A DNA stretch of 47,167 bases from an uncultured Oscillospiraceae bacterium (GTDB lineage: Bacteria; Bacillota; Clostridia; Oscillospirales; Oscillospiraceae), in the NCBI GenBank assembly GCA_944385465.1, contig CALWXH010000007.1, forward strand, positions 1 to 47,167. The letters are read 5' to 3'. Under the pieces are notes generated by a model, which searched no databases, was not told the origin of the DNA, and saw only the letters and a list, made by a program, of their open reading frames with translations. A program made the translations under genes and the position numbers. Positions 1 to 47,167 of the stretch are shown here, piece by piece. Within the stretch, counting starts at the first letter, position 1. Every line of letters starts with the position of its first letter.

Positions 1-1
1 G

Positions 2-148
2 GAAAAGAGCATCAGCGCCTTTTCCCGTGAAAACACCAGCCGCTACCTCTCCGCCCTCACCAACGACGCCAACTCCATCGAGGAGAACTACCTCAACCGC
101 TCCCTCCTGCTGATCTTCCAGGGGGCCCAGTTCGTGGGGGGCTGGTGA
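2..148 (+). pseudogene. ABC exporter, transmembrane-domain fragment upstream of a frameshift (5' end outside window)
   Basis: Reading from base 2 gives an open frame (KSISAFSRENTSRYLSALTN onward, then DANSIEENYLN) that ends at a TGA at 146-148. This is the stretch of an ABC exporter transmembrane domain in which helices are linked by the NDA/NDV-x-IEENYL segment, so it is the direct upstream part of the next CDS. The two parts lie in different frames. They would join smoothly (FVGG then LVMMFALSWQLAL) if the G run at 136-141 had seven Gs instead of six. I therefore read it as one gene broken by a one-base deletion, either real or an assembly error in a homopolymer. The true start lies left of the window. 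Confidence 0.75.
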
Positions 149-1401
149 TGATGTTCGCGCTGAGCTGGCAGCTGGCCTTGGTCACCATCGTGCTTACCTT
201 GATCCCCATCACCATCTCCCTGGTCATGGGCAAGGAGCTGGCCGCCCGGGAGAAGGCCATGAGCGACCAAAACGAGAAATTTGTGGCCCAGGTGAAGGAC
301 TTTCTCACCGGATTCTCCGTCATCAAGAGCTTCAAGGCGGAGGGGGAGGCCGGACAGCTGTTCCAGTCCTCCAACGCGGAGACGGAGCGGGTGAAGGAGC
401 GCCGCCGCTGGTGGGACGCTATGCTCAGCAGCATCGCCCAGTCGTGTGGCAGCGTGATCCAGATCGGCATCTTCTTCTACGGGGCCTGGCTGGCCATCGG
501 GGGGAACATCCCCATGGGCACGGTGCTCATCGTCCTCAATCTTTGCAACTGCTTCAACCAGCCCATCCAGATCGTCCCCCAGTACTGGGCCAGCCGGAAG
601 GCTGCCCTCACCCTCATCGAGAAGCTGGCCCGGATCACCAAAGAGAACGCCGGACACGCCGGCGTGGCCATCCCAGCCCGGCTGGAGCGGGGCATCACGC
701 TGAAGGACGTCACCTTCGGCTATGTCCCGGACAAGCCGGTGCTGAAAGAGCTGTCCCTCACCTTTGAGCCGGGGAAAAAGTACGCCATTGTGGGCTCCTC
801 TGGCTCGGGCAAGTCCACCCTGCTCAGCCTGCTCATGGGCTCCTACACCGACTATGCCGGCTCCATCGCCATCGACGGCCAGGAGCTACGGGAGGTGGAC
901 ACCGACAGCCTGTACGACCTGGCCAGCCTCATCGGCCAGAACGTGTTCCTCTTCGACGACACGGTGCGGCGCAACATCACCATGTTCCGGGACTTCCCGG
1001 CGGACCAGGTGGAGACCGCTGTCAAGCGCTCCGGCCTGTCAGCGCTTGTGGCCCAGCGGGGTGAGGACTACCGCTGCGGAGAAAACGGGGTAAACCTCTC
1101 CGGGGGCGAGCGCCAGCGGGTGTCCATCGCCCGGGCCCTGCTGCGGGGCACGCCGGTGCTGCTGCTGGACGAGGCCACCGCCGCCCTGGACAACCAGACC
1201 GCCTTTGAGGTCACCGACGCCATCCTCCACCTGGACGGGCTGACCCGCATCGTGGTCACCCACCGGCTGGACGAGGCCCTCATGGAGCAGTACGACGAGA
1301 TCATCGTGCTCAAGGATGGCCGGGTGCGGGAGACCGGCACCTACCGGCAGCTGATGGAGAAGAAGGAGTTCTTCTACTCCCTGTTCACCCTGGCGGCATA
1401 A
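145..1401 (+). CDS. ABC exporter, fused permease/ATP-binding protein (C-terminal part, frameshifted)
   Basis: This is the rest of a fused ABC half-transporter that sits in the cytoplasmic membrane and couples ATP hydrolysis to export of an unknown substrate. The first ~150 residues hold the remaining transmembrane helices (for example MMFALSWQLALVTIVLTLIP). The ATPase follows: Walker A GSSGSGKST, signature LSGGERQRVSIARAL, Walker B PVLLLDEATAAL and the switch histidine in IVVTHRL. The protein ends naturally at 1401. The apparent start at 145 (GTG) or 148 (ATG) has no good ribosome site and falls inside a transmembrane helix, so it is an artefact of the frameshift at 136-141 and not a real N-terminus. 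Clear family, unknown substrate. A partner half-transporter may lie upstream, outside the window. Confidence 0.85.
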   Translation: MMMFALSWQLALVTIVLTLIPITISLVMGKELAAREKAMSDQNEKFVAQVKDFLTGFSVIKSFKAEGEAGQLFQSSNAETERVKERRRWWDAMLSSIAQSCGSVIQIGIFFYGAWLAIGGNIPMGTVLIVLNLCNCFNQPIQIVPQYWASRKAALTLIEKLARITKENAGHAGVAIPARLERGITLKDVTFGYVPDKPVLKELSLTFEPGKKYAIVGSSGSGKSTLLSLLMGSYTDYAGSIAIDGQELREVDTDSLYDLASLIGQNVFLFDDTVRRNITMFRDFPADQVETAVKRSGLSALVAQRGEDYRCGENGVNLSGGERQRVSIARALLRGTPVLLLDEATAALDNQTAFEVTDAILHLDGLTRIVVTHRLDEALMEQYDEIIVLKDGRVRETGTYRQLMEKKEFFYSLFTLAA

Positions 1402-1429
1402 GCCCCCGCTGGACACAGACTGAAAGAGC

Positions 1430-1465
1430 GCGCCCCCGGGCCAACGGCCCGGGGGCGCTTCGTCT
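1430..1465 (+). terminator. Intrinsic terminator after the ABC exporter
   Basis: A 13-bp perfect GC stem (1430-1442 with 1446-1458) and a 3-base loop are followed by TTCGTCTTTT. It lies between the + strand ABC gene and the - strand SLH gene, with the T-rich tail on the + side. Confidence 0.8.
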
Positions 1466-1480
1466 TTTATCAAATCGGTT

Positions 1481-2286
1481 TCAGCCCACCTGCTGCTCCA
1501 CCAGGTGCACCAGGATGGCCGCCAGCTGCTCCCGGGTGATGAGGTCCTCCGGCGCGAACTGCATGCCGCTGTAGCCCAGGACGATGCCGTTGCCCCTGGC
1601 CCAGTACACCGCGTCGGTATACCAGGTGTCGGGGGCCACGTCCTCAAAGGGATAGCCCAGATTCCCCTCCAGCTCCGGCTCGCCATCCATGCGGTAGAGC
1701 ATGGTGACCAGCTGGCCCCGGGTGGTGTCGGCGTCCGGGCTGAAGGTGGTGTCCGAGGTGCCCTGCATCACTCCCGCAGCAATGGCCGTAGCCACCTTCA
1801 CAACATACCAGGCGTCGGGGTCAATGTCGGTATACAGTTCCTCCAGGGCAGCGCCGGCCAGCCGCTGCTCCACCCTCAGCTCGGTGTTCAGCGTCTCGGC
1901 CAGCTCCCGCAGGTAGCTCCCCTCCATGGGGTTGTCCAGCAGGTCTTTCACCAGGGTGTAGAACGCGTCATCCACCTTCAGATAGATGGCGTAGCTGTCG
2001 GTGTAGGCCTGGGCCCAGGTCTCGCCGGTGCCGTCAGCCAGGAACTCGATCTGGGCCAGCGCATACATCGTCGCCGCGTCCGAATAGTCCATGGACACCG
2101 CTTCAAAGCGGCGGATGGCCTCGTCAGTCCGGTCCGCGTCCACCTTCTTCATACTGGATGTCCTCAAAGTCCAGGCTGGTCCTGGAAGAAATCCGTCTCC
2201 CTCACTGCGTCGGCAGCCAGGGCCGAGGGGCACAGGCTGATTGCAAAAACCAGCGCCAGCACCAAACCCAGTATTCGTCTCTTCAT
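1481..2286 (-). CDS. Secreted S-layer-homology (SLH) domain protein, frameshifted after the signal peptide
   Basis: The real start is the ATG at 2286 (GGGGAG upstream), giving a clear signal peptide MKRRILGLVLALVFAISLCP with an ALA-A cleavage site. That frame stops at 2164-2166 after FFQDQPGL, while the body (IRRFEAVSMDYSDAATMYAL onward) continues in another frame to 1481, so the gene is broken near 2150-2190. The C-terminal ~110 residues hold two SLH repeats (WYVVKVATAIAAGVMQGTSD, then ITREQLAAILVHL), which usually anchor proteins to secondary cell-wall polymers. The ~100-residue helical segment before them resembles, by eye only, the N-terminal lobe of M3-type peptidases, but no HEXXH is present. 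Either a decayed gene or a sequencing error. The cell-surface location is reasonably sure, the activity is not. Confidence 0.6.
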
Positions 2287-2356
2287 CCTTTGCACTCCCC
2301 TTTCCAGCGTACTCACGGGCGCGGTATATCCCGCGTATGGTACGAACCCTGTTCTG

Positions 2357-2384
2357 AGTATACACCATTGCCTCCGTCCCGCAA
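2357..2384 (-). promoter_or_regulatory. Possible promoter of the SLH-protein gene
   Basis: On the minus strand, TTGCGG (2379-2384), a 16-bp spacer and TATACT (2357-2362), about 70 bp upstream of the ATG at 2286. The -35 box is imperfect. Confidence 0.4.
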
Positions 2385-2408
2385 CAAAAACGCAATGGTT
2401 TGGGGGAT

Positions 2409-5400
2409 TCACTCCCGCTCGCTGAGCAGGCTCATCAGGTTGGTGCAGCCCACCGCCGCCACCGCCAGGGCGCAGCCGATGAGATAGCACACCAGGAAGG
2501 CGGCCGCAGCCAGCCAGCCCACCCAGCCGCCGCCCAGCAGGGTGAGCAGGACGCTGCCCACGACGCACCCCAGCAGGGCCAGGGCGCCCTGTTCCAGGAA
2601 GAAGGTGGCAAACACTCGGCCCTTGGAGGCCCCCAGTCCCCGGAGGACGGCGAACTCCATCCGCCGGCCGTTGACCATGAGCCAGGAGACGATGAAGCCC
2701 AGCAGCCCCACCGCCCCGCACAGGGCGGGGAGCAGAATCTGGCTGAAGGTGATGTACCGGCCCAGGCCGGCCACCGTCTCCACAAAGGCCTGGTCCCGGA
2801 GCACCACGTTGGTGCGGTTGGAGGTGATCTTGCCCACCTGAGTAAAGTTCTGGCCCTCCAGATAGTCCCGCAGGGCGTTCAGATCCCGGGCGGAGTCCAG
2901 GGTGAACCGGCAGGTGGACAGGTTGGTATTCCAGTAGAAGAAGGCATCCCGCCCGGCCGCGTCGGTAAAGTTGGAGTTGGGCCGCTCCCCTTCCGCCAGG
3001 AGGGCCTCCTCCCCCACGATCCAGTCCAGCTCGCACCAGAAGGACAGGGGAACATAGATCTCCCGCTGCCCGCCGGCGCCGGAGTAGGCTCCCACAACCT
3101 GAAGGGAGACCACTTCATTATAGTTTTGGGACAGGACTGGAATGCGGATCTGTCGGTTGAACCCGTCCCCCAGCTCCAGCTCCATCTGTTCCAGAAATTC
3201 CTGGCTCACCAGGCAGGGATAGGTCAGCGACGGCTTTCCCCCGTTCAACTGGCTTTGGTTGAAATAGAAGTCCATGCTGTCCAGGATGGAGTAATACTCT
3301 GTATCCGACAGGAAGCTCTCGTCCCAACCCTCCAGCCACTCCACCTGGGGCTCCTCCCCGTAGTAAAAGGCGGGGGCGGCGGACAGGTCGTTGAGGGCCA
3401 CCAGCTGCGGCTGCTGGCTGATCCAGGCGTTCATGCTCTCCATGCCAAAGGAGGTGTCGGAAAATTCGGGCATATCCACCCAGGACCAGTAGGGCCAGCC
3501 CTTGCTCACATAGATCTCCTCCATCAGCCCGGACTCCCACAGCAGCCGGGCGTTCCGGGCGGAGACGGAGAGATTGGTGGCCTGCCGGCCGTTGAGGCTG
3601 GTCACTTCGCCGGTGATGACGGTAGTGTCGTACAGGGTGTCCATCTGCTCGTCCCAGCCCTGGGCGGTGGAGGTCATCACCCCCAGCAGCAGGGCCAGGG
3701 CCAGGGCCACCGCGGGCACCACCCCGGAGCGCCAGCCGCCCCGGCGGACGGACAGCAGGGCGAACCGGGCCGCCCCCTGCCCTGTCGTGCTGGTGCCCCC
3801 CTTGGGCACCCGGACGGTGGATTTGCCCTGTTTCCGCACCGCTTTCCGCCGGGCCAGGCTCAGGAAGGCCAGGCACAGCGCCAGCGCCGTGCAGAACACC
3901 GCCAGGGCGGCGGCCAGGGCGGGCCACCAGGGCAGCTCCCCCATCTCCGGCGCGGCCTGGGCCACGCCGATGGCGGCCTCGCTGTACCGCTGGTCCACGG
4001 CGTACAGCCCCTGGGCGGCGGACAGGGCCGCCTGGAGGATGCGCCCCATGGACAGCCGGCCGATCAGTGCCCCCAGGACGGCCGCACAACCCGCGATGAC
4101 CACCGCCCCGGACACCAGCCACAGCCGGATCTTGCCCCTGGGCGTGCCCAGGCAGGTGAGCACCTCCACCGTCTCCCGCTGCCGGCCCACAAACAGGTAG
4201 CCGAAGAGCAACAGCACCGCCAGCGCCCCGCAGGCGCAGGCTGTGGTGATAGCCAGAGCGGTGGACTCCATAGCCCGGAGAGGCTGGGCGGCGGTGGAAT
4301 AGCCCTGGTCGTACAGGGTCACCCGCACCCCCTCGGGCGCCATGGCCTGGAGGGCGTCGGCGGCCTGGCGGCCCTTGGCGTTGTCCAGCACCGCACGGCC
4401 CAGGTTGTAGCCGAAGCGGGGCTGGCCGAAGCCGCCCTCGGCGCAAGACACCCAGACGCACCCGGCGTAGTCCTGCGCGTCGTTGGTGATCCCCACGATC
4501 TCCAGCGTCCGGGTCTCCTCGTCCACCGTCAGGTCAAACCGGTTCTCCTGTCCGGCGCTGAGCATGGTCAGCTCCAGGGTATCCCCTACGCTCAGCCCCA
4601 TCTGGCCGGCGGTGCGGCCATCCAGCACGCACACCCCCGCCTCCCCCGGCTGGGGAAAGCGGCCCTCCGACAAAAACAGGGCCTGCTGCTGGAAGGGCTC
4701 CAGGGCGGAAATCTGGTCGCTGGCCTCCAGGCGGACATAGCTGTTCATCGCCCGGTAGTAGTCCGCCCAGTCGACAAAAATGCTCTCTGTCAGGGCGGGG
4801 TCATCCGTCCCGGACAGCGCCAGATAGGGCGGTGTGTCGTCTTCCTCAGAAAAGGTGGTCAGCAGGAAGGTAGTGTTGGCGGACGCCCCGAAGGTGAACA
4901 CCCCGTGTAAAAGGTAGCGGGTTCCGCGCTGGGGGACAAAGTCCGTCTCCCCCGGATCCACAATGGCCAGCACCCCATCCCGCTGGTCTGAGGGCAGATA
5001 CAGCCCATCCACAATGGAACAGGAGTAGCCGGAAATGACCCGGCCCAACACCCCGTACTGGTCGGTAAGCGGGTCATAGTAATACAGCGTGTCCTCCCCC
5101 TGGCGATAGGCGGCGGGTATGGTACCCATCAGCTCTCCCGAGAGCATCCAGGGCTCTTCGATGATCTCCCCTTCCTCCACCTCATCCATCACAGTCTCCC
5201 CATCCTCGTTCAGGACGTAACGGAAAAGGGCAGTGCGGGCCACGCCGTCGGGGGAGCCCTCCGCCGTGTACTCCACAGTCATGTAATTGGGCACCACCAG
5301 CGGCTCCAGCCCCGGGGCATAATAGGTGAAATCCATGCTCATGGTGTTCATCACCAGGCAGGCCTCCGGCAGGGTCACTTCCCCCTCCAGCCACTGGATC

Positions 5401-5807
5401 CCGCTTCCGTACATGGGGGAGAAGCTGGTGGCCACCACCACGCCGTAGTCCTCATAGGGCAGGGCGCCGTCCACCCGGGAGTAGCCGCTTAGGGCGGCCA
5501 GGGCCTGGTCCGTGGACTCCCACAGCTCCACGCCGTCGATGGCGGCGATGGCGTCCCCGTCCAGGGCCTGGGCGGCCTGGCGGGCGTAGTCGTCCGCCGT
5601 GTCAGCGTCCGGGTAGTTTTGGCCCATGTACTCCACCAGGGCCACGCTGGTGTACTGGCCGTCCATCGCTGCCAGGGTGCGGGCGCAATAACTCCACATC
5701 CCCAGCCCCAGGGTGAGGGCCAGGGTGAGCAGCAGAATCAGCAGGGTGAACAGCACCGAGCGCCCTCGGGCCCGAAGGGTGGAGCGCACGCCGTTTCGCA
5801 CAATCAT
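2409..5807 (-). CDS. FtsX/MacB-type ABC transporter permease
   Basis: A large (1132-residue) permease of the FtsX family, the membrane partner of the ATPase encoded just upstream (5 bp away). The layout is the duplicated MacB-like one: an N-terminal helix (SVLFTLLILLLTLALTLG), an extracellular domain of about 480 residues, a central cluster of helices, a second extracellular domain, and three helices near the C-terminus. Such pairs act in lipoprotein or peptide export, antimicrobial-peptide resistance or cell-wall signalling; the substrate here is unknown. I chose the ATG at 5807, preceded by GGGGGTGAGG, over an upstream ATG at 5825 that overlaps the ATPase gene and lacks a ribosome site. No two-component system is adjacent, unlike Bce-type loci. 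No terminator is visible after the gene. Confidence 0.85.
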   Translation of the reverse strand: MIVRNGVRSTLRARGRSVLFTLLILLLTLALTLGLGMWSYCARTLAAMDGQYTSVALVEYMGQNYPDADTADDYARQAAQALDGDAIAAIDGVELWESTDQALAALSGYSRVDGALPYEDYGVVVATSFSPMYGSGIQWLEGEVTLPEACLVMNTMSMDFTYYAPGLEPLVVPNYMTVEYTAEGSPDGVARTALFRYVLNEDGETVMDEVEEGEIIEEPWMLSGELMGTIPAAYRQGEDTLYYYDPLTDQYGVLGRVISGYSCSIVDGLYLPSDQRDGVLAIVDPGETDFVPQRGTRYLLHGVFTFGASANTTFLLTTFSEEDDTPPYLALSGTDDPALTESIFVDWADYYRAMNSYVRLEASDQISALEPFQQQALFLSEGRFPQPGEAGVCVLDGRTAGQMGLSVGDTLELTMLSAGQENRFDLTVDEETRTLEIVGITNDAQDYAGCVWVSCAEGGFGQPRFGYNLGRAVLDNAKGRQAADALQAMAPEGVRVTLYDQGYSTAAQPLRAMESTALAITTACACGALAVLLLFGYLFVGRQRETVEVLTCLGTPRGKIRLWLVSGAVVIAGCAAVLGALIGRLSMGRILQAALSAAQGLYAVDQRYSEAAIGVAQAAPEMGELPWWPALAAALAVFCTALALCLAFLSLARRKAVRKQGKSTVRVPKGGTSTTGQGAARFALLSVRRGGWRSGVVPAVALALALLLGVMTSTAQGWDEQMDTLYDTTVITGEVTSLNGRQATNLSVSARNARLLWESGLMEEIYVSKGWPYWSWVDMPEFSDTSFGMESMNAWISQQPQLVALNDLSAAPAFYYGEEPQVEWLEGWDESFLSDTEYYSILDSMDFYFNQSQLNGGKPSLTYPCLVSQEFLEQMELELGDGFNRQIRIPVLSQNYNEVVSLQVVGAYSGAGGQREIYVPLSFWCELDWIVGEEALLAEGERPNSNFTDAAGRDAFFYWNTNLSTCRFTLDSARDLNALRDYLEGQNFTQVGKITSNRTNVVLRDQAFVETVAGLGRYITFSQILLPALCGAVGLLGFIVSWLMVNGRRMEFAVLRGLGASKGRVFATFFLEQGALALLGCVVGSVLLTLLGGGWVGWLAAAAFLVCYLIGCALAVAAVGCTNLMSLLSERE

Positions 5808-5811
5808 GCCC

Positions 5812-6486
5812 TCACCCCCGCTCATGGACCGCCAGGCCGTCCCGCAGCTCCAGCACCCGGTCCGCCCGCTCTGCCAGCTCCGGATTGTGGGTCACCAGCA
5901 CCACGCAGTAGCAGTTTTCGTGGGCCAGGTTCTGCAGAATGGAGAAGATATTCTCCCCGTTGGCGGTGTCCAGGTTGCCGGTGGGCTCGTCCGCCAGCAG
6001 GATTTTCGTGTCCATTCCCAGGGCCCGGGCGATGGCCACCCGCTGCTGCTCCCCGCCGGAGAGCATGGTGGGATAGCGGTCCAGGGCCTCGGCGGGCAGG
6101 CCCACCCGCTCCACCAGGGCGGCGGCGCGCTCCTTGGCCTGGCGCGCCTTCATCCCCCGCAGCTCCATGGGATACATCACATTTTCCGCCACCGTGAGCA
6201 GGGGAAACAGCCGGAAGGACTGGTAGATCACCGCCGCCTTCTCCCGTCGGTACTGCTCCAGCTTCATCTGGTCGGTGGGCACCCCCTCGCACAGCACCTG
6301 ACCTGAGGTGGGCAGATCCAGCCCCGCCATGAGGGAGAGCAGCGTGGTCTTGCCGCTGCCCGACTTGCCCACGATGGCGTGGAGCAGCCCCTCCTCAAAG
6401 CTGTGGGTGATCCCCTTCAGGGCCTCCACCTTCTGATACTGGGTCTGGTAGGTGTAGCGGACATCCCGCAGTTCCAATACGCTCAT
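5812..6486 (-). CDS. ABC transporter ATP-binding protein (MacB/LolD type)
   Basis: A 224-residue stand-alone ATPase of the MacB/LolD class, which powers the FtsX-type permease encoded immediately downstream. Visible motifs are Walker [10 protein letters not shown], the Q-loop region [17 protein letters not shown], signature [15 protein letters not shown], Walker [13 protein letters not shown] and the switch histidine VLVTHN. The DEPTGNLD form is typical of this class. The start is the ATG at 6486, with AAGGAGG eight bases upstream; a longer reading to 6516 has no such support. It is the first gene of a two-gene operon with a good promoter at 6537-6565. Confidence 0.92.
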
Positions 6487-6536
6487 GGCGCTTCCTCCTT
6501 TTTCCCCTCTATCCACCAGAGTTCGGGGTTTTCCCT

Positions 6537-6565
6537 ATTTTACCTGTTTCTGTCCGCTCCGTCAA
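6537..6565 (-). promoter_or_regulatory. Promoter of the ABC ATPase-permease operon
   Basis: On the minus strand: TTGACG (6560-6565), a 17-bp spacer and TAAAAT (6537-6542), about 50 bp upstream of the ATPase start codon. Near-consensus sigma-A type. Confidence 0.75.
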
Positions 6566-6579
6566 GCTAAAGGATAACC

Positions 6580-6614
6580 AAAAAAAGGAAAGGCTCCCAT
6601 TTGGGCGCCTTTCC
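6580..6614 (-). terminator. Intrinsic terminator after the DUF362 gene
   Basis: Stem GGAAAGGC/GCCTTTCC (6587-6594 with 6607-6614), with a further inner pairing. On the minus strand it is followed by a run of seven Ts (6580-6586). Confidence 0.8.
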
Positions 6615-6646
6615 TCAAAACATGAAAACATGTGATGCAAATTGGT

Positions 6647-7798
6647 TCACCGGTCCAGCAGGCGGGCCACCGGAGTGCGGCGCACCGTCATAGCCCCCTG
6701 GGGGCAGAACTCCTGGCAGCAGAAGCAGCGGATACACCGGTCCCGGTCAATCCCCGGCTTTCCCTTCTTCATGGTGATGGCCTTGGCCGGACAAATCTGG
6801 GCGCACAGGGTGCAGCCCACGCACTTGCTTGCCGTCAGGGCCGGGCGCTGGGTCAGGAGCCATCCGATGAGCTTTCCCCGCAGCCGCTTGAGCCGGCTGG
6901 TTCCATCCCCCTGAAATAACAGGCTGTTTCCGGTGGTGATACGCTGGAAATCCGGGAGGACAAAGGGCTCAGGATTCCCCGCCACGGACAGCTGGCTCAC
7001 CTGGGCGGGGATCAGCCCCCGCTCCAGCGCGGCCTCCAGGGTGGGCACCTCCTCCCGGCGCAGGCCGATGAGGTGGGCGCACAGCAGGTCCACTTTATGG
7101 GGGCTCTCCCCCGCCACCACCGCCCCCATATGCCGGGGGGTGCCGCTGGTGGGGCCGTTGCCCTCCATGCAGTCCACCGCGTCCACGATGGTGAGGCGGG
7201 GGGCGAAATACTCGTCCAGATCCACGATCATCCGGGCAAAATCCCGGGGGTCCGGGTAGCGGAAATGATACTCCGGCTTCACGGTGCCGGGAATGGCGCC
7301 GAACAGGTTCTTCGCGCCGCAGCTCATGGCCATCATGCCGTGGGTCTTGAGCTTGCAGAAGTCAATGATGGCGTCTGCCCCATCCAGGTACGCGGTGTAC
7401 CGGAAGCTCCGGCAGACCTTTCCCCGGGGATTACGGGCGTCCGCCTCGGAAAAGTCCTGGTTCAGCCTGCCGCCGGCCTTCTCCACCGCGGACATGCCGG
7501 CGGCGGCGTACACTTTGCCCACGAACCGGGCGTTGAACAGCCCCCCGGGGCTGTCCCCCACTGTGACTGCTGCCCCCCGCTGCACCAGTAGGCGCACCAG
7601 CGCGCACAGCAGGGCCGGATGGGTGGTGGCGCACCGCTCCGGCTGGAGCCCCGCCACCAGGTTGGCCTTGATGACAATGTGCATGCCCGGCTTGACCCAC
7701 TCCAGCCCGCCCAGGGGCGCCAGCACCTGTTCCAGTGCCCTGCGCGCGTGTTCCGGGGTGTAGTCCGGACACGAGACAATGGATACGTCAGGTTTCAA
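6647..7798 (-). CDS. DUF362 domain protein with C-terminal 2x[4Fe-4S] ferredoxin domain
   Basis: A 383-residue protein. Residues ~1-290 match the DUF362 pattern (IVIKANLVAGLQPERCATTH, GDSPGG, and a central KLKTHGMMAMSCGAKNLFG segment). The C-terminus has two cysteine clusters, CVGCTLCAQICP and CIRCFCCQEFCP, each fitting one 4Fe-4S cluster. DUF362 proteins are common in anaerobes and are assumed to be electron-transfer or redox-linked proteins; the reaction is not established. The start is a TTG at 7798 with GGGGGGA eight bases upstream, because the conserved N-terminus begins there. Only about 17 bp separate it from the terminator of the upstream ispH-rpsA gene, so no separate promoter fits easily and some read-through is likely. 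Confidence 0.85.
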   Translation of the reverse strand: MKPDVSIVSCPDYTPEHARRALEQVLAPLGGLEWVKPGMHIVIKANLVAGLQPERCATTHPALLCALVRLLVQRGAAVTVGDSPGGLFNARFVGKVYAAAGMSAVEKAGGRLNQDFSEADARNPRGKVCRSFRYTAYLDGADAIIDFCKLKTHGMMAMSCGAKNLFGAIPGTVKPEYHFRYPDPRDFARMIVDLDEYFAPRLTIVDAVDCMEGNGPTSGTPRHMGAVVAGESPHKVDLLCAHLIGLRREEVPTLEAALERGLIPAQVSQLSVAGNPEPFVLPDFQRITTGNSLLFQGDGTSRLKRLRGKLIGWLLTQRPALTASKCVGCTLCAQICPAKAITMKKGKPGIDRDRCIRCFCCQEFCPQGAMTVRRTPVARLLDR

Positions 7799-7814
7799 CG
7801 ATGTCCCCCCTACG

Positions 7815-7848
7815 GAAAAAATGGCCCGCCGCAGTCATGCGGCGGGCC
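7815..7848 (-). terminator. Intrinsic terminator after ispH-rpsA
   Basis: A perfect 11-bp stem GGCCCGCCGCA/TGCGGCGGGCC (7823-7833 with 7838-7848) and a 4-base loop are followed on the minus strand by ATTTTTTC. Confidence 0.9.
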
Positions 7849-7867
7849 AGTCTTGCCTCAGTGCGGA

Positions 7868-9844
7868 TTACTCCTCCACAGGAGCCTCGTCCTCGGCCTC
7901 GACCTCGCTGTCATCGGCCTCGTCCTGCACGGGGGCCTCCTCCAGCAGGGCGCGGATGGACAGGGACACCTTCTTGTTCTCATTGTCAATGGCAATGATC
8001 TTGGCGTCCACATTCTGGCCCTCAGCGAGCACGTCGCCGGGCTTCTCGATGCGGTGGTCGGCGATCTGGGAGATGTGGATCAGGCCGTCCACGCCGGGAA
8101 CGATCTCGGCAAAGGCGCCGAAGGTCATCAGCTTGACAATGCGCACGTTGGCCACGTCACCCACGGCGTACTTGGTGGTGAACACAGTCCAGGGCTCCTG
8201 GCTGTGATCCTTCATGCCCAGGGAGATCTTCTTCTTCTCGGGGTCAAAGGAGATGACGTACACGTCCACGCTGTCGCCCACGGAGACAACCTCGGCGGGG
8301 TTCTTGATGCGGGACCAGGACAGCTCAGAGATGTGAACCATGCCGTCCACACCGCCGATGTCCACAAAGGCGCCGTAGGAGGTCAGGCTCTTCACCGTGC
8401 CGGTGTAGTGCTTGCCCACCTCGATGCTCTCCCAGACCTGGGCGGCCTTGGTGGCGCGCTCCTCAGCCTGGACGGCGCGGATGGAGCCCACCACGCGGCG
8501 GCGGGCGCGGTTGACCTCGGTGATGCGCAGCTTCACCTGGCTCTTGACCATGTCGCCCAGATCAGCCCCACGGGGCTTGCCGGACTGGGAGGCGGGAATG
8601 AACACGCGGATGCCCTTGACGCTGGCCACCAGACCACCCTTGTTCTCCTCGGTGATGTAGCCCTCCAGCACTTCCTTGCTCTCCACGGCGTTCTCGATGA
8701 CTTCCCAGTTCTTCCGGGCGTCCAGACGCTTCTTGGACAGCTTGACCATGCAGTCCCGGTCGCTGACCAGGGTGACCTCGGCCTCGATCTCATCGCCCAC
8801 CTTCACCAGGTCCTCCACCTTGGCGTTGGGGTCGTCGGTGAGCTCGGCCAGGGGGATATAGCCGGGATACTTGATGCCCAGCTCCACCTGCACTTCGGTG
8901 GGGGTGATGGCGACGACAGTACCAGTGACCTTATCTCCATTATTCAAAGTTTTGAACGACTCCTCCAGCATCTCCGCGAAGGACTGTTCAATCTCCATAA
9001 TTTCATCGCTCATTTTGTTGTAGACCTCCTTTATTATCCACTCCGGCGTGGATGCGCCGGCAGTGATTCCAAGCGTTTTGACGTGTTGGAATTGCTCTGG
9101 TATGAGCTGTGCTCCGCTCTCCGCCTGTGCCACCAGCGGGCAGCTGGCCTGACACAGTTGCGCCAGACGTCTGGTGTTGGAACTCTTCGGATCCCCGATC
9201 ACGATCATCCCATCACATTGACTGGCCAATTCCACTGCCTCAGATTGACGCTTGGACGTAGCACCACATATTGTATCAAAAAATTCCGCGCTTGTACACA
9301 CTTTTTTCGCGTTTTCAACGGTTTTTTCCCAGGCCTCCCGGATAGCCGTGGTTTGACAGACAAATGTCAGGGGTTTTTCCAATAAATCCGGTCTTTTTCG
9401 GAAGATTTCTTCCAGATCAGACCAGCCGCCGGCCACGATCCCGGTCTGGGTGCAGCCCACGATCCCAACAATTTCCGGGTGATCCGCTTCTCCGATCACC
9501 ACCGGGACACGCCCGGCGGCCTCCGCCTGGCGGACGATGTCATGGATCCGGGCCACATTGGGACAGGTCGCGTCCAGCACCGTACACTCCCGCAGGGCCA
9601 GCTGCTCATAGACCCGGTCCGGTTCCCCATGGGCCCGGATCAGCACACTGGTCCCCCGGGGCACCTCCTCCGGGGAGAACACCGTGACGGCGCCCTTCCC
9701 CTCCAGCCAGCGGATGACGTGGTCGTTATGGGTGATGTGCCCCAGCAGATACACCGGCCCGCGCTCCGCCGCGGCCGCGGCCATGTCCACCGCCCGGCGC
9801 ACCCCATAGCAGAAGCCGGCGGATTTGGCCAGCAGCACCTTCAT
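7868..9844 (-). CDS. ispH: 4-hydroxy-3-methylbut-2-enyl diphosphate reductase (IspH) fused to ribosomal protein S1-type domains
   Basis: A 658-residue fusion. Residues 1-~280 are IspH, the last enzyme of the MEP isoprenoid pathway, which makes IPP and DMAPP on a 4Fe-4S cluster. The three cluster cysteines are Cys12 (AGFCYGVRRA), Cys94 (DATCPNV) and Cys193 (TICGATSKRQSE). Residues ~300-635 hold four S1 RNA-binding repeats; the two best are YTGTVKSLTSYGAFVDIGGV and the later KLMTFGAFAEIVPGVDGLIH. The tail is acidic. This fusion is known from many Clostridia, where it stands in for rpsA. It overlaps the stop of plsC by four bases (ATGA), so it is translationally coupled as the last gene of the baiN-cmk-plsC-ispH operon. 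The order cmk-plsC-ispH is widespread in this class. Confidence 0.96.
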   Translation of the reverse strand: MKVLLAKSAGFCYGVRRAVDMAAAAAERGPVYLLGHITHNDHVIRWLEGKGAVTVFSPEEVPRGTSVLIRAHGEPDRVYEQLALRECTVLDATCPNVARIHDIVRQAEAAGRVPVVIGEADHPEIVGIVGCTQTGIVAGGWSDLEEIFRKRPDLLEKPLTFVCQTTAIREAWEKTVENAKKVCTSAEFFDTICGATSKRQSEAVELASQCDGMIVIGDPKSSNTRRLAQLCQASCPLVAQAESGAQLIPEQFQHVKTLGITAGASTPEWIIKEVYNKMSDEIMEIEQSFAEMLEESFKTLNNGDKVTGTVVAITPTEVQVELGIKYPGYIPLAELTDDPNAKVEDLVKVGDEIEAEVTLVSDRDCMVKLSKKRLDARKNWEVIENAVESKEVLEGYITEENKGGLVASVKGIRVFIPASQSGKPRGADLGDMVKSQVKLRITEVNRARRRVVGSIRAVQAEERATKAAQVWESIEVGKHYTGTVKSLTSYGAFVDIGGVDGMVHISELSWSRIKNPAEVVSVGDSVDVYVISFDPEKKKISLGMKDHSQEPWTVFTTKYAVGDVANVRIVKLMTFGAFAEIVPGVDGLIHISQIADHRIEKPGDVLAEGQNVDAKIIAIDNENKKVSLSIRALLEEAPVQDEADDSEVEAEDEAPVEE

Positions 9845-10437
9845 GTCCCGCTACCTCCCAGCTTCCGGATCCGGTCCATCAGGTCGTCCGCGATGCGCTG
9901 ATAATCCTCCGGCGTGGCCTTGCGCCCCTCGTACTCTGGGTGGTATGGCTGGCCAAAGATCACCGTGGTCTTGCGGAACAGCTTCTTTTCCGGCTGGATG
10001 TACACCGGCACAATGGGGGAATCGGTGCGGGTGGCGAACATGGCCGCCCCGGTGTGGGCTGCGACGCTCTCCCCCTCTTTTACGCGGGTCCCCTCGGGGA
10101 AGAGCAGCAGTCGCTCCCCGTTTTTCAGCACCCGCATACTCTCCTTGATGGCTCCCACATCGGCCTTTCCCCGCTTCACGCCGATGACGCCCACTTTCTT
10201 CAGCAGCCACCCCAGGAAAGGCCAGTGCATGATCTCCTCCTTGGCCATGACATGGGTCTGGAGATGGCGGCCCAGGGCGCACACCACATAGAGCGGGTCG
10301 CCCAGCGTGGTATGGTTGCCGCACAGCACCGCATTGCCGGCCGGGACATGTTCCCTGCCCACCGACCGCCAGGGGTGGAAGATGCGCATGAACGCCCAGA
10401 CAAAGGGGTATGCCGCAGTATACAGCTTATTTCTCAT
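9841..10437 (-). CDS. plsC: 1-acyl-sn-glycerol-3-phosphate acyltransferase (PlsC)
   Basis: A membrane-associated acyltransferase that adds the second fatty acid to lysophosphatidic acid, giving phosphatidic acid for phospholipid synthesis. It has the two family hallmarks: the HX4D box (NHTTLGDP) and the FPEGTR box. At 198 residues it has the usual length of Gram-positive PlsC. The start is the ATG at 10437, with GGAGG eight bases upstream; a GTG nine bases further up is less well placed. The start overlaps the end of cmk, and the stop overlaps the start of ispH (ATGA), so the three are coupled. Its partner plsX lies elsewhere in the window, at 20766-21827. Confidence 0.93.
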   Translation of the reverse strand: MRNKLYTAAYPFVWAFMRIFHPWRSVGREHVPAGNAVLCGNHTTLGDPLYVVCALGRHLQTHVMAKEEIMHWPFLGWLLKKVGVIGVKRGKADVGAIKESMRVLKNGERLLLFPEGTRVKEGESVAAHTGAAMFATRTDSPIVPVYIQPEKKLFRKTTVIFGQPYHPEYEGRKATPEDYQRIADDLMDRIRKLGGSGT

Positions 10438-11134
10438 CGCCGGCACCTCCGCCCTCGCCCAGCCGGTCCCGGATCAGCTTCAGCAGCAGCTGAAAGCTCT
10501 CCTCCCGGCTCATGCCTGTGGTGTCCGCCACAAGGGCGTCCGGAGCCTGACGGAGGGGCGCGGTCGCCCGGTGGGTGTCCTGCTCATCCCGGGCGATCAC
10601 ATCCCGGAGCACCTGCGCCTCCTGCGCCTGCTGCCCGCGCTCCAGCAGCTCCAGATAGCGGCGGTGCGCCCGGTCCTCCGGCTGGGCGGTGAGGAAGATC
10701 TTCACATCCGCATCCGGAAGCACCACCGTGCCGATATCCCGGCCGTCCATGATCACATTCTGCTCCCGGGCCATCCGCCGCTGCATCTCCAGCAGGAACT
10801 CCCGCACCGCCGGAATGGCGGACACGGCGGAAGCCCAGGCGGAAATCTCATGGCGCCGGATCTCCCCGGATACGTCCTCACCGTTGAGCAGCATCTGCTG
10901 CCCGCCGTCCAGGCCAAAGCGCATCCGGATGTCCAGTTGGGGCAGGATGGCCTCAATCCCTGCCCGATCTTCCATGGAGATCCCCCGCCTGCAGGCGGCC
11001 AGCCCCACCGTGCGGTATATGGCGCCGGTGTCCACGTGGAGATAGCCCAGCGCCCGGGCCAGCTGCTGGGACAGGGTGGATTTTCCCGCCCCGGAGGGTC
11101 CGTCGATGGCAATGGCGTGATACTGTGTACTCAT
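10427..11134 (-). CDS. cmk: Cytidylate kinase
   Basis: Phosphorylates CMP and dCMP with ATP for nucleotide recycling in the cytoplasm. The N-terminal P-loop IDGPSGAGKSTLSQQLA, the following substrate region YLHVDTGAIYRTV, and the later IMDGRDIGTVVLPDADVKIF are typical of Cmk. The 235 residues fit the bacterial family. The ATG at 11134 overlaps the stop of the upstream flavoprotein gene (ATGA), and the end overlaps plsC. Linkage of cmk to plsC and ispH-rpsA is a known arrangement in Clostridia. Confidence 0.96.
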   Translation of the reverse strand: MSTQYHAIAIDGPSGAGKSTLSQQLARALGYLHVDTGAIYRTVGLAACRRGISMEDRAGIEAILPQLDIRMRFGLDGGQQMLLNGEDVSGEIRRHEISAWASAVSAIPAVREFLLEMQRRMAREQNVIMDGRDIGTVVLPDADVKIFLTAQPEDRAHRRYLELLERGQQAQEAQVLRDVIARDEQDTHRATAPLRQAPDALVADTTGMSREESFQLLLKLIRDRLGEGGGAGDEK

Positions 11135-12399
11135 ATGGTTGTCCTCTCTTTCCAGCGCCCGGCGGCGGCCAGGCCGGCCGCGTATCCGGTGGCCCAGGCG
11201 ATCTGGAGATTGAATCCGCCGGTATAGGCGTCCACATCCAGCACCTCACCGGCAAAATACAGCCCCTCCAGCTTCTTTGACGCCATGGTGGCGGGATCCA
11301 CTTCCCCCACCTTCACGCCGCCTGACGTGATGATGGCCTCTTCCACCGGCCGGGGCCCGCTCAGGTCCACCGCGAAGTCCTTCAGCGTCTCCAGCAGCTT
11401 CCGCCGCTGCTCTCTGCGCACGTCGCGCCCCTTCTCCTCCCCCGGTAAACCCGCGCGCTGCGCCAGCACCGGGACCATGGAGTGGGGCACCAGCCCGGCC
11501 AGCAGATTGTTCAGGTTCTGATTGGCCTTCTCCTGGAGATCCCGGAGCAGCCTGGCCTCCAGCTTTTCCTCACTCAGCGCCGGCTTCAGGTCAATGTGGG
11601 CGGTATAGCGGTTCTTTTCAAAATTCAGATGGGCTGAGGCGGAGAGCACCAGCGGCCCGGACAGGCCGAAATGGGTGAACAGCAGCTCTCCCTGTTCCCG
11701 GTATACCCGCTTTCCCTTTCCGTCCCGGATAGTGAGCTCCACATTGCGCAGGGACAGCCCCTGCATCCGGGCGCAGCACGGGTCGTCCGATTCCAGCGGG
11801 ACCAGGGATCCCCGGGGCGCAACCACAGTGTGCCCCGCCTGCCCGGCCAGACGGTACCCGTCCCCGGTGGAACCGGTGCGGGGATAGCTGGCCCCGCCGG
11901 TGGCCACAATCAGGGTGTGGCACGGCATGACCGCTTTCCCGTCCCGGATCACCGCGCCGGTCAGGCGTCCGTCCTCCATGCGCAGCGCCGATACTCGCTC
12001 CCGGAGCACCGGCACCTGCAGCCGGCGCAGCTCGTAAAACAGGGCGTCCACAATGTCGGCGGACCGGTCGGACTGGGGAAACACCCGGTTTCCCCGCTCC
12101 ACCTTCAGCGCCACCCCCAGCCCCTCAAAAAAGTCCCAGGTATCCCGGGGGGAAAATCGGGAGATGGCGCTGTACAGAAACTTTCCATTGCGCGGGACAT
12201 TGGCCATGAACTCCTCCGTCCCGCACCAGTTGGTGAGGTTGCAGCGCCCCTTCCCGGTGATATACAGTTTGCGGCCCAGTTTTTCGTTGGGCTCCAGCAG
12301 CGCCACCCTGGCCCCCTGGCGGGCCGCCGTGATGGCTGCCATCATCCCGGCGGCGCCCCCTCCGGCCACCAGGATCTGCTCTTCTTCACGCCGCGCCAC
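11131..12399 (-). CDS. NAD(P)/FAD-dependent oxidoreductase, HI0933/BaiN family
   Basis: A 422-residue flavoprotein. The N-terminal dinucleotide-binding motif is VAGGGAAGMMAAITAARQGA, followed by the family signature KLGRKLYITGKGRCNLTN, and a C-terminal FAD contact near GLYFAGEVLDVDAYTGGFNL. The HI0933-like family is widespread, with unproven roles for most members; some gut members (BaiN) reduce bile-acid intermediates. That specific role cannot be claimed here, because the gene sits in a housekeeping operon with cmk and plsC. The start is a GTG at 12399 with AGGAGGTG seven bases upstream. It is the first gene of the four-gene operon; the leader upstream contains several CTGAAC half-sites. 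Confidence 0.88.
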   Translation of the reverse strand: MARREEEQILVAGGGAAGMMAAITAARQGARVALLEPNEKLGRKLYITGKGRCNLTNWCGTEEFMANVPRNGKFLYSAISRFSPRDTWDFFEGLGVALKVERGNRVFPQSDRSADIVDALFYELRRLQVPVLRERVSALRMEDGRLTGAVIRDGKAVMPCHTLIVATGGASYPRTGSTGDGYRLAGQAGHTVVAPRGSLVPLESDDPCCARMQGLSLRNVELTIRDGKGKRVYREQGELLFTHFGLSGPLVLSASAHLNFEKNRYTAHIDLKPALSEEKLEARLLRDLQEKANQNLNNLLAGLVPHSMVPVLAQRAGLPGEEKGRDVRREQRRKLLETLKDFAVDLSGPRPVEEAIITSGGVKVGEVDPATMASKKLEGLYFAGEVLDVDAYTGGFNLQIAWATGYAAGLAAAGRWKERTTI

Positions 12400-12412
12400 T
12401 CCGCTTCACCTC

Positions 12413-12455
12413 CTGAACTGAACAAAAACTCGGCTTTGTTCAGTATCCTGTTCAG
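12413..12455. promoter_or_regulatory. Cluster of CTGAAC(A)/TGTTCAG half-sites upstream of the BaiN-like operon
   Basis: CTGAAC occurs at 12413 and 12418, and its complement (TGTTCAG) at 12437-12443 and 12449-12455. The inner pair can also form a hairpin. The cluster lies between the RpiR-type regulator gene and the start of the BaiN-like/cmk operon, so it could be an operator. I found no convincing promoter boxes around it. Confidence 0.35.
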
Positions 12456-12489
12456 AGTCAAGGCCTTGCCCCCGTGCTCCGGGCAGTCG

Positions 12490-12533
12490 TCAGGCGATCC
12501 GCCTCCGGTAAGCCGGAGATCCGGACCGCCTGA
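12490..12533 (-). terminator. Hairpin directly after the RpiR-family gene (possible terminator without T-tract)
   Basis: Outer stem TCAGGCG/CGCCTGA (12490-12496 with 12527-12533), then TCCG/CGGA and inner CTCCGG/CCGGAG. It begins two bases after the stop codon at 12536. There is no T-run, so termination is uncertain. Confidence 0.4.
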
Positions 12534-12535
12534 TG

Positions 12536-13417
12536 TCAAACCTTCCGGTCGGGTCCCCCCGACTTTTCGTACACGTGATACTCATCCCAGATCTGCTCCA
12601 GACGGCTGAAGGTCTCTGTCACCTCCGGGAGCTTCTTCCGGCCGACGGCCACAATCAGGGCGTTGATCACCGACAGGGGCGCCACCAGCGAGTCCACAAA
12701 AGAGGCCATATCACTCTTGGCCAGCAGGCGCAGGGACGCGATCTGATACAGGGGCGAGAGCTCACTGTCCGTGATGGCCACCACCGTGGCCCCCTGGTCC
12801 CGGGCAAACTCCATGGCCCGGGCCGTCCGGGTGGAGTAGCGGGGAAAGCTGATTCCGATGACCACATCCTCCGGGCCCACCCGGAGCATCTGCTCAAACA
12901 TCTCGCTGGCCAGGGTGCTCTGCACCTGCCGCACATCATCGAAAATCACATTGAAATAGAAGGTGAGGAAGTCGGACAAGGTGGAGGCAGAGCGCACACC
13001 CAGAATGTAAATGCGCCGGGCCCGGACAATGGCGTCCACCACGGCGGAAAACTCCTCCCTGCTCAGCTCCTCCAGGGTCAGGCGGATTTTCTCAATGTCC
13101 GACTGCACCACTTTGGCCAGCACATCCTGGTCGCTGATGCGGTCGTTGGCCACCTCAATGCGCTGCACCGAGGTGAGCTTGCTGCGGATCATTTCCTGCA
13201 GCGCCCGCTGCATGGCGGGATAGCCGTCATAGCCCAGCTCGGCGGCAAACCGCACCACCGTGGACTCGCTCACCTTTACCGTCTGTCCCAGTTTCGCCGC
13301 CGTCATGAAGGCCGCTTTATCGTAGTTCTCCAATATATACTGACCAATGAGTTTCTGCCCCTTGGAAAAGGAGTTCATGTCATTTTGAATGGCCACAAGA
13401 ATATCCCGACTCATCAT
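12536..13417 (-). CDS. MurR/RpiR family transcriptional regulator
   Basis: A 293-residue regulator. The N-terminal ~75 residues are the RpiR helix-turn-helix (MTAAKLGQTVKVSESTVVRF then AAELGYDGY), and residues ~120-265 form a SIS sugar-phosphate-binding domain (RIYILGVRSASTLSDF, VVIGISFPRYSTRTARAMEF). Such proteins usually sense a phosphosugar and control nearby sugar or cell-wall recycling genes. Here no sugar gene is adjacent, so it is an orphan in this window. It is monocistronic, with a good promoter at 13490-13518. The start is taken as ATG 13417 (AGGAAAG upstream), though ATG 13414 or GTG 13426 are possible. Confidence 0.93.
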   Translation of the reverse strand: MMSRDILVAIQNDMNSFSKGQKLIGQYILENYDKAAFMTAAKLGQTVKVSESTVVRFAAELGYDGYPAMQRALQEMIRSKLTSVQRIEVANDRISDQDVLAKVVQSDIEKIRLTLEELSREEFSAVVDAIVRARRIYILGVRSASTLSDFLTFYFNVIFDDVRQVQSTLASEMFEQMLRVGPEDVVIGISFPRYSTRTARAMEFARDQGATVVAITDSELSPLYQIASLRLLAKSDMASFVDSLVAPLSVINALIVAVGRKKLPEVTETFSRLEQIWDEYHVYEKSGGPDRKV

Positions 13418-13489
13418 CCAACACACTTTCCTGTTTCTCCGCGCGGGGCGGGTGTTGCTCCGCCTATGCCGGCGCAGTCAGTAAAAATT

Positions 13490-13518
13490 ATCATACCGTC
13501 TCCGGTGAAAAATTGCAA
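13490..13518 (-). promoter_or_regulatory. Promoter of the RpiR-family gene
   Basis: On the minus strand: TTGCAA (13513-13518), a 17-bp spacer and TATGAT (13490-13495), about 70 bp upstream of the start codon. Confidence 0.75.
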
Positions 13519-13614
13519 GCACTTTTCCCGTTTTTCTGAATTGTGCCGTCCCAGCCCCCACAACATGGGGATTTTTCCTGCTTTTCTGCAAGTCGCGCCG
13601 CGCTGCTTGCAAAT

Positions 13615-14310
13615 TCACGCCTGCCGCAGCAGCGCGATCTCCTCCCGGCTCAGGGCCCGCCAGGCCCCCGGCTTCAGCTCGCCCAGCACAAGCTCTCCCT
13701 CCCGGACGCGGATCAGCCGGCGCACGCTCAGCCCCGCCGCAGCGCACATGCGGCGCACCTGGCGGTTCTTTCCCTGGTGGATCACCACCGTCAGCACACC
13801 CGGCCCGATTTGTTCCACCCGGTCCGCCGTGAGCACCTCCCCGTCTGACCGGATGGGCCGCCTCAGCATGGGCAGCGCCGCGGCGACGTCCCCCGCCACA
13901 TGGACCCGATACTCCTTCTCCACCTCATGGGACGGGTGGGTCAGCAGATGGGTGAGCTCGCCGTCATCGGTGAGCAGGAGCAGGCCCTCGGAGTCCATAT
14001 CCAGGCGGCCCACCGGCCACACCCGGGCCGGACAGTCCGCTACCAGCTGGGCCACCGTCTTGCGCCCCTTTTCATCGGACAGGGTGGTCACATAACCTCT
14101 GGGCTTATGGAGCATGAGATATGTACGCTCCGCCCCCGGGGACAAAGGGCGGCCGTCCACCGCCACCCGGTCCCGATCCGGGTCCGCCTTATCCCCCAGG
14201 GCGGCCACGTTTCCGTTCACGCTCACCCGGCCCGCCAGCAGGTATTCCTCCGCCTTCCGGCGGGAGCACACCCCCGCCTCGGACAAAATTTTCTGGAGAC
14301 GCTGTTCCAT
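13615..14310 (-). CDS. rluB: 23S rRNA pseudouridine synthase, RsuA/RluB family
   Basis: Converts a uridine in ribosomal RNA to pseudouridine. The N-terminal S4 RNA-binding domain (LQKILSEAGVCSRRKAEEYL) is followed by the catalytic domain with the family motif GRLDMDSEGLLLLTDDGEL, whose first Asp is the catalytic residue, and the later KNRQVRRMCAAAG. It has 231 residues. The start is the ATG at 14310 with GGAGGAG upstream. The ribosome site overlaps the last codons of dacF, so it belongs to the scpA-scpB-DUF2953-gerW-dacF operon, as in many Firmicutes where rluB follows scpAB and dac genes. RluB versus RluE or RsuA specificity is inferred from this context. Confidence 0.92.
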   Translation of the reverse strand: MEQRLQKILSEAGVCSRRKAEEYLLAGRVSVNGNVAALGDKADPDRDRVAVDGRPLSPGAERTYLMLHKPRGYVTTLSDEKGRKTVAQLVADCPARVWPVGRLDMDSEGLLLLTDDGELTHLLTHPSHEVEKEYRVHVAGDVAAALPMLRRPIRSDGEVLTADRVEQIGPGVLTVVIHQGKNRQVRRMCAAAGLSVRRLIRVREGELVLGELKPGAWRALSREEIALLRQA

Positions 14311-14317
14311 CCCGCGC

Positions 14318-15424
14318 TCACTCCTCCACTCCAAACATCCGGGCCAGCCGCTGCCACCAGGGCACCCACTCGCACTGATCCAGTCCGGCGCTCTGCCCGC
14401 TCACAAGATCGGCGTACGCCACCGGCTGGCCGTCCAGGGTCCACCAGGCGATTCCCACCGCTGTTCCGGCCGCCACAGGGGCCTGGACCGAGGGGAACAG
14501 ATCCACCGTCAGCTCCAGCTGTTCCCCCTGGGTCAGCGGAAAGCTCACCTGTTCCCTGGCCACCGCCTCCACCCGGGTGAGCAGGCTTCCCTCCACAGGG
14601 ACCGCCCCCAGCACCTCTCCCTGCCGGCAGAGGACCTCGTTGGAATAGGCTGAAAAGCCATAGTCCAGCAGCCGGGTGTGATCCTCCCAGTCATTGGGGT
14701 CATTGAGGGTGACGCACACCAGCGTCCGGCCATCCCGGCAGGCCGCGGAGACCAGGGTGCGCCCCGCCTGGCGGGTGTACCCCGTCTTCATGCCCACGCA
14801 GCCCTCATACTGATAGAGCAGGCGGTTGTGGTTGGCAAAGGTGCGGCTGCCCACGGTGGCAGAACGGGTGGCACAGATCTCCGCCACCGCATCGTTTTCC
14901 AGGCAGGCGCAGGCCAGCAGCGCCATGTCATAGGCCGTGGAATAGTGGTCCTGGTGATCCAATCCGCTGGGGTTGGCAAAGCTGCTGTGATCCATCCCCA
15001 GCTCGTGGGCCTTCTGGTTCATCCGGGCCACAAAATCCTCCTGGCTGCCAGCCACGGCACAGGCGATGGCCACGGCGGCATCGTTGCCCGACTGGAGCAG
15101 CAGGCCGTACAGCAGCCCCCGCAGGGTGATCTGCTCCCCCGCCTGGAGATAAATGGACGATCCCTCGCTGCCCAGCCACTCCGGCTGAATGGTCACCACC
15201 CGCTCCAGATCCGGCTCCGCCTCCACCGCCACCAGGGCGGTCATCAGCTTGGTGATGCTGGCGATGAGCCGGCTCTGGTGGATGCCCTGGGCATAGAGAA
15301 CCCGGTGGCTGTCCGCATCCATGAGGATGGCGCAGGAGGCGCTGGTATCCACCGCGCCCCGGGCGCCCCCCGTCAGGGACAGCGCCATGGCTGCGGCGGC
15401 CAGCGCGCATAGCAGTCGTTTCAC
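14318..15424 (-). CDS. dacF: D-alanyl-D-alanine carboxypeptidase (DacF/PBP5 type)
   Basis: A secreted penicillin-binding protein that trims the terminal D-Ala from peptidoglycan stem peptides. A signal peptide (MKRLLCALAAAAMALSLTGG) is followed by the S11 active site: SxxK at Ser56-Lys59 (SITK), SGN at 112-114 and KTG at 213-215. A C-terminal beta domain extends to residue 368. The start is a GTG at 15424; its GGGAGTG ribosome site is buried in a strong hairpin (15427-15474), suggesting translation is limited or coupled to gerW. Placement in a gene group with scpAB and gerW fits the sporulation-linked DacF class, but dacB or dacA are also possible names. Confidence 0.92.
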   Translation of the reverse strand: MKRLLCALAAAAMALSLTGGARGAVDTSASCAILMDADSHRVLYAQGIHQSRLIASITKLMTALVAVEAEPDLERVVTIQPEWLGSEGSSIYLQAGEQITLRGLLYGLLLQSGNDAAVAIACAVAGSQEDFVARMNQKAHELGMDHSSFANPSGLDHQDHYSTAYDMALLACACLENDAVAEICATRSATVGSRTFANHNRLLYQYEGCVGMKTGYTRQAGRTLVSAACRDGRTLVCVTLNDPNDWEDHTRLLDYGFSAYSNEVLCRQGEVLGAVPVEGSLLTRVEAVAREQVSFPLTQGEQLELTVDLFPSVQAPVAAGTAVGIAWWTLDGQPVAYADLVSGQSAGLDQCEWVPWWQRLARMFGVEE

Positions 15425-15426
15425 AA

Positions 15427-15474
15427 AAGGTCACTCCCATCCGAACTGATTCAGATGGGAGTTAGTATGACCTT
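15427..15474 (-). promoter_or_regulatory. Intercistronic hairpin masking the dacF ribosome-binding site
   Basis: Two stacked stems pair around a 12-base loop: ACTCCCATC/GATGGGAGT (15433-15441 with 15454-15462) and AAGGTC/GACCTT (15427-15432 with 15469-15474). The GGGAGT of the dacF Shine-Dalgarno lies inside the paired region. There are four Ts at the base on the dacF side. Confidence 0.65.
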
Positions 15475-15476
15475 GT

Positions 15477-15890
15477 TCAGCCTTCCTTATCCTCCGGAGG
15501 GCGCTTGTCTCCGGTCTTCTTGTCGATATAGCCGGTGACCCGGTCAAACATCTCGGGCACCAGCTCCACCGCCCGGCTCACTCCGTCCGCGGGGGGCGGG
15601 GCCACCGGCAGCAGCTTCACATTGCCGTCTTTCACAATGAGGAACGCCACCGGGATCACATTCACCCCGGCCCCGGCGCCGCCGCCGAAATTCTTCTCCA
15701 CGTTGGGCGTCTTTCCAAAGTCAGAGCCGCCGGTGGCAAATCCAAAGGACAGCCGGGACACCGGAATGAGGGTCACCCCCTCCTGGGTGACAATGGGCTG
15801 GCCCACTACCGTGTTGGCGTCCACCATCTCCCGCAGCTTGGACATGGTGGTGTGCAGCACTTCGTTGATGGGATGATTCTGTTCACTCAT
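15477..15890 (-). CDS. gerW: Sporulation protein GerW (YtfJ family)
   Basis: A 137-residue protein of the GerW/YtfJ family, known in Bacillus as a forespore protein needed for normal spore germination. Typical features are the N-terminal amphipathic segment (PINEVLHTTMSKLREMVDAN), the conserved VGQPI...GVTLIPVSRLSFGF region, and the glycine-rich centre GGGAGAGVNVIPVAF. It overlaps the end of the DUF2953 gene by four bases (ATGA), the same pairing as ytfI-ytfJ in Bacillus. This supports a spore-forming host. dacF follows after an intercistronic hairpin. Confidence 0.93.
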   Translation of the reverse strand: MSEQNHPINEVLHTTMSKLREMVDANTVVGQPIVTQEGVTLIPVSRLSFGFATGGSDFGKTPNVEKNFGGGAGAGVNVIPVAFLIVKDGNVKLLPVAPPPADGVSRAVELVPEMFDRVTGYIDKKTGDKRPPEDKEG

Positions 15891-16519
15891 GGCTTATGCC
15901 TCCTGTCTTCGTCGCGCGGACGCGCGCTCCTGGTCCATCTGATTAGCACCTTTCCCCCATAGCGCAGGGCAAAGGCCAGGATCTGGCCCAGCGTCATGGT
16001 CAGGGCCAGGTCAACGGCCACTTCCGGCCGGTGTGCCTCATAATCCACGTCCACCTGGAACTGGTGGCGCTTCACACGGAAATTATGGTCGAAGATCGGC
16101 CAGATCATACCCAGTACGGCGTGGGCCCGGCCAAATCCGATGGCCGCCGCCGCGGGGTTGTCCGCCGCCCATATCACCTTCAGATCCAGATGGTGAATCA
16201 GGATTTTCCGGCGCAGGGCGCCCGCCGCCTCCCCGATGACCGGCAGCAGATCCAGCAGCCGGGACACCGTCCCCGGGCCGTCCTGTCTCTTTTTCTCCGG
16301 CTGCGTTTTCTGTTTCCGGGCCCGCTTTTTCTTGCGTCCGGGCCGTTTTTTGGGCTTGTCCGGCTTCTCCCTGACTGGCAGCACCCGGATGTGAAATGGT
16401 CCTATCAGCACCGACACCGTCAGGCCGGCGGTATTGTAAGACACCGTCCCGCCCAAACGCACCTGCCCGATCAGAAACAGGATCGCCAGCACGATCAGGA
16501 CGACGAGCCACCATCTCAT
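15887..16519 (-). CDS. DUF2953 domain protein (YtfI-like)
   Basis: A 210-residue protein with one N-terminal membrane helix (WWLVVLIVLAILFLIGQVRL), a short beta-rich segment (SYNTAGLTVSVLIGPFHIRV), a very basic linker rich in Lys/Arg (~residues 55-85), and a C-terminal domain with the DUF2953 pattern of paired conserved segments (AIGFGRAHAVLGMIWPIFDH, and DLALTMTLGQILAFALRY). The function is unknown. In Bacillus and Clostridia it is regularly next to gerW, so a spore-envelope role is plausible but not shown. It is joined by ATGA overlaps to scpB upstream and gerW downstream. Confidence 0.85.
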   Translation of the reverse strand: MRWWLVVLIVLAILFLIGQVRLGGTVSYNTAGLTVSVLIGPFHIRVLPVREKPDKPKKRPGRKKKRARKQKTQPEKKRQDGPGTVSRLLDLLPVIGEAAGALRRKILIHHLDLKVIWAADNPAAAAIGFGRAHAVLGMIWPIFDHNFRVKRHQFQVDVDYEAHRPEVAVDLALTMTLGQILAFALRYGGKVLIRWTRSARPRDEDRRHKP

Positions 16520-17160
16520 GGATTCTCTCCGTCCTCTCCCTGGGCCTGCGCCGGCTGGACCTCCCCGGCGGCCGGGCCTTCCTGCTCCTGCCGCTGCAGC
16601 CGCTCCACTGCGTCTTCCAGCTCCAGGGTCATCTGCACGCCCTCCTGGGTGGAGGAGGGAAGCTCCGGCAGCTCCTCCAGGGAGGACAGGCCGAAGGCGC
16701 GCAGGAAGTCCTTTGTGGTGCGAAACTGCATGGGGCGGCCGGGCACATTCAGCCGTCCCGCCTCACAGATGAGCCCGCGCTCCAGCAGCAGTCCCACGGT
16801 GTAGGAGCTGTCCACGCCGCGCACCTGCTCAACATAGGCCCGGGTCACCGGCTGGAAATAGGCCACAATGGCCAGCACCTCCAGGGCGGGCTGGGACAGC
16901 TTGGGCGGTTTCCGGCTCTCCAGCGCCTGCCGGATCACGTCCGCATATTCCGGCGCGGAACACATCTGCCAGCTGTTCTCCAATCGGACCAGCCGGATCC
17001 CTCTCCGGTCATACCTGTACTCGTCCGCCAGGTTCTGGCACACACTGTTCACCGTGTCCCGGTCCTGTTCCAGGGCCAGGCAGATGCGCTCCACCGGCAC
17101 CGGGTCTCCCGCCGCAAACAGGATGCCCTCAATGGCCGCCTGCAGTTGTTTCAGTTCCAA
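16516..17160 (-). CDS. scpB: Segregation and condensation protein B
   Basis: The winged-helix subunit of the SMC-ScpAB condensin complex that organises and segregates the chromosome. The family pattern is clear: AAIEGILFAAGDPVPVERI at the N-terminus, PALEVLAIVAYFQPVTRAYV, then the second winged helix ending LICEAGRLNVPGRP and YTVGLLLERGL. The C-terminal ~40 residues are Glu/Gln-rich and variable. I chose a TTG at 17160 because GAGGAG lies just upstream and the conserved N-terminus begins there (214 residues); a longer frame to 17229 overlaps scpA and has no ribosome site. Second gene of the operon starting with scpA. Confidence 0.94.
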   Translation of the reverse strand: MELKQLQAAIEGILFAAGDPVPVERICLALEQDRDTVNSVCQNLADEYRYDRRGIRLVRLENSWQMCSAPEYADVIRQALESRKPPKLSQPALEVLAIVAYFQPVTRAYVEQVRGVDSSYTVGLLLERGLICEAGRLNVPGRPMQFRTTKDFLRAFGLSSLEELPELPSSTQEGVQMTLELEDAVERLQRQEQEGPAAGEVQPAQAQGEDGENP

Positions 17161-17225
17161 AGGAGCTCCTCCTCTCCACGCGGATCCCTCCCGGCCCCGC
17201 CGGCAGGGGACGGACAGCGGCCCGG

Positions 17226-18026
17226 TCAATAGCTCTCCACCGTCACTTCCAGCTCTTCTCCCCCGTCCTGTCCGGTGCTGGTAATGGTGCAGTCCTCCGC
17301 CGTTCCGGCCAGGTGGATCCGGTTGGCCTTGCTCAGCTCCAGGATGGCCAGGAATGTGGCCACCACCTCTGACCGGCTGCGGCTGCTGCGGAACAGGGCC
17401 CGGAACCGGGTGACCCCGAACCGGATCAGCCCGTCCAGAATGGATCTGGCCTTGTCCGCCACAGGATAGGGTTCCCGTCCCACGATGCCTTCAAACGCCT
17501 CCACCGGAGGGGGCAGCTTGTTTCCCACCCGCTCCAGCGCGCCGCGCAGCGCCGTCAGCAGGTCGCCCGCCTCGTGGGAGTATTCGTAGGGCCGCGCCCC
17601 TTTCAGAGGCTCCGGGCGCTTTACCAGATAGTCCCGGCCATATTCGTACCGGGTGGCCAGGGGCTGGGCGGCGGCCTTGATCTTCAGATAGCTCTCATGG
17701 CGCTGGTGCGCTTCCAGGGCGGCCATGAGCTGTTCCATTTCGCTCATGGCCTCTTCGTCCTCAATGGAGAGCAGCATCCGGGTCTTGATGTAGACCAGCT
17801 GGGCGGCCATGGTGACAAATTCGCTGGCCACTTCCAGATTCAGCCGCTCCCGCCGCTCCATCCACTCCAGATACTGATCCAGAAGCAGGGAGATCTGAAT
17901 ATCCCGGATTTCAATCTTGTTTTTGCTCAGCAGGTGCAGGATCAGGTCCAGCGGTCCGTCGAAATCCTCCAGATCCTCCTGCTTGGCCTTGACCACCTTA
18001 TCCAGGTGATAGATCGGAGCTTCCAC
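17226..18026 (-). CDS. scpA: Segregation and condensation protein A
   Basis: The kleisin subunit that bridges the SMC heads in the bacterial condensin. The hallmark N-terminus is present (FDGPLDLILHLLSKNKIEIR, then DIQISLLLDQYLEWM), followed by ASEFVTMAAQLVYIKTRMLL and a C-terminal winged helix (VVATFLAILELSKANRIHL). It has 266 residues, the normal length. The start is a GTG at 18026 with GGGAGG seven bases upstream. It is the first gene of the scpA-scpB-DUF2953-gerW-dacF-rluB operon, and a near-perfect promoter lies at 18075-18103, divergent from the MATE gene promoter. Confidence 0.95.
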   Translation of the reverse strand: MEAPIYHLDKVVKAKQEDLEDFDGPLDLILHLLSKNKIEIRDIQISLLLDQYLEWMERRERLNLEVASEFVTMAAQLVYIKTRMLLSIEDEEAMSEMEQLMAALEAHQRHESYLKIKAAAQPLATRYEYGRDYLVKRPEPLKGARPYEYSHEAGDLLTALRGALERVGNKLPPPVEAFEGIVGREPYPVADKARSILDGLIRFGVTRFRALFRSSRSRSEVVATFLAILELSKANRIHLAGTAEDCTITSTGQDGGEELEVTVESY

Positions 18027-18074
18027 GGTTCGCCTCCCCCCCTGCCGCCGGCGGCATGTTTCTCAGTTCCACTC

Positions 18075-18103
18075 ATTATAGCAAAATGTCTGTGTTTTTA
18101 CAA
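18075..18103 (-). promoter_or_regulatory. Promoter of the scpA operon
   Basis: On the minus strand: TTGTAA (18098-18103), a 17-bp spacer and TATAAT (18075-18080), about 50 bp upstream of the scpA start. Confidence 0.85.
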
Positions 18104-18127
18104 CCCCCATACGGCCTGTGGAATCAC

Positions 18128-18156
18128 TTGACACCGGGGCGCATTTATGCTATGGT
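18128..18156 (+). promoter_or_regulatory. Promoter of the MATE transporter transcript
   Basis: TTGACA (18128-18133), a 17-bp spacer and TATGGT (18151-18156). The expected transcript start near 18163 leaves a leader of about 125 bases before the TTG at 18290. Confidence 0.8.
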
Positions 18157-18188
18157 GGAGTGCGCTAAAACCTGGTGTGGATTTTTCT

Positions 18189-18260
18189 GACCCGTCAGTT
18201 CCGGGTCCTTTTCGCCACGCGTACACCTCCGCCGTGCGGAGGTGCCGCGTGGCGTTTTTT
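18189..18260 (+). terminator. Leader terminator/attenuator upstream of the MATE gene
   Basis: A small hairpin GACCCG/CGGGTC (18189-18194 with 18202-18207) followed by CTTTT is succeeded by a much larger one: CGCCACGCG (18213-18221) and CACCTCCG (18224-18231) pair with CGGAGGTG (18237-18244) and CGCGTGGCG (18246-18254), followed by six Ts at 18255-18260. It sits between promoter and ribosome site, so it must be read through or prevented from forming for the gene to be expressed. Confidence 0.85.
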
Positions 18261-18289
18261 CTGTCCGCCCTGTCCAGGAGGTATGTCTT

Positions 18290-19624
18290 TTGAATGATTC
18301 CGTCTTTATGCGCCAGCGCCCCGTCCTGCCCCTGCTCACCTCCATGGCCCTGCCCATGGTGGTGTCCATGCTGGTCAACTCCCTGTACAACATCGTGGAC
18401 ACCTACTACGTCTCCCAGATCAGCGACGACGCCATGACCGCCCTCTCCCTGGTCTATCCGGTCCAGAATTTCATCAATGCCGTCGCCATCGGCTTTGGCG
18501 TGGGCATCAACGCCGTCATCGCCTATCATCTCGGGGCCCGGGAAGAGGAGCAGGCCGACCGGGCGGCCACCCACAGTCTGGTGCTGTCTGTCCTCCACGG
18601 GCTGCTGCTCATGGTGGTGTGCATCGCCATGATGCCCGCCTTTCTCTCCCTGTTCACCCCGTCCGAAGCGGTGGTGGAACTGGGGATTCAGTACTCCACC
18701 GTGGCCTTTTCCTTCTCTGTCATCATCATGCTGGGCCTGACCTTCGAGAAGATCTTTCAGGCCACCGGCGACATGAAGGTGCCCATGATCAGCCTGATGT
18801 GCGGCTGTGTGGCCAACATCGTCCTGGACCCGCTGATGATTTTCGGCCTGGGCCCCTTCCCCGCCATGGGCATCCGCGGGGCCGCCCTGGCCACCGGCCT
18901 GGGCCAGACCCTCTCTCTGGCCATCTATCTGGCCATCTACCTGCGCCGCTCCATGGGCGTGCACATCCGCGCCTGCCATCTGCGGCTGCGGCGGCAGATG
19001 TGTCTGCGTCTGTACGCCATCGGCGTCCCGGCCATTCTGAATCTGGCCCTGCCCTCTTTTCTCATCTCCGCCCTCAACGCCATTCTCTCCGCCTATTCTC
19101 AGGTCTATATCCTGGTGCTGGGCGCCTATTACAAACTGCAGACCTTCCTCTATCTGCCCGCCAACGGCATTATCCAGGGCATGCGCCCCGTCATCAGCTA
19201 CAATTACGGGGCCGGGGAGCACGGGCGGGTTCGGCAGATCTACCGCACAGTGCTGGTCATGACGGGGGTCATCATGGCCATGGGCACGCTTCTCTTCCTC
19301 TCCCTTCCCGGCCAGCTCACCGGCATCTTCACCGAGAACCCTCAGGCAATCCGGGCCGGGGAAACCGCTCTGCGCCTGATCAGCGTCGGTTTTATTGCCT
19401 CCGCCGTCTCCGTCACCACCTCCGGCGCCCTGGAGGGGCTGGGCAAGGGCCTGCCCTCCCTGCTGATCTCCCTCGCCCGATATATCCTGATCCTCATTCC
19501 CGCGGCATTTCTCCTCAGCCGGGCCATCGGCCCCACCGGGGTCTGGCACGCCTTCTGGATCACCGAAGCCGCCGCAGCTGTCTTTTCCTTGCTGGTCTAC
19601 CGGCGCGCGGTGACCTCCCGCTGA
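18290..19624 (+). CDS. MATE family multidrug/Na+-coupled efflux transporter
   Basis: A 444-residue integral membrane protein with about twelve helices, in two homologous halves. Typical MATE segments are LPMVVSMLVNSLYNIVDTYY, VGINAVIAYHLGAREEEQAD, MISLMCGCVANIVLDPLMIF, and in the second half GIIQGMRPVISYNYGAGEHG. MATE proteins export cationic drugs or metabolites by H+ or Na+ exchange; the substrate cannot be read from sequence. The start is the TTG at 18290, with AGGAGG seven bases upstream; the next ATG (18308) has no such site. The gene stands alone between divergent scpA and convergent rnc. Expression is probably controlled by the terminator in its leader. Confidence 0.93.
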   Translation: MNDSVFMRQRPVLPLLTSMALPMVVSMLVNSLYNIVDTYYVSQISDDAMTALSLVYPVQNFINAVAIGFGVGINAVIAYHLGAREEEQADRAATHSLVLSVLHGLLLMVVCIAMMPAFLSLFTPSEAVVELGIQYSTVAFSFSVIIMLGLTFEKIFQATGDMKVPMISLMCGCVANIVLDPLMIFGLGPFPAMGIRGAALATGLGQTLSLAIYLAIYLRRSMGVHIRACHLRLRRQMCLRLYAIGVPAILNLALPSFLISALNAILSAYSQVYILVLGAYYKLQTFLYLPANGIIQGMRPVISYNYGAGEHGRVRQIYRTVLVMTGVIMAMGTLLFLSLPGQLTGIFTENPQAIRAGETALRLISVGFIASAVSVTTSGALEGLGKGLPSLLISLARYILILIPAAFLLSRAIGPTGVWHAFWITEAAAAVFSLLVYRRAVTSR

Positions 19625-19640
19625 CCTCTTTCCACGCAGC

Positions 19641-19669
19641 AAAAAAGCCCGGCGGCCGCCGGGCTTTTT
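19641..19669. terminator. Bidirectional terminator between the MATE gene and rnc
   Basis: The palindrome AGCCCGGCGG/CCGCCGGGCT (19646-19665) is flanked by six As and five Ts, so it works for both converging transcripts. Confidence 0.92.
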
Positions 19670-19708
19670 CTCATGGGCGATATGTGTTTTTCGAAAGGGG
19701 CGGCCGTC

Positions 19709-20380
19709 TCAGCCCCGCATCTGCTCCAGGGCGGCTTTGGCGGAAAGCTGCTCCGCCTCTTTCTTCGTGTGGCCCCTGCCCCGGCCCACCACTTTTCCGT
19801 TCACAGAGGCCTCCATGACGAACACTCTGTCGTGGTCCGGGCCCAGCTCCTCCACCAGGCGGTAGCTGACGCTCTGCCCCGGGGTGCGCTGGACATACTC
19901 CTGCAGGCTGGTCTTATAGTCCCGGTCCACCGCCTTTTCCCGCTCTTTGTTGAGGATAAAATTCTGCACGATGCTCCGGGCCGCGCCAAACCCGCCGTCC
20001 AGATAGACCGCGGCCAGGGTGGCCTCGGTGGCGTCGGCCAGGATGGACGCCCGGGTGCGGCCGCCCCCCGCCGCCTCCCCCTTGCCCAGGCGCAGGTAGC
20101 TGCCCAGGTCCAGGGTAAGGGCCACCTCGTGCAGGCTGTCCTCACACACCAGGGCCGCGCGGGTGCGGGTCAGCTCCCCCTCCGGCATGTCCGGATGGGT
20201 GCGGAACAGGTGCTCCGCCACAATCAGCCCCAGAATGGAGTCCCCCAGAAACTCCAGCCGCTCGTTGCTGGTGACACCGCTGGAGCGGTGCTCATTGGCA
20301 TAGGAGCTGTGGGTCAGGGCGTGCTCCAGCAGCTTCGGGTCATGAAACCGGTAGCCCAGTCTCTCCTCCAGATTCTTCAT
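19709..20380 (-). CDS. rnc: Ribonuclease III
   Basis: Double-strand-specific RNase that processes rRNA precursors and structured mRNAs. The catalytic signature NERLEFLGDSILGLIVAEHL is intact, with downstream metal-binding acidic residues (ILADATEATLAAVYLDGG). A C-terminal dsRNA-binding domain (TSLQEYVQ to GHTKKEAEQLSAKAALEQM) completes the 223 residues. The start is the ATG at 20380 with GAGGAG upstream. A strong terminator sits between acpP and rnc (20402-20435), so rnc is probably expressed by partial read-through from acpP or from an unseen promoter. In related bacteria rnc follows acpP and precedes smc; here smc is not present. Confidence 0.96.
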   Translation of the reverse strand: MKNLEERLGYRFHDPKLLEHALTHSSYANEHRSSGVTSNERLEFLGDSILGLIVAEHLFRTHPDMPEGELTRTRAALVCEDSLHEVALTLDLGSYLRLGKGEAAGGGRTRASILADATEATLAAVYLDGGFGAARSIVQNFILNKEREKAVDRDYKTSLQEYVQRTPGQSVSYRLVEELGPDHDRVFVMEASVNGKVVGRGRGHTKKEAEQLSAKAALEQMRG

Positions 20381-20401
20381 GTCTCTTGTCTCCTCGCTTT
20401 G

Positions 20402-20435
20402 GAAAAAGGAAGCCCCGCGGAACGCGGGGCTTTCC
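20402..20435 (-). terminator. Terminator between acpP and rnc
   Basis: Stem AGCCCCGCG/CGCGGGGCT (20411-20419 with 20423-20431), extended by GGA/TCC, and followed on the minus strand by CCTTTTTC. It probably ends most acpP transcripts before rnc. Confidence 0.85.
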
Positions 20436-20448
20436 TGCATCTATGTGC

Positions 20449-20682
20449 TCAGATATCCAGGTGTTCCTGCATGTACTTGTACAGGTCACCCACCGTGACG
20501 ATGGCGGCGATGTCGTCCTCCTCCATCTCCTCCATGCCGAACTCATCCTCCAGGGCCATAGACAGGTCCACCAGGTCCACGGAGTCGGCCTGCAGATCGG
20601 CCTCAAAAGCGGTGTCGGCGGTGATGGTATCCACATCGACGTCAAACTGTTCGGCGATGATCTCGCACAATTTCTCAAACAT
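20449..20682 (-). CDS. acpP: Acyl carrier protein
   Basis: A 77-residue acidic four-helix protein that carries growing fatty-acid chains on a phosphopantetheine arm. The attachment serine is Ser34 in ADSVDLVDL, followed by the acidic helix II (MALEDEFGMEEMEEDD). The start is the ATG at 20682, with AAAGGAG ten bases upstream; a TTG two codons earlier sits too close to it. It lies between plsX and rnc, the standard neighbourhood, but no fab genes are next to it. Its own promoter (20719-20747) overlaps a perfect inverted repeat. Confidence 0.97.
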   Translation of the reverse strand: MFEKLCEIIAEQFDVDVDTITADTAFEADLQADSVDLVDLSMALEDEFGMEEMEEDDIAAIVTVGDLYKYMQEHLDI

Positions 20683-20718
20683 GTTCAAGCAGCTCCTTTA
20701 GCTCTTAGCTTTGACAAC

Positions 20719-20747
20719 ATAATAGGAAGAATCATCCCCGCTGTCAA
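20719..20747 (-). promoter_or_regulatory. Promoter of acpP
   Basis: On the minus strand: TTGACA (20742-20747), a 17-bp spacer and TATTAT (20719-20724), close to the sigma-A consensus. Confidence 0.85.
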
Positions 20748-20762
20748 TAGTCTTTTTGACAG
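20741..20762. promoter_or_regulatory. Inverted repeat over the acpP -35 box (candidate operator)
   Basis: CTGTCAA (20741-20747) and TTGACAG (20756-20762) form a perfect 7-bp dyad spaced by 8 bases. The left arm is the acpP -35 box itself. A third copy of TTGACA occurs at 20711-20716. It could bind a lipid-synthesis repressor; it does not obviously match the Bacillus FapR operator. Confidence 0.5.
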
Positions 20763-20765
20763 TAT

Positions 20766-21827
20766 TTAGATTTCTTTTTCCTCGGTGTTCTCGTCGCTTC
20801 TGGCAGGGTGCGCCGGCAGCCGCATATGGGAGACATTTTCCGTAATGTCCTCGATAATTCCGGACTTGCCGAACTCCATGGCCTGCCGGATGGCATTGCG
20901 GATGGCATAGGCGCCGGAGGAGCCGTGGGCCTTTACCACCGGCTTGGAAATGCCGATCAGGGCGGTGCCCCCCACCTCGTCCGCGCTCATGAGCTTCTTG
21001 AACTGGGCCAGTTCATTCTTGACCAGCAGGGCCGCGAGCTTGGTCTTCACGCTCTTGAGGAATATCTTCTTGACCTCCCGGCCCAGGAAGAGGCCGGCGC
21101 CTTCCACCGTCTTGAGGAAGATGTTGCCGGAGTAGCCGTCGCACACGATGACATCCACCGCGCCCTCCACGGCCTCCCTGGCCTCCACGTTTCCGGTGAA
21201 GTTGATCCGCCCCTCGTCCCCCGCCTTTTTCAGCAGCTGATAGGCCTCCTGCTGCAGGCTGGTGCCCTTGGTGGGCTCCGCGCCGATGTTCAGCAGGCCC
21301 ACCTTGGGCTCAGGCCGGCCCAGCACCCGCTCAGCGTAATAGCTGCCCATAAAGGCAAACTGGAGCAGGAACTCCGGGGTGCACTCGGCGGTGGCGCCGC
21401 AGTCGATGAGCACCGCGCCCCCCTTTCCCGTGGGCACCACAGGGGCCAGGGCGGCCCGGCGGATCCCCTTGATCCGCTTCACCAGCAGGGTGGCGCCGGA
21501 GAGCAGCGCGCCGGTGGAGCCGGCGGACACAAAGGCGTCCCCCGCCCCCTCCTTCAGCAGGTTCAGCCCCACCGTCAGGGAGGAATTCTTCTTCTCCCGG
21601 AACGCCGTGGCGGGGTTGTCGCACATCTCCACCACCTGGTCGGCGTGGGTGATCTCCAGCCCGGCGGGCAGATCGGTGATGCCGTCCTCATGGAGCACCT
21701 TCAGGATCTCCTCGCCGCGGCCCACCAGGATCACCTGGGCGTCCAGCTCCCGGAGGGCCTGGATGGCGCCCCGCACAGGGGCCTGGGGCGCGTTGTCGCC
21801 GCCCATCGCGTCTACAATGATCTTCAT
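20766..21827 (-). CDS. plsX: Phosphate acyltransferase PlsX
   Basis: Makes acyl-phosphate from acyl-ACP, the first step of the PlsX/PlsY/PlsC route to phosphatidic acid. The family signature is present: MKIIVDAMGGDNAPQAPVRG at the N-terminus, DAFVSAGSTGALLSGATLLV, then GVKRI-type and GLLNIGAEPTKGT segments. It has 353 residues, the normal length. The ATG at 21827 has GGGAGG upstream. It lies upstream of acpP, its substrate partner; plsC is at 9841-10437. The usual upstream neighbours rpmF and fapR are absent, and instead there is an unusual repeat region and trmFO. Confidence 0.96.
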   Translation of the reverse strand: MKIIVDAMGGDNAPQAPVRGAIQALRELDAQVILVGRGEEILKVLHEDGITDLPAGLEITHADQVVEMCDNPATAFREKKNSSLTVGLNLLKEGAGDAFVSAGSTGALLSGATLLVKRIKGIRRAALAPVVPTGKGGAVLIDCGATAECTPEFLLQFAFMGSYYAERVLGRPEPKVGLLNIGAEPTKGTSLQQEAYQLLKKAGDEGRINFTGNVEAREAVEGAVDVIVCDGYSGNIFLKTVEGAGLFLGREVKKIFLKSVKTKLAALLVKNELAQFKKLMSADEVGGTALIGISKPVVKAHGSSGAYAIRNAIRQAMEFGKSGIIEDITENVSHMRLPAHPARSDENTEEKEI

Positions 21828-21892
21828 AACATAGCCTCCCTGCCCTGATCAGGCGCCTTGGCCGGCGCCTGGCCAGAACCTCTTTCTCTGTT

Positions 21893-21965
21893 TCATTCCC
21901 AGTCCAGCGTCTTCAGAAGCTCCAGCGACCGCTGGGACAGCAGGGCGTTCTTGTTGCGCTTGCCC
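21893..21965 (-). pseudogene. Duplicated 3' end of trmFO (24-codon remnant)
   Basis: On the minus strand this stretch reads GKRNKNALLSQRSLELLKTL then DWE and a stop. That is the C-terminus of trmFO, whose own copy ends at 22112. The two ~70-bp copies differ at six positions, which change one residue (K versus E). No start or further coding sequence of a second trmFO is present, so it is a leftover 3' fragment. Confidence 0.8.
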
Positions 21966-21969
21966 CACG

Positions 21970-22111
21970 CCATATCCATGGCGCGGGGGCCCCGATTTTC
22001 ACTGTGCTTGGGACGAGTGAATCGCCCCTGCGCAGAATCCTGCGCTGCGCTGCGGATTCACGCGCCTTCCGGCGCGGCTCGCCTGCGCTCGCAAGGCAAG
22101 CGCCCCATATC
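21970..22111. repeat. Palindrome-rich intergenic stretch between the trmFO remnant and trmFO
   Basis: It contains GAATCC/GGATTC (22035-22040 with 22054-22059, loop of TGCGC repeats) and CGCGCC-TTCC-GGCGCG (22061-22076), plus further short GC palindromes. No open frame or promoter is convincing. It resembles scattered REP-like intergenic units. Confidence 0.45.
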
Positions 22112-23413
22112 TTATTCCCAGTCCAGCGTTTCCAAAAGCTCCAGTGACCGCTGGGACAGCAGGGCGTTTTTATTGCGCTTGCCTTTGACCCGCTGGTCCA
22201 GGGCCGGCATGATGCCGAAGTTGATGTTCATGGGCTGGAAGTCCACCACGCTCTCGTTGCTCACATAGAGGGCCAGGGCCCCGATGGCGGTCTCCCGGGG
22301 GAAGTTCACCGGGGGCAGCCCCTTCAGCCGCCGGGCCAGCTCCACCCCCGCCAGAAAACCGGAGGCGGTGGACTCCACATAGCCCTCCACGCCGGTGATC
22401 TGGCCGGCAAAGGCGATGCGCTCCTGCCCCCGCACCCGGTAGTACCGGTCCAGCAGCCGGGGGGAGTCCAGATAGGTGTTGCGGTGCATCACCCCGTAGC
22501 GCACATACTGGGCGTCGTGGAGGGCGGGGATCATGGAAAACACCCGCTTCTGCTCCCCCCACTTCAGGTGGGTCTGGAAGCCCACGATGTTGTACAGCGT
22601 GCCGTCGGCGTTGTCCCGGCGCAGCTGCACCACGGCGTAGGGCTCCTTCCCCGTCCTGGGGTCGGTGAGGCCCCGGGGCTTCAGGGGGCCGTAGCACAGG
22701 GTCTGCACCCCCCGCCGGGCCATGACCTCCACCGGCATACAGCCCTCAAACACGTTCTTGTCCTCAAAGCCGTGGACTTCCGCCTCCTGGGCGGCGCACA
22801 GCTCCTGCCAGAAGGCCAGGTATTCCTCCTGGGTCATGGGGCAGTTGATATAGTCGTCGCTGCCCCGGCCGTAGCGGGAGCCAAACCAGGCCAGCTCCAT
22901 ATCCACACTCTCAAAGGTGACAATGGGGGCGGCGGCGTCAAAGAAGTTGAGATACCGGCTGTCCGGGAACAGCGTCCCGATGGCCTGGGACAGGGCGTCC
23001 GAGGTCAGCGGGCCGGTGGCCAGGATGACCTCTCCCTCCGGGATGGCCGTCACCTCCCCCTCCTCCACGGTGATGAGGGGGTGGCTGCGCACGGCAGCTG
23101 TCACCGCCCGGGCAAAGCCCTCCCGGTCCACCGCCAGGGCGCCGCCGGCCTCCACCCGGGTGTCGTCCGCGCAACGCAGGATCAGCGAGGCGCACCGGCG
23201 CAGCTCCTCTTTCAGCAGGCCCACCGCGTTCTCCAGCTGGTCGGAGCGCAGGGAGTTGGAACACACCAGCTCGGCAAAGCTCTCGCTGTGATGGGCGGGG
23301 GTCATCTTATGGGGCTTCATCTCCCGCAGGACCACCGGGATGCCCCGCTGGGCCAGCTGCCAGGCCGCCTCACAGCCCGCCAGTCCGGCCCCGACTACAG
23401 TTACTCTATCCAT
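22112..23413 (-). CDS. trmFO: tRNA (uracil-54-C5-)-methyltransferase, folate-dependent (TrmFO)
   Basis: Methylates U54 in the T-loop of tRNA using methylene-tetrahydrofolate and FADH2. The N-terminal FAD-binding motif is VTVVGAGLAGCEAAWQLAQR, followed by the TrmFO/GidA pattern TPAHHSESFAELVCSNSLRS, whose Cys matches a functional cysteine of the family. Later AFAGQITGVEGYVESTASG is also diagnostic. The start is uncertain: ATG 23413 (433 residues) or a GTG at 23422 that overlaps the upstream stop (GTGA). It is the last gene of the ktrB-to-trmFO run, next to topA as in many Firmicutes. Its 3' end is duplicated at 21893-21965. Confidence 0.95.
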   Translation of the reverse strand: MDRVTVVGAGLAGCEAAWQLAQRGIPVVLREMKPHKMTPAHHSESFAELVCSNSLRSDQLENAVGLLKEELRRCASLILRCADDTRVEAGGALAVDREGFARAVTAAVRSHPLITVEEGEVTAIPEGEVILATGPLTSDALSQAIGTLFPDSRYLNFFDAAAPIVTFESVDMELAWFGSRYGRGSDDYINCPMTQEEYLAFWQELCAAQEAEVHGFEDKNVFEGCMPVEVMARRGVQTLCYGPLKPRGLTDPRTGKEPYAVVQLRRDNADGTLYNIVGFQTHLKWGEQKRVFSMIPALHDAQYVRYGVMHRNTYLDSPRLLDRYYRVRGQERIAFAGQITGVEGYVESTASGFLAGVELARRLKGLPPVNFPRETAIGALALYVSNESVVDFQPMNINFGIMPALDQRVKGKRNKNALLSQRSLELLETLDWE

Positions 23414-23418
23414 GGCAG

Positions 23419-24036
23419 TCACCGCACAAAATTTGTCACCAGACGTTTTTCCTTTTCCGGCAGGCCATACGCCTGCCTGCCCAGCGCAATGCTCTTCATC
23501 AGGAACGCCATGTTCCGGGCCAGGGCCCGCACCGTCTGCATCCCCTCTTCGTCCCGGACCGCCTCGCCGGGCAGCAGGCCGTGAACGCTGTTCCAGTACT
23601 GGCTGGAGGCCACCGGCATGCCGCTGATGGTAAAGAACTTGTTCAGCTCATCAAAGGCGGCGGACAGGCCGCCCCGGCGGGCGGCCACCACCGCGGCCCC
23701 CACCTTCATGGTCTTGTCAAAGGAGGTGGAGTAGAACAGCCGGGTGAGCGCCGCCACCAGCGTGGCATTGGCCGAGGCATAGTAGACCGGGCTGCCCACC
23801 ACCAGGCCGTCGCAGGCCTGGAATTTCGGCGCCAGCTCATTGACGATATCGTCAAACACACATTTGCCCGTCTGGGCGCACTTTCCACAGGCAACACAGC
23901 CATGAACCGCCAGACCGCCCACCTGGATCAGCTCTGTTTCCAGCCCTTCGGCGGCAAAGATCTTCTCCATTTTCCTCAGGGCGGCGGCGGTATTCCCATT
24001 GGCTCTGGGGCTGCCGTTCAGCATCAGGATTTTCAT
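23419..24036 (-). CDS. NAD(P)H-dependent FMN reductase / iron-sulfur flavoprotein family
   Basis: A 205-residue flavodoxin-fold protein. The N-terminal FMN phosphate loop is LNGSPRANGNTAAAL, and the cysteine group CVACGKCAQTGKC (residues ~49-61) follows the layout of the iron-sulfur flavoprotein/NADPH-dependent FMN reductase family. GSPVYYASANATLVAALTRL is the second FMN contact. Such proteins shuttle electrons or reduce quinones in anaerobes. The specific substrate is unknown. The start is ATG 24036 with GGGGAG upstream. It lies in one run with topA (29 bp) and trmFO (GTGA overlap or 5-bp gap), which seems an accidental grouping. Confidence 0.87.
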   Translation of the reverse strand: MKILMLNGSPRANGNTAAALRKMEKIFAAEGLETELIQVGGLAVHGCVACGKCAQTGKCVFDDIVNELAPKFQACDGLVVGSPVYYASANATLVAALTRLFYSTSFDKTMKVGAAVVAARRGGLSAAFDELNKFFTISGMPVASSQYWNSVHGLLPGEAVRDEEGMQTVRALARNMAFLMKSIALGRQAYGLPEKEKRLVTNFVR

Positions 24037-24065
24037 GGTCTGCCACTCCCCTGTCTCCACTCCGG

Positions 24066-26378
24066 TCATTCCTCCGGGAGGTCTTTTTCCGTCTTCTTGG
24101 CCGGTGCCTTCCTTGTGGCCGTGCTCTTCTTCGCCGCCGGCTTCTTGGCCGCGGTTTTCTTCGTGGCGGTCTTCTTGGCCGCGGTCTTTTTGGTGGGCGC
24201 CTGTGCCGTTCCTTCCTCCGCAGCCGCGTCGGCGGTCTTTTTCACATAGCCGCCCCGCTTTTCCTCCGGGGTGAAGTTGGAGCACGCCTCATTGATGCAG
24301 AAGGGCCGCTTGAAGCCGCGGCCGGACTTCTTGAACATGGTCTGGCCGCACACAGGGCAGTTGTCCTTCACCGGCACATCCCAGGTCATAAAATCGCACC
24401 GGCGGGACTCATCCTTGCTGTTCAGATGCTCACAGCAGTAATAGGTGTACTGTTTTCCCGACTTCTTGCTCACCCCGGTGCGCTTCACCAGCCGGGCGCC
24501 GCACTTGGGGCACTTGCCGGGCATCTCCACCACCAGCGGCATGGTGAAGTTGCACTCCGGCCAGCCAGGGCAGGCCAGGAAGCGGCCGAAGCGGCCGGAC
24601 TTCACCACCAGGTTGCGCCCGCACTGGGGACAGATCTCCTCCGTCACCTCGTCGGGTACCTTGATGCGCTCGCCGTCCAGCTCTTTCTCCGCCTTGGCCA
24701 GCTCCGCCTCAAAGTCCCGGTAGAAGTCGCTCATCAGCTGCTTCCACCGAACCTCGCCGGACTCCACCTTGTCCAGCTGGCTCTCCATCTGGGCGGTGAA
24801 ATCCGGATCCACAATGTCAGAAAACTTATCCTTCATCAGCCCTGTGACCACTTCCCCCAGGGGGGTGGGGCGCAGGTAGCGCCCCTCCTTCACCACATAC
24901 TCCCGGTCGGTGATGGTGGAGATGGTGGGGGCGTAGGTGGAGGGCCGGCCGATCCCCCGCTCCTCCAGGGCCCGGATGAGGGTGGCCTCGGTATACCGGG
25001 CGGGGGGCTGGGTGAAGTGCTGGGCAGGGGTGAGCTCGTTGAGCTTCAGCTCCTCCCCCTCCTTCAGGTCGGGCAGCGGAGACTGGGGCTCCTCCTCGTC
25101 CTCATCCCGGCTCTCCTCGTAGACGGCCGTAAAGCCGTTGAACTTCACAGACGAGTGGTTTGCGCGGAACTGATAGCCGGCGGATTCCACCTCGATGGAC
25201 ACGCTGTCATAGACCGCGGCGGACATCTGGCAGGCCAGGAAACGGCTCCAGATCAGCTTGTAGAGCCGGTACTGCTCACTGGTGAGGTCTTTTTTCACCT
25301 GCTCCGGGGTGAGATTCACATCGGAGGGGCGGATGGCCTCGTGGGCGTCCTGGGCGTTGCCCTTGGCCTTGAAGTGCCGGGCCTTCCCCGGATGGTACTG
25401 GGCTCCGTAACGCCCCACAATGAAGGTCTTGGCCGCGGCCAGCGCCTCCTCAGACAGGCGCAGGGAGTCGGTACGCATGTAGGTGATGAGACCCACGGTG
25501 CCCTCTCCTTCAATGTCCACGCCCTCATAGAGCTGCTGGGCGATGGACATGGTGCGCCGGGGGGCCATATTCAGCTTCCGGGACGCCTCCTGCTGGAGGG
25601 TGGAGGTGATAAAGGGCGGGGCCGGATTGCGGCTCTTGTCCTGCCGTTTGACGCTGGCCACCCGGAACTGTCCGCCCCGGACGGCCTGGGCCACCCGCTC
25701 CGTCTCCTCCTGGCTGCCCAGCTCCATCTTCTTGCCTTTCCCGTAGAACTCAGCTTTGAAGCCGCCCAGATTGGGGGCAATGCGGGAGAGGTCCGCGGTG
25801 AGGCTCCAGTACTCCTTGGGCTGGAAGGCGTTGATCTCCTCTTCCCGCTCCACCACCAGGCGGGTGGCCACCGACTGCACCCGGCCGGCGGACAGCCCCC
25901 GGCGGATCTTTTTCCACAGCAGCGGGGAGAGCTGATAGCCCACAATCCGGTCCAGCACCCGGCGGGCCTGCTGGGCGTCCACCAGGTTCTGGTCGATCTG
26001 CCGGGGGTGGGCGATGGAGTCCTGCACCACCTTGCGGGTGATCTCATTGAAGGTCACCCGGCAGGTCTTTTCCTCAGGCACCCCCAGCACCGACTGCAGG
26101 TGCCAGGAGATGGCCTCTCCCTCCCGGTCAGGGTCGGTGGCCAGGTACACTTTCTCGCTGGCCTTGGCGGCCTTTCTCAGATCGGCGATGGTGTCCGCCT
26201 TGGCCTTGATGTCCTGGTAGTCCGGCTCGAAGGTGGTCACATCCACCCCCAGCTTGCTCTTGGGCAGATCCCGGACATGGCCCATGGACGCCTTTACCTG
26301 AAAGTCCGGGCCCAGGTATTTGCCGATGGTCTTGGCCTTGGCCGGGGACTCCACGATCACTAAGTTCGTCTTTGCCAT
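24066..26378 (-). CDS. topA: DNA topoisomerase I
   Basis: Type IA topoisomerase that relaxes negative supercoils through a tyrosine-DNA intermediate. The N-terminal TOPRIM domain (VIVESPAKAKTIGKYLG, then ATDPDREGEAISWHL) is followed by the catalytic Tyr300 in GLITYMRTDSLRLS. Three C-terminal zinc-ribbon motifs follow (CPQCG...CPGWPEC; CPKCG...CC; CPVCG...CINEAC). The last ~60 residues are a tandem Lys/Ala/Thr repeat (KKTAAKKTATKKTAAKK), like histone-H1-type tails. The 770 residues fit a three-finger enzyme. The ATG at 26378 lies 10 bp after dprA, the classic dprA-topA-trmFO order of Firmicutes, here with a flavoprotein gene inserted between topA and trmFO. Confidence 0.97.
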   Translation of the reverse strand: MAKTNLVIVESPAKAKTIGKYLGPDFQVKASMGHVRDLPKSKLGVDVTTFEPDYQDIKAKADTIADLRKAAKASEKVYLATDPDREGEAISWHLQSVLGVPEEKTCRVTFNEITRKVVQDSIAHPRQIDQNLVDAQQARRVLDRIVGYQLSPLLWKKIRRGLSAGRVQSVATRLVVEREEEINAFQPKEYWSLTADLSRIAPNLGGFKAEFYGKGKKMELGSQEETERVAQAVRGGQFRVASVKRQDKSRNPAPPFITSTLQQEASRKLNMAPRRTMSIAQQLYEGVDIEGEGTVGLITYMRTDSLRLSEEALAAAKTFIVGRYGAQYHPGKARHFKAKGNAQDAHEAIRPSDVNLTPEQVKKDLTSEQYRLYKLIWSRFLACQMSAAVYDSVSIEVESAGYQFRANHSSVKFNGFTAVYEESRDEDEEEPQSPLPDLKEGEELKLNELTPAQHFTQPPARYTEATLIRALEERGIGRPSTYAPTISTITDREYVVKEGRYLRPTPLGEVVTGLMKDKFSDIVDPDFTAQMESQLDKVESGEVRWKQLMSDFYRDFEAELAKAEKELDGERIKVPDEVTEEICPQCGRNLVVKSGRFGRFLACPGWPECNFTMPLVVEMPGKCPKCGARLVKRTGVSKKSGKQYTYYCCEHLNSKDESRRCDFMTWDVPVKDNCPVCGQTMFKKSGRGFKRPFCINEACSNFTPEEKRGGYVKKTADAAAEEGTAQAPTKKTAAKKTATKKTAAKKPAAKKSTATRKAPAKKTEKDLPEE

Positions 26379-26388
26379 AATGATATCC

Positions 26389-27639
26389 TTACTCCATTTT
26401 CAGTCTGACCGCCAGGGAGAAGCGTTTTCCGCTCTCCTCCCGCACGTATCCCTGCACCTGCAGAATGGTGAGGGCGGACAGTACCCGCCGGGCGGGCAGC
26501 TGGGTGCGCTCCACCACGTCGTCCGCCTTGACCGGTTGCTGGGTCAAGGCCAGCAGCACCGTCTGCTGATCGTCGGTGAGCTGCTCCCTGCATTCCTTCC
26601 AGTCAATATATGCCGCTTCCGGCTGGTTGTCAACCTCAATTTTCTCCTGGTCCCTCTGGCGGGTCCGCGGCTCCGGCCGCTGGGCCCGGGAGGATTCCGC
26701 CCCCTCCAGGCGCTGGGAGGCCACCTGGGGGTCCATGGTCCCCCGCCGCCCCAGTTTTCCTGGGAAGCGGTCATAAAATTCGCACAGGATGTCCTCCGCG
26801 CTGAGGATCAGCTTGGCCGCCCCCTCCTGGATCAGGCGGTTGGGCCCCTCACTGGCCGGGGCGTCCCACGGCCCGGGGACGGCAAAGACCTCCCGGTCCT
26901 GCTCCAGGGCGTGGCCCACGGTGTGGAGCGTGCCGCCGTATCGGGGGCTCTCCACCGCCACCACGCCCACGCTCAGGCCGCTGATGATGCGGTTGCGAAT
27001 GGGAAAGAAACTTCCCTTGTGCTCCGTGCCCGGCGGATTCTCCGAGATCAGCGCGCCGGCGGCGGCCACATCTTCATAGAGATAGCGGTGCTCCTTGGGA
27101 TAGACCACGTCGATCCCGCCCGCCAGCACGGACACCACCGTGCCGCCGGCCTGGAGCGCGCCCCGCACCGCCGCCGCGTCAATTCCCTGGGCCATGCCGG
27201 ACACCAGCACAGCGCCCCGGCGAACCAGTTCCATGGCCATCTGGGTGGCGGTGCGCACCCCGTAGGGCGTCGCCGAGCGGGTGCCCACCATGGCGATGGC
27301 CACCTCCTCGTCAAAGGCGATGGGCTTGCCCTTCCAGTACAGCACCGGAGGCGGCTGATGGATGGCGGCCAGCCGCCCGGGGTACATGGCGTCCTGCATG
27401 GTGAGAATCTGGATGCCCAGCCGGTCGCAGTCACCCAGGATCCGGTCCGCCCCCTCCAGGGATTTCTGGCACAGGGACTCCACAGCCGCCGCGCTCAGCC
27501 CCTCGATGAGCTTAAACTCCTCCCGGTCGGAAAAATAGGCGCGCTCCGGGGAGCCGAAGTGATCCAGCACCGCGGTGAGGTGCCGGCCCGTCAGCCCCTT
27601 TCTGGTGGTCAGCCAAAGCCAGTATTTCAGGTTCGCCAT
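26389..27639 (-). CDS. dprA: DNA-processing protein DprA
   Basis: Binds incoming single-stranded DNA and loads RecA during transformation or plasmid entry. The Rossmann-like core has AMVGTRSATPYGVRTATQMA, VLVSGMAQGIDAAAVRGALQ, VLAGGIDVVYPKEHRYLY and FPIRNRIISGLSVGVVAVES, all typical. An N-terminal helix-hairpin-helix region and a C-terminal winged-helix (RVLSALTILQVQGYV) complete the 416 residues. It sits 10 bp upstream of topA. No other competence gene is in the window. The start is the ATG at 27639 with GGGAGG upstream. Confidence 0.95.
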   Translation of the reverse strand: MANLKYWLWLTTRKGLTGRHLTAVLDHFGSPERAYFSDREEFKLIEGLSAAAVESLCQKSLEGADRILGDCDRLGIQILTMQDAMYPGRLAAIHQPPPVLYWKGKPIAFDEEVAIAMVGTRSATPYGVRTATQMAMELVRRGAVLVSGMAQGIDAAAVRGALQAGGTVVSVLAGGIDVVYPKEHRYLYEDVAAAGALISENPPGTEHKGSFFPIRNRIISGLSVGVVAVESPRYGGTLHTVGHALEQDREVFAVPGPWDAPASEGPNRLIQEGAAKLILSAEDILCEFYDRFPGKLGRRGTMDPQVASQRLEGAESSRAQRPEPRTRQRDQEKIEVDNQPEAAYIDWKECREQLTDDQQTVLLALTQQPVKADDVVERTQLPARRVLSALTILQVQGYVREESGKRFSLAVRLKME

Positions 27640-27687
27640 GGAAATCCTCCCTTTCTCAGCAGGTTTTCGGTCCGCTCCGCCGTCATC

Positions 27688-28458
27688 TTACAGGTTGCCT
27701 CGGCCCATCTCCCACAGCACCACGGCGGCGGCCACAGCGGCGTTCAGCGACTCGCACCGGGCCGTCATGGGGATGCGCAGCGTGCCCCGGCACAGCTCCA
27801 GCGCCTGCCGGGATACCCCGTGGCCCTCGCTGCCGATGACCACAGCGCAGCGGCTCAGATCCATCTGCCGCACATCCCGGCAGGGATTCCCCAGGGCAGC
27901 CGCGTACAGAGGCAGCCCGGCCGCGGACAGCTTTTCCGCCGCCGCGCCCAGCTCCTCCTCATACACCGGCAGGCGAAAGGCCGCGCCCATGGTGGAGCGC
28001 ACCGTCTTGGGGCTCCAGGGATCGGCACAGCCGGGGCCCAGGATCAGGCCATCCGCGCCGAAGGCGTCCGCCGTGCGCCAGATGGTGCCCACGTTGCCCG
28101 GGTCCTGCACGCCGTCCAGAATCAGATAGCGGCTTCCCTCGGGCCTCTCCGGCAGCGCGCGCTGGGGGATTCTGGCCAGAAACAGCACCCCCTGGGGCGT
28201 TCTGGTGTCCGCGGCGTAGGCCAGCAGCTCACCGGGCACCCGGGCCGTGCGCACCTGCGGCGGCAGGGCGGGCAGCGGGCAGTCCTCCGAACAGATCACG
28301 CTGTCCAGCTCCACGCCCCAGCGCAGCGCCTCCTCCAGCAGCTTGGGCCCCTCCCCCAGCAGCACCCCCTCTTCCCGCCGGGCGGAGCGCTTGTCCCGCA
28401 GCCGCCGCACCCGGGCAATGAGGGGATTGCTCCGGCTGGTAATGCGCTCTGCCGTCAT
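27688..28458 (-). CDS. RNA 2'-O-methyltransferase, SpoU/TrmH family
   Basis: A SPOUT-fold methyltransferase using S-adenosylmethionine to methylate a ribose in rRNA or tRNA. Family motifs are DGVQDPGNVGTIWRTADAFG (motif 1), VVIGSEGHGVS (motif 2) and SLNAAVAAAVVLWEM (motif 3). The N-terminal ~90 residues form the SpoU substrate-binding domain. It has 256 residues. The target (RlmB-type 23S rRNA, or other) cannot be assigned by sight. The ATG at 28458 overlaps the ktrA stop (ATGA), so it is translated with the potassium genes. Confidence 0.92.
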   Translation of the reverse strand: MTAERITSRSNPLIARVRRLRDKRSARREEGVLLGEGPKLLEEALRWGVELDSVICSEDCPLPALPPQVRTARVPGELLAYAADTRTPQGVLFLARIPQRALPERPEGSRYLILDGVQDPGNVGTIWRTADAFGADGLILGPGCADPWSPKTVRSTMGAAFRLPVYEEELGAAAEKLSAAGLPLYAAALGNPCRDVRQMDLSRCAVVIGSEGHGVSRQALELCRGTLRIPMTARCESLNAAVAAAVVLWEMGRGNL

Positions 28459-29102
28459 TTCCCGCACAGGGCGCTGATATCGGAATCCCGGCCCAGAACG
28501 ATGAGCTTGTCCTCCCCGGACAAAACCCAATCCGCCCCCGGGGCCACGTGCATCTCGCTGCCCCGGCGCACGGCGATGATATTGACCTTGTACTTGGCCC
28601 GCACGTCCATCTCCCGGATGGTCCGCTTGGCCCACCCCTCGGGCAGGTCCACCTCCACGATGGCAAACTCCGGGGAGAGCTCGATGAAGTTCAGGATGTT
28701 GGAGCGGGCCAGGCCCTGGGCAGTCTTGATGCCCATCTCATGCTCGGGGAACACCACCCGGTCCGCCCCCAGCTTTTCCAGCAGGCGCTGGTGAACGTGG
28801 CTCTGGGCCTTGCAGATCACCTTGGGAACGCCGGCCTCTTTCAGGCGCATGGTGATGAGGGCGCTGCTGCCCACATCGTCCCCCACCGTGACCACGGCGC
28901 AGTCATAGTCCTGGATGCCGATGGCCTGGAGAACGGCCGGATCCCGGCCGTCCCCCGTCACAGCGTGGGTGACATAGTCGGCGATGTTCTGCACGTTTTC
29001 GCTCTTCACATCCATGGCAAGCACGTCCTTGCCCACGGCGTACAGCTCCCGGGCCACAGCGGTGCCGAATCTGCCCAGACCGATGACGATAAAGTTTTTC
29101 AT
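28455..29102 (-). CDS. ktrA: Potassium uptake regulatory subunit KtrA/TrkA (RCK domains)
   Basis: A cytoplasmic gating ring subunit that controls the KtrB channel in response to nucleotides. The N-terminal Rossmann domain has FIVIGLGRFGTAVARELYAV and the acidic end of strand 2 (VLAMDVKSENVQNIADYVTH). A C-terminal RCK_C domain (VDLPEGWAKRTIREMDVRAK) follows. It has 215 residues, typical of KtrA rather than the doubled TrkA. The start is ATG 29102 with GGAGG ten bases upstream. It lies right after ktrB. In many Firmicutes this ring also binds c-di-AMP; the C-terminal domain is the site, but this cannot be judged here. Confidence 0.94.
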   Translation of the reverse strand: MKNFIVIGLGRFGTAVARELYAVGKDVLAMDVKSENVQNIADYVTHAVTGDGRDPAVLQAIGIQDYDCAVVTVGDDVGSSALITMRLKEAGVPKVICKAQSHVHQRLLEKLGADRVVFPEHEMGIKTAQGLARSNILNFIELSPEFAIVEVDLPEGWAKRTIREMDVRAKYKVNIIAVRRGSEMHVAPGADWVLSGEDKLIVLGRDSDISALCGK

Positions 29103-29168
29103 AACACAATGACCTCCGTCCGCCTTGCGGCGTAATTCCCCTGGGGGATGATAGGGATGGTGATGCAC

Positions 29169-30518
29169 TCAGCCGATCATCACGTCGGCCGTGGGATAGC
29201 TGATCTTGCTCTTGGCGGGATTCTGCGCCAGGAAGGCCAGGGAGAAGGACACAAAGCCCACCCGGCCGAAATACATCAGAAGAATCAGGATGCTGTGGGA
29301 CGCTGTGCCCAGCTCAGGCGTGATGCCGGTGGTCACGCCCACGGTGGCCATGGCGGACGCCGTCTCATAGGCCGCGGCCAGATAGGGCACGTTGTCCAGC
29401 ACCGCGATGGCAATGGAGGCCGCCAGGAACAGGAACGCCACCACCAGCACCAGGGTCACGGCGGAGAGCACCTTTTCCTGGGGAATGGTGCGTCCCCGCA
29501 CCGTCACGTTGGATCTGCCCCGCATGCCCGAGCGCAGGGTGAGCAGGAGTACGCCCACCGTCCCCGTCTTCAGGCCGCCGGCGCAGGAGCCGGAGGAGCC
29601 GCCGGTGAGCATCAGCAGGATGCACATGACGATGGAGACGTCGGTGAGCGCCCCCTGGCTGATGCTGTAAAAGCCCGCGGTGCGCAGGGTGGTGGACTGG
29701 AACAGGGCATTGAGCAGGCTCTGCCCGAAGGGCATGGAGGCCATGGTGCCGGCGTTGTCGTATTCGCTCAGTAGGAAAAACAGCGTGCCGAAGGCCAGCA
29801 GGAACAGGGTCATCACAATGACCATCTTGCTGTACAGAGACAGCCGCCTCCAGCTGCGCCGCCGCTTGATCTCCTCCCAGACAAAGAAGCCCAGGCCGCC
29901 GCAGGCGATGAGCGCGGTCACCGTGAGCAGCACCACCGGGTGGTCGTCATAGGTGGACAGGCTGCCGATCTTCTCGGTGCCGAAAATGTCAAAGCCGGCA
30001 TTGCAAAAGGCGGAGATGGAGGTGAATACCCCCTTCCAGATGGCCTCCGCCCCATACCGCGGCCAGAAGCACGCTGTGAGGATAGCGGCGCCCACCCCTT
30101 CAAAGGCAAAGGTGGTGGCCAGGGCTCCGCGCACCAGCCGGGCCGTGTCGCCCATATCATTCAGATTGAAATTGGAGGCCGCCATGAGCCGCTGGCTCAG
30201 GGACAGCTTCCGCTTCACCATCAGGGCCATGAGGAAAATGATGCTCATGAATCCCAGGCCGCCGATCTGGATCAGCAGGATGATTACCACCTGGCCGAAC
30301 AGCGTCCAGGCGGACAGCGTGTCCACCAGGATCAGCCCCGTCACACAGGTGGCAGAGGTGGAGGTAAACAGGGCCGTCATCAGGCCGCAGCTCTCTCCGG
30401 ATACGGAGGAGATCGGCAGCATCAGCAGCAGGGTGCCGCACAGAATAACAAGGGCGAAAGAGATGGCCACCACCTGCGTGGCACGCAGGACCCGCCTCTT
30501 TTTCGTTCTGGTGTTCAA
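29169..30518 (-). CDS. ktrB: Potassium uptake channel subunit KtrB/TrkH
   Basis: Cytoplasmic membrane K+ (Na+-dependent) transporter of 449 residues. The four pore loops of the family are visible: TSTSATCVTGLILVDTLS, SISAFCNAGFDIFG, STTLRTAGFYSI and ASAMATVGVTTGITPELG. About eight to ten transmembrane helices surround them. The start is best placed at a TTG at 30518, because GAGGTG sits six bases before it; a GTG at 30527 has its ribosome site too close. It precedes ktrA. Only 25 bases separate the lysS terminator from the start codon, so no promoter fits between them. Confidence 0.94.
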   Translation of the reverse strand: MNTRTKKRRVLRATQVVAISFALVILCGTLLLMLPISSVSGESCGLMTALFTSTSATCVTGLILVDTLSAWTLFGQVVIILLIQIGGLGFMSIIFLMALMVKRKLSLSQRLMAASNFNLNDMGDTARLVRGALATTFAFEGVGAAILTACFWPRYGAEAIWKGVFTSISAFCNAGFDIFGTEKIGSLSTYDDHPVVLLTVTALIACGGLGFFVWEEIKRRRSWRRLSLYSKMVIVMTLFLLAFGTLFFLLSEYDNAGTMASMPFGQSLLNALFQSTTLRTAGFYSISQGALTDVSIVMCILLMLTGGSSGSCAGGLKTGTVGVLLLTLRSGMRGRSNVTVRGRTIPQEKVLSAVTLVLVVAFLFLAASIAIAVLDNVPYLAAAYETASAMATVGVTTGITPELGTASHSILILLMYFGRVGFVSFSLAFLAQNPAKSKISYPTADVMIG

Positions 30519-30543
30519 TGGATTCACCTCATTGCAGATATGC

Positions 30544-30581
30544 AAAAGCATACCGGTGAAAGCTTCTCCCGGTATGCTTTT
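30544..30581 (-). terminator. Terminator-like hairpin between lysS and ktrB
   Basis: A 13-bp perfect stem, AAAAGCATACCGG with CCGGTATGCTTTT (30544-30556, 30569-30581), follows the lysS stop by 4 bases. The T-run is only four bases and is part of the stem, so read-through into ktrB is likely. Confidence 0.65.
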
Positions 30582-30585
30582 ATCA

Positions 30586-32094
30586 TCAATCTAAGGGCTT
30601 CATGGTGGGGAAGAGCAGCACTTCCCGGATGGAATCGTTGTTGGTGAGCAGCATCACACACCGGTCGATCCCGATACCCAGGCCACCGGTGGGGGGCAGA
30701 CCGTATTCCAGCGCGGTGATATAGTCCTCGTCCATCATGCCGGCCTCTTCGTCGCCGTGCTCCCGCAGCTCCACCTGGCGCTGGAAGCGCTGGCGCTGAT
30801 CCACCGGGTCATTGAGCTCGGAGAAGGCGTTGCCCATCTCGTTGCAGCAGATGAACAGCTCAAACCGCTCTGTCAGGCGGGGATCCTTTACAGAACGCTT
30901 GGCCAGGGGCGAAACATCCACGGGGTGCATGGTGATGAAGGTGGGCTGAATCAGCTTGTCCTCCACCTTCTGGTCAAAGACCTCGTACAGGGCGTTGCCC
31001 CAGGTGGCGGGGGCAGTCTCCGGCAGCTCCACGCCGATGGACTTGGCCATGGCCACCGCCTTGGCGTCGTCCGGCTCGGCCATGAAGTCCAGGCCGGTGT
31101 ACTCCTTCACCGCCTCCGCCATGGTCATCCGGGGCCAGCCGGGGGTGAGGTCCAGCTGTCTGCCCTGCCACTCCAGTTGGTAGGTACCCAGCAGCTTCGC
31201 CGCGGCGGAGGAGAGCAGTTCCTCAAACAGGTCCATCATATCGTTGAAGTCGGCATAGGCCTGATAGAGCTCCACCGTGGTAAACTCCGGGTTGTGCTTG
31301 GTGTCCATCCCCTCATTCCGGAAGATGCGGCCGATCTCGTATACCCGTTCCAGGCCGCCCACCACCAGCCGCTTCAGGTGCAGCTCGGTGGCAATGCGCA
31401 GGTACATATCAATGTCTAAGGTATTGTGGTGGGTGATAAAGGGCCGGGCGGTGGCGCCGCCGGAAATGGTGTTAAGCACCGGGGTCTCCACCTCCATGTA
31501 GCCCCGCCCGTCCAAAAAGTCCCGGACATGCTTGATGAACTTGGATCGGATCTCGAAGGTGCGGCGCACCTCCGGATTGACGATCAGATCCACATACCGC
31601 TGGCGGCAGCGGGTCTCCACATCGGTCAGGCCGTGGAACTTCTCCGGCAGGGGCAGCAGGGACTTGGCCAGCAGGGTGATGGTCTTGGCCTTGAGGGAGA
31701 TCTCTCCCCGCTTGGTGCGGAACACCTCGCCCTCCACGCCCACAATGTCACCGATGTCATACTTCTTGAAGGCGGCCAGGGCCTCCTCCCCCACGTCGTC
31801 GATGCGGACATAGAGCTGAATGCGGCCGGCGCCGTCCTGCAGGTCGGAGAACACCGCCTTGCCCATGCCCCGCTTGCTCATGAGCCGGCCGGCCAGGCGG
31901 GCAGTCTGCCCCTCCAGCTCCTCAAAGCGCTCCTTGATCTCGGCGCTGTGGTGGGTGACATCGTACTTGGTCTGGGCAAAGGGATCCTTCCCCGCCTGGC
32001 GCAGTTCTTCCAGCTTATCTCTGCGGATCTGAAGCAGCTCCGGCAGGGAGGGCTCCTCCTGGACCGGCTGGGCTTGCTTGTTCTGATCAGACAT
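30586..32094 (-). CDS. lysS: Lysyl-tRNA synthetase (class II)
   Basis: Charges tRNA-Lys with lysine. The N-terminal OB-fold anticodon-binding domain ([20 protein letters not shown]) is followed by the class II catalytic core: [20 protein letters not shown] (motif 1), [20 protein letters not shown] (motif 2) and [15 protein letters not shown] (motif 3). It has 502 residues, the usual length. The start is the ATG at 32094, with AAAGGAGAG upstream. It follows greA by 36 bases, a pairing common in Firmicutes, and is driven by the greA promoter at 32697-32725. No T-box leader is present. Confidence 0.96.
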
Positions 32095-32130
32095 GGCAGT
32101 CTCTCCTTTTTCTTTGGTCAACGGGGGCAC

Positions 32131-32604
32131 TCAGCGCTGAATGTCCACCACTTTGTACTCGATGTTGCCCGCGGGGGCCTCCACAATGACAGTCTCCCCG
32201 ATGGCCTTGCCCAGCAGGGCCTTGCCGAAGGGGGACTCCTCGGAAATGCGGCCATTCATGGGATCCGCCTCCTGGGAACCCACCACCTCGTAGGTCTCCT
32301 GCTCCCCCATCTCCATGTCCTCCACGGTGATCTTGCTGCCCAGGCGGACGGTGTTGGTGTCGCTGTCCTCCTCTTCGATGACAGAGCAGTTGGCCAGGAT
32401 GTTCTCCAGCTCCGCGATACGGGAGTAGAGCTTGCCCTGCTCGTTCTTGGCTTCGTCGTACTCGCTGTTCTCGCTGAGGTCGCCGAAGGAACGGGCCTCC
32501 TTGATCTGGTCGGCCACTTCCCGCTCCCGGACGGTTTTCAGGTAGCTGAGCTCGTTTTTCAGCTCCTCCAGACGGGCGGCGCTCAGCTTGTATTCTTTTG
32601 CCAT
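32131..32604 (-). CDS. greA: Transcription elongation factor GreA
   Basis: Rescues backtracked RNA polymerase by stimulating cleavage of the RNA 3' end. The N-terminal coiled coil carries the tip motif (ARSFGDLSENSEYDEAKNEQ, with the two acidic residues that enter the catalytic channel), and the C-terminal FKBP-like domain has the conserved SEESPFGKALLGKAIGETVI. It has 157 residues, the standard length. The start is the ATG at 32604. It is the first gene of the greA-lysS operon, with a consensus promoter about 90 bp upstream. Confidence 0.97.
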   Translation of the reverse strand: MAKEYKLSAARLEELKNELSYLKTVREREVADQIKEARSFGDLSENSEYDEAKNEQGKLYSRIAELENILANCSVIEEEDSDTNTVRLGSKITVEDMEMGEQETYEVVGSQEADPMNGRISEESPFGKALLGKAIGETVIVEAPAGNIEYKVVDIQR

Positions 32605-32696
32605 GGTGTATACATCCTTTCAGACACGCAAACTGACCCAAAGGCCGCGGCTACAGCATTCGGGTCGAATCATTTTTAATATGGTATTGCTAAGGC

Positions 32697-32725
32697 ATTA
32701 TAGTGACTTTCCCGTCTTTTGTCAA
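32697..32725 (-). promoter_or_regulatory. Promoter of greA-lysS
   Basis: On the minus strand: TTGACA (32720-32725), a 17-bp spacer and TATAAT (32697-32702), a full consensus sigma-A promoter. Confidence 0.93.
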
Positions 32726-32740
32726 GGGGGTCCACGCCGG

Positions 32741-33169
32741 TCAGGCCGCCCTCCGGCCGCGGGCGGCGCGCCTGCCTTTTTTCTTTTTGCCCCGGCACAG
32801 CAGCCCCGCGATGGCGCCCCCGCACAGGCATCCGGCCAGCTCCAGCAGCGCCTGCAGCCCCATGGAAAAGGACTCCCCCGACATCAGCCCCACACAGAGG
32901 ATCAGCAAAAAACAGATCCCCCCTGCCGCCAGGCCGGCCGGCAGCTTCCGGTCCGGCCACCAGGCGCAGGCCAGGCGCCCGCCCAGCAGCCCGCCCAGGA
33001 CACAGGCCGCGGCGGTGAGCTGCAGCGCGCAGTCCTCCCGCAGCACGCCGTTGGCGATGGCCACGGCGCCCAGCAGCAGCACCAAGAGCTCCACCCCCAG
33101 CGCCAGCAGGCCGCCCAGCAGCGCCCCGGCGGCCCGGCGGCCAGGGCCGCCCCCCTCTTTTCCATACAT
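32741..33169 (-). CDS. Small membrane protein, TIGR04086-like
   Basis: A 142-residue protein with four predicted membrane helices (AAGALLGGLLALGVELLVLL, then GVLREDCALQLTAAACVLGG, FLLILCVGLMSG and ALLELAGCLCGGAIAGLLCR) and a very basic C-terminal tail of Lys/Arg. It resembles the TIGR04086 family that often lies beside yajC in Clostridia, though I cannot confirm this without a search. Function unknown; an association with the Sec translocon is only suggested by location. The start is ATG 33169. Its ribosome site (AGGGGTG) lies inside the right arm of a large terminator-like hairpin, which may limit its expression. Confidence 0.7.
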   Translation of the reverse strand: MYGKEGGGPGRRAAGALLGGLLALGVELLVLLLGAVAIANGVLREDCALQLTAAACVLGGLLGGRLACAWWPDRKLPAGLAAGGICFLLILCVGLMSGESFSMGLQALLELAGCLCGGAIAGLLCRGKKKKGRRAARGRRAA

Positions 33170-33220
33170 AAAAAGCACCCCTTTCATACGGTTGTTATAC
33201 CGTATGCCAAAGGGGTGCTT
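33170..33220 (-). terminator. Terminator after yajC that also encloses the next gene's ribosome site
   Basis: Arms AAGCACCCCTTT...CCGTAT pair around an 8-base loop (33173-33191 with 33200-33220; two-base bulge), then five Ts run straight into the ATG of the TIGR04086-like gene. The AGGGGTG ribosome site is in the stem. Confidence 0.8.
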
Positions 33221-33254
33221 GTCATGCAGGAATCTGCGGGCGGCGGGAAGAAGT

Positions 33255-33671
33255 TTACTTCTTCTCCTTGCCCTCTTTCTTGCCCTCTTTCTTGCCGTCA
33301 GTCACAGCCTTGGTGTCCTTCTCCTCCTTGGCGGCGGGAGCGGACTCCTGGGTCTGCTGGGTGCCCTTGCTGGAAATGGCCCACTTGGTGAACTCAATAC
33401 GTACCCGGTCGGCCCCGGTCTCCAGCACGATGGTCTCTTCCTTCACCGCGCAGATGGTGCCCACGACACCGCCGATGGTGGTGATCTCGTCCCCCACCTT
33501 CAGGCTGCTGCGCATCTCAGCGGCGGCCTTTTTCTTCTTGCTCTCCGGGCGGATGAGCAGGAAATAGAAGATGGCCACCATGACCACGATCATCAGAATG
33601 GTGGGCCAGATGCTGGCGCTGCCAGCGCCCGCGTCACCCGCCAGGGTCAGCATGTTGAAATTGAACGGCAT
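33255..33671 (-). CDS. yajC: Preprotein translocase subunit YajC
   Basis: Accessory subunit of the SecDF-YajC complex that assists protein secretion. One N-terminal membrane helix (ILMIVVMVAIFYFLLIRPES) is followed by the family motif KKKKAAAEMRSSLKVGDEIT then TIGGVVGTICAVKEETIVLE. The C-terminal 40 residues are a charged Lys/Glu tail, longer than usual (138 residues in all). The start is ATG 33671 with GGAGG upstream. Following tgt is the standard arrangement, but secD/secF are not downstream here. It has its own promoter at 33738-33766. Confidence 0.94.
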   Translation of the reverse strand: MPFNFNMLTLAGDAGAGSASIWPTILMIVVMVAIFYFLLIRPESKKKKAAAEMRSSLKVGDEITTIGGVVGTICAVKEETIVLETGADRVRIEFTKWAISSKGTQQTQESAPAAKEEKDTKAVTDGKKEGKKEGKEKK

Positions 33672-33737
33672 AGTCTGTCTTTCCTCCAGTGCAATGTGTT
33701 GTTTGTGAACCGCGTCACGACGCAAATGTCATAGAGT

Positions 33738-33766
33738 ATTATAGCCGCACCGCGGGGAAAACACAA
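33738..33766 (-). promoter_or_regulatory. Promoter of yajC
   Basis: On the minus strand: TTGTGT (33761-33766), a 17-bp spacer and TATAAT (33738-33743), in the tgt-yajC gap. Confidence 0.75.
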
Positions 33767-33807
33767 GTCTTTTTTCTCCGGGCATAAAATTTGCGCTGCC
33801 GCGGCCC

Positions 33808-34944
33808 TCACTCCTGGCAGCGCTGGCCCAGGCGCTGGGAGTATTCCGCCCGGAAGCGGGCAAAGTCCTCGGCGTCCAGGGCGTCCCGGATGCGCCGGAG
33901 CAATTCATTGTAGAAATACAGGTTGTGGAGCACCGCCAGGCGCATGGCCAGCATCTCCCCCGCCACAAAGAGATGGCGCAGGTAGGCCCGGCTGAAATGC
34001 CGGCAGGCCGGGCACTGGCAGTCCGGGTCGATGGGGCGCTCGTCCAGCTTGTAGCACTCGTTTTTCAGGTTGAGCCAGCCCTTCCAGGTGAAGAGCTTGG
34101 CGTGGCGGGCGTTGCGGGCGGGCATGACGCAGTCGAAGAAGTCCACCCCCCGGGCCACCGCCTCCACGATGTTGGAGGGGGTGCCCACCCCCATGAGGTA
34201 CCGGGGCTTGTCCGCCGGCATGTGGGGCTCCACCGCCTCGATGATGCGGTACATCACCTCGGTGGGCTCCCCCACCGCCAGCCCGCCGATGGCGTAGCCG
34301 TCGCAGGGGATCTTGGCGGTCTCCTGCATATGCCACACCCGCAGGTCCTCATAGGTCGCCCCCTGGTTGATCCCAAAGAGCATCTGCCCCGGGTTGACGC
34401 AGTCGGGCAGGGCGTTCAGCCGGTCGTGCTCCGCCCGGCACCGCTCCAGCCAGCGCAGGGTGCGCTCGCAGGAGGCCTTGGCATAGTCGTACTGGGCCGG
34501 GTTCTCCACGCACTCGTCAAAGGCCATGGCGATGTCGCTGCCCAGGTTGGACTGGATGCGCATGGACTCCTCGGGGCCCATAAAGATCTTGTGCCCGTCG
34601 ATGTGGGAGGCAAAGGTGACCCCCTCCTCGGTGATGCTGCGCAGCCCGGCCAGGGAGAACACCTGGAAGCCGCCGGAGTCGGTGAGCATGGGCCCGTCCC
34701 AGCCCATGAACTTGTGCAGGCCGCCCATGGCCTTCACCGTCTCATCCCCGGGGCGCAGGTGGAGGTGGTAGGTGTTGGACAGCTCCACCTGGCAGCCGAT
34801 CTCCTTCAGATCCAGGGCGGACACCGCCCCCTTGATGGCCCCCTGGGTGCCCACATTCATGAACACCGGGGTCTGGACCGTGCCGTGGGGGCAGGTGAAC
34901 ACCCCCCGCCGCGCCTTTCCTTCGGTCTTAATCAGTTGAAACAT
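33808..34944 (-). CDS. tgt: Queuine tRNA-ribosyltransferase
   Basis: Exchanges guanine-34 for preQ1 in tRNAs with GUN anticodons, the key step of queuosine synthesis. Active-site segments are MLTDSGGFQVFSLAGLRSIT, with the general acid/base Asp, and DFFDCVMPARNARHAKLFTW with the nucleophilic Asp. The C-terminal zinc ligands lie in CQCPACRHFSRAYLRHLF. It has 378 residues, the bacterial norm. The next enzyme, QueA, is encoded 750 bp upstream in the same direction. tgt has its own promoter and a leader with a strong hairpin; no preQ1 riboswitch is recognisable. Confidence 0.97.
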   Translation of the reverse strand: MFQLIKTEGKARRGVFTCPHGTVQTPVFMNVGTQGAIKGAVSALDLKEIGCQVELSNTYHLHLRPGDETVKAMGGLHKFMGWDGPMLTDSGGFQVFSLAGLRSITEEGVTFASHIDGHKIFMGPEESMRIQSNLGSDIAMAFDECVENPAQYDYAKASCERTLRWLERCRAEHDRLNALPDCVNPGQMLFGINQGATYEDLRVWHMQETAKIPCDGYAIGGLAVGEPTEVMYRIIEAVEPHMPADKPRYLMGVGTPSNIVEAVARGVDFFDCVMPARNARHAKLFTWKGWLNLKNECYKLDERPIDPDCQCPACRHFSRAYLRHLFVAGEMLAMRLAVLHNLYFYNELLRRIRDALDAEDFARFRAEYSQRLGQRCQE

Positions 34945-34996
34945 GGCATGCTCTCCTATATCCGCGGCAGTGCCCGCCGCAGGATTTCACAAAACA

Positions 34997-35036
34997 GGCG
35001 GTGCGGGATGCGACGCCCACACCGCCCTTTTATTTT
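34997..35036. terminator. Hairpin in the tgt leader (a good terminator on the + strand)
   Basis: GGCGGTG/CACCGCC (34997-35003 with 35020-35026), extended by GGG/CCC. On the + strand it is followed by CTTTTATTTTTTCT. On the minus strand it lies in the tgt 5' leader with only a short T-run. Confidence 0.55.
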
Positions 35037-35041
35037 TTCTA

Positions 35042-35070
35042 AAAATATCAGGTTCCGCCCCGCAAGTCAA
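35042..35070 (-). promoter_or_regulatory. Promoter of tgt
   Basis: On the minus strand: TTGACT (35065-35070), a 17-bp spacer and TATTTT (35042-35047), about 98 bp upstream of the tgt start. Confidence 0.7.
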
Positions 35071-35100
35071 GAGATTGCGGTGAATTTCCCGCCGGGAGGC

Positions 35101-35132
35101 AAAAAAGAGAGCGGCAGCCCAGGCCGCCGCTC
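35101..35132 (-). terminator. Terminator after the small membrane protein
   Basis: GAGCGGC/GCCGCTC (35109-35115 with 35126-35132), followed on the minus strand by TCTCTTTTTT. Confidence 0.85.
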
Positions 35133-35147
35133 CCGTTTCTCTCATTC

Positions 35148-35546
35148 TCAGGCCCGCTCTTTCTCCCAGGGGTGGAACTCGTAGTCCGTCCAGAAGGAAG
35201 CCGTGCCGCTTTCCCGGATCAGCCAGTACAGATAGCCGCCGCTGAACAGGAACAGCGCCCCGTGAAGGGCCGGCCCGGCCCAGTAGGACGGGAACCAGCG
35301 CAGCCAGCACAGGCAGATGAACAGATGGGCCAGGCCCAAAAACACCGTCGCGCACTTGGCCGTGCCCAGCACCGGGTTTTTCCCGCGCAGGAGCGACACG
35401 GCCAGGGCGACACAGACGATCAGCATCACCAGACCGCCCACACCCACAATGGCCTCGCCGCACACATTCCCGCCGAAGAGCAGATAAAACACACTGCAGC
35501 AGACATTGGCCACAAGATAGATACCGGATAACAGCCGCTTTGCCAT
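35148..35546 (-). CDS. Hypothetical four-helix membrane protein
   Basis: A 132-residue protein I do not recognise. It has four hydrophobic helices (LLSGIYLVANVCCSVFYLLF, VGVGGLVMLIVCVALAVSLL, CATVFLGLAHLFICLCWLRW and AGPALHGALFLFSGGYLYWL), several cysteines inside the helices, and a hydrophilic C-terminus ending in FHPWEKERA. A near-consensus promoter lies upstream and a terminator downstream, so it is expressed alone, between queA and tgt. The ATG at 35546 has AAAGGAG 12 bases upstream, a little far; a GTG at 35573 is an alternative start. Nothing in the surroundings gives a function. Confidence 0.7.
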   Translation of the reverse strand: MAKRLLSGIYLVANVCCSVFYLLFGGNVCGEAIVGVGGLVMLIVCVALAVSLLRGKNPVLGTAKCATVFLGLAHLFICLCWLRWFPSYWAGPALHGALFLFSGGYLYWLIRESGTASFWTDYEFHPWEKERA

Positions 35547-35603
35547 ACACCCATCAAGCTCCTTTCGCTTCACCTTCCGTCGTCTCTGCTTCCTGACGAA
35601 CCA

Positions 35604-35632
35604 ATCATATCAGTTTCGGCAGGAAAAGTCAA
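35604..35632 (-). promoter_or_regulatory. Promoter of the small membrane protein gene
   Basis: On the minus strand: TTGACT (35627-35632), a 17-bp spacer and TATGAT (35604-35609). Confidence 0.8.
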
Positions 35633-35695
35633 CAGATGCTCCATTTTTTTTGCGCAAAATTGATGAAACGCAGGCTACTTACCAAAATCGCGCGG

Positions 35696-36718
35696 TCAGG
35701 AGATGAACATGGCGTCCCCGAAGGAGAAGAAGCGGTAGCGCTCCCGCACCGCCTCCTCATAGGCGGCCAGCACGGGCTCCCGCCCCGCCAGGGCGGACAC
35801 CAGCATGATGAGGGTGGACTCGGGCAGGTGGAAGTTGGTGATGAGGGCGTCCAGCACCTTGAAGCGGTAGCCGGGGTAGATGAAGATGTTCGTCCAGCCC
35901 GCCTTGGCCTCCATGTGCCCGTCCTCCCCCGCCCAGCTCTCGATGGTGCGGCAGGAGGTGGTGCCCACGCAGATCACCCGGCCGCCGGCGGCCTTGGTCT
36001 GGTTGATGGCGTCGGCGGTCTCCTGGGGGATGATGCAGTACTCCGAGTGCATTTCATGGCGCTCCAGATCCTCCGCCTTCACCGGCCGGAAGGTGCCCAG
36101 GCCCACATGCAGGGTGACGTAGCAGACCTTCACCCCCATTGCCTGCACCTGCTCCAGCAGCTGCTTGGTGAAGTGGAGCCCCGCGGTGGGGGCGGCGGCG
36201 GAACCGGTGACCCGGGAGTACACCGTCTGGTACCGCTCGTTGTCCTGGAGCTCCTTCCGGATGTAGGGGGGCAGGGGCATCTTGCCCAGCTTCTCCAGGG
36301 TCTCCAGGAAGATCCCGTCGTAGTCGAAGCGGATCAGGCGGTTGCCCCCCTCCACCTCGTCCACCACCTGGGCGGTGAGCTCCCCCTCCCCGAAGGTGAT
36401 CTTCGCCCCGGGCTTGAGCTTTTTCCCCGGGCGCACCAGGCACTCCCACACCTTGCCCCCCCGGTCGATGAGCAGCAGCACCTCGCAGGCGCCCCCGGTC
36501 TCCCGGCGGCCGAACAGCCGCGCGGGAAGCACGCGGCTGTCGTTGAGCACCAGGCAGTCTCCGGGGCGGAGCAGGCCGGGCAGATCATAAAAATGCATGT
36601 GACGGGTCTCCCCCGTCTCCTTGTCCAGGGTGAGCAGCCGGGAGGCGTCCCGCCGCTCCAGAGGGGTCTGGGCAATGAGCTCCTTGGGGAGGTCAAAGTA
36701 AAAATCAGATGTCTTCAA
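35696..36718 (-). CDS. queA: S-adenosylmethionine:tRNA ribosyltransferase-isomerase
   Basis: Builds the epoxycyclopentane ring on preQ1-modified tRNA, the step after Tgt in queuosine synthesis. The family start [20 protein letters not shown] is present, as are [52 protein letters not shown] and [15 protein letters not shown]. It has 340 residues, full length. The start is a TTG at 36718, three bases after the upstream stop, supported by GGTGGGA inside the end of that gene and by the conserved N-terminus. It forms an operon with the SpoIID-like gene upstream. Confidence 0.96.
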
Positions 36719-36721
36719 GCT

Positions 36722-38434
36722 TTATCCCACCGTGATTCCTGTGTAATAGAAGGTCAGAATTTCCTTGTAGGTGCGCCCTTCCAGCGCATGGGCGTAGGCG
36801 CCCCACTGGCTCAGGCCCACGTTGTGGCCCCAGCCCCGGCCGGAGATGGTGAACGTCCCGTTCTCCCCCGACGTCCCGCCGCCGGCGGCGTTTTCCTCCG
36901 CGGTGATCACATCGCCGTTTTCGTCGATGACATACACGTCATCGCCCAGGGCAATGGGGCTGCCGTCGGCGCCGATGGCATACAGCCCATCCAGGCTGTC
37001 CACGCTCTGGCCGTTCACCAGGATCTCTCCCGGCTCCCCGCCGCTGCCGCCGGCGGTCTCCTCAAACCAATAGTTATAGGAGCGCAGGCCGAACCATTTC
37101 ACCAGCGACGCCGTGCTGACGGTATAGCTCTTCCCGTTCACATCGGTAAACCGGATCTGCCGCGGCAGGCCGGCGTCGGTATAGGTGGCAATCTCCGCTG
37201 CCGCCACAGTGGAGCACTTGGAGTAGCCGGCATCGCGCACCGCGTCCCGCAGCTGGTTGCCCGTATAGGTGCGGGTCCACTCATAACCGGAGATCCGGTT
37301 GGCCACCAGCGCCTCGTAGGGATCTTCCACCCCCACCAGATAGGGGTAAGAACTCTGGCTGCCCCCCCAGGGGATGGAGGAGTCGATGCTGGCCCCGCCG
37401 TTGGAGGAATAGTACACCGCGTCGATGTAGGCGCCGTTGTAGGTGGCCACCTCGCCGGCGGTCTCCTCCACCGCCCGGTCCGAGTTGGAGCCCGCCCGGT
37501 TGGTGCCGTAGTACACCTGGCAGTGGCTGGTGCAGCAGATGTCAAACCCGTAGCTTTTGTGCCGGCTCAGGTTGGCCAGGGTATAGGTGCGGGCGCACAC
37601 CGCCTGGGCCTTCAGCGCCTCCAGATGCCAGGAGTTGCTCATCTCATAGGGGACGACCCCCTTCAGATAGCTCTCCATATCCACGATGTTCACCACGGTC
37701 AGATCCCCCTGGCCCACCCGCTGATAGCGGAAGCCGCCCCGATAAGTATACCCCTTGAACCAGGTCTCATAGTCCGTGCTCTCCCCGCCGGCGGCGTTGG
37801 GCACAATGCCCAGGCCGGTGCCCGCCCCGCCGTCGTCATACTGGAACAGGATGTCGTTGGTGCCGGTGTTCACCACGCTGACCCCGTATCCCGAGGTGCC
37901 CACAATGGTGGCCTCCACCCCCGCGTCCGCCAGCTCGGCCTGGCGCTCCTCCGCGCCGGAGCGCTCCGGATAGTTACCCACCCGGGCGTAGAAGGCCCCC
38001 TGGATCCAGGCCACGAAGCCGTCCTCGTAGTTGTTCACCGCCAGCTGGGCCTCCTGGGCGGTGGCGTAGCTGCCGGGCAGCTCCAGGTGGTAGCAACCCA
38101 CCACGGTGCCGGACACCGCCGCGTCGTGGTAGCTGGTATAATTGTTGTAGGTGCCGTAGTATACATTTTCTGTCTTGACCACGGAGATGCTCTCGTCCGC
38201 GGTGGAAGCCAGCTGCACAAACTCGTTTGCGCTGTTGAAATAGCCCAGGCGGAAACCGGAGCCCGTCTCATTGGCCAAATTGGCCCCGTCCAGGGCGTCC
38301 GAGGAGTAGTAGAGGCCCACTCGGATCATCTGGCCGTCGTCAGCCGCCGAGGCCCTGGGCAGTGCCGCCGTCAGGGAGAGGGCCATCGCCGCCGCCAGGC
38401 CGCAGGCCGCAAGTTGCACGAATTTTTTCTTCAT
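36722..38434 (-). CDS. SpoIID/LytB domain-containing secreted protein
   Basis: A 570-residue exported protein. A signal peptide (AACGLAAAMALSLTAALPRA then SAADD) is followed by a ~200-residue N-terminal part with a SPOR-like segment (GAFYARVGNYPERSGAEERQ), then the SpoIID domain: IVDMESYLKGVVPYEMSNSW, EALKAQAVCARTYTLANLSR, AVYYSSNGG, and at the C-terminus GRGWGHNVGLSQWGAYAHAL. SpoIID-type enzymes are peptidoglycan lytic transglycosylases; SpoIID itself works in engulfment during sporulation. This one is much longer than SpoIID and has an insert around residues 410-490, so it is more like the LytB-type cell-wall amidase enhancers. The start is ATG 38434 with GGAG upstream. queA follows with no gap. 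Confidence 0.9.
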   Translation of the reverse strand: MKKKFVQLAACGLAAAMALSLTAALPRASAADDGQMIRVGLYYSSDALDGANLANETGSGFRLGYFNSANEFVQLASTADESISVVKTENVYYGTYNNYTSYHDAAVSGTVVGCYHLELPGSYATAQEAQLAVNNYEDGFVAWIQGAFYARVGNYPERSGAEERQAELADAGVEATIVGTSGYGVSVVNTGTNDILFQYDDGGAGTGLGIVPNAAGGESTDYETWFKGYTYRGGFRYQRVGQGDLTVVNIVDMESYLKGVVPYEMSNSWHLEALKAQAVCARTYTLANLSRHKSYGFDICCTSHCQVYYGTNRAGSNSDRAVEETAGEVATYNGAYIDAVYYSSNGGASIDSSIPWGGSQSSYPYLVGVEDPYEALVANRISGYEWTRTYTGNQLRDAVRDAGYSKCSTVAAAEIATYTDAGLPRQIRFTDVNGKSYTVSTASLVKWFGLRSYNYWFEETAGGSGGEPGEILVNGQSVDSLDGLYAIGADGSPIALGDDVYVIDENGDVITAEENAAGGGTSGENGTFTISGRGWGHNVGLSQWGAYAHALEGRTYKEILTFYYTGITVG

Positions 38435-38472
38435 CGAATACTCCATTTCTCCAAATCGGCAGGGCCGATTCA

Positions 38473-38501
38473 TTGACACTTTAGCGTGTTAATGTTATGA
38501 T
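38473..38501 (+). promoter_or_regulatory. Promoter of asd
   Basis: TTGACA (38473-38478), a 17-bp spacer and TATGAT (38496-38501). The expected start near 38508 gives a leader of about 115 bases that passes through the promoter of the opposite gene. A GC hairpin (GCTTGCCC/GGGCAGGC, 38515-38533) begins it. Confidence 0.85.
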
Positions 38502-38548
38502 GAACATCATAGCAGGCTTGCCCTGGGGGCAGGCAGACTATTTTCCCT

Positions 38549-38578
38549 ATTATAGTACAAAAACCGCCCGTCTTTCAA
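38549..38578 (-). promoter_or_regulatory. Promoter of the spoIID-like/queA operon
   Basis: On the minus strand: TTGAAA (38573-38578), an 18-bp spacer and TATAAT (38549-38554). It points toward the asd promoter, so the two transcripts cross. Confidence 0.75.
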
Positions 38579-38623
38579 CTATAATCTTCAGGAAGTTTTT
38601 CCGGGCGGCAGGAGGTCATGGTC

Positions 38624-39706
38624 ATGAAGAAGTACAAAGTAGGCGTCATCGGCGGCACCGGCATGGTGGGCCAGCGCTTCGTCACCCTGATGCACAACCA
38701 CCCCTGGTTCCAGCTCACTGTCATCGCCGCCAGCCCCCGCTCCGCCGGCAAGCGGTATGAGGACGCGGTGGCCGGCCGCTGGGCCATGGACACCCCCATT
38801 CCCGACGAGGCCAAGGATATCATCCTCATGAGCGCCCAGGACGACGTGGAGAAGATCGCCGGCATGGTGGACTTCGTCTTCTCCGCCGTGGACATGAAGA
38901 AGGATGAGATCCAGGCGCTGGAGGAGGCCTACGCCAGGTGCGAGTGCCCGGTGGTGTCCAACAACTCCGCCCACCGCTGGACGCCCGACGTGCCCATGGT
39001 CATCCCGGAGATCAACCCGGAGCACCTGGCCGTCATCCCCGCCCAGCGCAAACGCCTGGGCACCCAGCGGGGCTTCATTGCGGTGAAGTCCAACTGCTCC
39101 ATCCAGAGCTATGTCCCCGCCCTGTCCCCCCTGCGCTCCTTCGGCATCGAGAAGATCCTGGTGTGCACCTACCAGGCCATCTCCGGGGCGGGCAAGACCT
39201 TTGCAACCTGGCCCGAGATGGTGGATAACCTCATCCCCTACATCGGCGGCGAGGAGGAGAAGAGCGAGCAGGAGCCCCTGAAGGTGTGGGGCCGGGTGGA
39301 AAACGGCGTCATTGTCAACGCCGACGCCCCCGCCATCACCGCCCAGTGCCTGCGGGTGCCCGTGTCCAACGGCCACACCGCCGCCGCCTTCGTCACCTTC
39401 CGGAACAAGCCCACCATGGAGCAGATGAAGGAGGCCTGGAGCAATTATAAGGGCCGGGCCCAGGAGCTGGACCTCCCCACCGCCCCCAAGCAGTTCCTCC
39501 ACTATTTTGAGGAGCCCGACCGTCCCCAGGCCAGGCTGGACCGGGACCTGGAGGGGGGCATGGCCGTCTCCATCGGCCGGCTGCGCCCCGACACCCAGTA
39601 CGACTACAAGTTCGTCTCCCTGTCCCACAACACCCTGCGGGGGGCCGCCGGCGGCGCGGTGGAGCTGGCCGAGCTGCTGTGCGCGGAGGGATATATGGAG
39701 CACTGA
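38624..39706 (+). CDS. asd: Aspartate-semialdehyde dehydrogenase
   Basis: Reduces aspartyl phosphate to aspartate semialdehyde with NADPH, the branch point to lysine/diaminopimelate, threonine and methionine. The nucleotide-binding GVIGGTGMVGQRFV is at the N-terminus and the catalytic Cys158 lies in AVKSNCSIQ. The pattern (LMHNHPWFQLTVIAASPRSA, VPVSNGHTAAAFV) is that of the archaeal/fungal-type enzyme rather than the short E. coli type. It has 360 residues. The start is ATG 38624 with GGAGGT eight bases upstream; an ATG at 38618 is too close to it. First of three consecutive diaminopimelate-pathway genes (asd, dapA, dapB). Confidence 0.96.
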   Translation: MKKYKVGVIGGTGMVGQRFVTLMHNHPWFQLTVIAASPRSAGKRYEDAVAGRWAMDTPIPDEAKDIILMSAQDDVEKIAGMVDFVFSAVDMKKDEIQALEEAYARCECPVVSNNSAHRWTPDVPMVIPEINPEHLAVIPAQRKRLGTQRGFIAVKSNCSIQSYVPALSPLRSFGIEKILVCTYQAISGAGKTFATWPEMVDNLIPYIGGEEEKSEQEPLKVWGRVENGVIVNADAPAITAQCLRVPVSNGHTAAAFVTFRNKPTMEQMKEAWSNYKGRAQELDLPTAPKQFLHYFEEPDRPQARLDRDLEGGMAVSIGRLRPDTQYDYKFVSLSHNTLRGAAGGAVELAELLCAEGYMEH

Positions 39707-39721
39707 CCAGTCAGCGCTCCC

Positions 39722-39916
39722 GTTAGGAATTAGGAATGAGGAATTAGAAATTGGTTGCTTTCTTATTCCCGGTTCCTGCCCTTTCCCAATTTGATTTTGT
39801 GTTCCAAAGTTCAAAAATTTTCTTGCTGTTCCCGCCCCCCGGGGGGTACATAAAAGAATTGAGGCCGCCCAGTAAGGATACATTCCTAATTTCTAACTCC
39901 TAATTCCTAATTTTCA
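39722..39916. repeat. AT-rich inverted-repeat element between asd and dapA
   Basis: The left end reads TTAGGAATTAGGAATGAGG and then AATTAGAAATT (39723-39752). The right end carries the complement, CCTAATTTCTAACTCC and TAATTCCTAATTTT (39885-39916). The arms are about 30 bp, imperfect and inverted, around a core that includes the palindrome CCCCCCGGGGGG (39834-39845). No coding frame is seen. It looks like a small non-coding repeat (MITE-like or RNA hairpin unit). Confidence 0.6.
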
Positions 39917-39930
39917 GAAAGGGTGTTTTT

Positions 39931-40821
39931 ATGCGAACTCCTGTCTTTACCGGCGCCTGTCCGGCTCTGGTCACCCCCTTCAACCAGCACGGCGCCATCG
40001 ACTATGACGCCTTTGGCAGGCAGATTGACGCCCAGATTGCCGCCGGCGTGGACGCGGTGTGCGTGTGCGGCACCACCGGCGAGTCGGCCACCATGTCCAT
40101 CCGGGAGCACATCGCCGCGGTGGAGTTCTGCGTCAAGCGGGTGGACCACCGGGTGAAGGTCATCGCCGGGGCGGGGAGCAACGACACCTCCGCCGCCGTC
40201 TACCTGTCCCAGCACGCCCAGGACTCCGGGGCGGACGCCCTGCTCCACGTCACCCCCTATTACAACAAGGCCAGCCAGACCGGCCTCATCAAGCACTACG
40301 AGTACATCGCCGACCGGGTGGACCTGCCCATCATTCTCTACAACGTGCCCAGCCGCACCGGCGTGTCCTTTACCGCGGAGACCTACCGGCACCTGTCCGA
40401 AAACCCCAAGATCAACGGCGTGAAGGAGGCCAGCGGCAACTTCTCCCTGCTGGCCCACACCCGCTTTTTGTGCGGGGACGACTTCTACATCTGGTCGGGC
40501 AACGACGACCAGGTGGTGCCCATGATGGCGCTGGGGGCCAAGGGAGTGATCTCGGTGGCCTGCAACATCGTGCCGGAGGTCATGGTAAAGATGTCCCATC
40601 TGTGTCTGGCCAACGATTTTGAGGCGGCCTCCCGGCTTCAGATCCAATACATGGACCTCATCGACGCGCTGTTCCTTGAGGTCAACCCCATCCCCATCAA
40701 GACCGCCATGGGCCTGCTGGGCACCGACCCGGGCACCCTGCGCCTGCCCCTGTGCGAGATGACCGAGAAGAACGTGGCCGTTCTGAAGCAGTCCATGGCG
40801 CGCATGGGCCTGCTGCAGTAA
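39931..40821 (+). CDS. dapA: 4-hydroxy-tetrahydrodipicolinate synthase
   Basis: Condenses pyruvate with aspartate semialdehyde, the first step committed to lysine and meso-diaminopimelate. Schiff-base Lys165 lies in INGVKEASGN; the catalytic tyrosines are Tyr137 (LYNVPSRTG) and Tyr110 (VTPYYNK). The TIM-barrel start GACPALVTPF and CGTTGESATMS are also typical. It has 296 residues, the usual length. The ATG at 39931 has AAAGGGTG upstream. It follows asd after the repeat-bearing gap and precedes dapB by 46 bp. In a Gram-positive spore former it supplies both cell-wall DAP and dipicolinate for spores. Confidence 0.97.
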   Translation: MRTPVFTGACPALVTPFNQHGAIDYDAFGRQIDAQIAAGVDAVCVCGTTGESATMSIREHIAAVEFCVKRVDHRVKVIAGAGSNDTSAAVYLSQHAQDSGADALLHVTPYYNKASQTGLIKHYEYIADRVDLPIILYNVPSRTGVSFTAETYRHLSENPKINGVKEASGNFSLLAHTRFLCGDDFYIWSGNDDQVVPMMALGAKGVISVACNIVPEVMVKMSHLCLANDFEAASRLQIQYMDLIDALFLEVNPIPIKTAMGLLGTDPGTLRLPLCEMTEKNVAVLKQSMARMGLLQ

Positions 40822-40867
40822 GCGCCCAGGCCGCAAGGCCCCACCAAAGAAAAAAGGAGTGATTCCC

Positions 40868-41620
40868 ATGGTACGTCTCATCCTCTCCGGCTGCAACGGC
40901 CACATGGGCCGGGCAGTGGCAAACCTGTGCGATGCCGACCCGGAGCTGGAGGTGGCTGCCGGCATTGACGTGCTGGGCCAGCCCGGCGGCCAGTTCCCGG
41001 TGTACTCCTCCCCCGCCGCCTGCCCCGTTCCGGGGGATGTGCTGGTGGACTTCTCCCACCCCTCCGCCCTGGACGCTCTGCTGGAGTTCTGCCTGGAGCG
41101 GTCCATGCCCGCCGTGCTGGCCACCACGGGCTACTCGGAACAGCAGCTGGGGCAGATCGGCCGGGCGGCCGGGCGCATTCCCGTCTTCCGCTCCGCCAAC
41201 TTCTCCCTGGGGGTCAACCGGCTGAGAGGGCTGGTGCGCCCGGCTGCCGCAGCCCTGGGAGAGGGCTATGACGTGGAGATCGTGGAGCGCCACCACCGGC
41301 GGAAGGTGGACGCCCCCAGCGGCACCGCCCTGATGCTGGCCGCCGCCGCCGCCCAGGCCCTGCCCCAGCAGCCGGAGTATGTCTATGACCGCCACAGCGT
41401 CCGCCAGGCCAGGCAGCCCCGGGAGATCGGCATCTCCAGTGTCCGGGGCGGCACCATTGTGGGCGATCACACGGTGATCTTCGCCGGGCCCGATGAGGTC
41501 ATCGAGCTCAGCCACCACGCCGCCAGCCGGGAGATCTTCGCCGCCGGCGCGGTGCGGGCCGCGAAATTCCTGGCCCGGGCAGACCGGCCTGGCCTGTATG
41601 ACATGTCCTCCCTTCTCTAA
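40868..41620 (+). CDS. dapB: 4-hydroxy-tetrahydrodipicolinate reductase
   Basis: Reduces the DapA product with NAD(P)H. The N-terminal SGCNGHMGRAVANLC is a DapB form of the dinucleotide motif; VDFSHPSALDALLEFCLERS, ATTGYS, and SANFSLGVN follow. The catalytic centre is EIVERHHRRKVDAPSGTALM, matching the HHxxKxDAPSGTA signature. It has 250 residues. The start is the ATG at 40868 with AAAGGAG eight bases upstream. It is the last gene of the asd-dapA-dapB group, ended by a 13-bp hairpin (41627-41656). Confidence 0.97.
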   Translation: MVRLILSGCNGHMGRAVANLCDADPELEVAAGIDVLGQPGGQFPVYSSPAACPVPGDVLVDFSHPSALDALLEFCLERSMPAVLATTGYSEQQLGQIGRAAGRIPVFRSANFSLGVNRLRGLVRPAAAALGEGYDVEIVERHHRRKVDAPSGTALMLAAAAAQALPQQPEYVYDRHSVRQARQPREIGISSVRGGTIVGDHTVIFAGPDEVIELSHHAASREIFAAGAVRAAKFLARADRPGLYDMSSLL

Positions 41621-41626
41621 ACGCAA

Positions 41627-41656
41627 GACAGCCCGCCGGAATCCCGGCGGGCTGTC
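41627..41656 (+). terminator. Hairpin after dapB
   Basis: A 13-bp perfect stem GACAGCCCGCCGG/CCGGCGGGCTGTC (41627-41639 with 41644-41656) with a 4-base loop. The following CCATTGTT is not a good T-tract. Confidence 0.65.
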
Positions 41657-41824
41657 CCATTGTTCAGAAAAGAGAGGGAGGAGTTGTCATCTTCAATGAC
41701 GAGTATAGAATACCACAGCCGCCCGGGAAGTGATGGACAGCTTTTGACCAAATTGTGAACTTTTTTTGAACCCTTCTGTTTTTCCGGGCATTTGTCAATT
41801 CCCGCTTCCCTTTTTCCGCAAATG

Positions 41825-41833
41825 TGATATGAT
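41825..41833 (+). promoter_or_regulatory. Extended -10 promoter of the CoA-disulfide-reductase-like gene
   Basis: TGATATGAT matches an extended -10 (TGnTATGAT), about 50 bp upstream of the start codon. No good -35 box is seen. Confidence 0.45.
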
Positions 41834-41882
41834 GGCCTCAGGAATTCTTTTGGGGCGCGCGCCTCGGGAAGGTGGTATGTCT

Positions 41883-43577
41883 ATGAAAGTCGTCATCGTG
41901 GGCGGGGTGGCCGGAGGGGCCACGGCGGCCGCCCGCATCCGCAGGCTGGACGAGGGGGCCCAGATTGTGGTCTTTGAGCGCTCGGGCTACGTCTCCTACG
42001 CCAACTGCGGCCTGCCCTACTACATCGGCGGGGTCATCACCGACCCCGAGGAACTCACCCTCCAGACCCCGGAGAGCTTCTGGCAGCGGTTCCGGGTGGA
42101 CATGCGGGTGCGCCACGAGGTCACCGCCATCCACCCTGAGAAAAAGGCCGTCACCGTGCGCAATCTGGACACCGGGACGGAATTTGAGGAGCGCTACGAC
42201 AAGCTGCTCCTCTCCCCCGGGGCCAGACCCACCCAGCCCCCGCTGCCCGGGGTGGCGTGCGACCGGCTGTTCACCCTGCGCACCGTGGAGGATACCTTCC
42301 GCATCCGGGAGTTTGTCACACGCCAGCGGCCCCGCTCGGCCATTCTCGCCGGCGGCGGCTTCATCGGGCTGGAGCTGGCGGAAAACCTGCGGGAGCTGGG
42401 GCTGGAGGTCACCATCGTCCAGCGGCCCCGCCATCTGCTCAGCCAGCTGGATCCGGAGATGGCCGCCTTCCTCCACGCCGAGCTGCGCCAGCACGGCGTG
42501 CGCCTGATGCTGGGCCACTCGGTGGAGGGTTTTGCCCCCGCGGAAGGGGGCGTGGAGGTGCTGCTGAAGGACGAGGCGCCCCTCCGGGCGGACATGGTGG
42601 TGCTGGCCATCGGCGTCACCCCGGACACCGCCCTGGCCAAGTCCGCCGGGCTGGAGCTGGGCGTCAAGGGCAGCATCGTGGTGAACGAGCGGATGGAGAC
42701 CTCGCTGCCGGACATCTACGCCGTGGGGGACGCGGTGCAGGTGCGCCACGCCGTCTCCGGCCTGCCCGCCCACATCGCCCTGGCCGGCCCGGCCAACAAG
42801 CAGGGGCGCATCGCCGCGGACAACATCTGCGGCGGGGACAGCCGCTACCCCGGCTCCCAGGGCTCCTGCGTGCTCAAGCTCTTTGCCCTCACTGCCGCCG
42901 CCACCGGGCTGACGGAGACCGCCGCCCGCCAGGCGGGCATCGGCTGCGACAAGGTCTATCTGGCCCCCGCCAGCCACGCCGGCTACTATCCCGGCGGCCA
43001 GATCATGACCATGAAGGTGCTCTTTGAGCAGGGCACCTTCCGGCTGCTGGGCGCCCAGATCGTGGGGGGCGAGGGGGTGGACAAACGCATCGACGTGCTC
43101 TCCGCCGCCATCCACGCCGGGCTGTCCGCCCGGGAGCTGGAGAGTCTGGACCTGGCCTACGCGCCCCCCTATTCCTCCGCCAAGGACCCGGTGAACATGG
43201 CCGGTTTCATGGTGGACAACCTGGCGGACGGCCGGCTGAAACAGTTCTTCTGGGACGAGGTGGACGCTCTGCCCCGGGACGGCTCCATCACCCTGCTGGA
43301 CACCCGCACCCCAGGGGAGTATGCCCGGGGCCACATCGACGGCTTTGTCAACCTCCCCCTGGACGAGCTGCGGGAGCGGCTGGAGGAGATCCCCCGGGAC
43401 AGGCCCGTCTACATCCACTGCCAGACCGGCCTGCGCAGCTATGTGGCCTGCCGCATCCTGGCCCAGCACGGCTACGACTGCTACAACCTCTCCGGGGGCT
43501 ACCGGCTGTACGCCGCCGTGGCAAAGGACCGCGCCCCCTCCCCCGCCGCGGACCTCTGCGGCCGAGAGCGGCCGTGA
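41883..43577 (+). CDS. CoA-disulfide reductase-like flavoprotein with C-terminal rhodanese domain
   Basis: A 564-residue FAD/NAD(P) enzyme. The N-terminal FAD motif KVVIVGGVAGGATAAARIRR is followed by the active cysteine Cys42 in YVSYANCGLPYYIGG, which marks the CoA-disulfide/CoA-persulfide reductase family; the NAD(P) motif is AILAGGGFIGLELAENLREL. The C-terminal ~100 residues are a rhodanese domain with active loop IHCQTGLRSY. The CoADR-rhodanese fusion reduces CoA-persulfide or disulfides and handles sulfane sulfur in anaerobes. The start is ATG 41883, with AGGTGG seven bases upstream; ATG 41877 is nearly as likely. Monocistronic, ended by a long hairpin. trxA lies further downstream, which fits a thiol-redox role but may be coincidence. 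Confidence 0.92.
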   Translation: MKVVIVGGVAGGATAAARIRRLDEGAQIVVFERSGYVSYANCGLPYYIGGVITDPEELTLQTPESFWQRFRVDMRVRHEVTAIHPEKKAVTVRNLDTGTEFEERYDKLLLSPGARPTQPPLPGVACDRLFTLRTVEDTFRIREFVTRQRPRSAILAGGGFIGLELAENLRELGLEVTIVQRPRHLLSQLDPEMAAFLHAELRQHGVRLMLGHSVEGFAPAEGGVEVLLKDEAPLRADMVVLAIGVTPDTALAKSAGLELGVKGSIVVNERMETSLPDIYAVGDAVQVRHAVSGLPAHIALAGPANKQGRIAADNICGGDSRYPGSQGSCVLKLFALTAAATGLTETAARQAGIGCDKVYLAPASHAGYYPGGQIMTMKVLFEQGTFRLLGAQIVGGEGVDKRIDVLSAAIHAGLSARELESLDLAYAPPYSSAKDPVNMAGFMVDNLADGRLKQFFWDEVDALPRDGSITLLDTRTPGEYARGHIDGFVNLPLDELRERLEEIPRDRPVYIHCQTGLRSYVACRILAQHGYDCYNLSGGYRLYAAVAKDRAPSPAADLCGRERP

Positions 43578-43629
43578 CCGGGGCATTGAAATACCAAAGG
43601 GTGGAGGCCGTCCTCCGGGCGGCAGAACC

Positions 43630-43647
43630 CAAAAAGAAAGACACGAC
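43630..43647 (+). repeat. Extra copy of the left arm of the following terminator
   Basis: CAAAAAGAAAGACACGAC occurs here and again at 43657-43674, where it pairs with 43679-43696. The two copies are 27 bases apart. Confidence 0.8.
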
Positions 43648-43655
43648 AGCGAAAC

Positions 43656-43697
43656 TCAAAAAGAAAGACACGACATAAGTCGTGTCTTTCTTTTTGA
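43656..43697 (+). terminator. Terminator after the CoA-disulfide-reductase-like gene
   Basis: A 19-bp perfect stem around the loop ATAA (43656-43674 with 43679-43697), with the TTTCTTTTT on the right arm. Because of the duplicated left arm, the right arm can also pair with the copy at 43630-43647. Confidence 0.85.
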
Positions 43698-43701
43698 ACT
43701 G

Positions 43702-43825
43702 CCAGATCAATCTGGATATTTACAGCTCAGAAGATCCGGCCTTCTGGCCGGCGGCGCTTTTGCGCCGTACAAGCGTTTTGGGCCTTTGGCCCAAAACATT
43801 GGCGCAGGGCGAATTCATTTCGCCC
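43702..43825. repeat. Array of five tight hairpins
   Basis: Consecutive palindromes: CCAGA-TCAA-TCTGG (43702-43715), CCGGCC-TTCT-GGCCGG (43736-43751), CGGCGC-TTTT-GCGCCG (43752-43767), GTTTTGGGCC-TTT-GGCCCAAAAC (43775-43797) and GGGCGAA/TTCGCCC with a 5-base loop (43807-43825). No coding frame is evident. With flanking hairpins on both sides, the whole 43630-43891 gap is made of stem-loops. Confidence 0.75.
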
Positions 43826-43849
43826 GAGCATGTAAAATTTCCCTGGTAT

Positions 43850-43891
43850 CCATAAAAATAACCACACCGTTAGGTGTGGTTATTTTTATGG
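43850..43891 (-). terminator. Terminator of tRNA-Thr
   Basis: A 19-bp perfect stem with loop GTTA (43850-43868, 43873-43891). The CCA end of the tRNA forms the base of the stem. T-rich on the minus strand. Confidence 0.8.
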
Positions 43892-43964
43892 AGCTGGAAA
43901 CGTGACTTGAACACGCGACCTGCTGATTACGAATCAGCTGCTCTACCGACTGAGCTATTCCAGC
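43889..43964 (-). tRNA. tRNA-Thr(CGU)
   Basis: On the minus strand, a 76-base cloverleaf with encoded CCA. The acceptor stem is GCTGGAA/TTCCAGC. The D-arm is AGCTCAGTCGGTAGAGC. The anticodon stem GCTGA/TCAGC encloses the loop TTCGTAA, anticodon CGT, which reads ACG (Thr). The T-arm is GCGTG-TTCAAGT-CACGT. It has its own promoter and terminator. Confidence 0.96.
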
Positions 43965-44008
43965 AGAAATTTGTGCGGCCGCGCCGCAGGGGGCAACGCA
44001 GCTTTGTT

Positions 44009-44037
44009 ATTCTATCATAGCCATTTTCCCCCGTCAA
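44009..44037 (-). promoter_or_regulatory. Promoter of tRNA-Thr
   Basis: On the minus strand: TTGACG (44032-44037), a 17-bp spacer and TAGAAT (44009-44014), 45 bp upstream of the mature tRNA 5' end. Confidence 0.8.
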
Positions 44038-44049
44038 GAGAAAAAACGC

Positions 44050-44078
44050 TTGCTTTCCCCAACCGCACCCCTTATCAT
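44050..44078 (+). promoter_or_regulatory. Upstream promoter candidate for trxA
   Basis: TTGCTT (44050-44055), a 17-bp spacer and TATCAT (44073-44078). It is followed by a GGGGGA-x-TCCCCC hairpin. Confidence 0.5.
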
Positions 44079-44124
44079 AGCGTTATGGGGGAGTCAGTCC
44101 CCCGCCCGCCGGAATTTTTTCTTT

Positions 44125-44166
44125 TGTGACCTGGTCACAGAAACCAGGGCCAGGGTGGGTTATACT
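44125..44166 (+). promoter_or_regulatory. Dyad operator and -10 box of the proximal trxA promoter
   Basis: TGTGACC-T-GGTCACA (44125-44139) is a perfect 7-bp dyad. A good -10, TATACT (44161-44166), follows with no -35 box. The dyad centre falls near -41 of the predicted start, the position used by class II activators. Confidence 0.5.
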
Positions 44167-44199
44167 AATGCCAAATTCAGAATAAAGGAGTTGCTGACC

Positions 44200-44511
44200 A
44201 TGTCAGTCATTCAGATTACCAAGAACAATTTTGAGACCGAAGTGCTCCAGGCCAAGGAGCCGGTCCTGCTGGACTTCTGGGCCCCCTGGTGCGGCCCCTG
44301 CCGGATGCTCTCCCCCGTGGTGGATCAGATCGCCGAGGAGACCGCCGGCGTCAAGGTGGGCAAGGTCAACGTGGACGAAGAGCCCGAGCTGGCCCGCCAG
44401 TTCGGCGTGATGAGCATTCCCACCCTGGTGGTGATGAAGGACGGCAAGCCGGTGGACACCCGCGTGGGCGTTCAGCCCAAGGCCGCCATTCTGGCCATGC
44501 TGGGCCGCTGA
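44200..44511 (+). CDS. trxA: Thioredoxin
   Basis: Small cytoplasmic dithiol reductant of 103 residues. The redox site is Trp30-Cys31-Gly-Pro-Cys34 in WAPWCGPCRM. The cis-proline is in MSIPTLVVMKDG, and the helix-strand order is that of classical Trx. The start is ATG 44200 with AAAGGAG nine bases upstream. Monocistronic, behind what looks like a regulated promoter with a dyad. No thioredoxin reductase is adjacent. A pyrimidine-rich tract (44517-44554) and a hairpin follow. Confidence 0.97.
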   Translation: MSVIQITKNNFETEVLQAKEPVLLDFWAPWCGPCRMLSPVVDQIAEETAGVKVGKVNVDEEPELARQFGVMSIPTLVVMKDGKPVDTRVGVQPKAAILAMLGR

Positions 44512-44556
44512 TTGTTCCCTCTCTCCCCTTTCCCCCTTCTTTCTCTTTCTTTTTGA

Positions 44557-44597
44557 AAGGCGCCCCGGATGGTAAGCAGAGCCATCCGGGGCGCCTT
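44557..44597. terminator. Hairpin between convergent trxA and the patatin-like gene
   Basis: A 16-bp perfect stem AAGGCGCCCCGGATGG (44557-44572) with its complement at 44582-44597. T-tracts on both sides are short, so it may work mainly as a bidirectional block. Confidence 0.7.
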
Positions 44598-44613
44598 CCT
44601 CTTCACGGGCCAT

Positions 44614-45480
44614 TCACAGGTTCAAAAAGCGTTTCAGCTCCTCCAGTCTGCTCTGAAAATCCTGTATCCCCAATTCATACAGCTCCCGCTCCGCCGCTTC
44701 CTTCATGGAATAGGTGCCCACCCGCACCTCCCGGCTGGGGGCGAATACAAAGGCCGTCCCCTCCCGCTCCAGCTCAAAGACCCGGCGCTGATTTTCGGCG
44801 TAGGTGATGTGGCGGCGGTCGATGGCGGAGATGATGGCCGGATAGTTCCGGCAGGCCCTGGCGTACAGAAAGCGCATCCCCTGCGGCTTTCTCACATAGT
44901 CCCTGGGCTTGGACAGGATCACCACCAGCCGGCCGCACCCGTCCTCCAGCGCCCGGTCCACCGGAATCGCGTCGGCGATCCCTCCGTCGTAATAGGGCAC
45001 GCCGTTGAGCTCCACCGGACGGCAGGCGGCGGGAATGGCGCAGGACGCCATCACCAGCCGGTAGTCGTCCTGCCTGAGCGACTCTTTCCCATAGTATTCC
45101 GGCTGGCCCGTGAGGGCGTTGGTCACCACCACCTGATACCGCGCGGGGTGATTCATCAGCGCCTGGAAGTCCAGGGGGTCCTTTCCCGTGGAGTTGGTCA
45201 GGGTCCCATATATGTACTTCAGGCCGAACAGATCGCCCGTCTTTCTCCAGCTCTTCAGGCCGAAGTATTCCGGCTCATGGATATGCTGGGTAAAAAACCG
45301 CAGGTTGCGTCCCCGCTGTCCGGCCAGATAGGACGCCAGATCCCCCGCCCCGCCGGACACGCCGATGCAGTAGTCAAAGGTGATGTGGTGGTCCAGAAAG
45401 GCGTCCAGGATGCCCGCATTGTAGGCGCACTTCATGCCGCCGCCCTCCACCACCAGGCCATATTGTTCTGTGTGTTCCAT
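44614..45480 (-). CDS. Patatin-like phospholipase (RssA/YjjU type)
   Basis: A 288-residue patatin-family lipid acyl hydrolase. The oxyanion loop LVVEGGGMKCAYNAGILDA, the nucleophile Ser42 in GVSGGAG (GxSxG), and the catalytic Asp165 in VPYYDGGIAD make the Ser-Asp dyad complete. It is predicted cytoplasmic or membrane-peripheral; no signal peptide. The substrate is not known, and related bacterial proteins are called YjjU or RssA without clear function. The start is ATG 45480 with GAGGAG nine bases upstream. It follows the tRNA-Ser terminator directly, so its promoter must be near or read through the tRNA-Ser region, which was interrupted by the integrated element. Confidence 0.93.
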   Translation of the reverse strand: MEHTEQYGLVVEGGGMKCAYNAGILDAFLDHHITFDYCIGVSGGAGDLASYLAGQRGRNLRFFTQHIHEPEYFGLKSWRKTGDLFGLKYIYGTLTNSTGKDPLDFQALMNHPARYQVVVTNALTGQPEYYGKESLRQDDYRLVMASCAIPAACRPVELNGVPYYDGGIADAIPVDRALEDGCGRLVVILSKPRDYVRKPQGMRFLYARACRNYPAIISAIDRRHITYAENQRRVFELEREGTAFVFAPSREVRVGTYSMKEAAERELYELGIQDFQSRLEELKRFLNL

Positions 45481-45491
45481 GGCTATGCTCC

Positions 45492-45540
45492 TCAAAAAAG
45501 AAAAGACGCCGGAGCAAGCGATACAAAGCTTGCTCCGGCG
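45492..45540 (-). terminator. Terminator of the original tRNA-Ser gene
   Basis: A 13-bp perfect stem CGCCGGAGCAAGC/GCTTGCTCCGGCG (45507-45519 with 45528-45540) starts right after the tRNA CCA. It is followed on the minus strand by TCTTTTCTTTTTTG. Confidence 0.9.
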
Positions 45541-45597
45541 TGGCGCAGCGGGTGGGATTCGAACCCACGTGCAGTTGCCTGCAAACTGATTTCGAGT
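45541..45597 (-). other. 3' half of tRNA-Ser(CGA): probable attachment-site remnant (attL/attR)
   Basis: On the minus strand this reads the 3' part of a type II tRNA. It starts in the anticodon loop (CTCGAAA, anticodon CGA). Then comes the long variable arm TGCAG-GCAA-CTGCA, T-arm GTGGG-TTCGAAT-CCCAC, acceptor strand CCGCTGC, G and CCA. The 5' half (with GCAGCGG) is missing, and upstream of the loop the bases no longer pair with the anticodon stem. Such half-tRNAs are left behind when an element integrates into the anticodon region of a tRNA gene. The intact tRNA-Ser is expected at the other element end, outside the window. Confidence 0.8.
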
Positions 45598-45751
45598 TTT
45601 CCCGCCGTCTGTTACTTACATGTTTTCTCCTGTCAGTTTCAGTCAGTCTTGTACGCCCGCAAACCCGCATGAAATCTGGGCTTTTTGAAGAAATCGCCCG
45701 AAAATACGGAGGAATCGCCCATCGGTTCCAATCCACGATTTTTCCGCTTTT

Positions 45752-45781
45752 GGAAAGAACTGCGGAAAGAACGGAAAGAAC
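45752..45781 (+). repeat. Three direct repeats GGAAAGAAC near the attachment site
   Basis: GGAAAGAAC occurs at 45752-45760, 45764-45772 and 45773-45781. Direct repeats about 150 bp from the core site are typical of arm-type binding sites for tyrosine integrases or excisionases. Confidence 0.6.
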
Positions 45782-45852
45782 AAAAATGAAAAGGCAATAC
45801 ACGGACAGTTCGAATGCCGACAAAGATTATCAAGATATTGAGGTGTATTGTC

Positions 45853-46458
45853 ATGAAAGAAAACGCAATCAATTGGGACGCCGTTCCCGATGTGATCACC
45901 AAGGATCAGCTGTATCGCATTTGCCACATCAGCAAATCCACCGCCCTGTACCTGCTCCAAAGCGGGAAAATCCCCTGCGAGTACACAGGCAGGAAAACCC
46001 GCTGCTACAAAATCAAAAAGGAGGATGTGATTGCCTATCTGGAAAACCGCAAGGTGTTCCCTGAAAGCTACTCCGCTCCAGCGGGCTGGTACAAAGGCGA
46101 TTATACTGTCCAGATGGAGGAACAGGTTCCCAAAATCGTGCGGGAGCATTTGCGTCTGTATTATACCGAGCTGCTCTCCGACTATCCCGACGTGCTGACT
46201 ACGCAGGTGGTTTCCAAAATCACCGGCTACGGCAAAACTTCAATTAACAACTGGTGCAATCAGGGGCACATCAAGTCTTTCCGGAAAAACAATGTCAACC
46301 ATATTCCGAAGGTCTATTTGGTGGAGTTCTTTTGCTCCACATACTTCCGTACCATCACCCGCAAATCGCCGTGGCACATCCGCACCCTGCAAGGTTTTTC
46401 AAGCTGGCGGAAAATCCGTGACCTGCACACGGCAGACAGCGAAGGAGGTGCGGAGTAA
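45853..46458 (+). CDS. Double helix-turn-helix (excisionase-like) DNA-binding protein
   Basis: A 201-residue protein with two MerR/excisionase-like winged helices. The first is at residues ~16-65: ITKDQLYRICHISKSTALYL, then CEYTGRKTRCYKIKKEDVIA. The second is at ~115-160: TTQVVSKITGYGKTSINNWC, then NQGHIKSFRKNNVNHIPKVY. Excisionases bind arm and core sites of mobile elements and control the direction of recombination. That fits its place beside the tRNA half-site and the direct repeats, but a transcriptional role is also possible. The start is ATG 45853, with GAGGTG seven bases upstream. Its stop overlaps the next start by one base (TAATG), so the two genes are coupled. Confidence 0.75.
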   Translation: MKENAINWDAVPDVITKDQLYRICHISKSTALYLLQSGKIPCEYTGRKTRCYKIKKEDVIAYLENRKVFPESYSAPAGWYKGDYTVQMEEQVPKIVREHLRLYYTELLSDYPDVLTTQVVSKITGYGKTSINNWCNQGHIKSFRKNNVNHIPKVYLVEFFCSTYFRTITRKSPWHIRTLQGFSSWRKIRDLHTADSEGGAE

Positions 46459-46757
46459 TGGCAAATTTCTTAGAAGAGCTGTACTACGGAAATGTTGATC
46501 CGCAGGCCAGAAGTTACCGAAAGGGCAGTCATAATTTTAAGGTTTCAAAAGACATCAACGAGCTGGAAGAAAAGCTGACTGAGCGCTTGAGTGGCGAGGA
46601 GAAGGTGCTATTTCTTGACTTCTGCAATGCCTACGGGGAACTGATGGGCGAAACCGGCCTCGATTCCTTCCTCGTCGGCTTCCGCCTCGGCGCAAAAATG
46701 ATTTTCGATACCTTTTGCAGCGATGACGCTCCGTTTGAAAGCTATCTGAAAGATTAA
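46458..46757 (+). CDS. DUF6809-like small protein
   Basis: A 99-residue acidic protein with the pattern FLEELYYGNVDPQARSYRKG at the N-terminus and a helical rest (NELEEKLTERLSGEEKVLFL, then FLVGFRLGAKMIFD). I recall this layout from small proteins classed as DUF6809, found in mobile elements of gut Firmicutes. Function unknown. The ATG at 46458 overlaps the stop of the two-HTH gene by one base, with GGAGGTG upstream, so they are one operon. A hairpin with a T-rich tail follows at 46767-46807. Confidence 0.7.
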   Translation: MANFLEELYYGNVDPQARSYRKGSHNFKVSKDINELEEKLTERLSGEEKVLFLDFCNAYGELMGETGLDSFLVGFRLGAKMIFDTFCSDDAPFESYLKD

Positions 46758-46766
46758 TCTAAAATG

Positions 46767-46807
46767 AGCCTCCTTTCAGCAGAGCGTGCCGTTGGAGGCT
46801 TATTTTA
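46767..46807 (+). terminator. Terminator after the DUF6809-like gene
   Basis: AGCCTCC/GGAGGCT (46767-46773 with 46794-46800), loop 20 bases, then TATTTTAT. A long loop makes it weaker than the other terminators. Confidence 0.55.
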
Positions 46808-46907
46808 TACCCGATAGGGTGTGTTTAGCCTGCAAGCACATAGATTTATACCTTTTAGGGTATAATATTTATAGTAACGCCTTGACTTTATACCCGTTAG
46901 GGTGTAA
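46805..46907. promoter_or_regulatory. Three 20-bp dyad operators upstream of the HTH gene
   Basis: TTATACCCGATAGGGTGTGT (46805-46824), TTATACCTTTTAGGGTATAA (46846-46865) and TTATACCCGTTAGGGTGTAA (46888-46907) share one pattern, TTATACC-N4/5-AGGGTRTAA. They are spaced 41 and 42 bp apart, about four helical turns. The third lies exactly between the -35 and -10 boxes of the HTH gene promoter. This is a classic layout for a cooperative auto-repressor. Confidence 0.85.
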
Positions 46908-46910
46908 AAT
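46882..46910 (+). promoter_or_regulatory. Promoter of the HTH gene
   Basis: TTGACT (46882-46887), a 17-bp spacer that is almost wholly operator 3, and TAAAAT (46905-46910). Confidence 0.8.
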
Positions 46911-46943
46911 AAATGAAGATTTATATTGAGGAGGCGAAGCACC

Positions 46944-47147
46944 ATGAATAAGATTGCCGCATTTATCAAAGAAAACCGAAGAGCCGCCGGACTGACGCAG
47001 GAGGAGTTTGCCGCCCGCAGTGGGCTGGGGCTTCGCTTTATCCGAGAACTGGAGCAAGGAAAAGAAACAGTTAGAATGGATAAGGTCAACGCCGCTCTTG
47101 CCATGTTCGATATGGAAGCCGTCCCCGGCAGAAAGGATGATAAATAA
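46944..47147 (+). CDS. Small HTH regulator (possible HipB-like antitoxin)
   Basis: A 67-residue Xre/Cro-type HTH protein. The helix-turn-helix is at residues ~18-37: LTQEEFAARSGLGLRFIREL; then EQGKETVRMDKVNAALAMFD. The size and the following coupled gene match HipB-type antitoxins, where HipB represses its operon through dyad operators. The three dyads upstream agree with that. The start is ATG 46944, with GAGGAGG eight bases upstream. Its stop overlaps the next ATG by one base (TAATG). A phage-type repressor or plain regulator cannot be ruled out, as the partner is cut by the window. Confidence 0.85.
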   Translation: MNKIAAFIKENRRAAGLTQEEFAARSGLGLRFIRELEQGKETVRMDKVNAALAMFDMEAVPGRKDDK

Positions 47148-47167
47148 TGGACGCATTCCGAACAGCC
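47147..47167 (+). CDS. Start of a gene coupled to the HTH regulator (truncated by window end)
   Basis: The ATG at 47147 overlaps the HTH stop (TAATG). Only seven residues, MDAFRTA, are inside the window. If the upstream gene is a HipB-like antitoxin, this would be the start of the HipA-type partner, which in Firmicutes is often split with a short N-terminal protein first. Too little sequence to test. Confidence 0.35.

Follow-up and report, generated by a model that had tools for sequence, protein, structure and literature searches.

Near the right end of the window, the whole 47,167-nucleotide stretch of DNA analyzed here from an uncultured Oscillospiraceae bacterium, a tRNA-Ser(CGA) gene stops in its anticodon loop and is continued by AT-richer DNA. 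The locus raises two questions: what divided this gene, and what, if anything, has taken its place?

Results

A Half tRNA-Ser(CGA) Gene Adjoins the Left End of an Element

The minus strand of the window carries, at 45541–45597, the 3′ part of a tRNA-Ser(CGA) gene, comprising the anticodon loop, variable arm, T arm, 3′ strand of the acceptor stem and CCA. Downstream of it lie the host terminator (45501–45540, minus strand), which folds as a strong hairpin followed by a T run (z −5.5 for 45490–45610), and a host patatin-like phospholipase gene (Patatin and DUF6363 by Pfam; 44614–45495, minus strand). A nearly identical hairpin stands behind the tRNA-Ser(GGA) gene of the same genome (contig C94; L002:17–48). 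Neither ARAGORN nor Rfam finds a whole tRNA at 45541–45597, and the sole tRNA that they report in the window is tRNA-Thr(CGT) at 43889–43964, which is intact and lies 1.6 kb from the split gene.

We compared the 57 nucleotides with intact tRNA-Ser(CGA) genes at seven loci of the same genus and found no changes at three (L036, L038, L039), one change at three others (L040–L042) and three changes at L037. Past these 57 nucleotides the intact genes enter their 5′ half (CAG...), and the window has TTTCCCGCC right after 45597. Since identity spans the whole anticodon loop up to its 5′ edge, we define the attachment core as ATTTCGAGT (45589–45597), a sequence found at both junctions, left and right, and within the element's own tRNA described below. 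A first-pass annotation had described a tRNA-Ser 3′ half with its own terminator, broken inside the anticodon loop; the sequence, the fold and the seven same-genus loci bear this out, and the break can be refined to the 5′ edge of the loop.

From 45598 to the contig end at 47167 the DNA matches element copies among loci L065–L101 by blastn, and its junction resembles theirs. Only 1.57 kb of this new DNA is present, because the window is the entire contig C7 (47,167 bp) of a genome in 108 contigs. The first gene of the element encodes a 201-residue HTH_17 (excisionase-like) protein (45853–46458, plus strand) and is followed by genes for a 99-residue DUF6809 protein (46458–46757, plus strand) and a small helix-turn-helix protein (HTH_31/HTH_3; 46944–47147, plus strand), all assigned by Pfam. 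An ATG at 47148 starts a further reading frame that is still open where the contig ends. G+C content is 47.5% in 46001–47000 and 55–71% in the remaining 1-kb steps, in agreement with the earlier description of AT-richer DNA with HTH genes in place of the 5′ half.

A search of named contigs with the HTH_17 protein returned 37 loci, with identities up to 99%. Their hosts, as named in the records, are mostly Clostridia and Oscillospiraceae, and also include Lachnospiraceae, Mediterraneibacter and Merdibacter. A plasmid origin was considered and found no support, the HTH_17 protein having no match in a plasmid collection. Seven unannotated phage-labeled fecal records contain distant relatives only, with 22–44% identity over most of the protein plus a short piece at 66%.

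We read the boundary at 25 of the 37 loci (L088, L089 and L096, from the other twelve, were read separately). At 21 of these 25 the element begins directly behind a tRNA-Ser 3′ half ending in the core; at one of the 21, L091, that half belongs to another element. The remaining four junctions have no adjoining tRNA 3′ half. Two are off-target insertions outside tRNA genes at near-core sequences, GATTTAGAGT in L065 (8805–8861) and AAGTTTTCGAGT in L066 (9699–9755); at L086 the core is there and the tRNA is one segment distant, and at L075 no boundary was recognized. The record containing L065 is a MAG titled Merdibacter. Across loci the tRNA halves vary and the element side stays similar within a lineage, which, with the off-target junctions, argues that the target is the short core and not the whole tRNA. 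The relatives' left ends are thus like that of the window, and the earlier proposal that 45541–45597 marks one end of an integrated element stands, with the element starting at 45598. At locus L071 the distance from the arm repeats to the HTH_17 gene is longer by ∼207 bases (9727–9941), perhaps through insertion of a small repeat.

The Host 5′ Half Lies behind a Foreign Half on a Second Contig

No intact tRNA-Ser(CGA) was found in this assembly, in which ARAGORN names the serine anticodons GGA, TGA and GCT. A search of the assembly with the tRNA-Ser 5′ half matches contig C94 and, twice, the start of contig C106. The C94 match was ruled out as the partner end, being the intact tRNA-Ser(GGA) gene with the similar terminator, and contig C8, with a core-like site close to its end, gave no result and was dropped. 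Contig C106 contains, in order, GATTTCGAGT, a 5′ half (acceptor CCGCTCC), ∼160 bp, GATTTCGAGT again and a second 5′ half (acceptor CCGCTGC; L163:211–242). Over its first 236 bp it shares 98.7% identity with the right end found in genome G336.

Full pairing with the window acceptor strand, GCAGCGG, is reached only by the second, outer half of C106. When the window half is joined to this outer half, ARAGORN reports a tRNA-Ser(CGA) that is intact and pairs throughout its acceptor stem; joined to the inner half, the window half yields a tRNA call with one acceptor-stem and one anticodon-stem mismatch. In the same-genus genome G034, an uninterrupted tRNA lies between homologs of window 36.7–41.6 kb and of C106 from ∼1.8 kb, with ∼106 and ∼142 bp separating the tRNA from the aligned flanks; the alignment excludes window 41.6–45.5 kb and the first ∼1.5 kb of C106. 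Because the outer half pairs and joins fully and G034 has an uninterrupted tRNA between the homologs, C7 and C106 most plausibly represent the two sides of a single host gene that has been split.

The first-pass annotation had predicted that the other end would carry an intact tRNA-Ser(CGA) repeating 45541–45597. This was not so: C106 begins with a foreign 5′ half, followed by a lone host 5′ half. Its expectation of an empty site in relatives next to the patatin-like gene holds for the uninterrupted tRNA of G034, with the patatin gene falling outside the aligned homology. The integrase that it placed at the other end occurs as a tyrosine integrase at the far end of the element in relatives and not in this assembly, where no member of the family matches at E ≤ 1e-60 and five other PF00589 matches are present. 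The element body, including the element's own 3′ half, is likewise absent from the assembly. Since that half and the integrase are absent, we infer the replacement tRNA in this genome from its 5′ half and from relatives. At L056, L057 and L059, from the same genus, the tRNA-Ser(CGA) adjoins a related integrase, so the apparently intact tRNA there may be element-borne.

These absences, together with the presence of tRNA-Ser(TGA), would also suit a dead remnant, in which an old insertion destroyed a dispensable tRNA and no replacement acts. However, C7 ends within an open frame and C106 begins exactly at the core, the pattern of an assembly broken at repeats, and related copies elsewhere have both an integrase and an intact tRNA. 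We therefore regard a dead remnant as quite improbable.

Right Ends of Related Elements Carry Their Own tRNA-Ser(CGA)

The 341-residue integrase has a match at E ≤ 1e-60 in 91 of the 394 genomes of the order. Our right-end sample comprises 30 integrase loci, 40 further stretches (a subset of the matches) and seven earlier loci; many of the compared genomes are MAGs or drafts. Read in order, the right end in relatives has a tyrosine integrase and a terminator, next the 3′ half of a tRNA, core A and a 5′ half, and, after ∼160 bp, core B and the host 5′ half. ARAGORN identifies 39 non-redundant tRNA-Ser(CGA) genes in the sample, each with an acceptor stem paired at 7/7 positions, and in 27 of the 39 an additional 5′ half lies 169–211 bp farther on. 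For the other 12 no further 5′ half was listed: none was found in L164, L204, L207, L215, L235 and L252, and in L175, L088, L197, L199, L210 and L245 the script missed the core at its expected place.

The two kinds of 5′ half differ sharply in their fit to the element's 3′ half. Acceptor pairing at 7/7 positions is reached by the element's own 5′ half in 27/27 cases and by the outermost (host) half in 2/27; a pattern-based count gives the same 27/27 versus 2/27, and random re-dealing of the acceptor halves matches 5.8 on average and 13 at most. The three anticodon-stem pairs form with the own half in 26/27 and with the outermost half in 15/27. At four right ends (L096, L192, L244 and L257) the element 3′ half finds an equally good partner in the next 5′ half. 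The right ends L173 and L174 are 91% identical over 635 bp and differ in their acceptor and anticodon-stem strands, with both sides changed in matched fashion. Together, the consistent own pairing and these matched changes argue that the element owns a complete tRNA-Ser(CGA) and that the outer half is the host's.

In all seven genomes tried (G000, G335, G336, G338, G340, G341 and G412), the host acceptor halves from the two ends re-pair, with one G-U pair in G338 and an identical acceptor in three of the seven. These genomes keep one host half at each end, and the host tRNA is not regenerated. Genome G343 was excluded from this comparison for its more tangled arrangement (L170–L172), where a whole tRNA-Ser, a segment and the left end of an element stand in that order and another 3′ half, apart from them, runs into other DNA.

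Both Ends Lie on a Single Contig in G412

The whole arrangement is present on contig C1 (742 kb) of genome G412, an assembly of 10 contigs. The host 3′ half (acceptor GGACAGG) is at 512.8 kb, and the element tRNA (GGAGCGG/CCGCTCC), core B and the host 5′ half (CCTGTCC) follow one another at 445.7–445.9 kb. The cores are 67,085 bp apart, and the DNA between them may include more than one element. With ARAGORN, the left junction yields no tRNA and the right junction the element tRNA, and joining the two host halves gives a tRNA-Ser(CGA).

With all long-arm tRNAs inspected in G412 and in G164 (2 contigs), the integrase-adjacent tRNA is the sole Ser(CGA) in each genome. In G164 the sole Leu(CAA) likewise adjoins such an integrase; no left end was located for the G164 element.

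A chimera of assembly or binning, joining unrelated DNA at a tRNA, might be suspected in a genome of 108 contigs with a contig end so close to the junction. The same kind of junction at 21 of 25 other loci, and the presence of both ends within the one 742-kb contig of G412, make such an artifact hardly credible, and we retain the reading of a genuine insertion.

The Host Promoter Appears to Face the Element tRNA

We first expected a promoter in the ∼160-bp spacer, and scans show none as a rule. By consensus matching, promoter-like sites occur within 130 bp upstream of the outermost 5′ half at 24 of 33 right ends, compared with 5.7 after mononucleotide shuffling, and in the element-tRNA spacer at 2 of 33, compared with 4.3 after shuffling. 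In C106:1–400 the single promoter-like site, TTGACA-17-TATCGT, is upstream of the host half. Judged from these sequences, the element tRNA for the most part has no recognizable promoter of its own, but the promoter of the host tRNA is directed toward it.

The left end of the element in the window has three GGAAAGAAC repeats (45752–45781, plus strand), putative arm-binding sites for the integrase, with the arm-like repeats GGAAAGAA at 45752, 45764 and 45773. Arm-like repeats are also found in the right-end spacer, and they covary by lineage with those of the left end across the four genomes compared: GGAAAGAA in G000 and G336, GGACAGAA in G341 and GGAGAGAA in G340. Their presence on both sides fits an attachment site composed of spacer, core B and left end.

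The best explanation of the window is that it holds the left end of an integrative element family common in the order. A tyrosine integrase would recombine the ∼9-bp core ATTTCGAGT of the element with its identical counterpart in the host tRNA-Ser(CGA) anticodon loop. Integration would split the host gene into a 3′ half (45541–45597) and a 5′ half (C106), neither of which is completed, and would bring in a complete tRNA-Ser(CGA) located ∼160 bp inward of the right core and oriented like the host gene. Transcription from the host promoter would then give a precursor containing the orphan host 5′ half, the ∼160-bp spacer, the element tRNA and the element terminator, from which RNase P could release the replacement tRNA. 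The promoter capture that this would entail leads to a testable prediction on tRNA precursor transcripts. The replacement is possibly helpful and not essential, since tRNA-Ser(TGA) may read UCG codons.

We hold with considerable confidence the joint reading that an integrase acting at the core splits the host tRNA-Ser(CGA) and that the right end of the element supplies a complete substitute gene. The split halves, the matched stems of the element tRNA, the second core, the arm-like repeats and the mainly host-side position of recognizable promoters are visible at the sequence level, mostly in relatives.

Successive Insertions May Leave Stacked Segments

Because core A lies within it, the element tRNA is itself a new target; elements can therefore stack, and ∼200-bp segments can remain as scars. 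Beside integrase remains at L089 and L091, a 3′ half is joined to the left end of another element. Two consecutive segments of ∼170–200 bp are present at L165, L175, L192, L201, L211 and L244. In G341, the contig passes from the host half to the element tRNA without a body matching the second segment of L165, the layout expected if an older element departed via core A recombination. The element's own tRNA-Ser(CGA) has its core altered to ATTTCGAAT at L088 (L088:9443) and L214, which, as a guess, may protect the replacement tRNA from further insertion.

Double segments of this kind would also suit classical integration, in which an element-borne 3′ half rebuilds the host gene and the ∼200-bp segment between the cores pre-existed in the host, as a scar or a separate cassette. 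Locus L164 points the same way: 11.2 kb separate its cores (991–12190), a whole tRNA lies at the right end and a second core was not seen. This locus looks classical, but it may be a decayed copy, since a related integrase was not found there. Against classical integration as the general rule, the element 3′ half matches the first 5′ half across lineages in 27/27 cases, L173 and L174 differ in both halves in matched fashion, and the arm-like repeats of the segment are those of the element left end in the four genomes compared. We accordingly consider classical integration unlikely and prefer replacement by an element-borne gene.

Related Integrases Adjoin Other Long-Arm tRNAs and Accompany Conjugation Genes

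Related integrases adjoin tRNA-Leu (CAA, TAA and CAG) and tRNA-Ser(TGA), with Met or Gln in three cases; the integrase tree has weak inner support. At 19 of the 26 loci other than Ser(CGA), a second stretch resembling core plus 5′ half scores above the best of 200 shuffles, and 16 of these 19 stretches lie at 181–227 bp. Within the 19, the aligned copy is without the core at L216 and L242. L222 and L238 fall under the shuffle bar yet have the core. No second core was found at L229, L241, L248, L250 or L254 of these 26.

The copy at L166 measures 16.5 kb from left core to core A and encodes an integrase, ParB, a MobA-type relaxase, AAA_25 and Fic proteins, in addition to methylase, specificity subunit, GmrSD-like and TnpV proteins. 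A Pfam scan of 10 of its 18 listed ORFs includes Phage_integrase and a MobA/VirD2-type relaxase. The G412 copy has Phage_integrase, a MobL relaxase, a T4SS-DNA_transf coupling protein, a TraG P-loop ATPase and dnd genes. Of the 20 proteins scanned with Pfam over the two copies, a subset of the ORFs, none belongs to a phage structural family; relaxases, a T4SS-like ATPase and a coupling protein are among them. The combination of integrase and relaxase, with or without T4SS-type genes, that identifies an integrative mobilizable or conjugative element is thus found in relatives only, and the gene content of L166 and G412 indicates that the family mixes mobilizable and conjugative elements with defense cargo. 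Cargo rich in anti-phage defense genes (dnd, R-M, GmrSD-like and PDC-S18; PADLOC names) is seen at L074, L188, L312 and L166.

A broader proposal, which we consider somewhat better than an even bet, is that a clade of conjugative and mobilizable elements, widespread in Clostridia, breaks long-arm tRNA genes (Ser CGA and TGA; Leu CAA, TAA and CAG) and replaces them by complete, promoterless substitutes under a captured host promoter, with successive insertions turning over tRNA genes and leaving stratified ∼200-bp scars.

Discussion

Replacement of a tRNA gene, described so far in a few phages, here reaches mobilizable and conjugative elements, whose integrase family is present in 91 of the 394 genomes examined in the order. 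The short core would be usable in many hosts without a matching host tRNA, as a conserved anticodon loop suffices. By implication, a cell's sole copy of a tRNA can be mobile, tools that assume a rebuilt host tRNA may put the ends of elements in the wrong place, and nested halves form a readable insertion history.

Integrative mobilizable and conjugative elements of Firmicutes combine an integrase with a relaxase and have a variable cargo region. The elements here resemble them in having integrase and relaxase, and the G412 copy adds a coupling protein and a T4SS-type ATPase.

In classical tRNA-targeting genomic islands, as outlined for Islander (PMC4383910), a fragment carried by the island regenerates the host gene. 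The present elements share with the islands so outlined a tyrosine integrase, a crossover in the anticodon loop and a displaced tRNA fragment at one end. The hallmark of a host tRNA split at one end beside an integrase is found here as the half tRNA of the window and the integrase of relatives. In contrast to that outline (PMC4383910), the host gene remains split and a second, complete gene replaces it.

A literature search over titles and abstract openings, covering few subscription papers, returned no report of integrative elements that replace their target tRNA gene. The closest known system is tRNA-dependent lysogeny, described in actinobacteriophages (Guerrero-Bustamante and Hatfull 2024, PMC10865867), which follows the same principle. 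Its Discussion mentions one Lactobacillus prophage outside Actinobacteria, and the term also appears in two Sinorhizobium prophage papers (PMC12429752, PMC11476347). As in tRNA-dependent lysogeny, the core is short (ATTTCGAGT here; ∼10 bp in the type system) and the tRNA is rebuilt at neither junction (G412). In the present elements the stems flanking the core vary from host to host.

Several features set the present elements apart from that system. Those scanned have relaxase and conjugation genes, their hosts are Clostridia by record titles, and the layout is seen where the targeted tRNA has a long arm (Ser and Leu). In contrast to the phages, the tRNA lies inside the attachment region and itself contains the core; it is mostly without a recognizable promoter and stands in line behind the promoter of the host tRNA; and insertions stack, leaving ∼200-bp segments. 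The element class, the position of the tRNA in the attachment region, the apparent promoter capture and the stacking are thus the points on which these elements differ from tRNA-dependent lysogeny.
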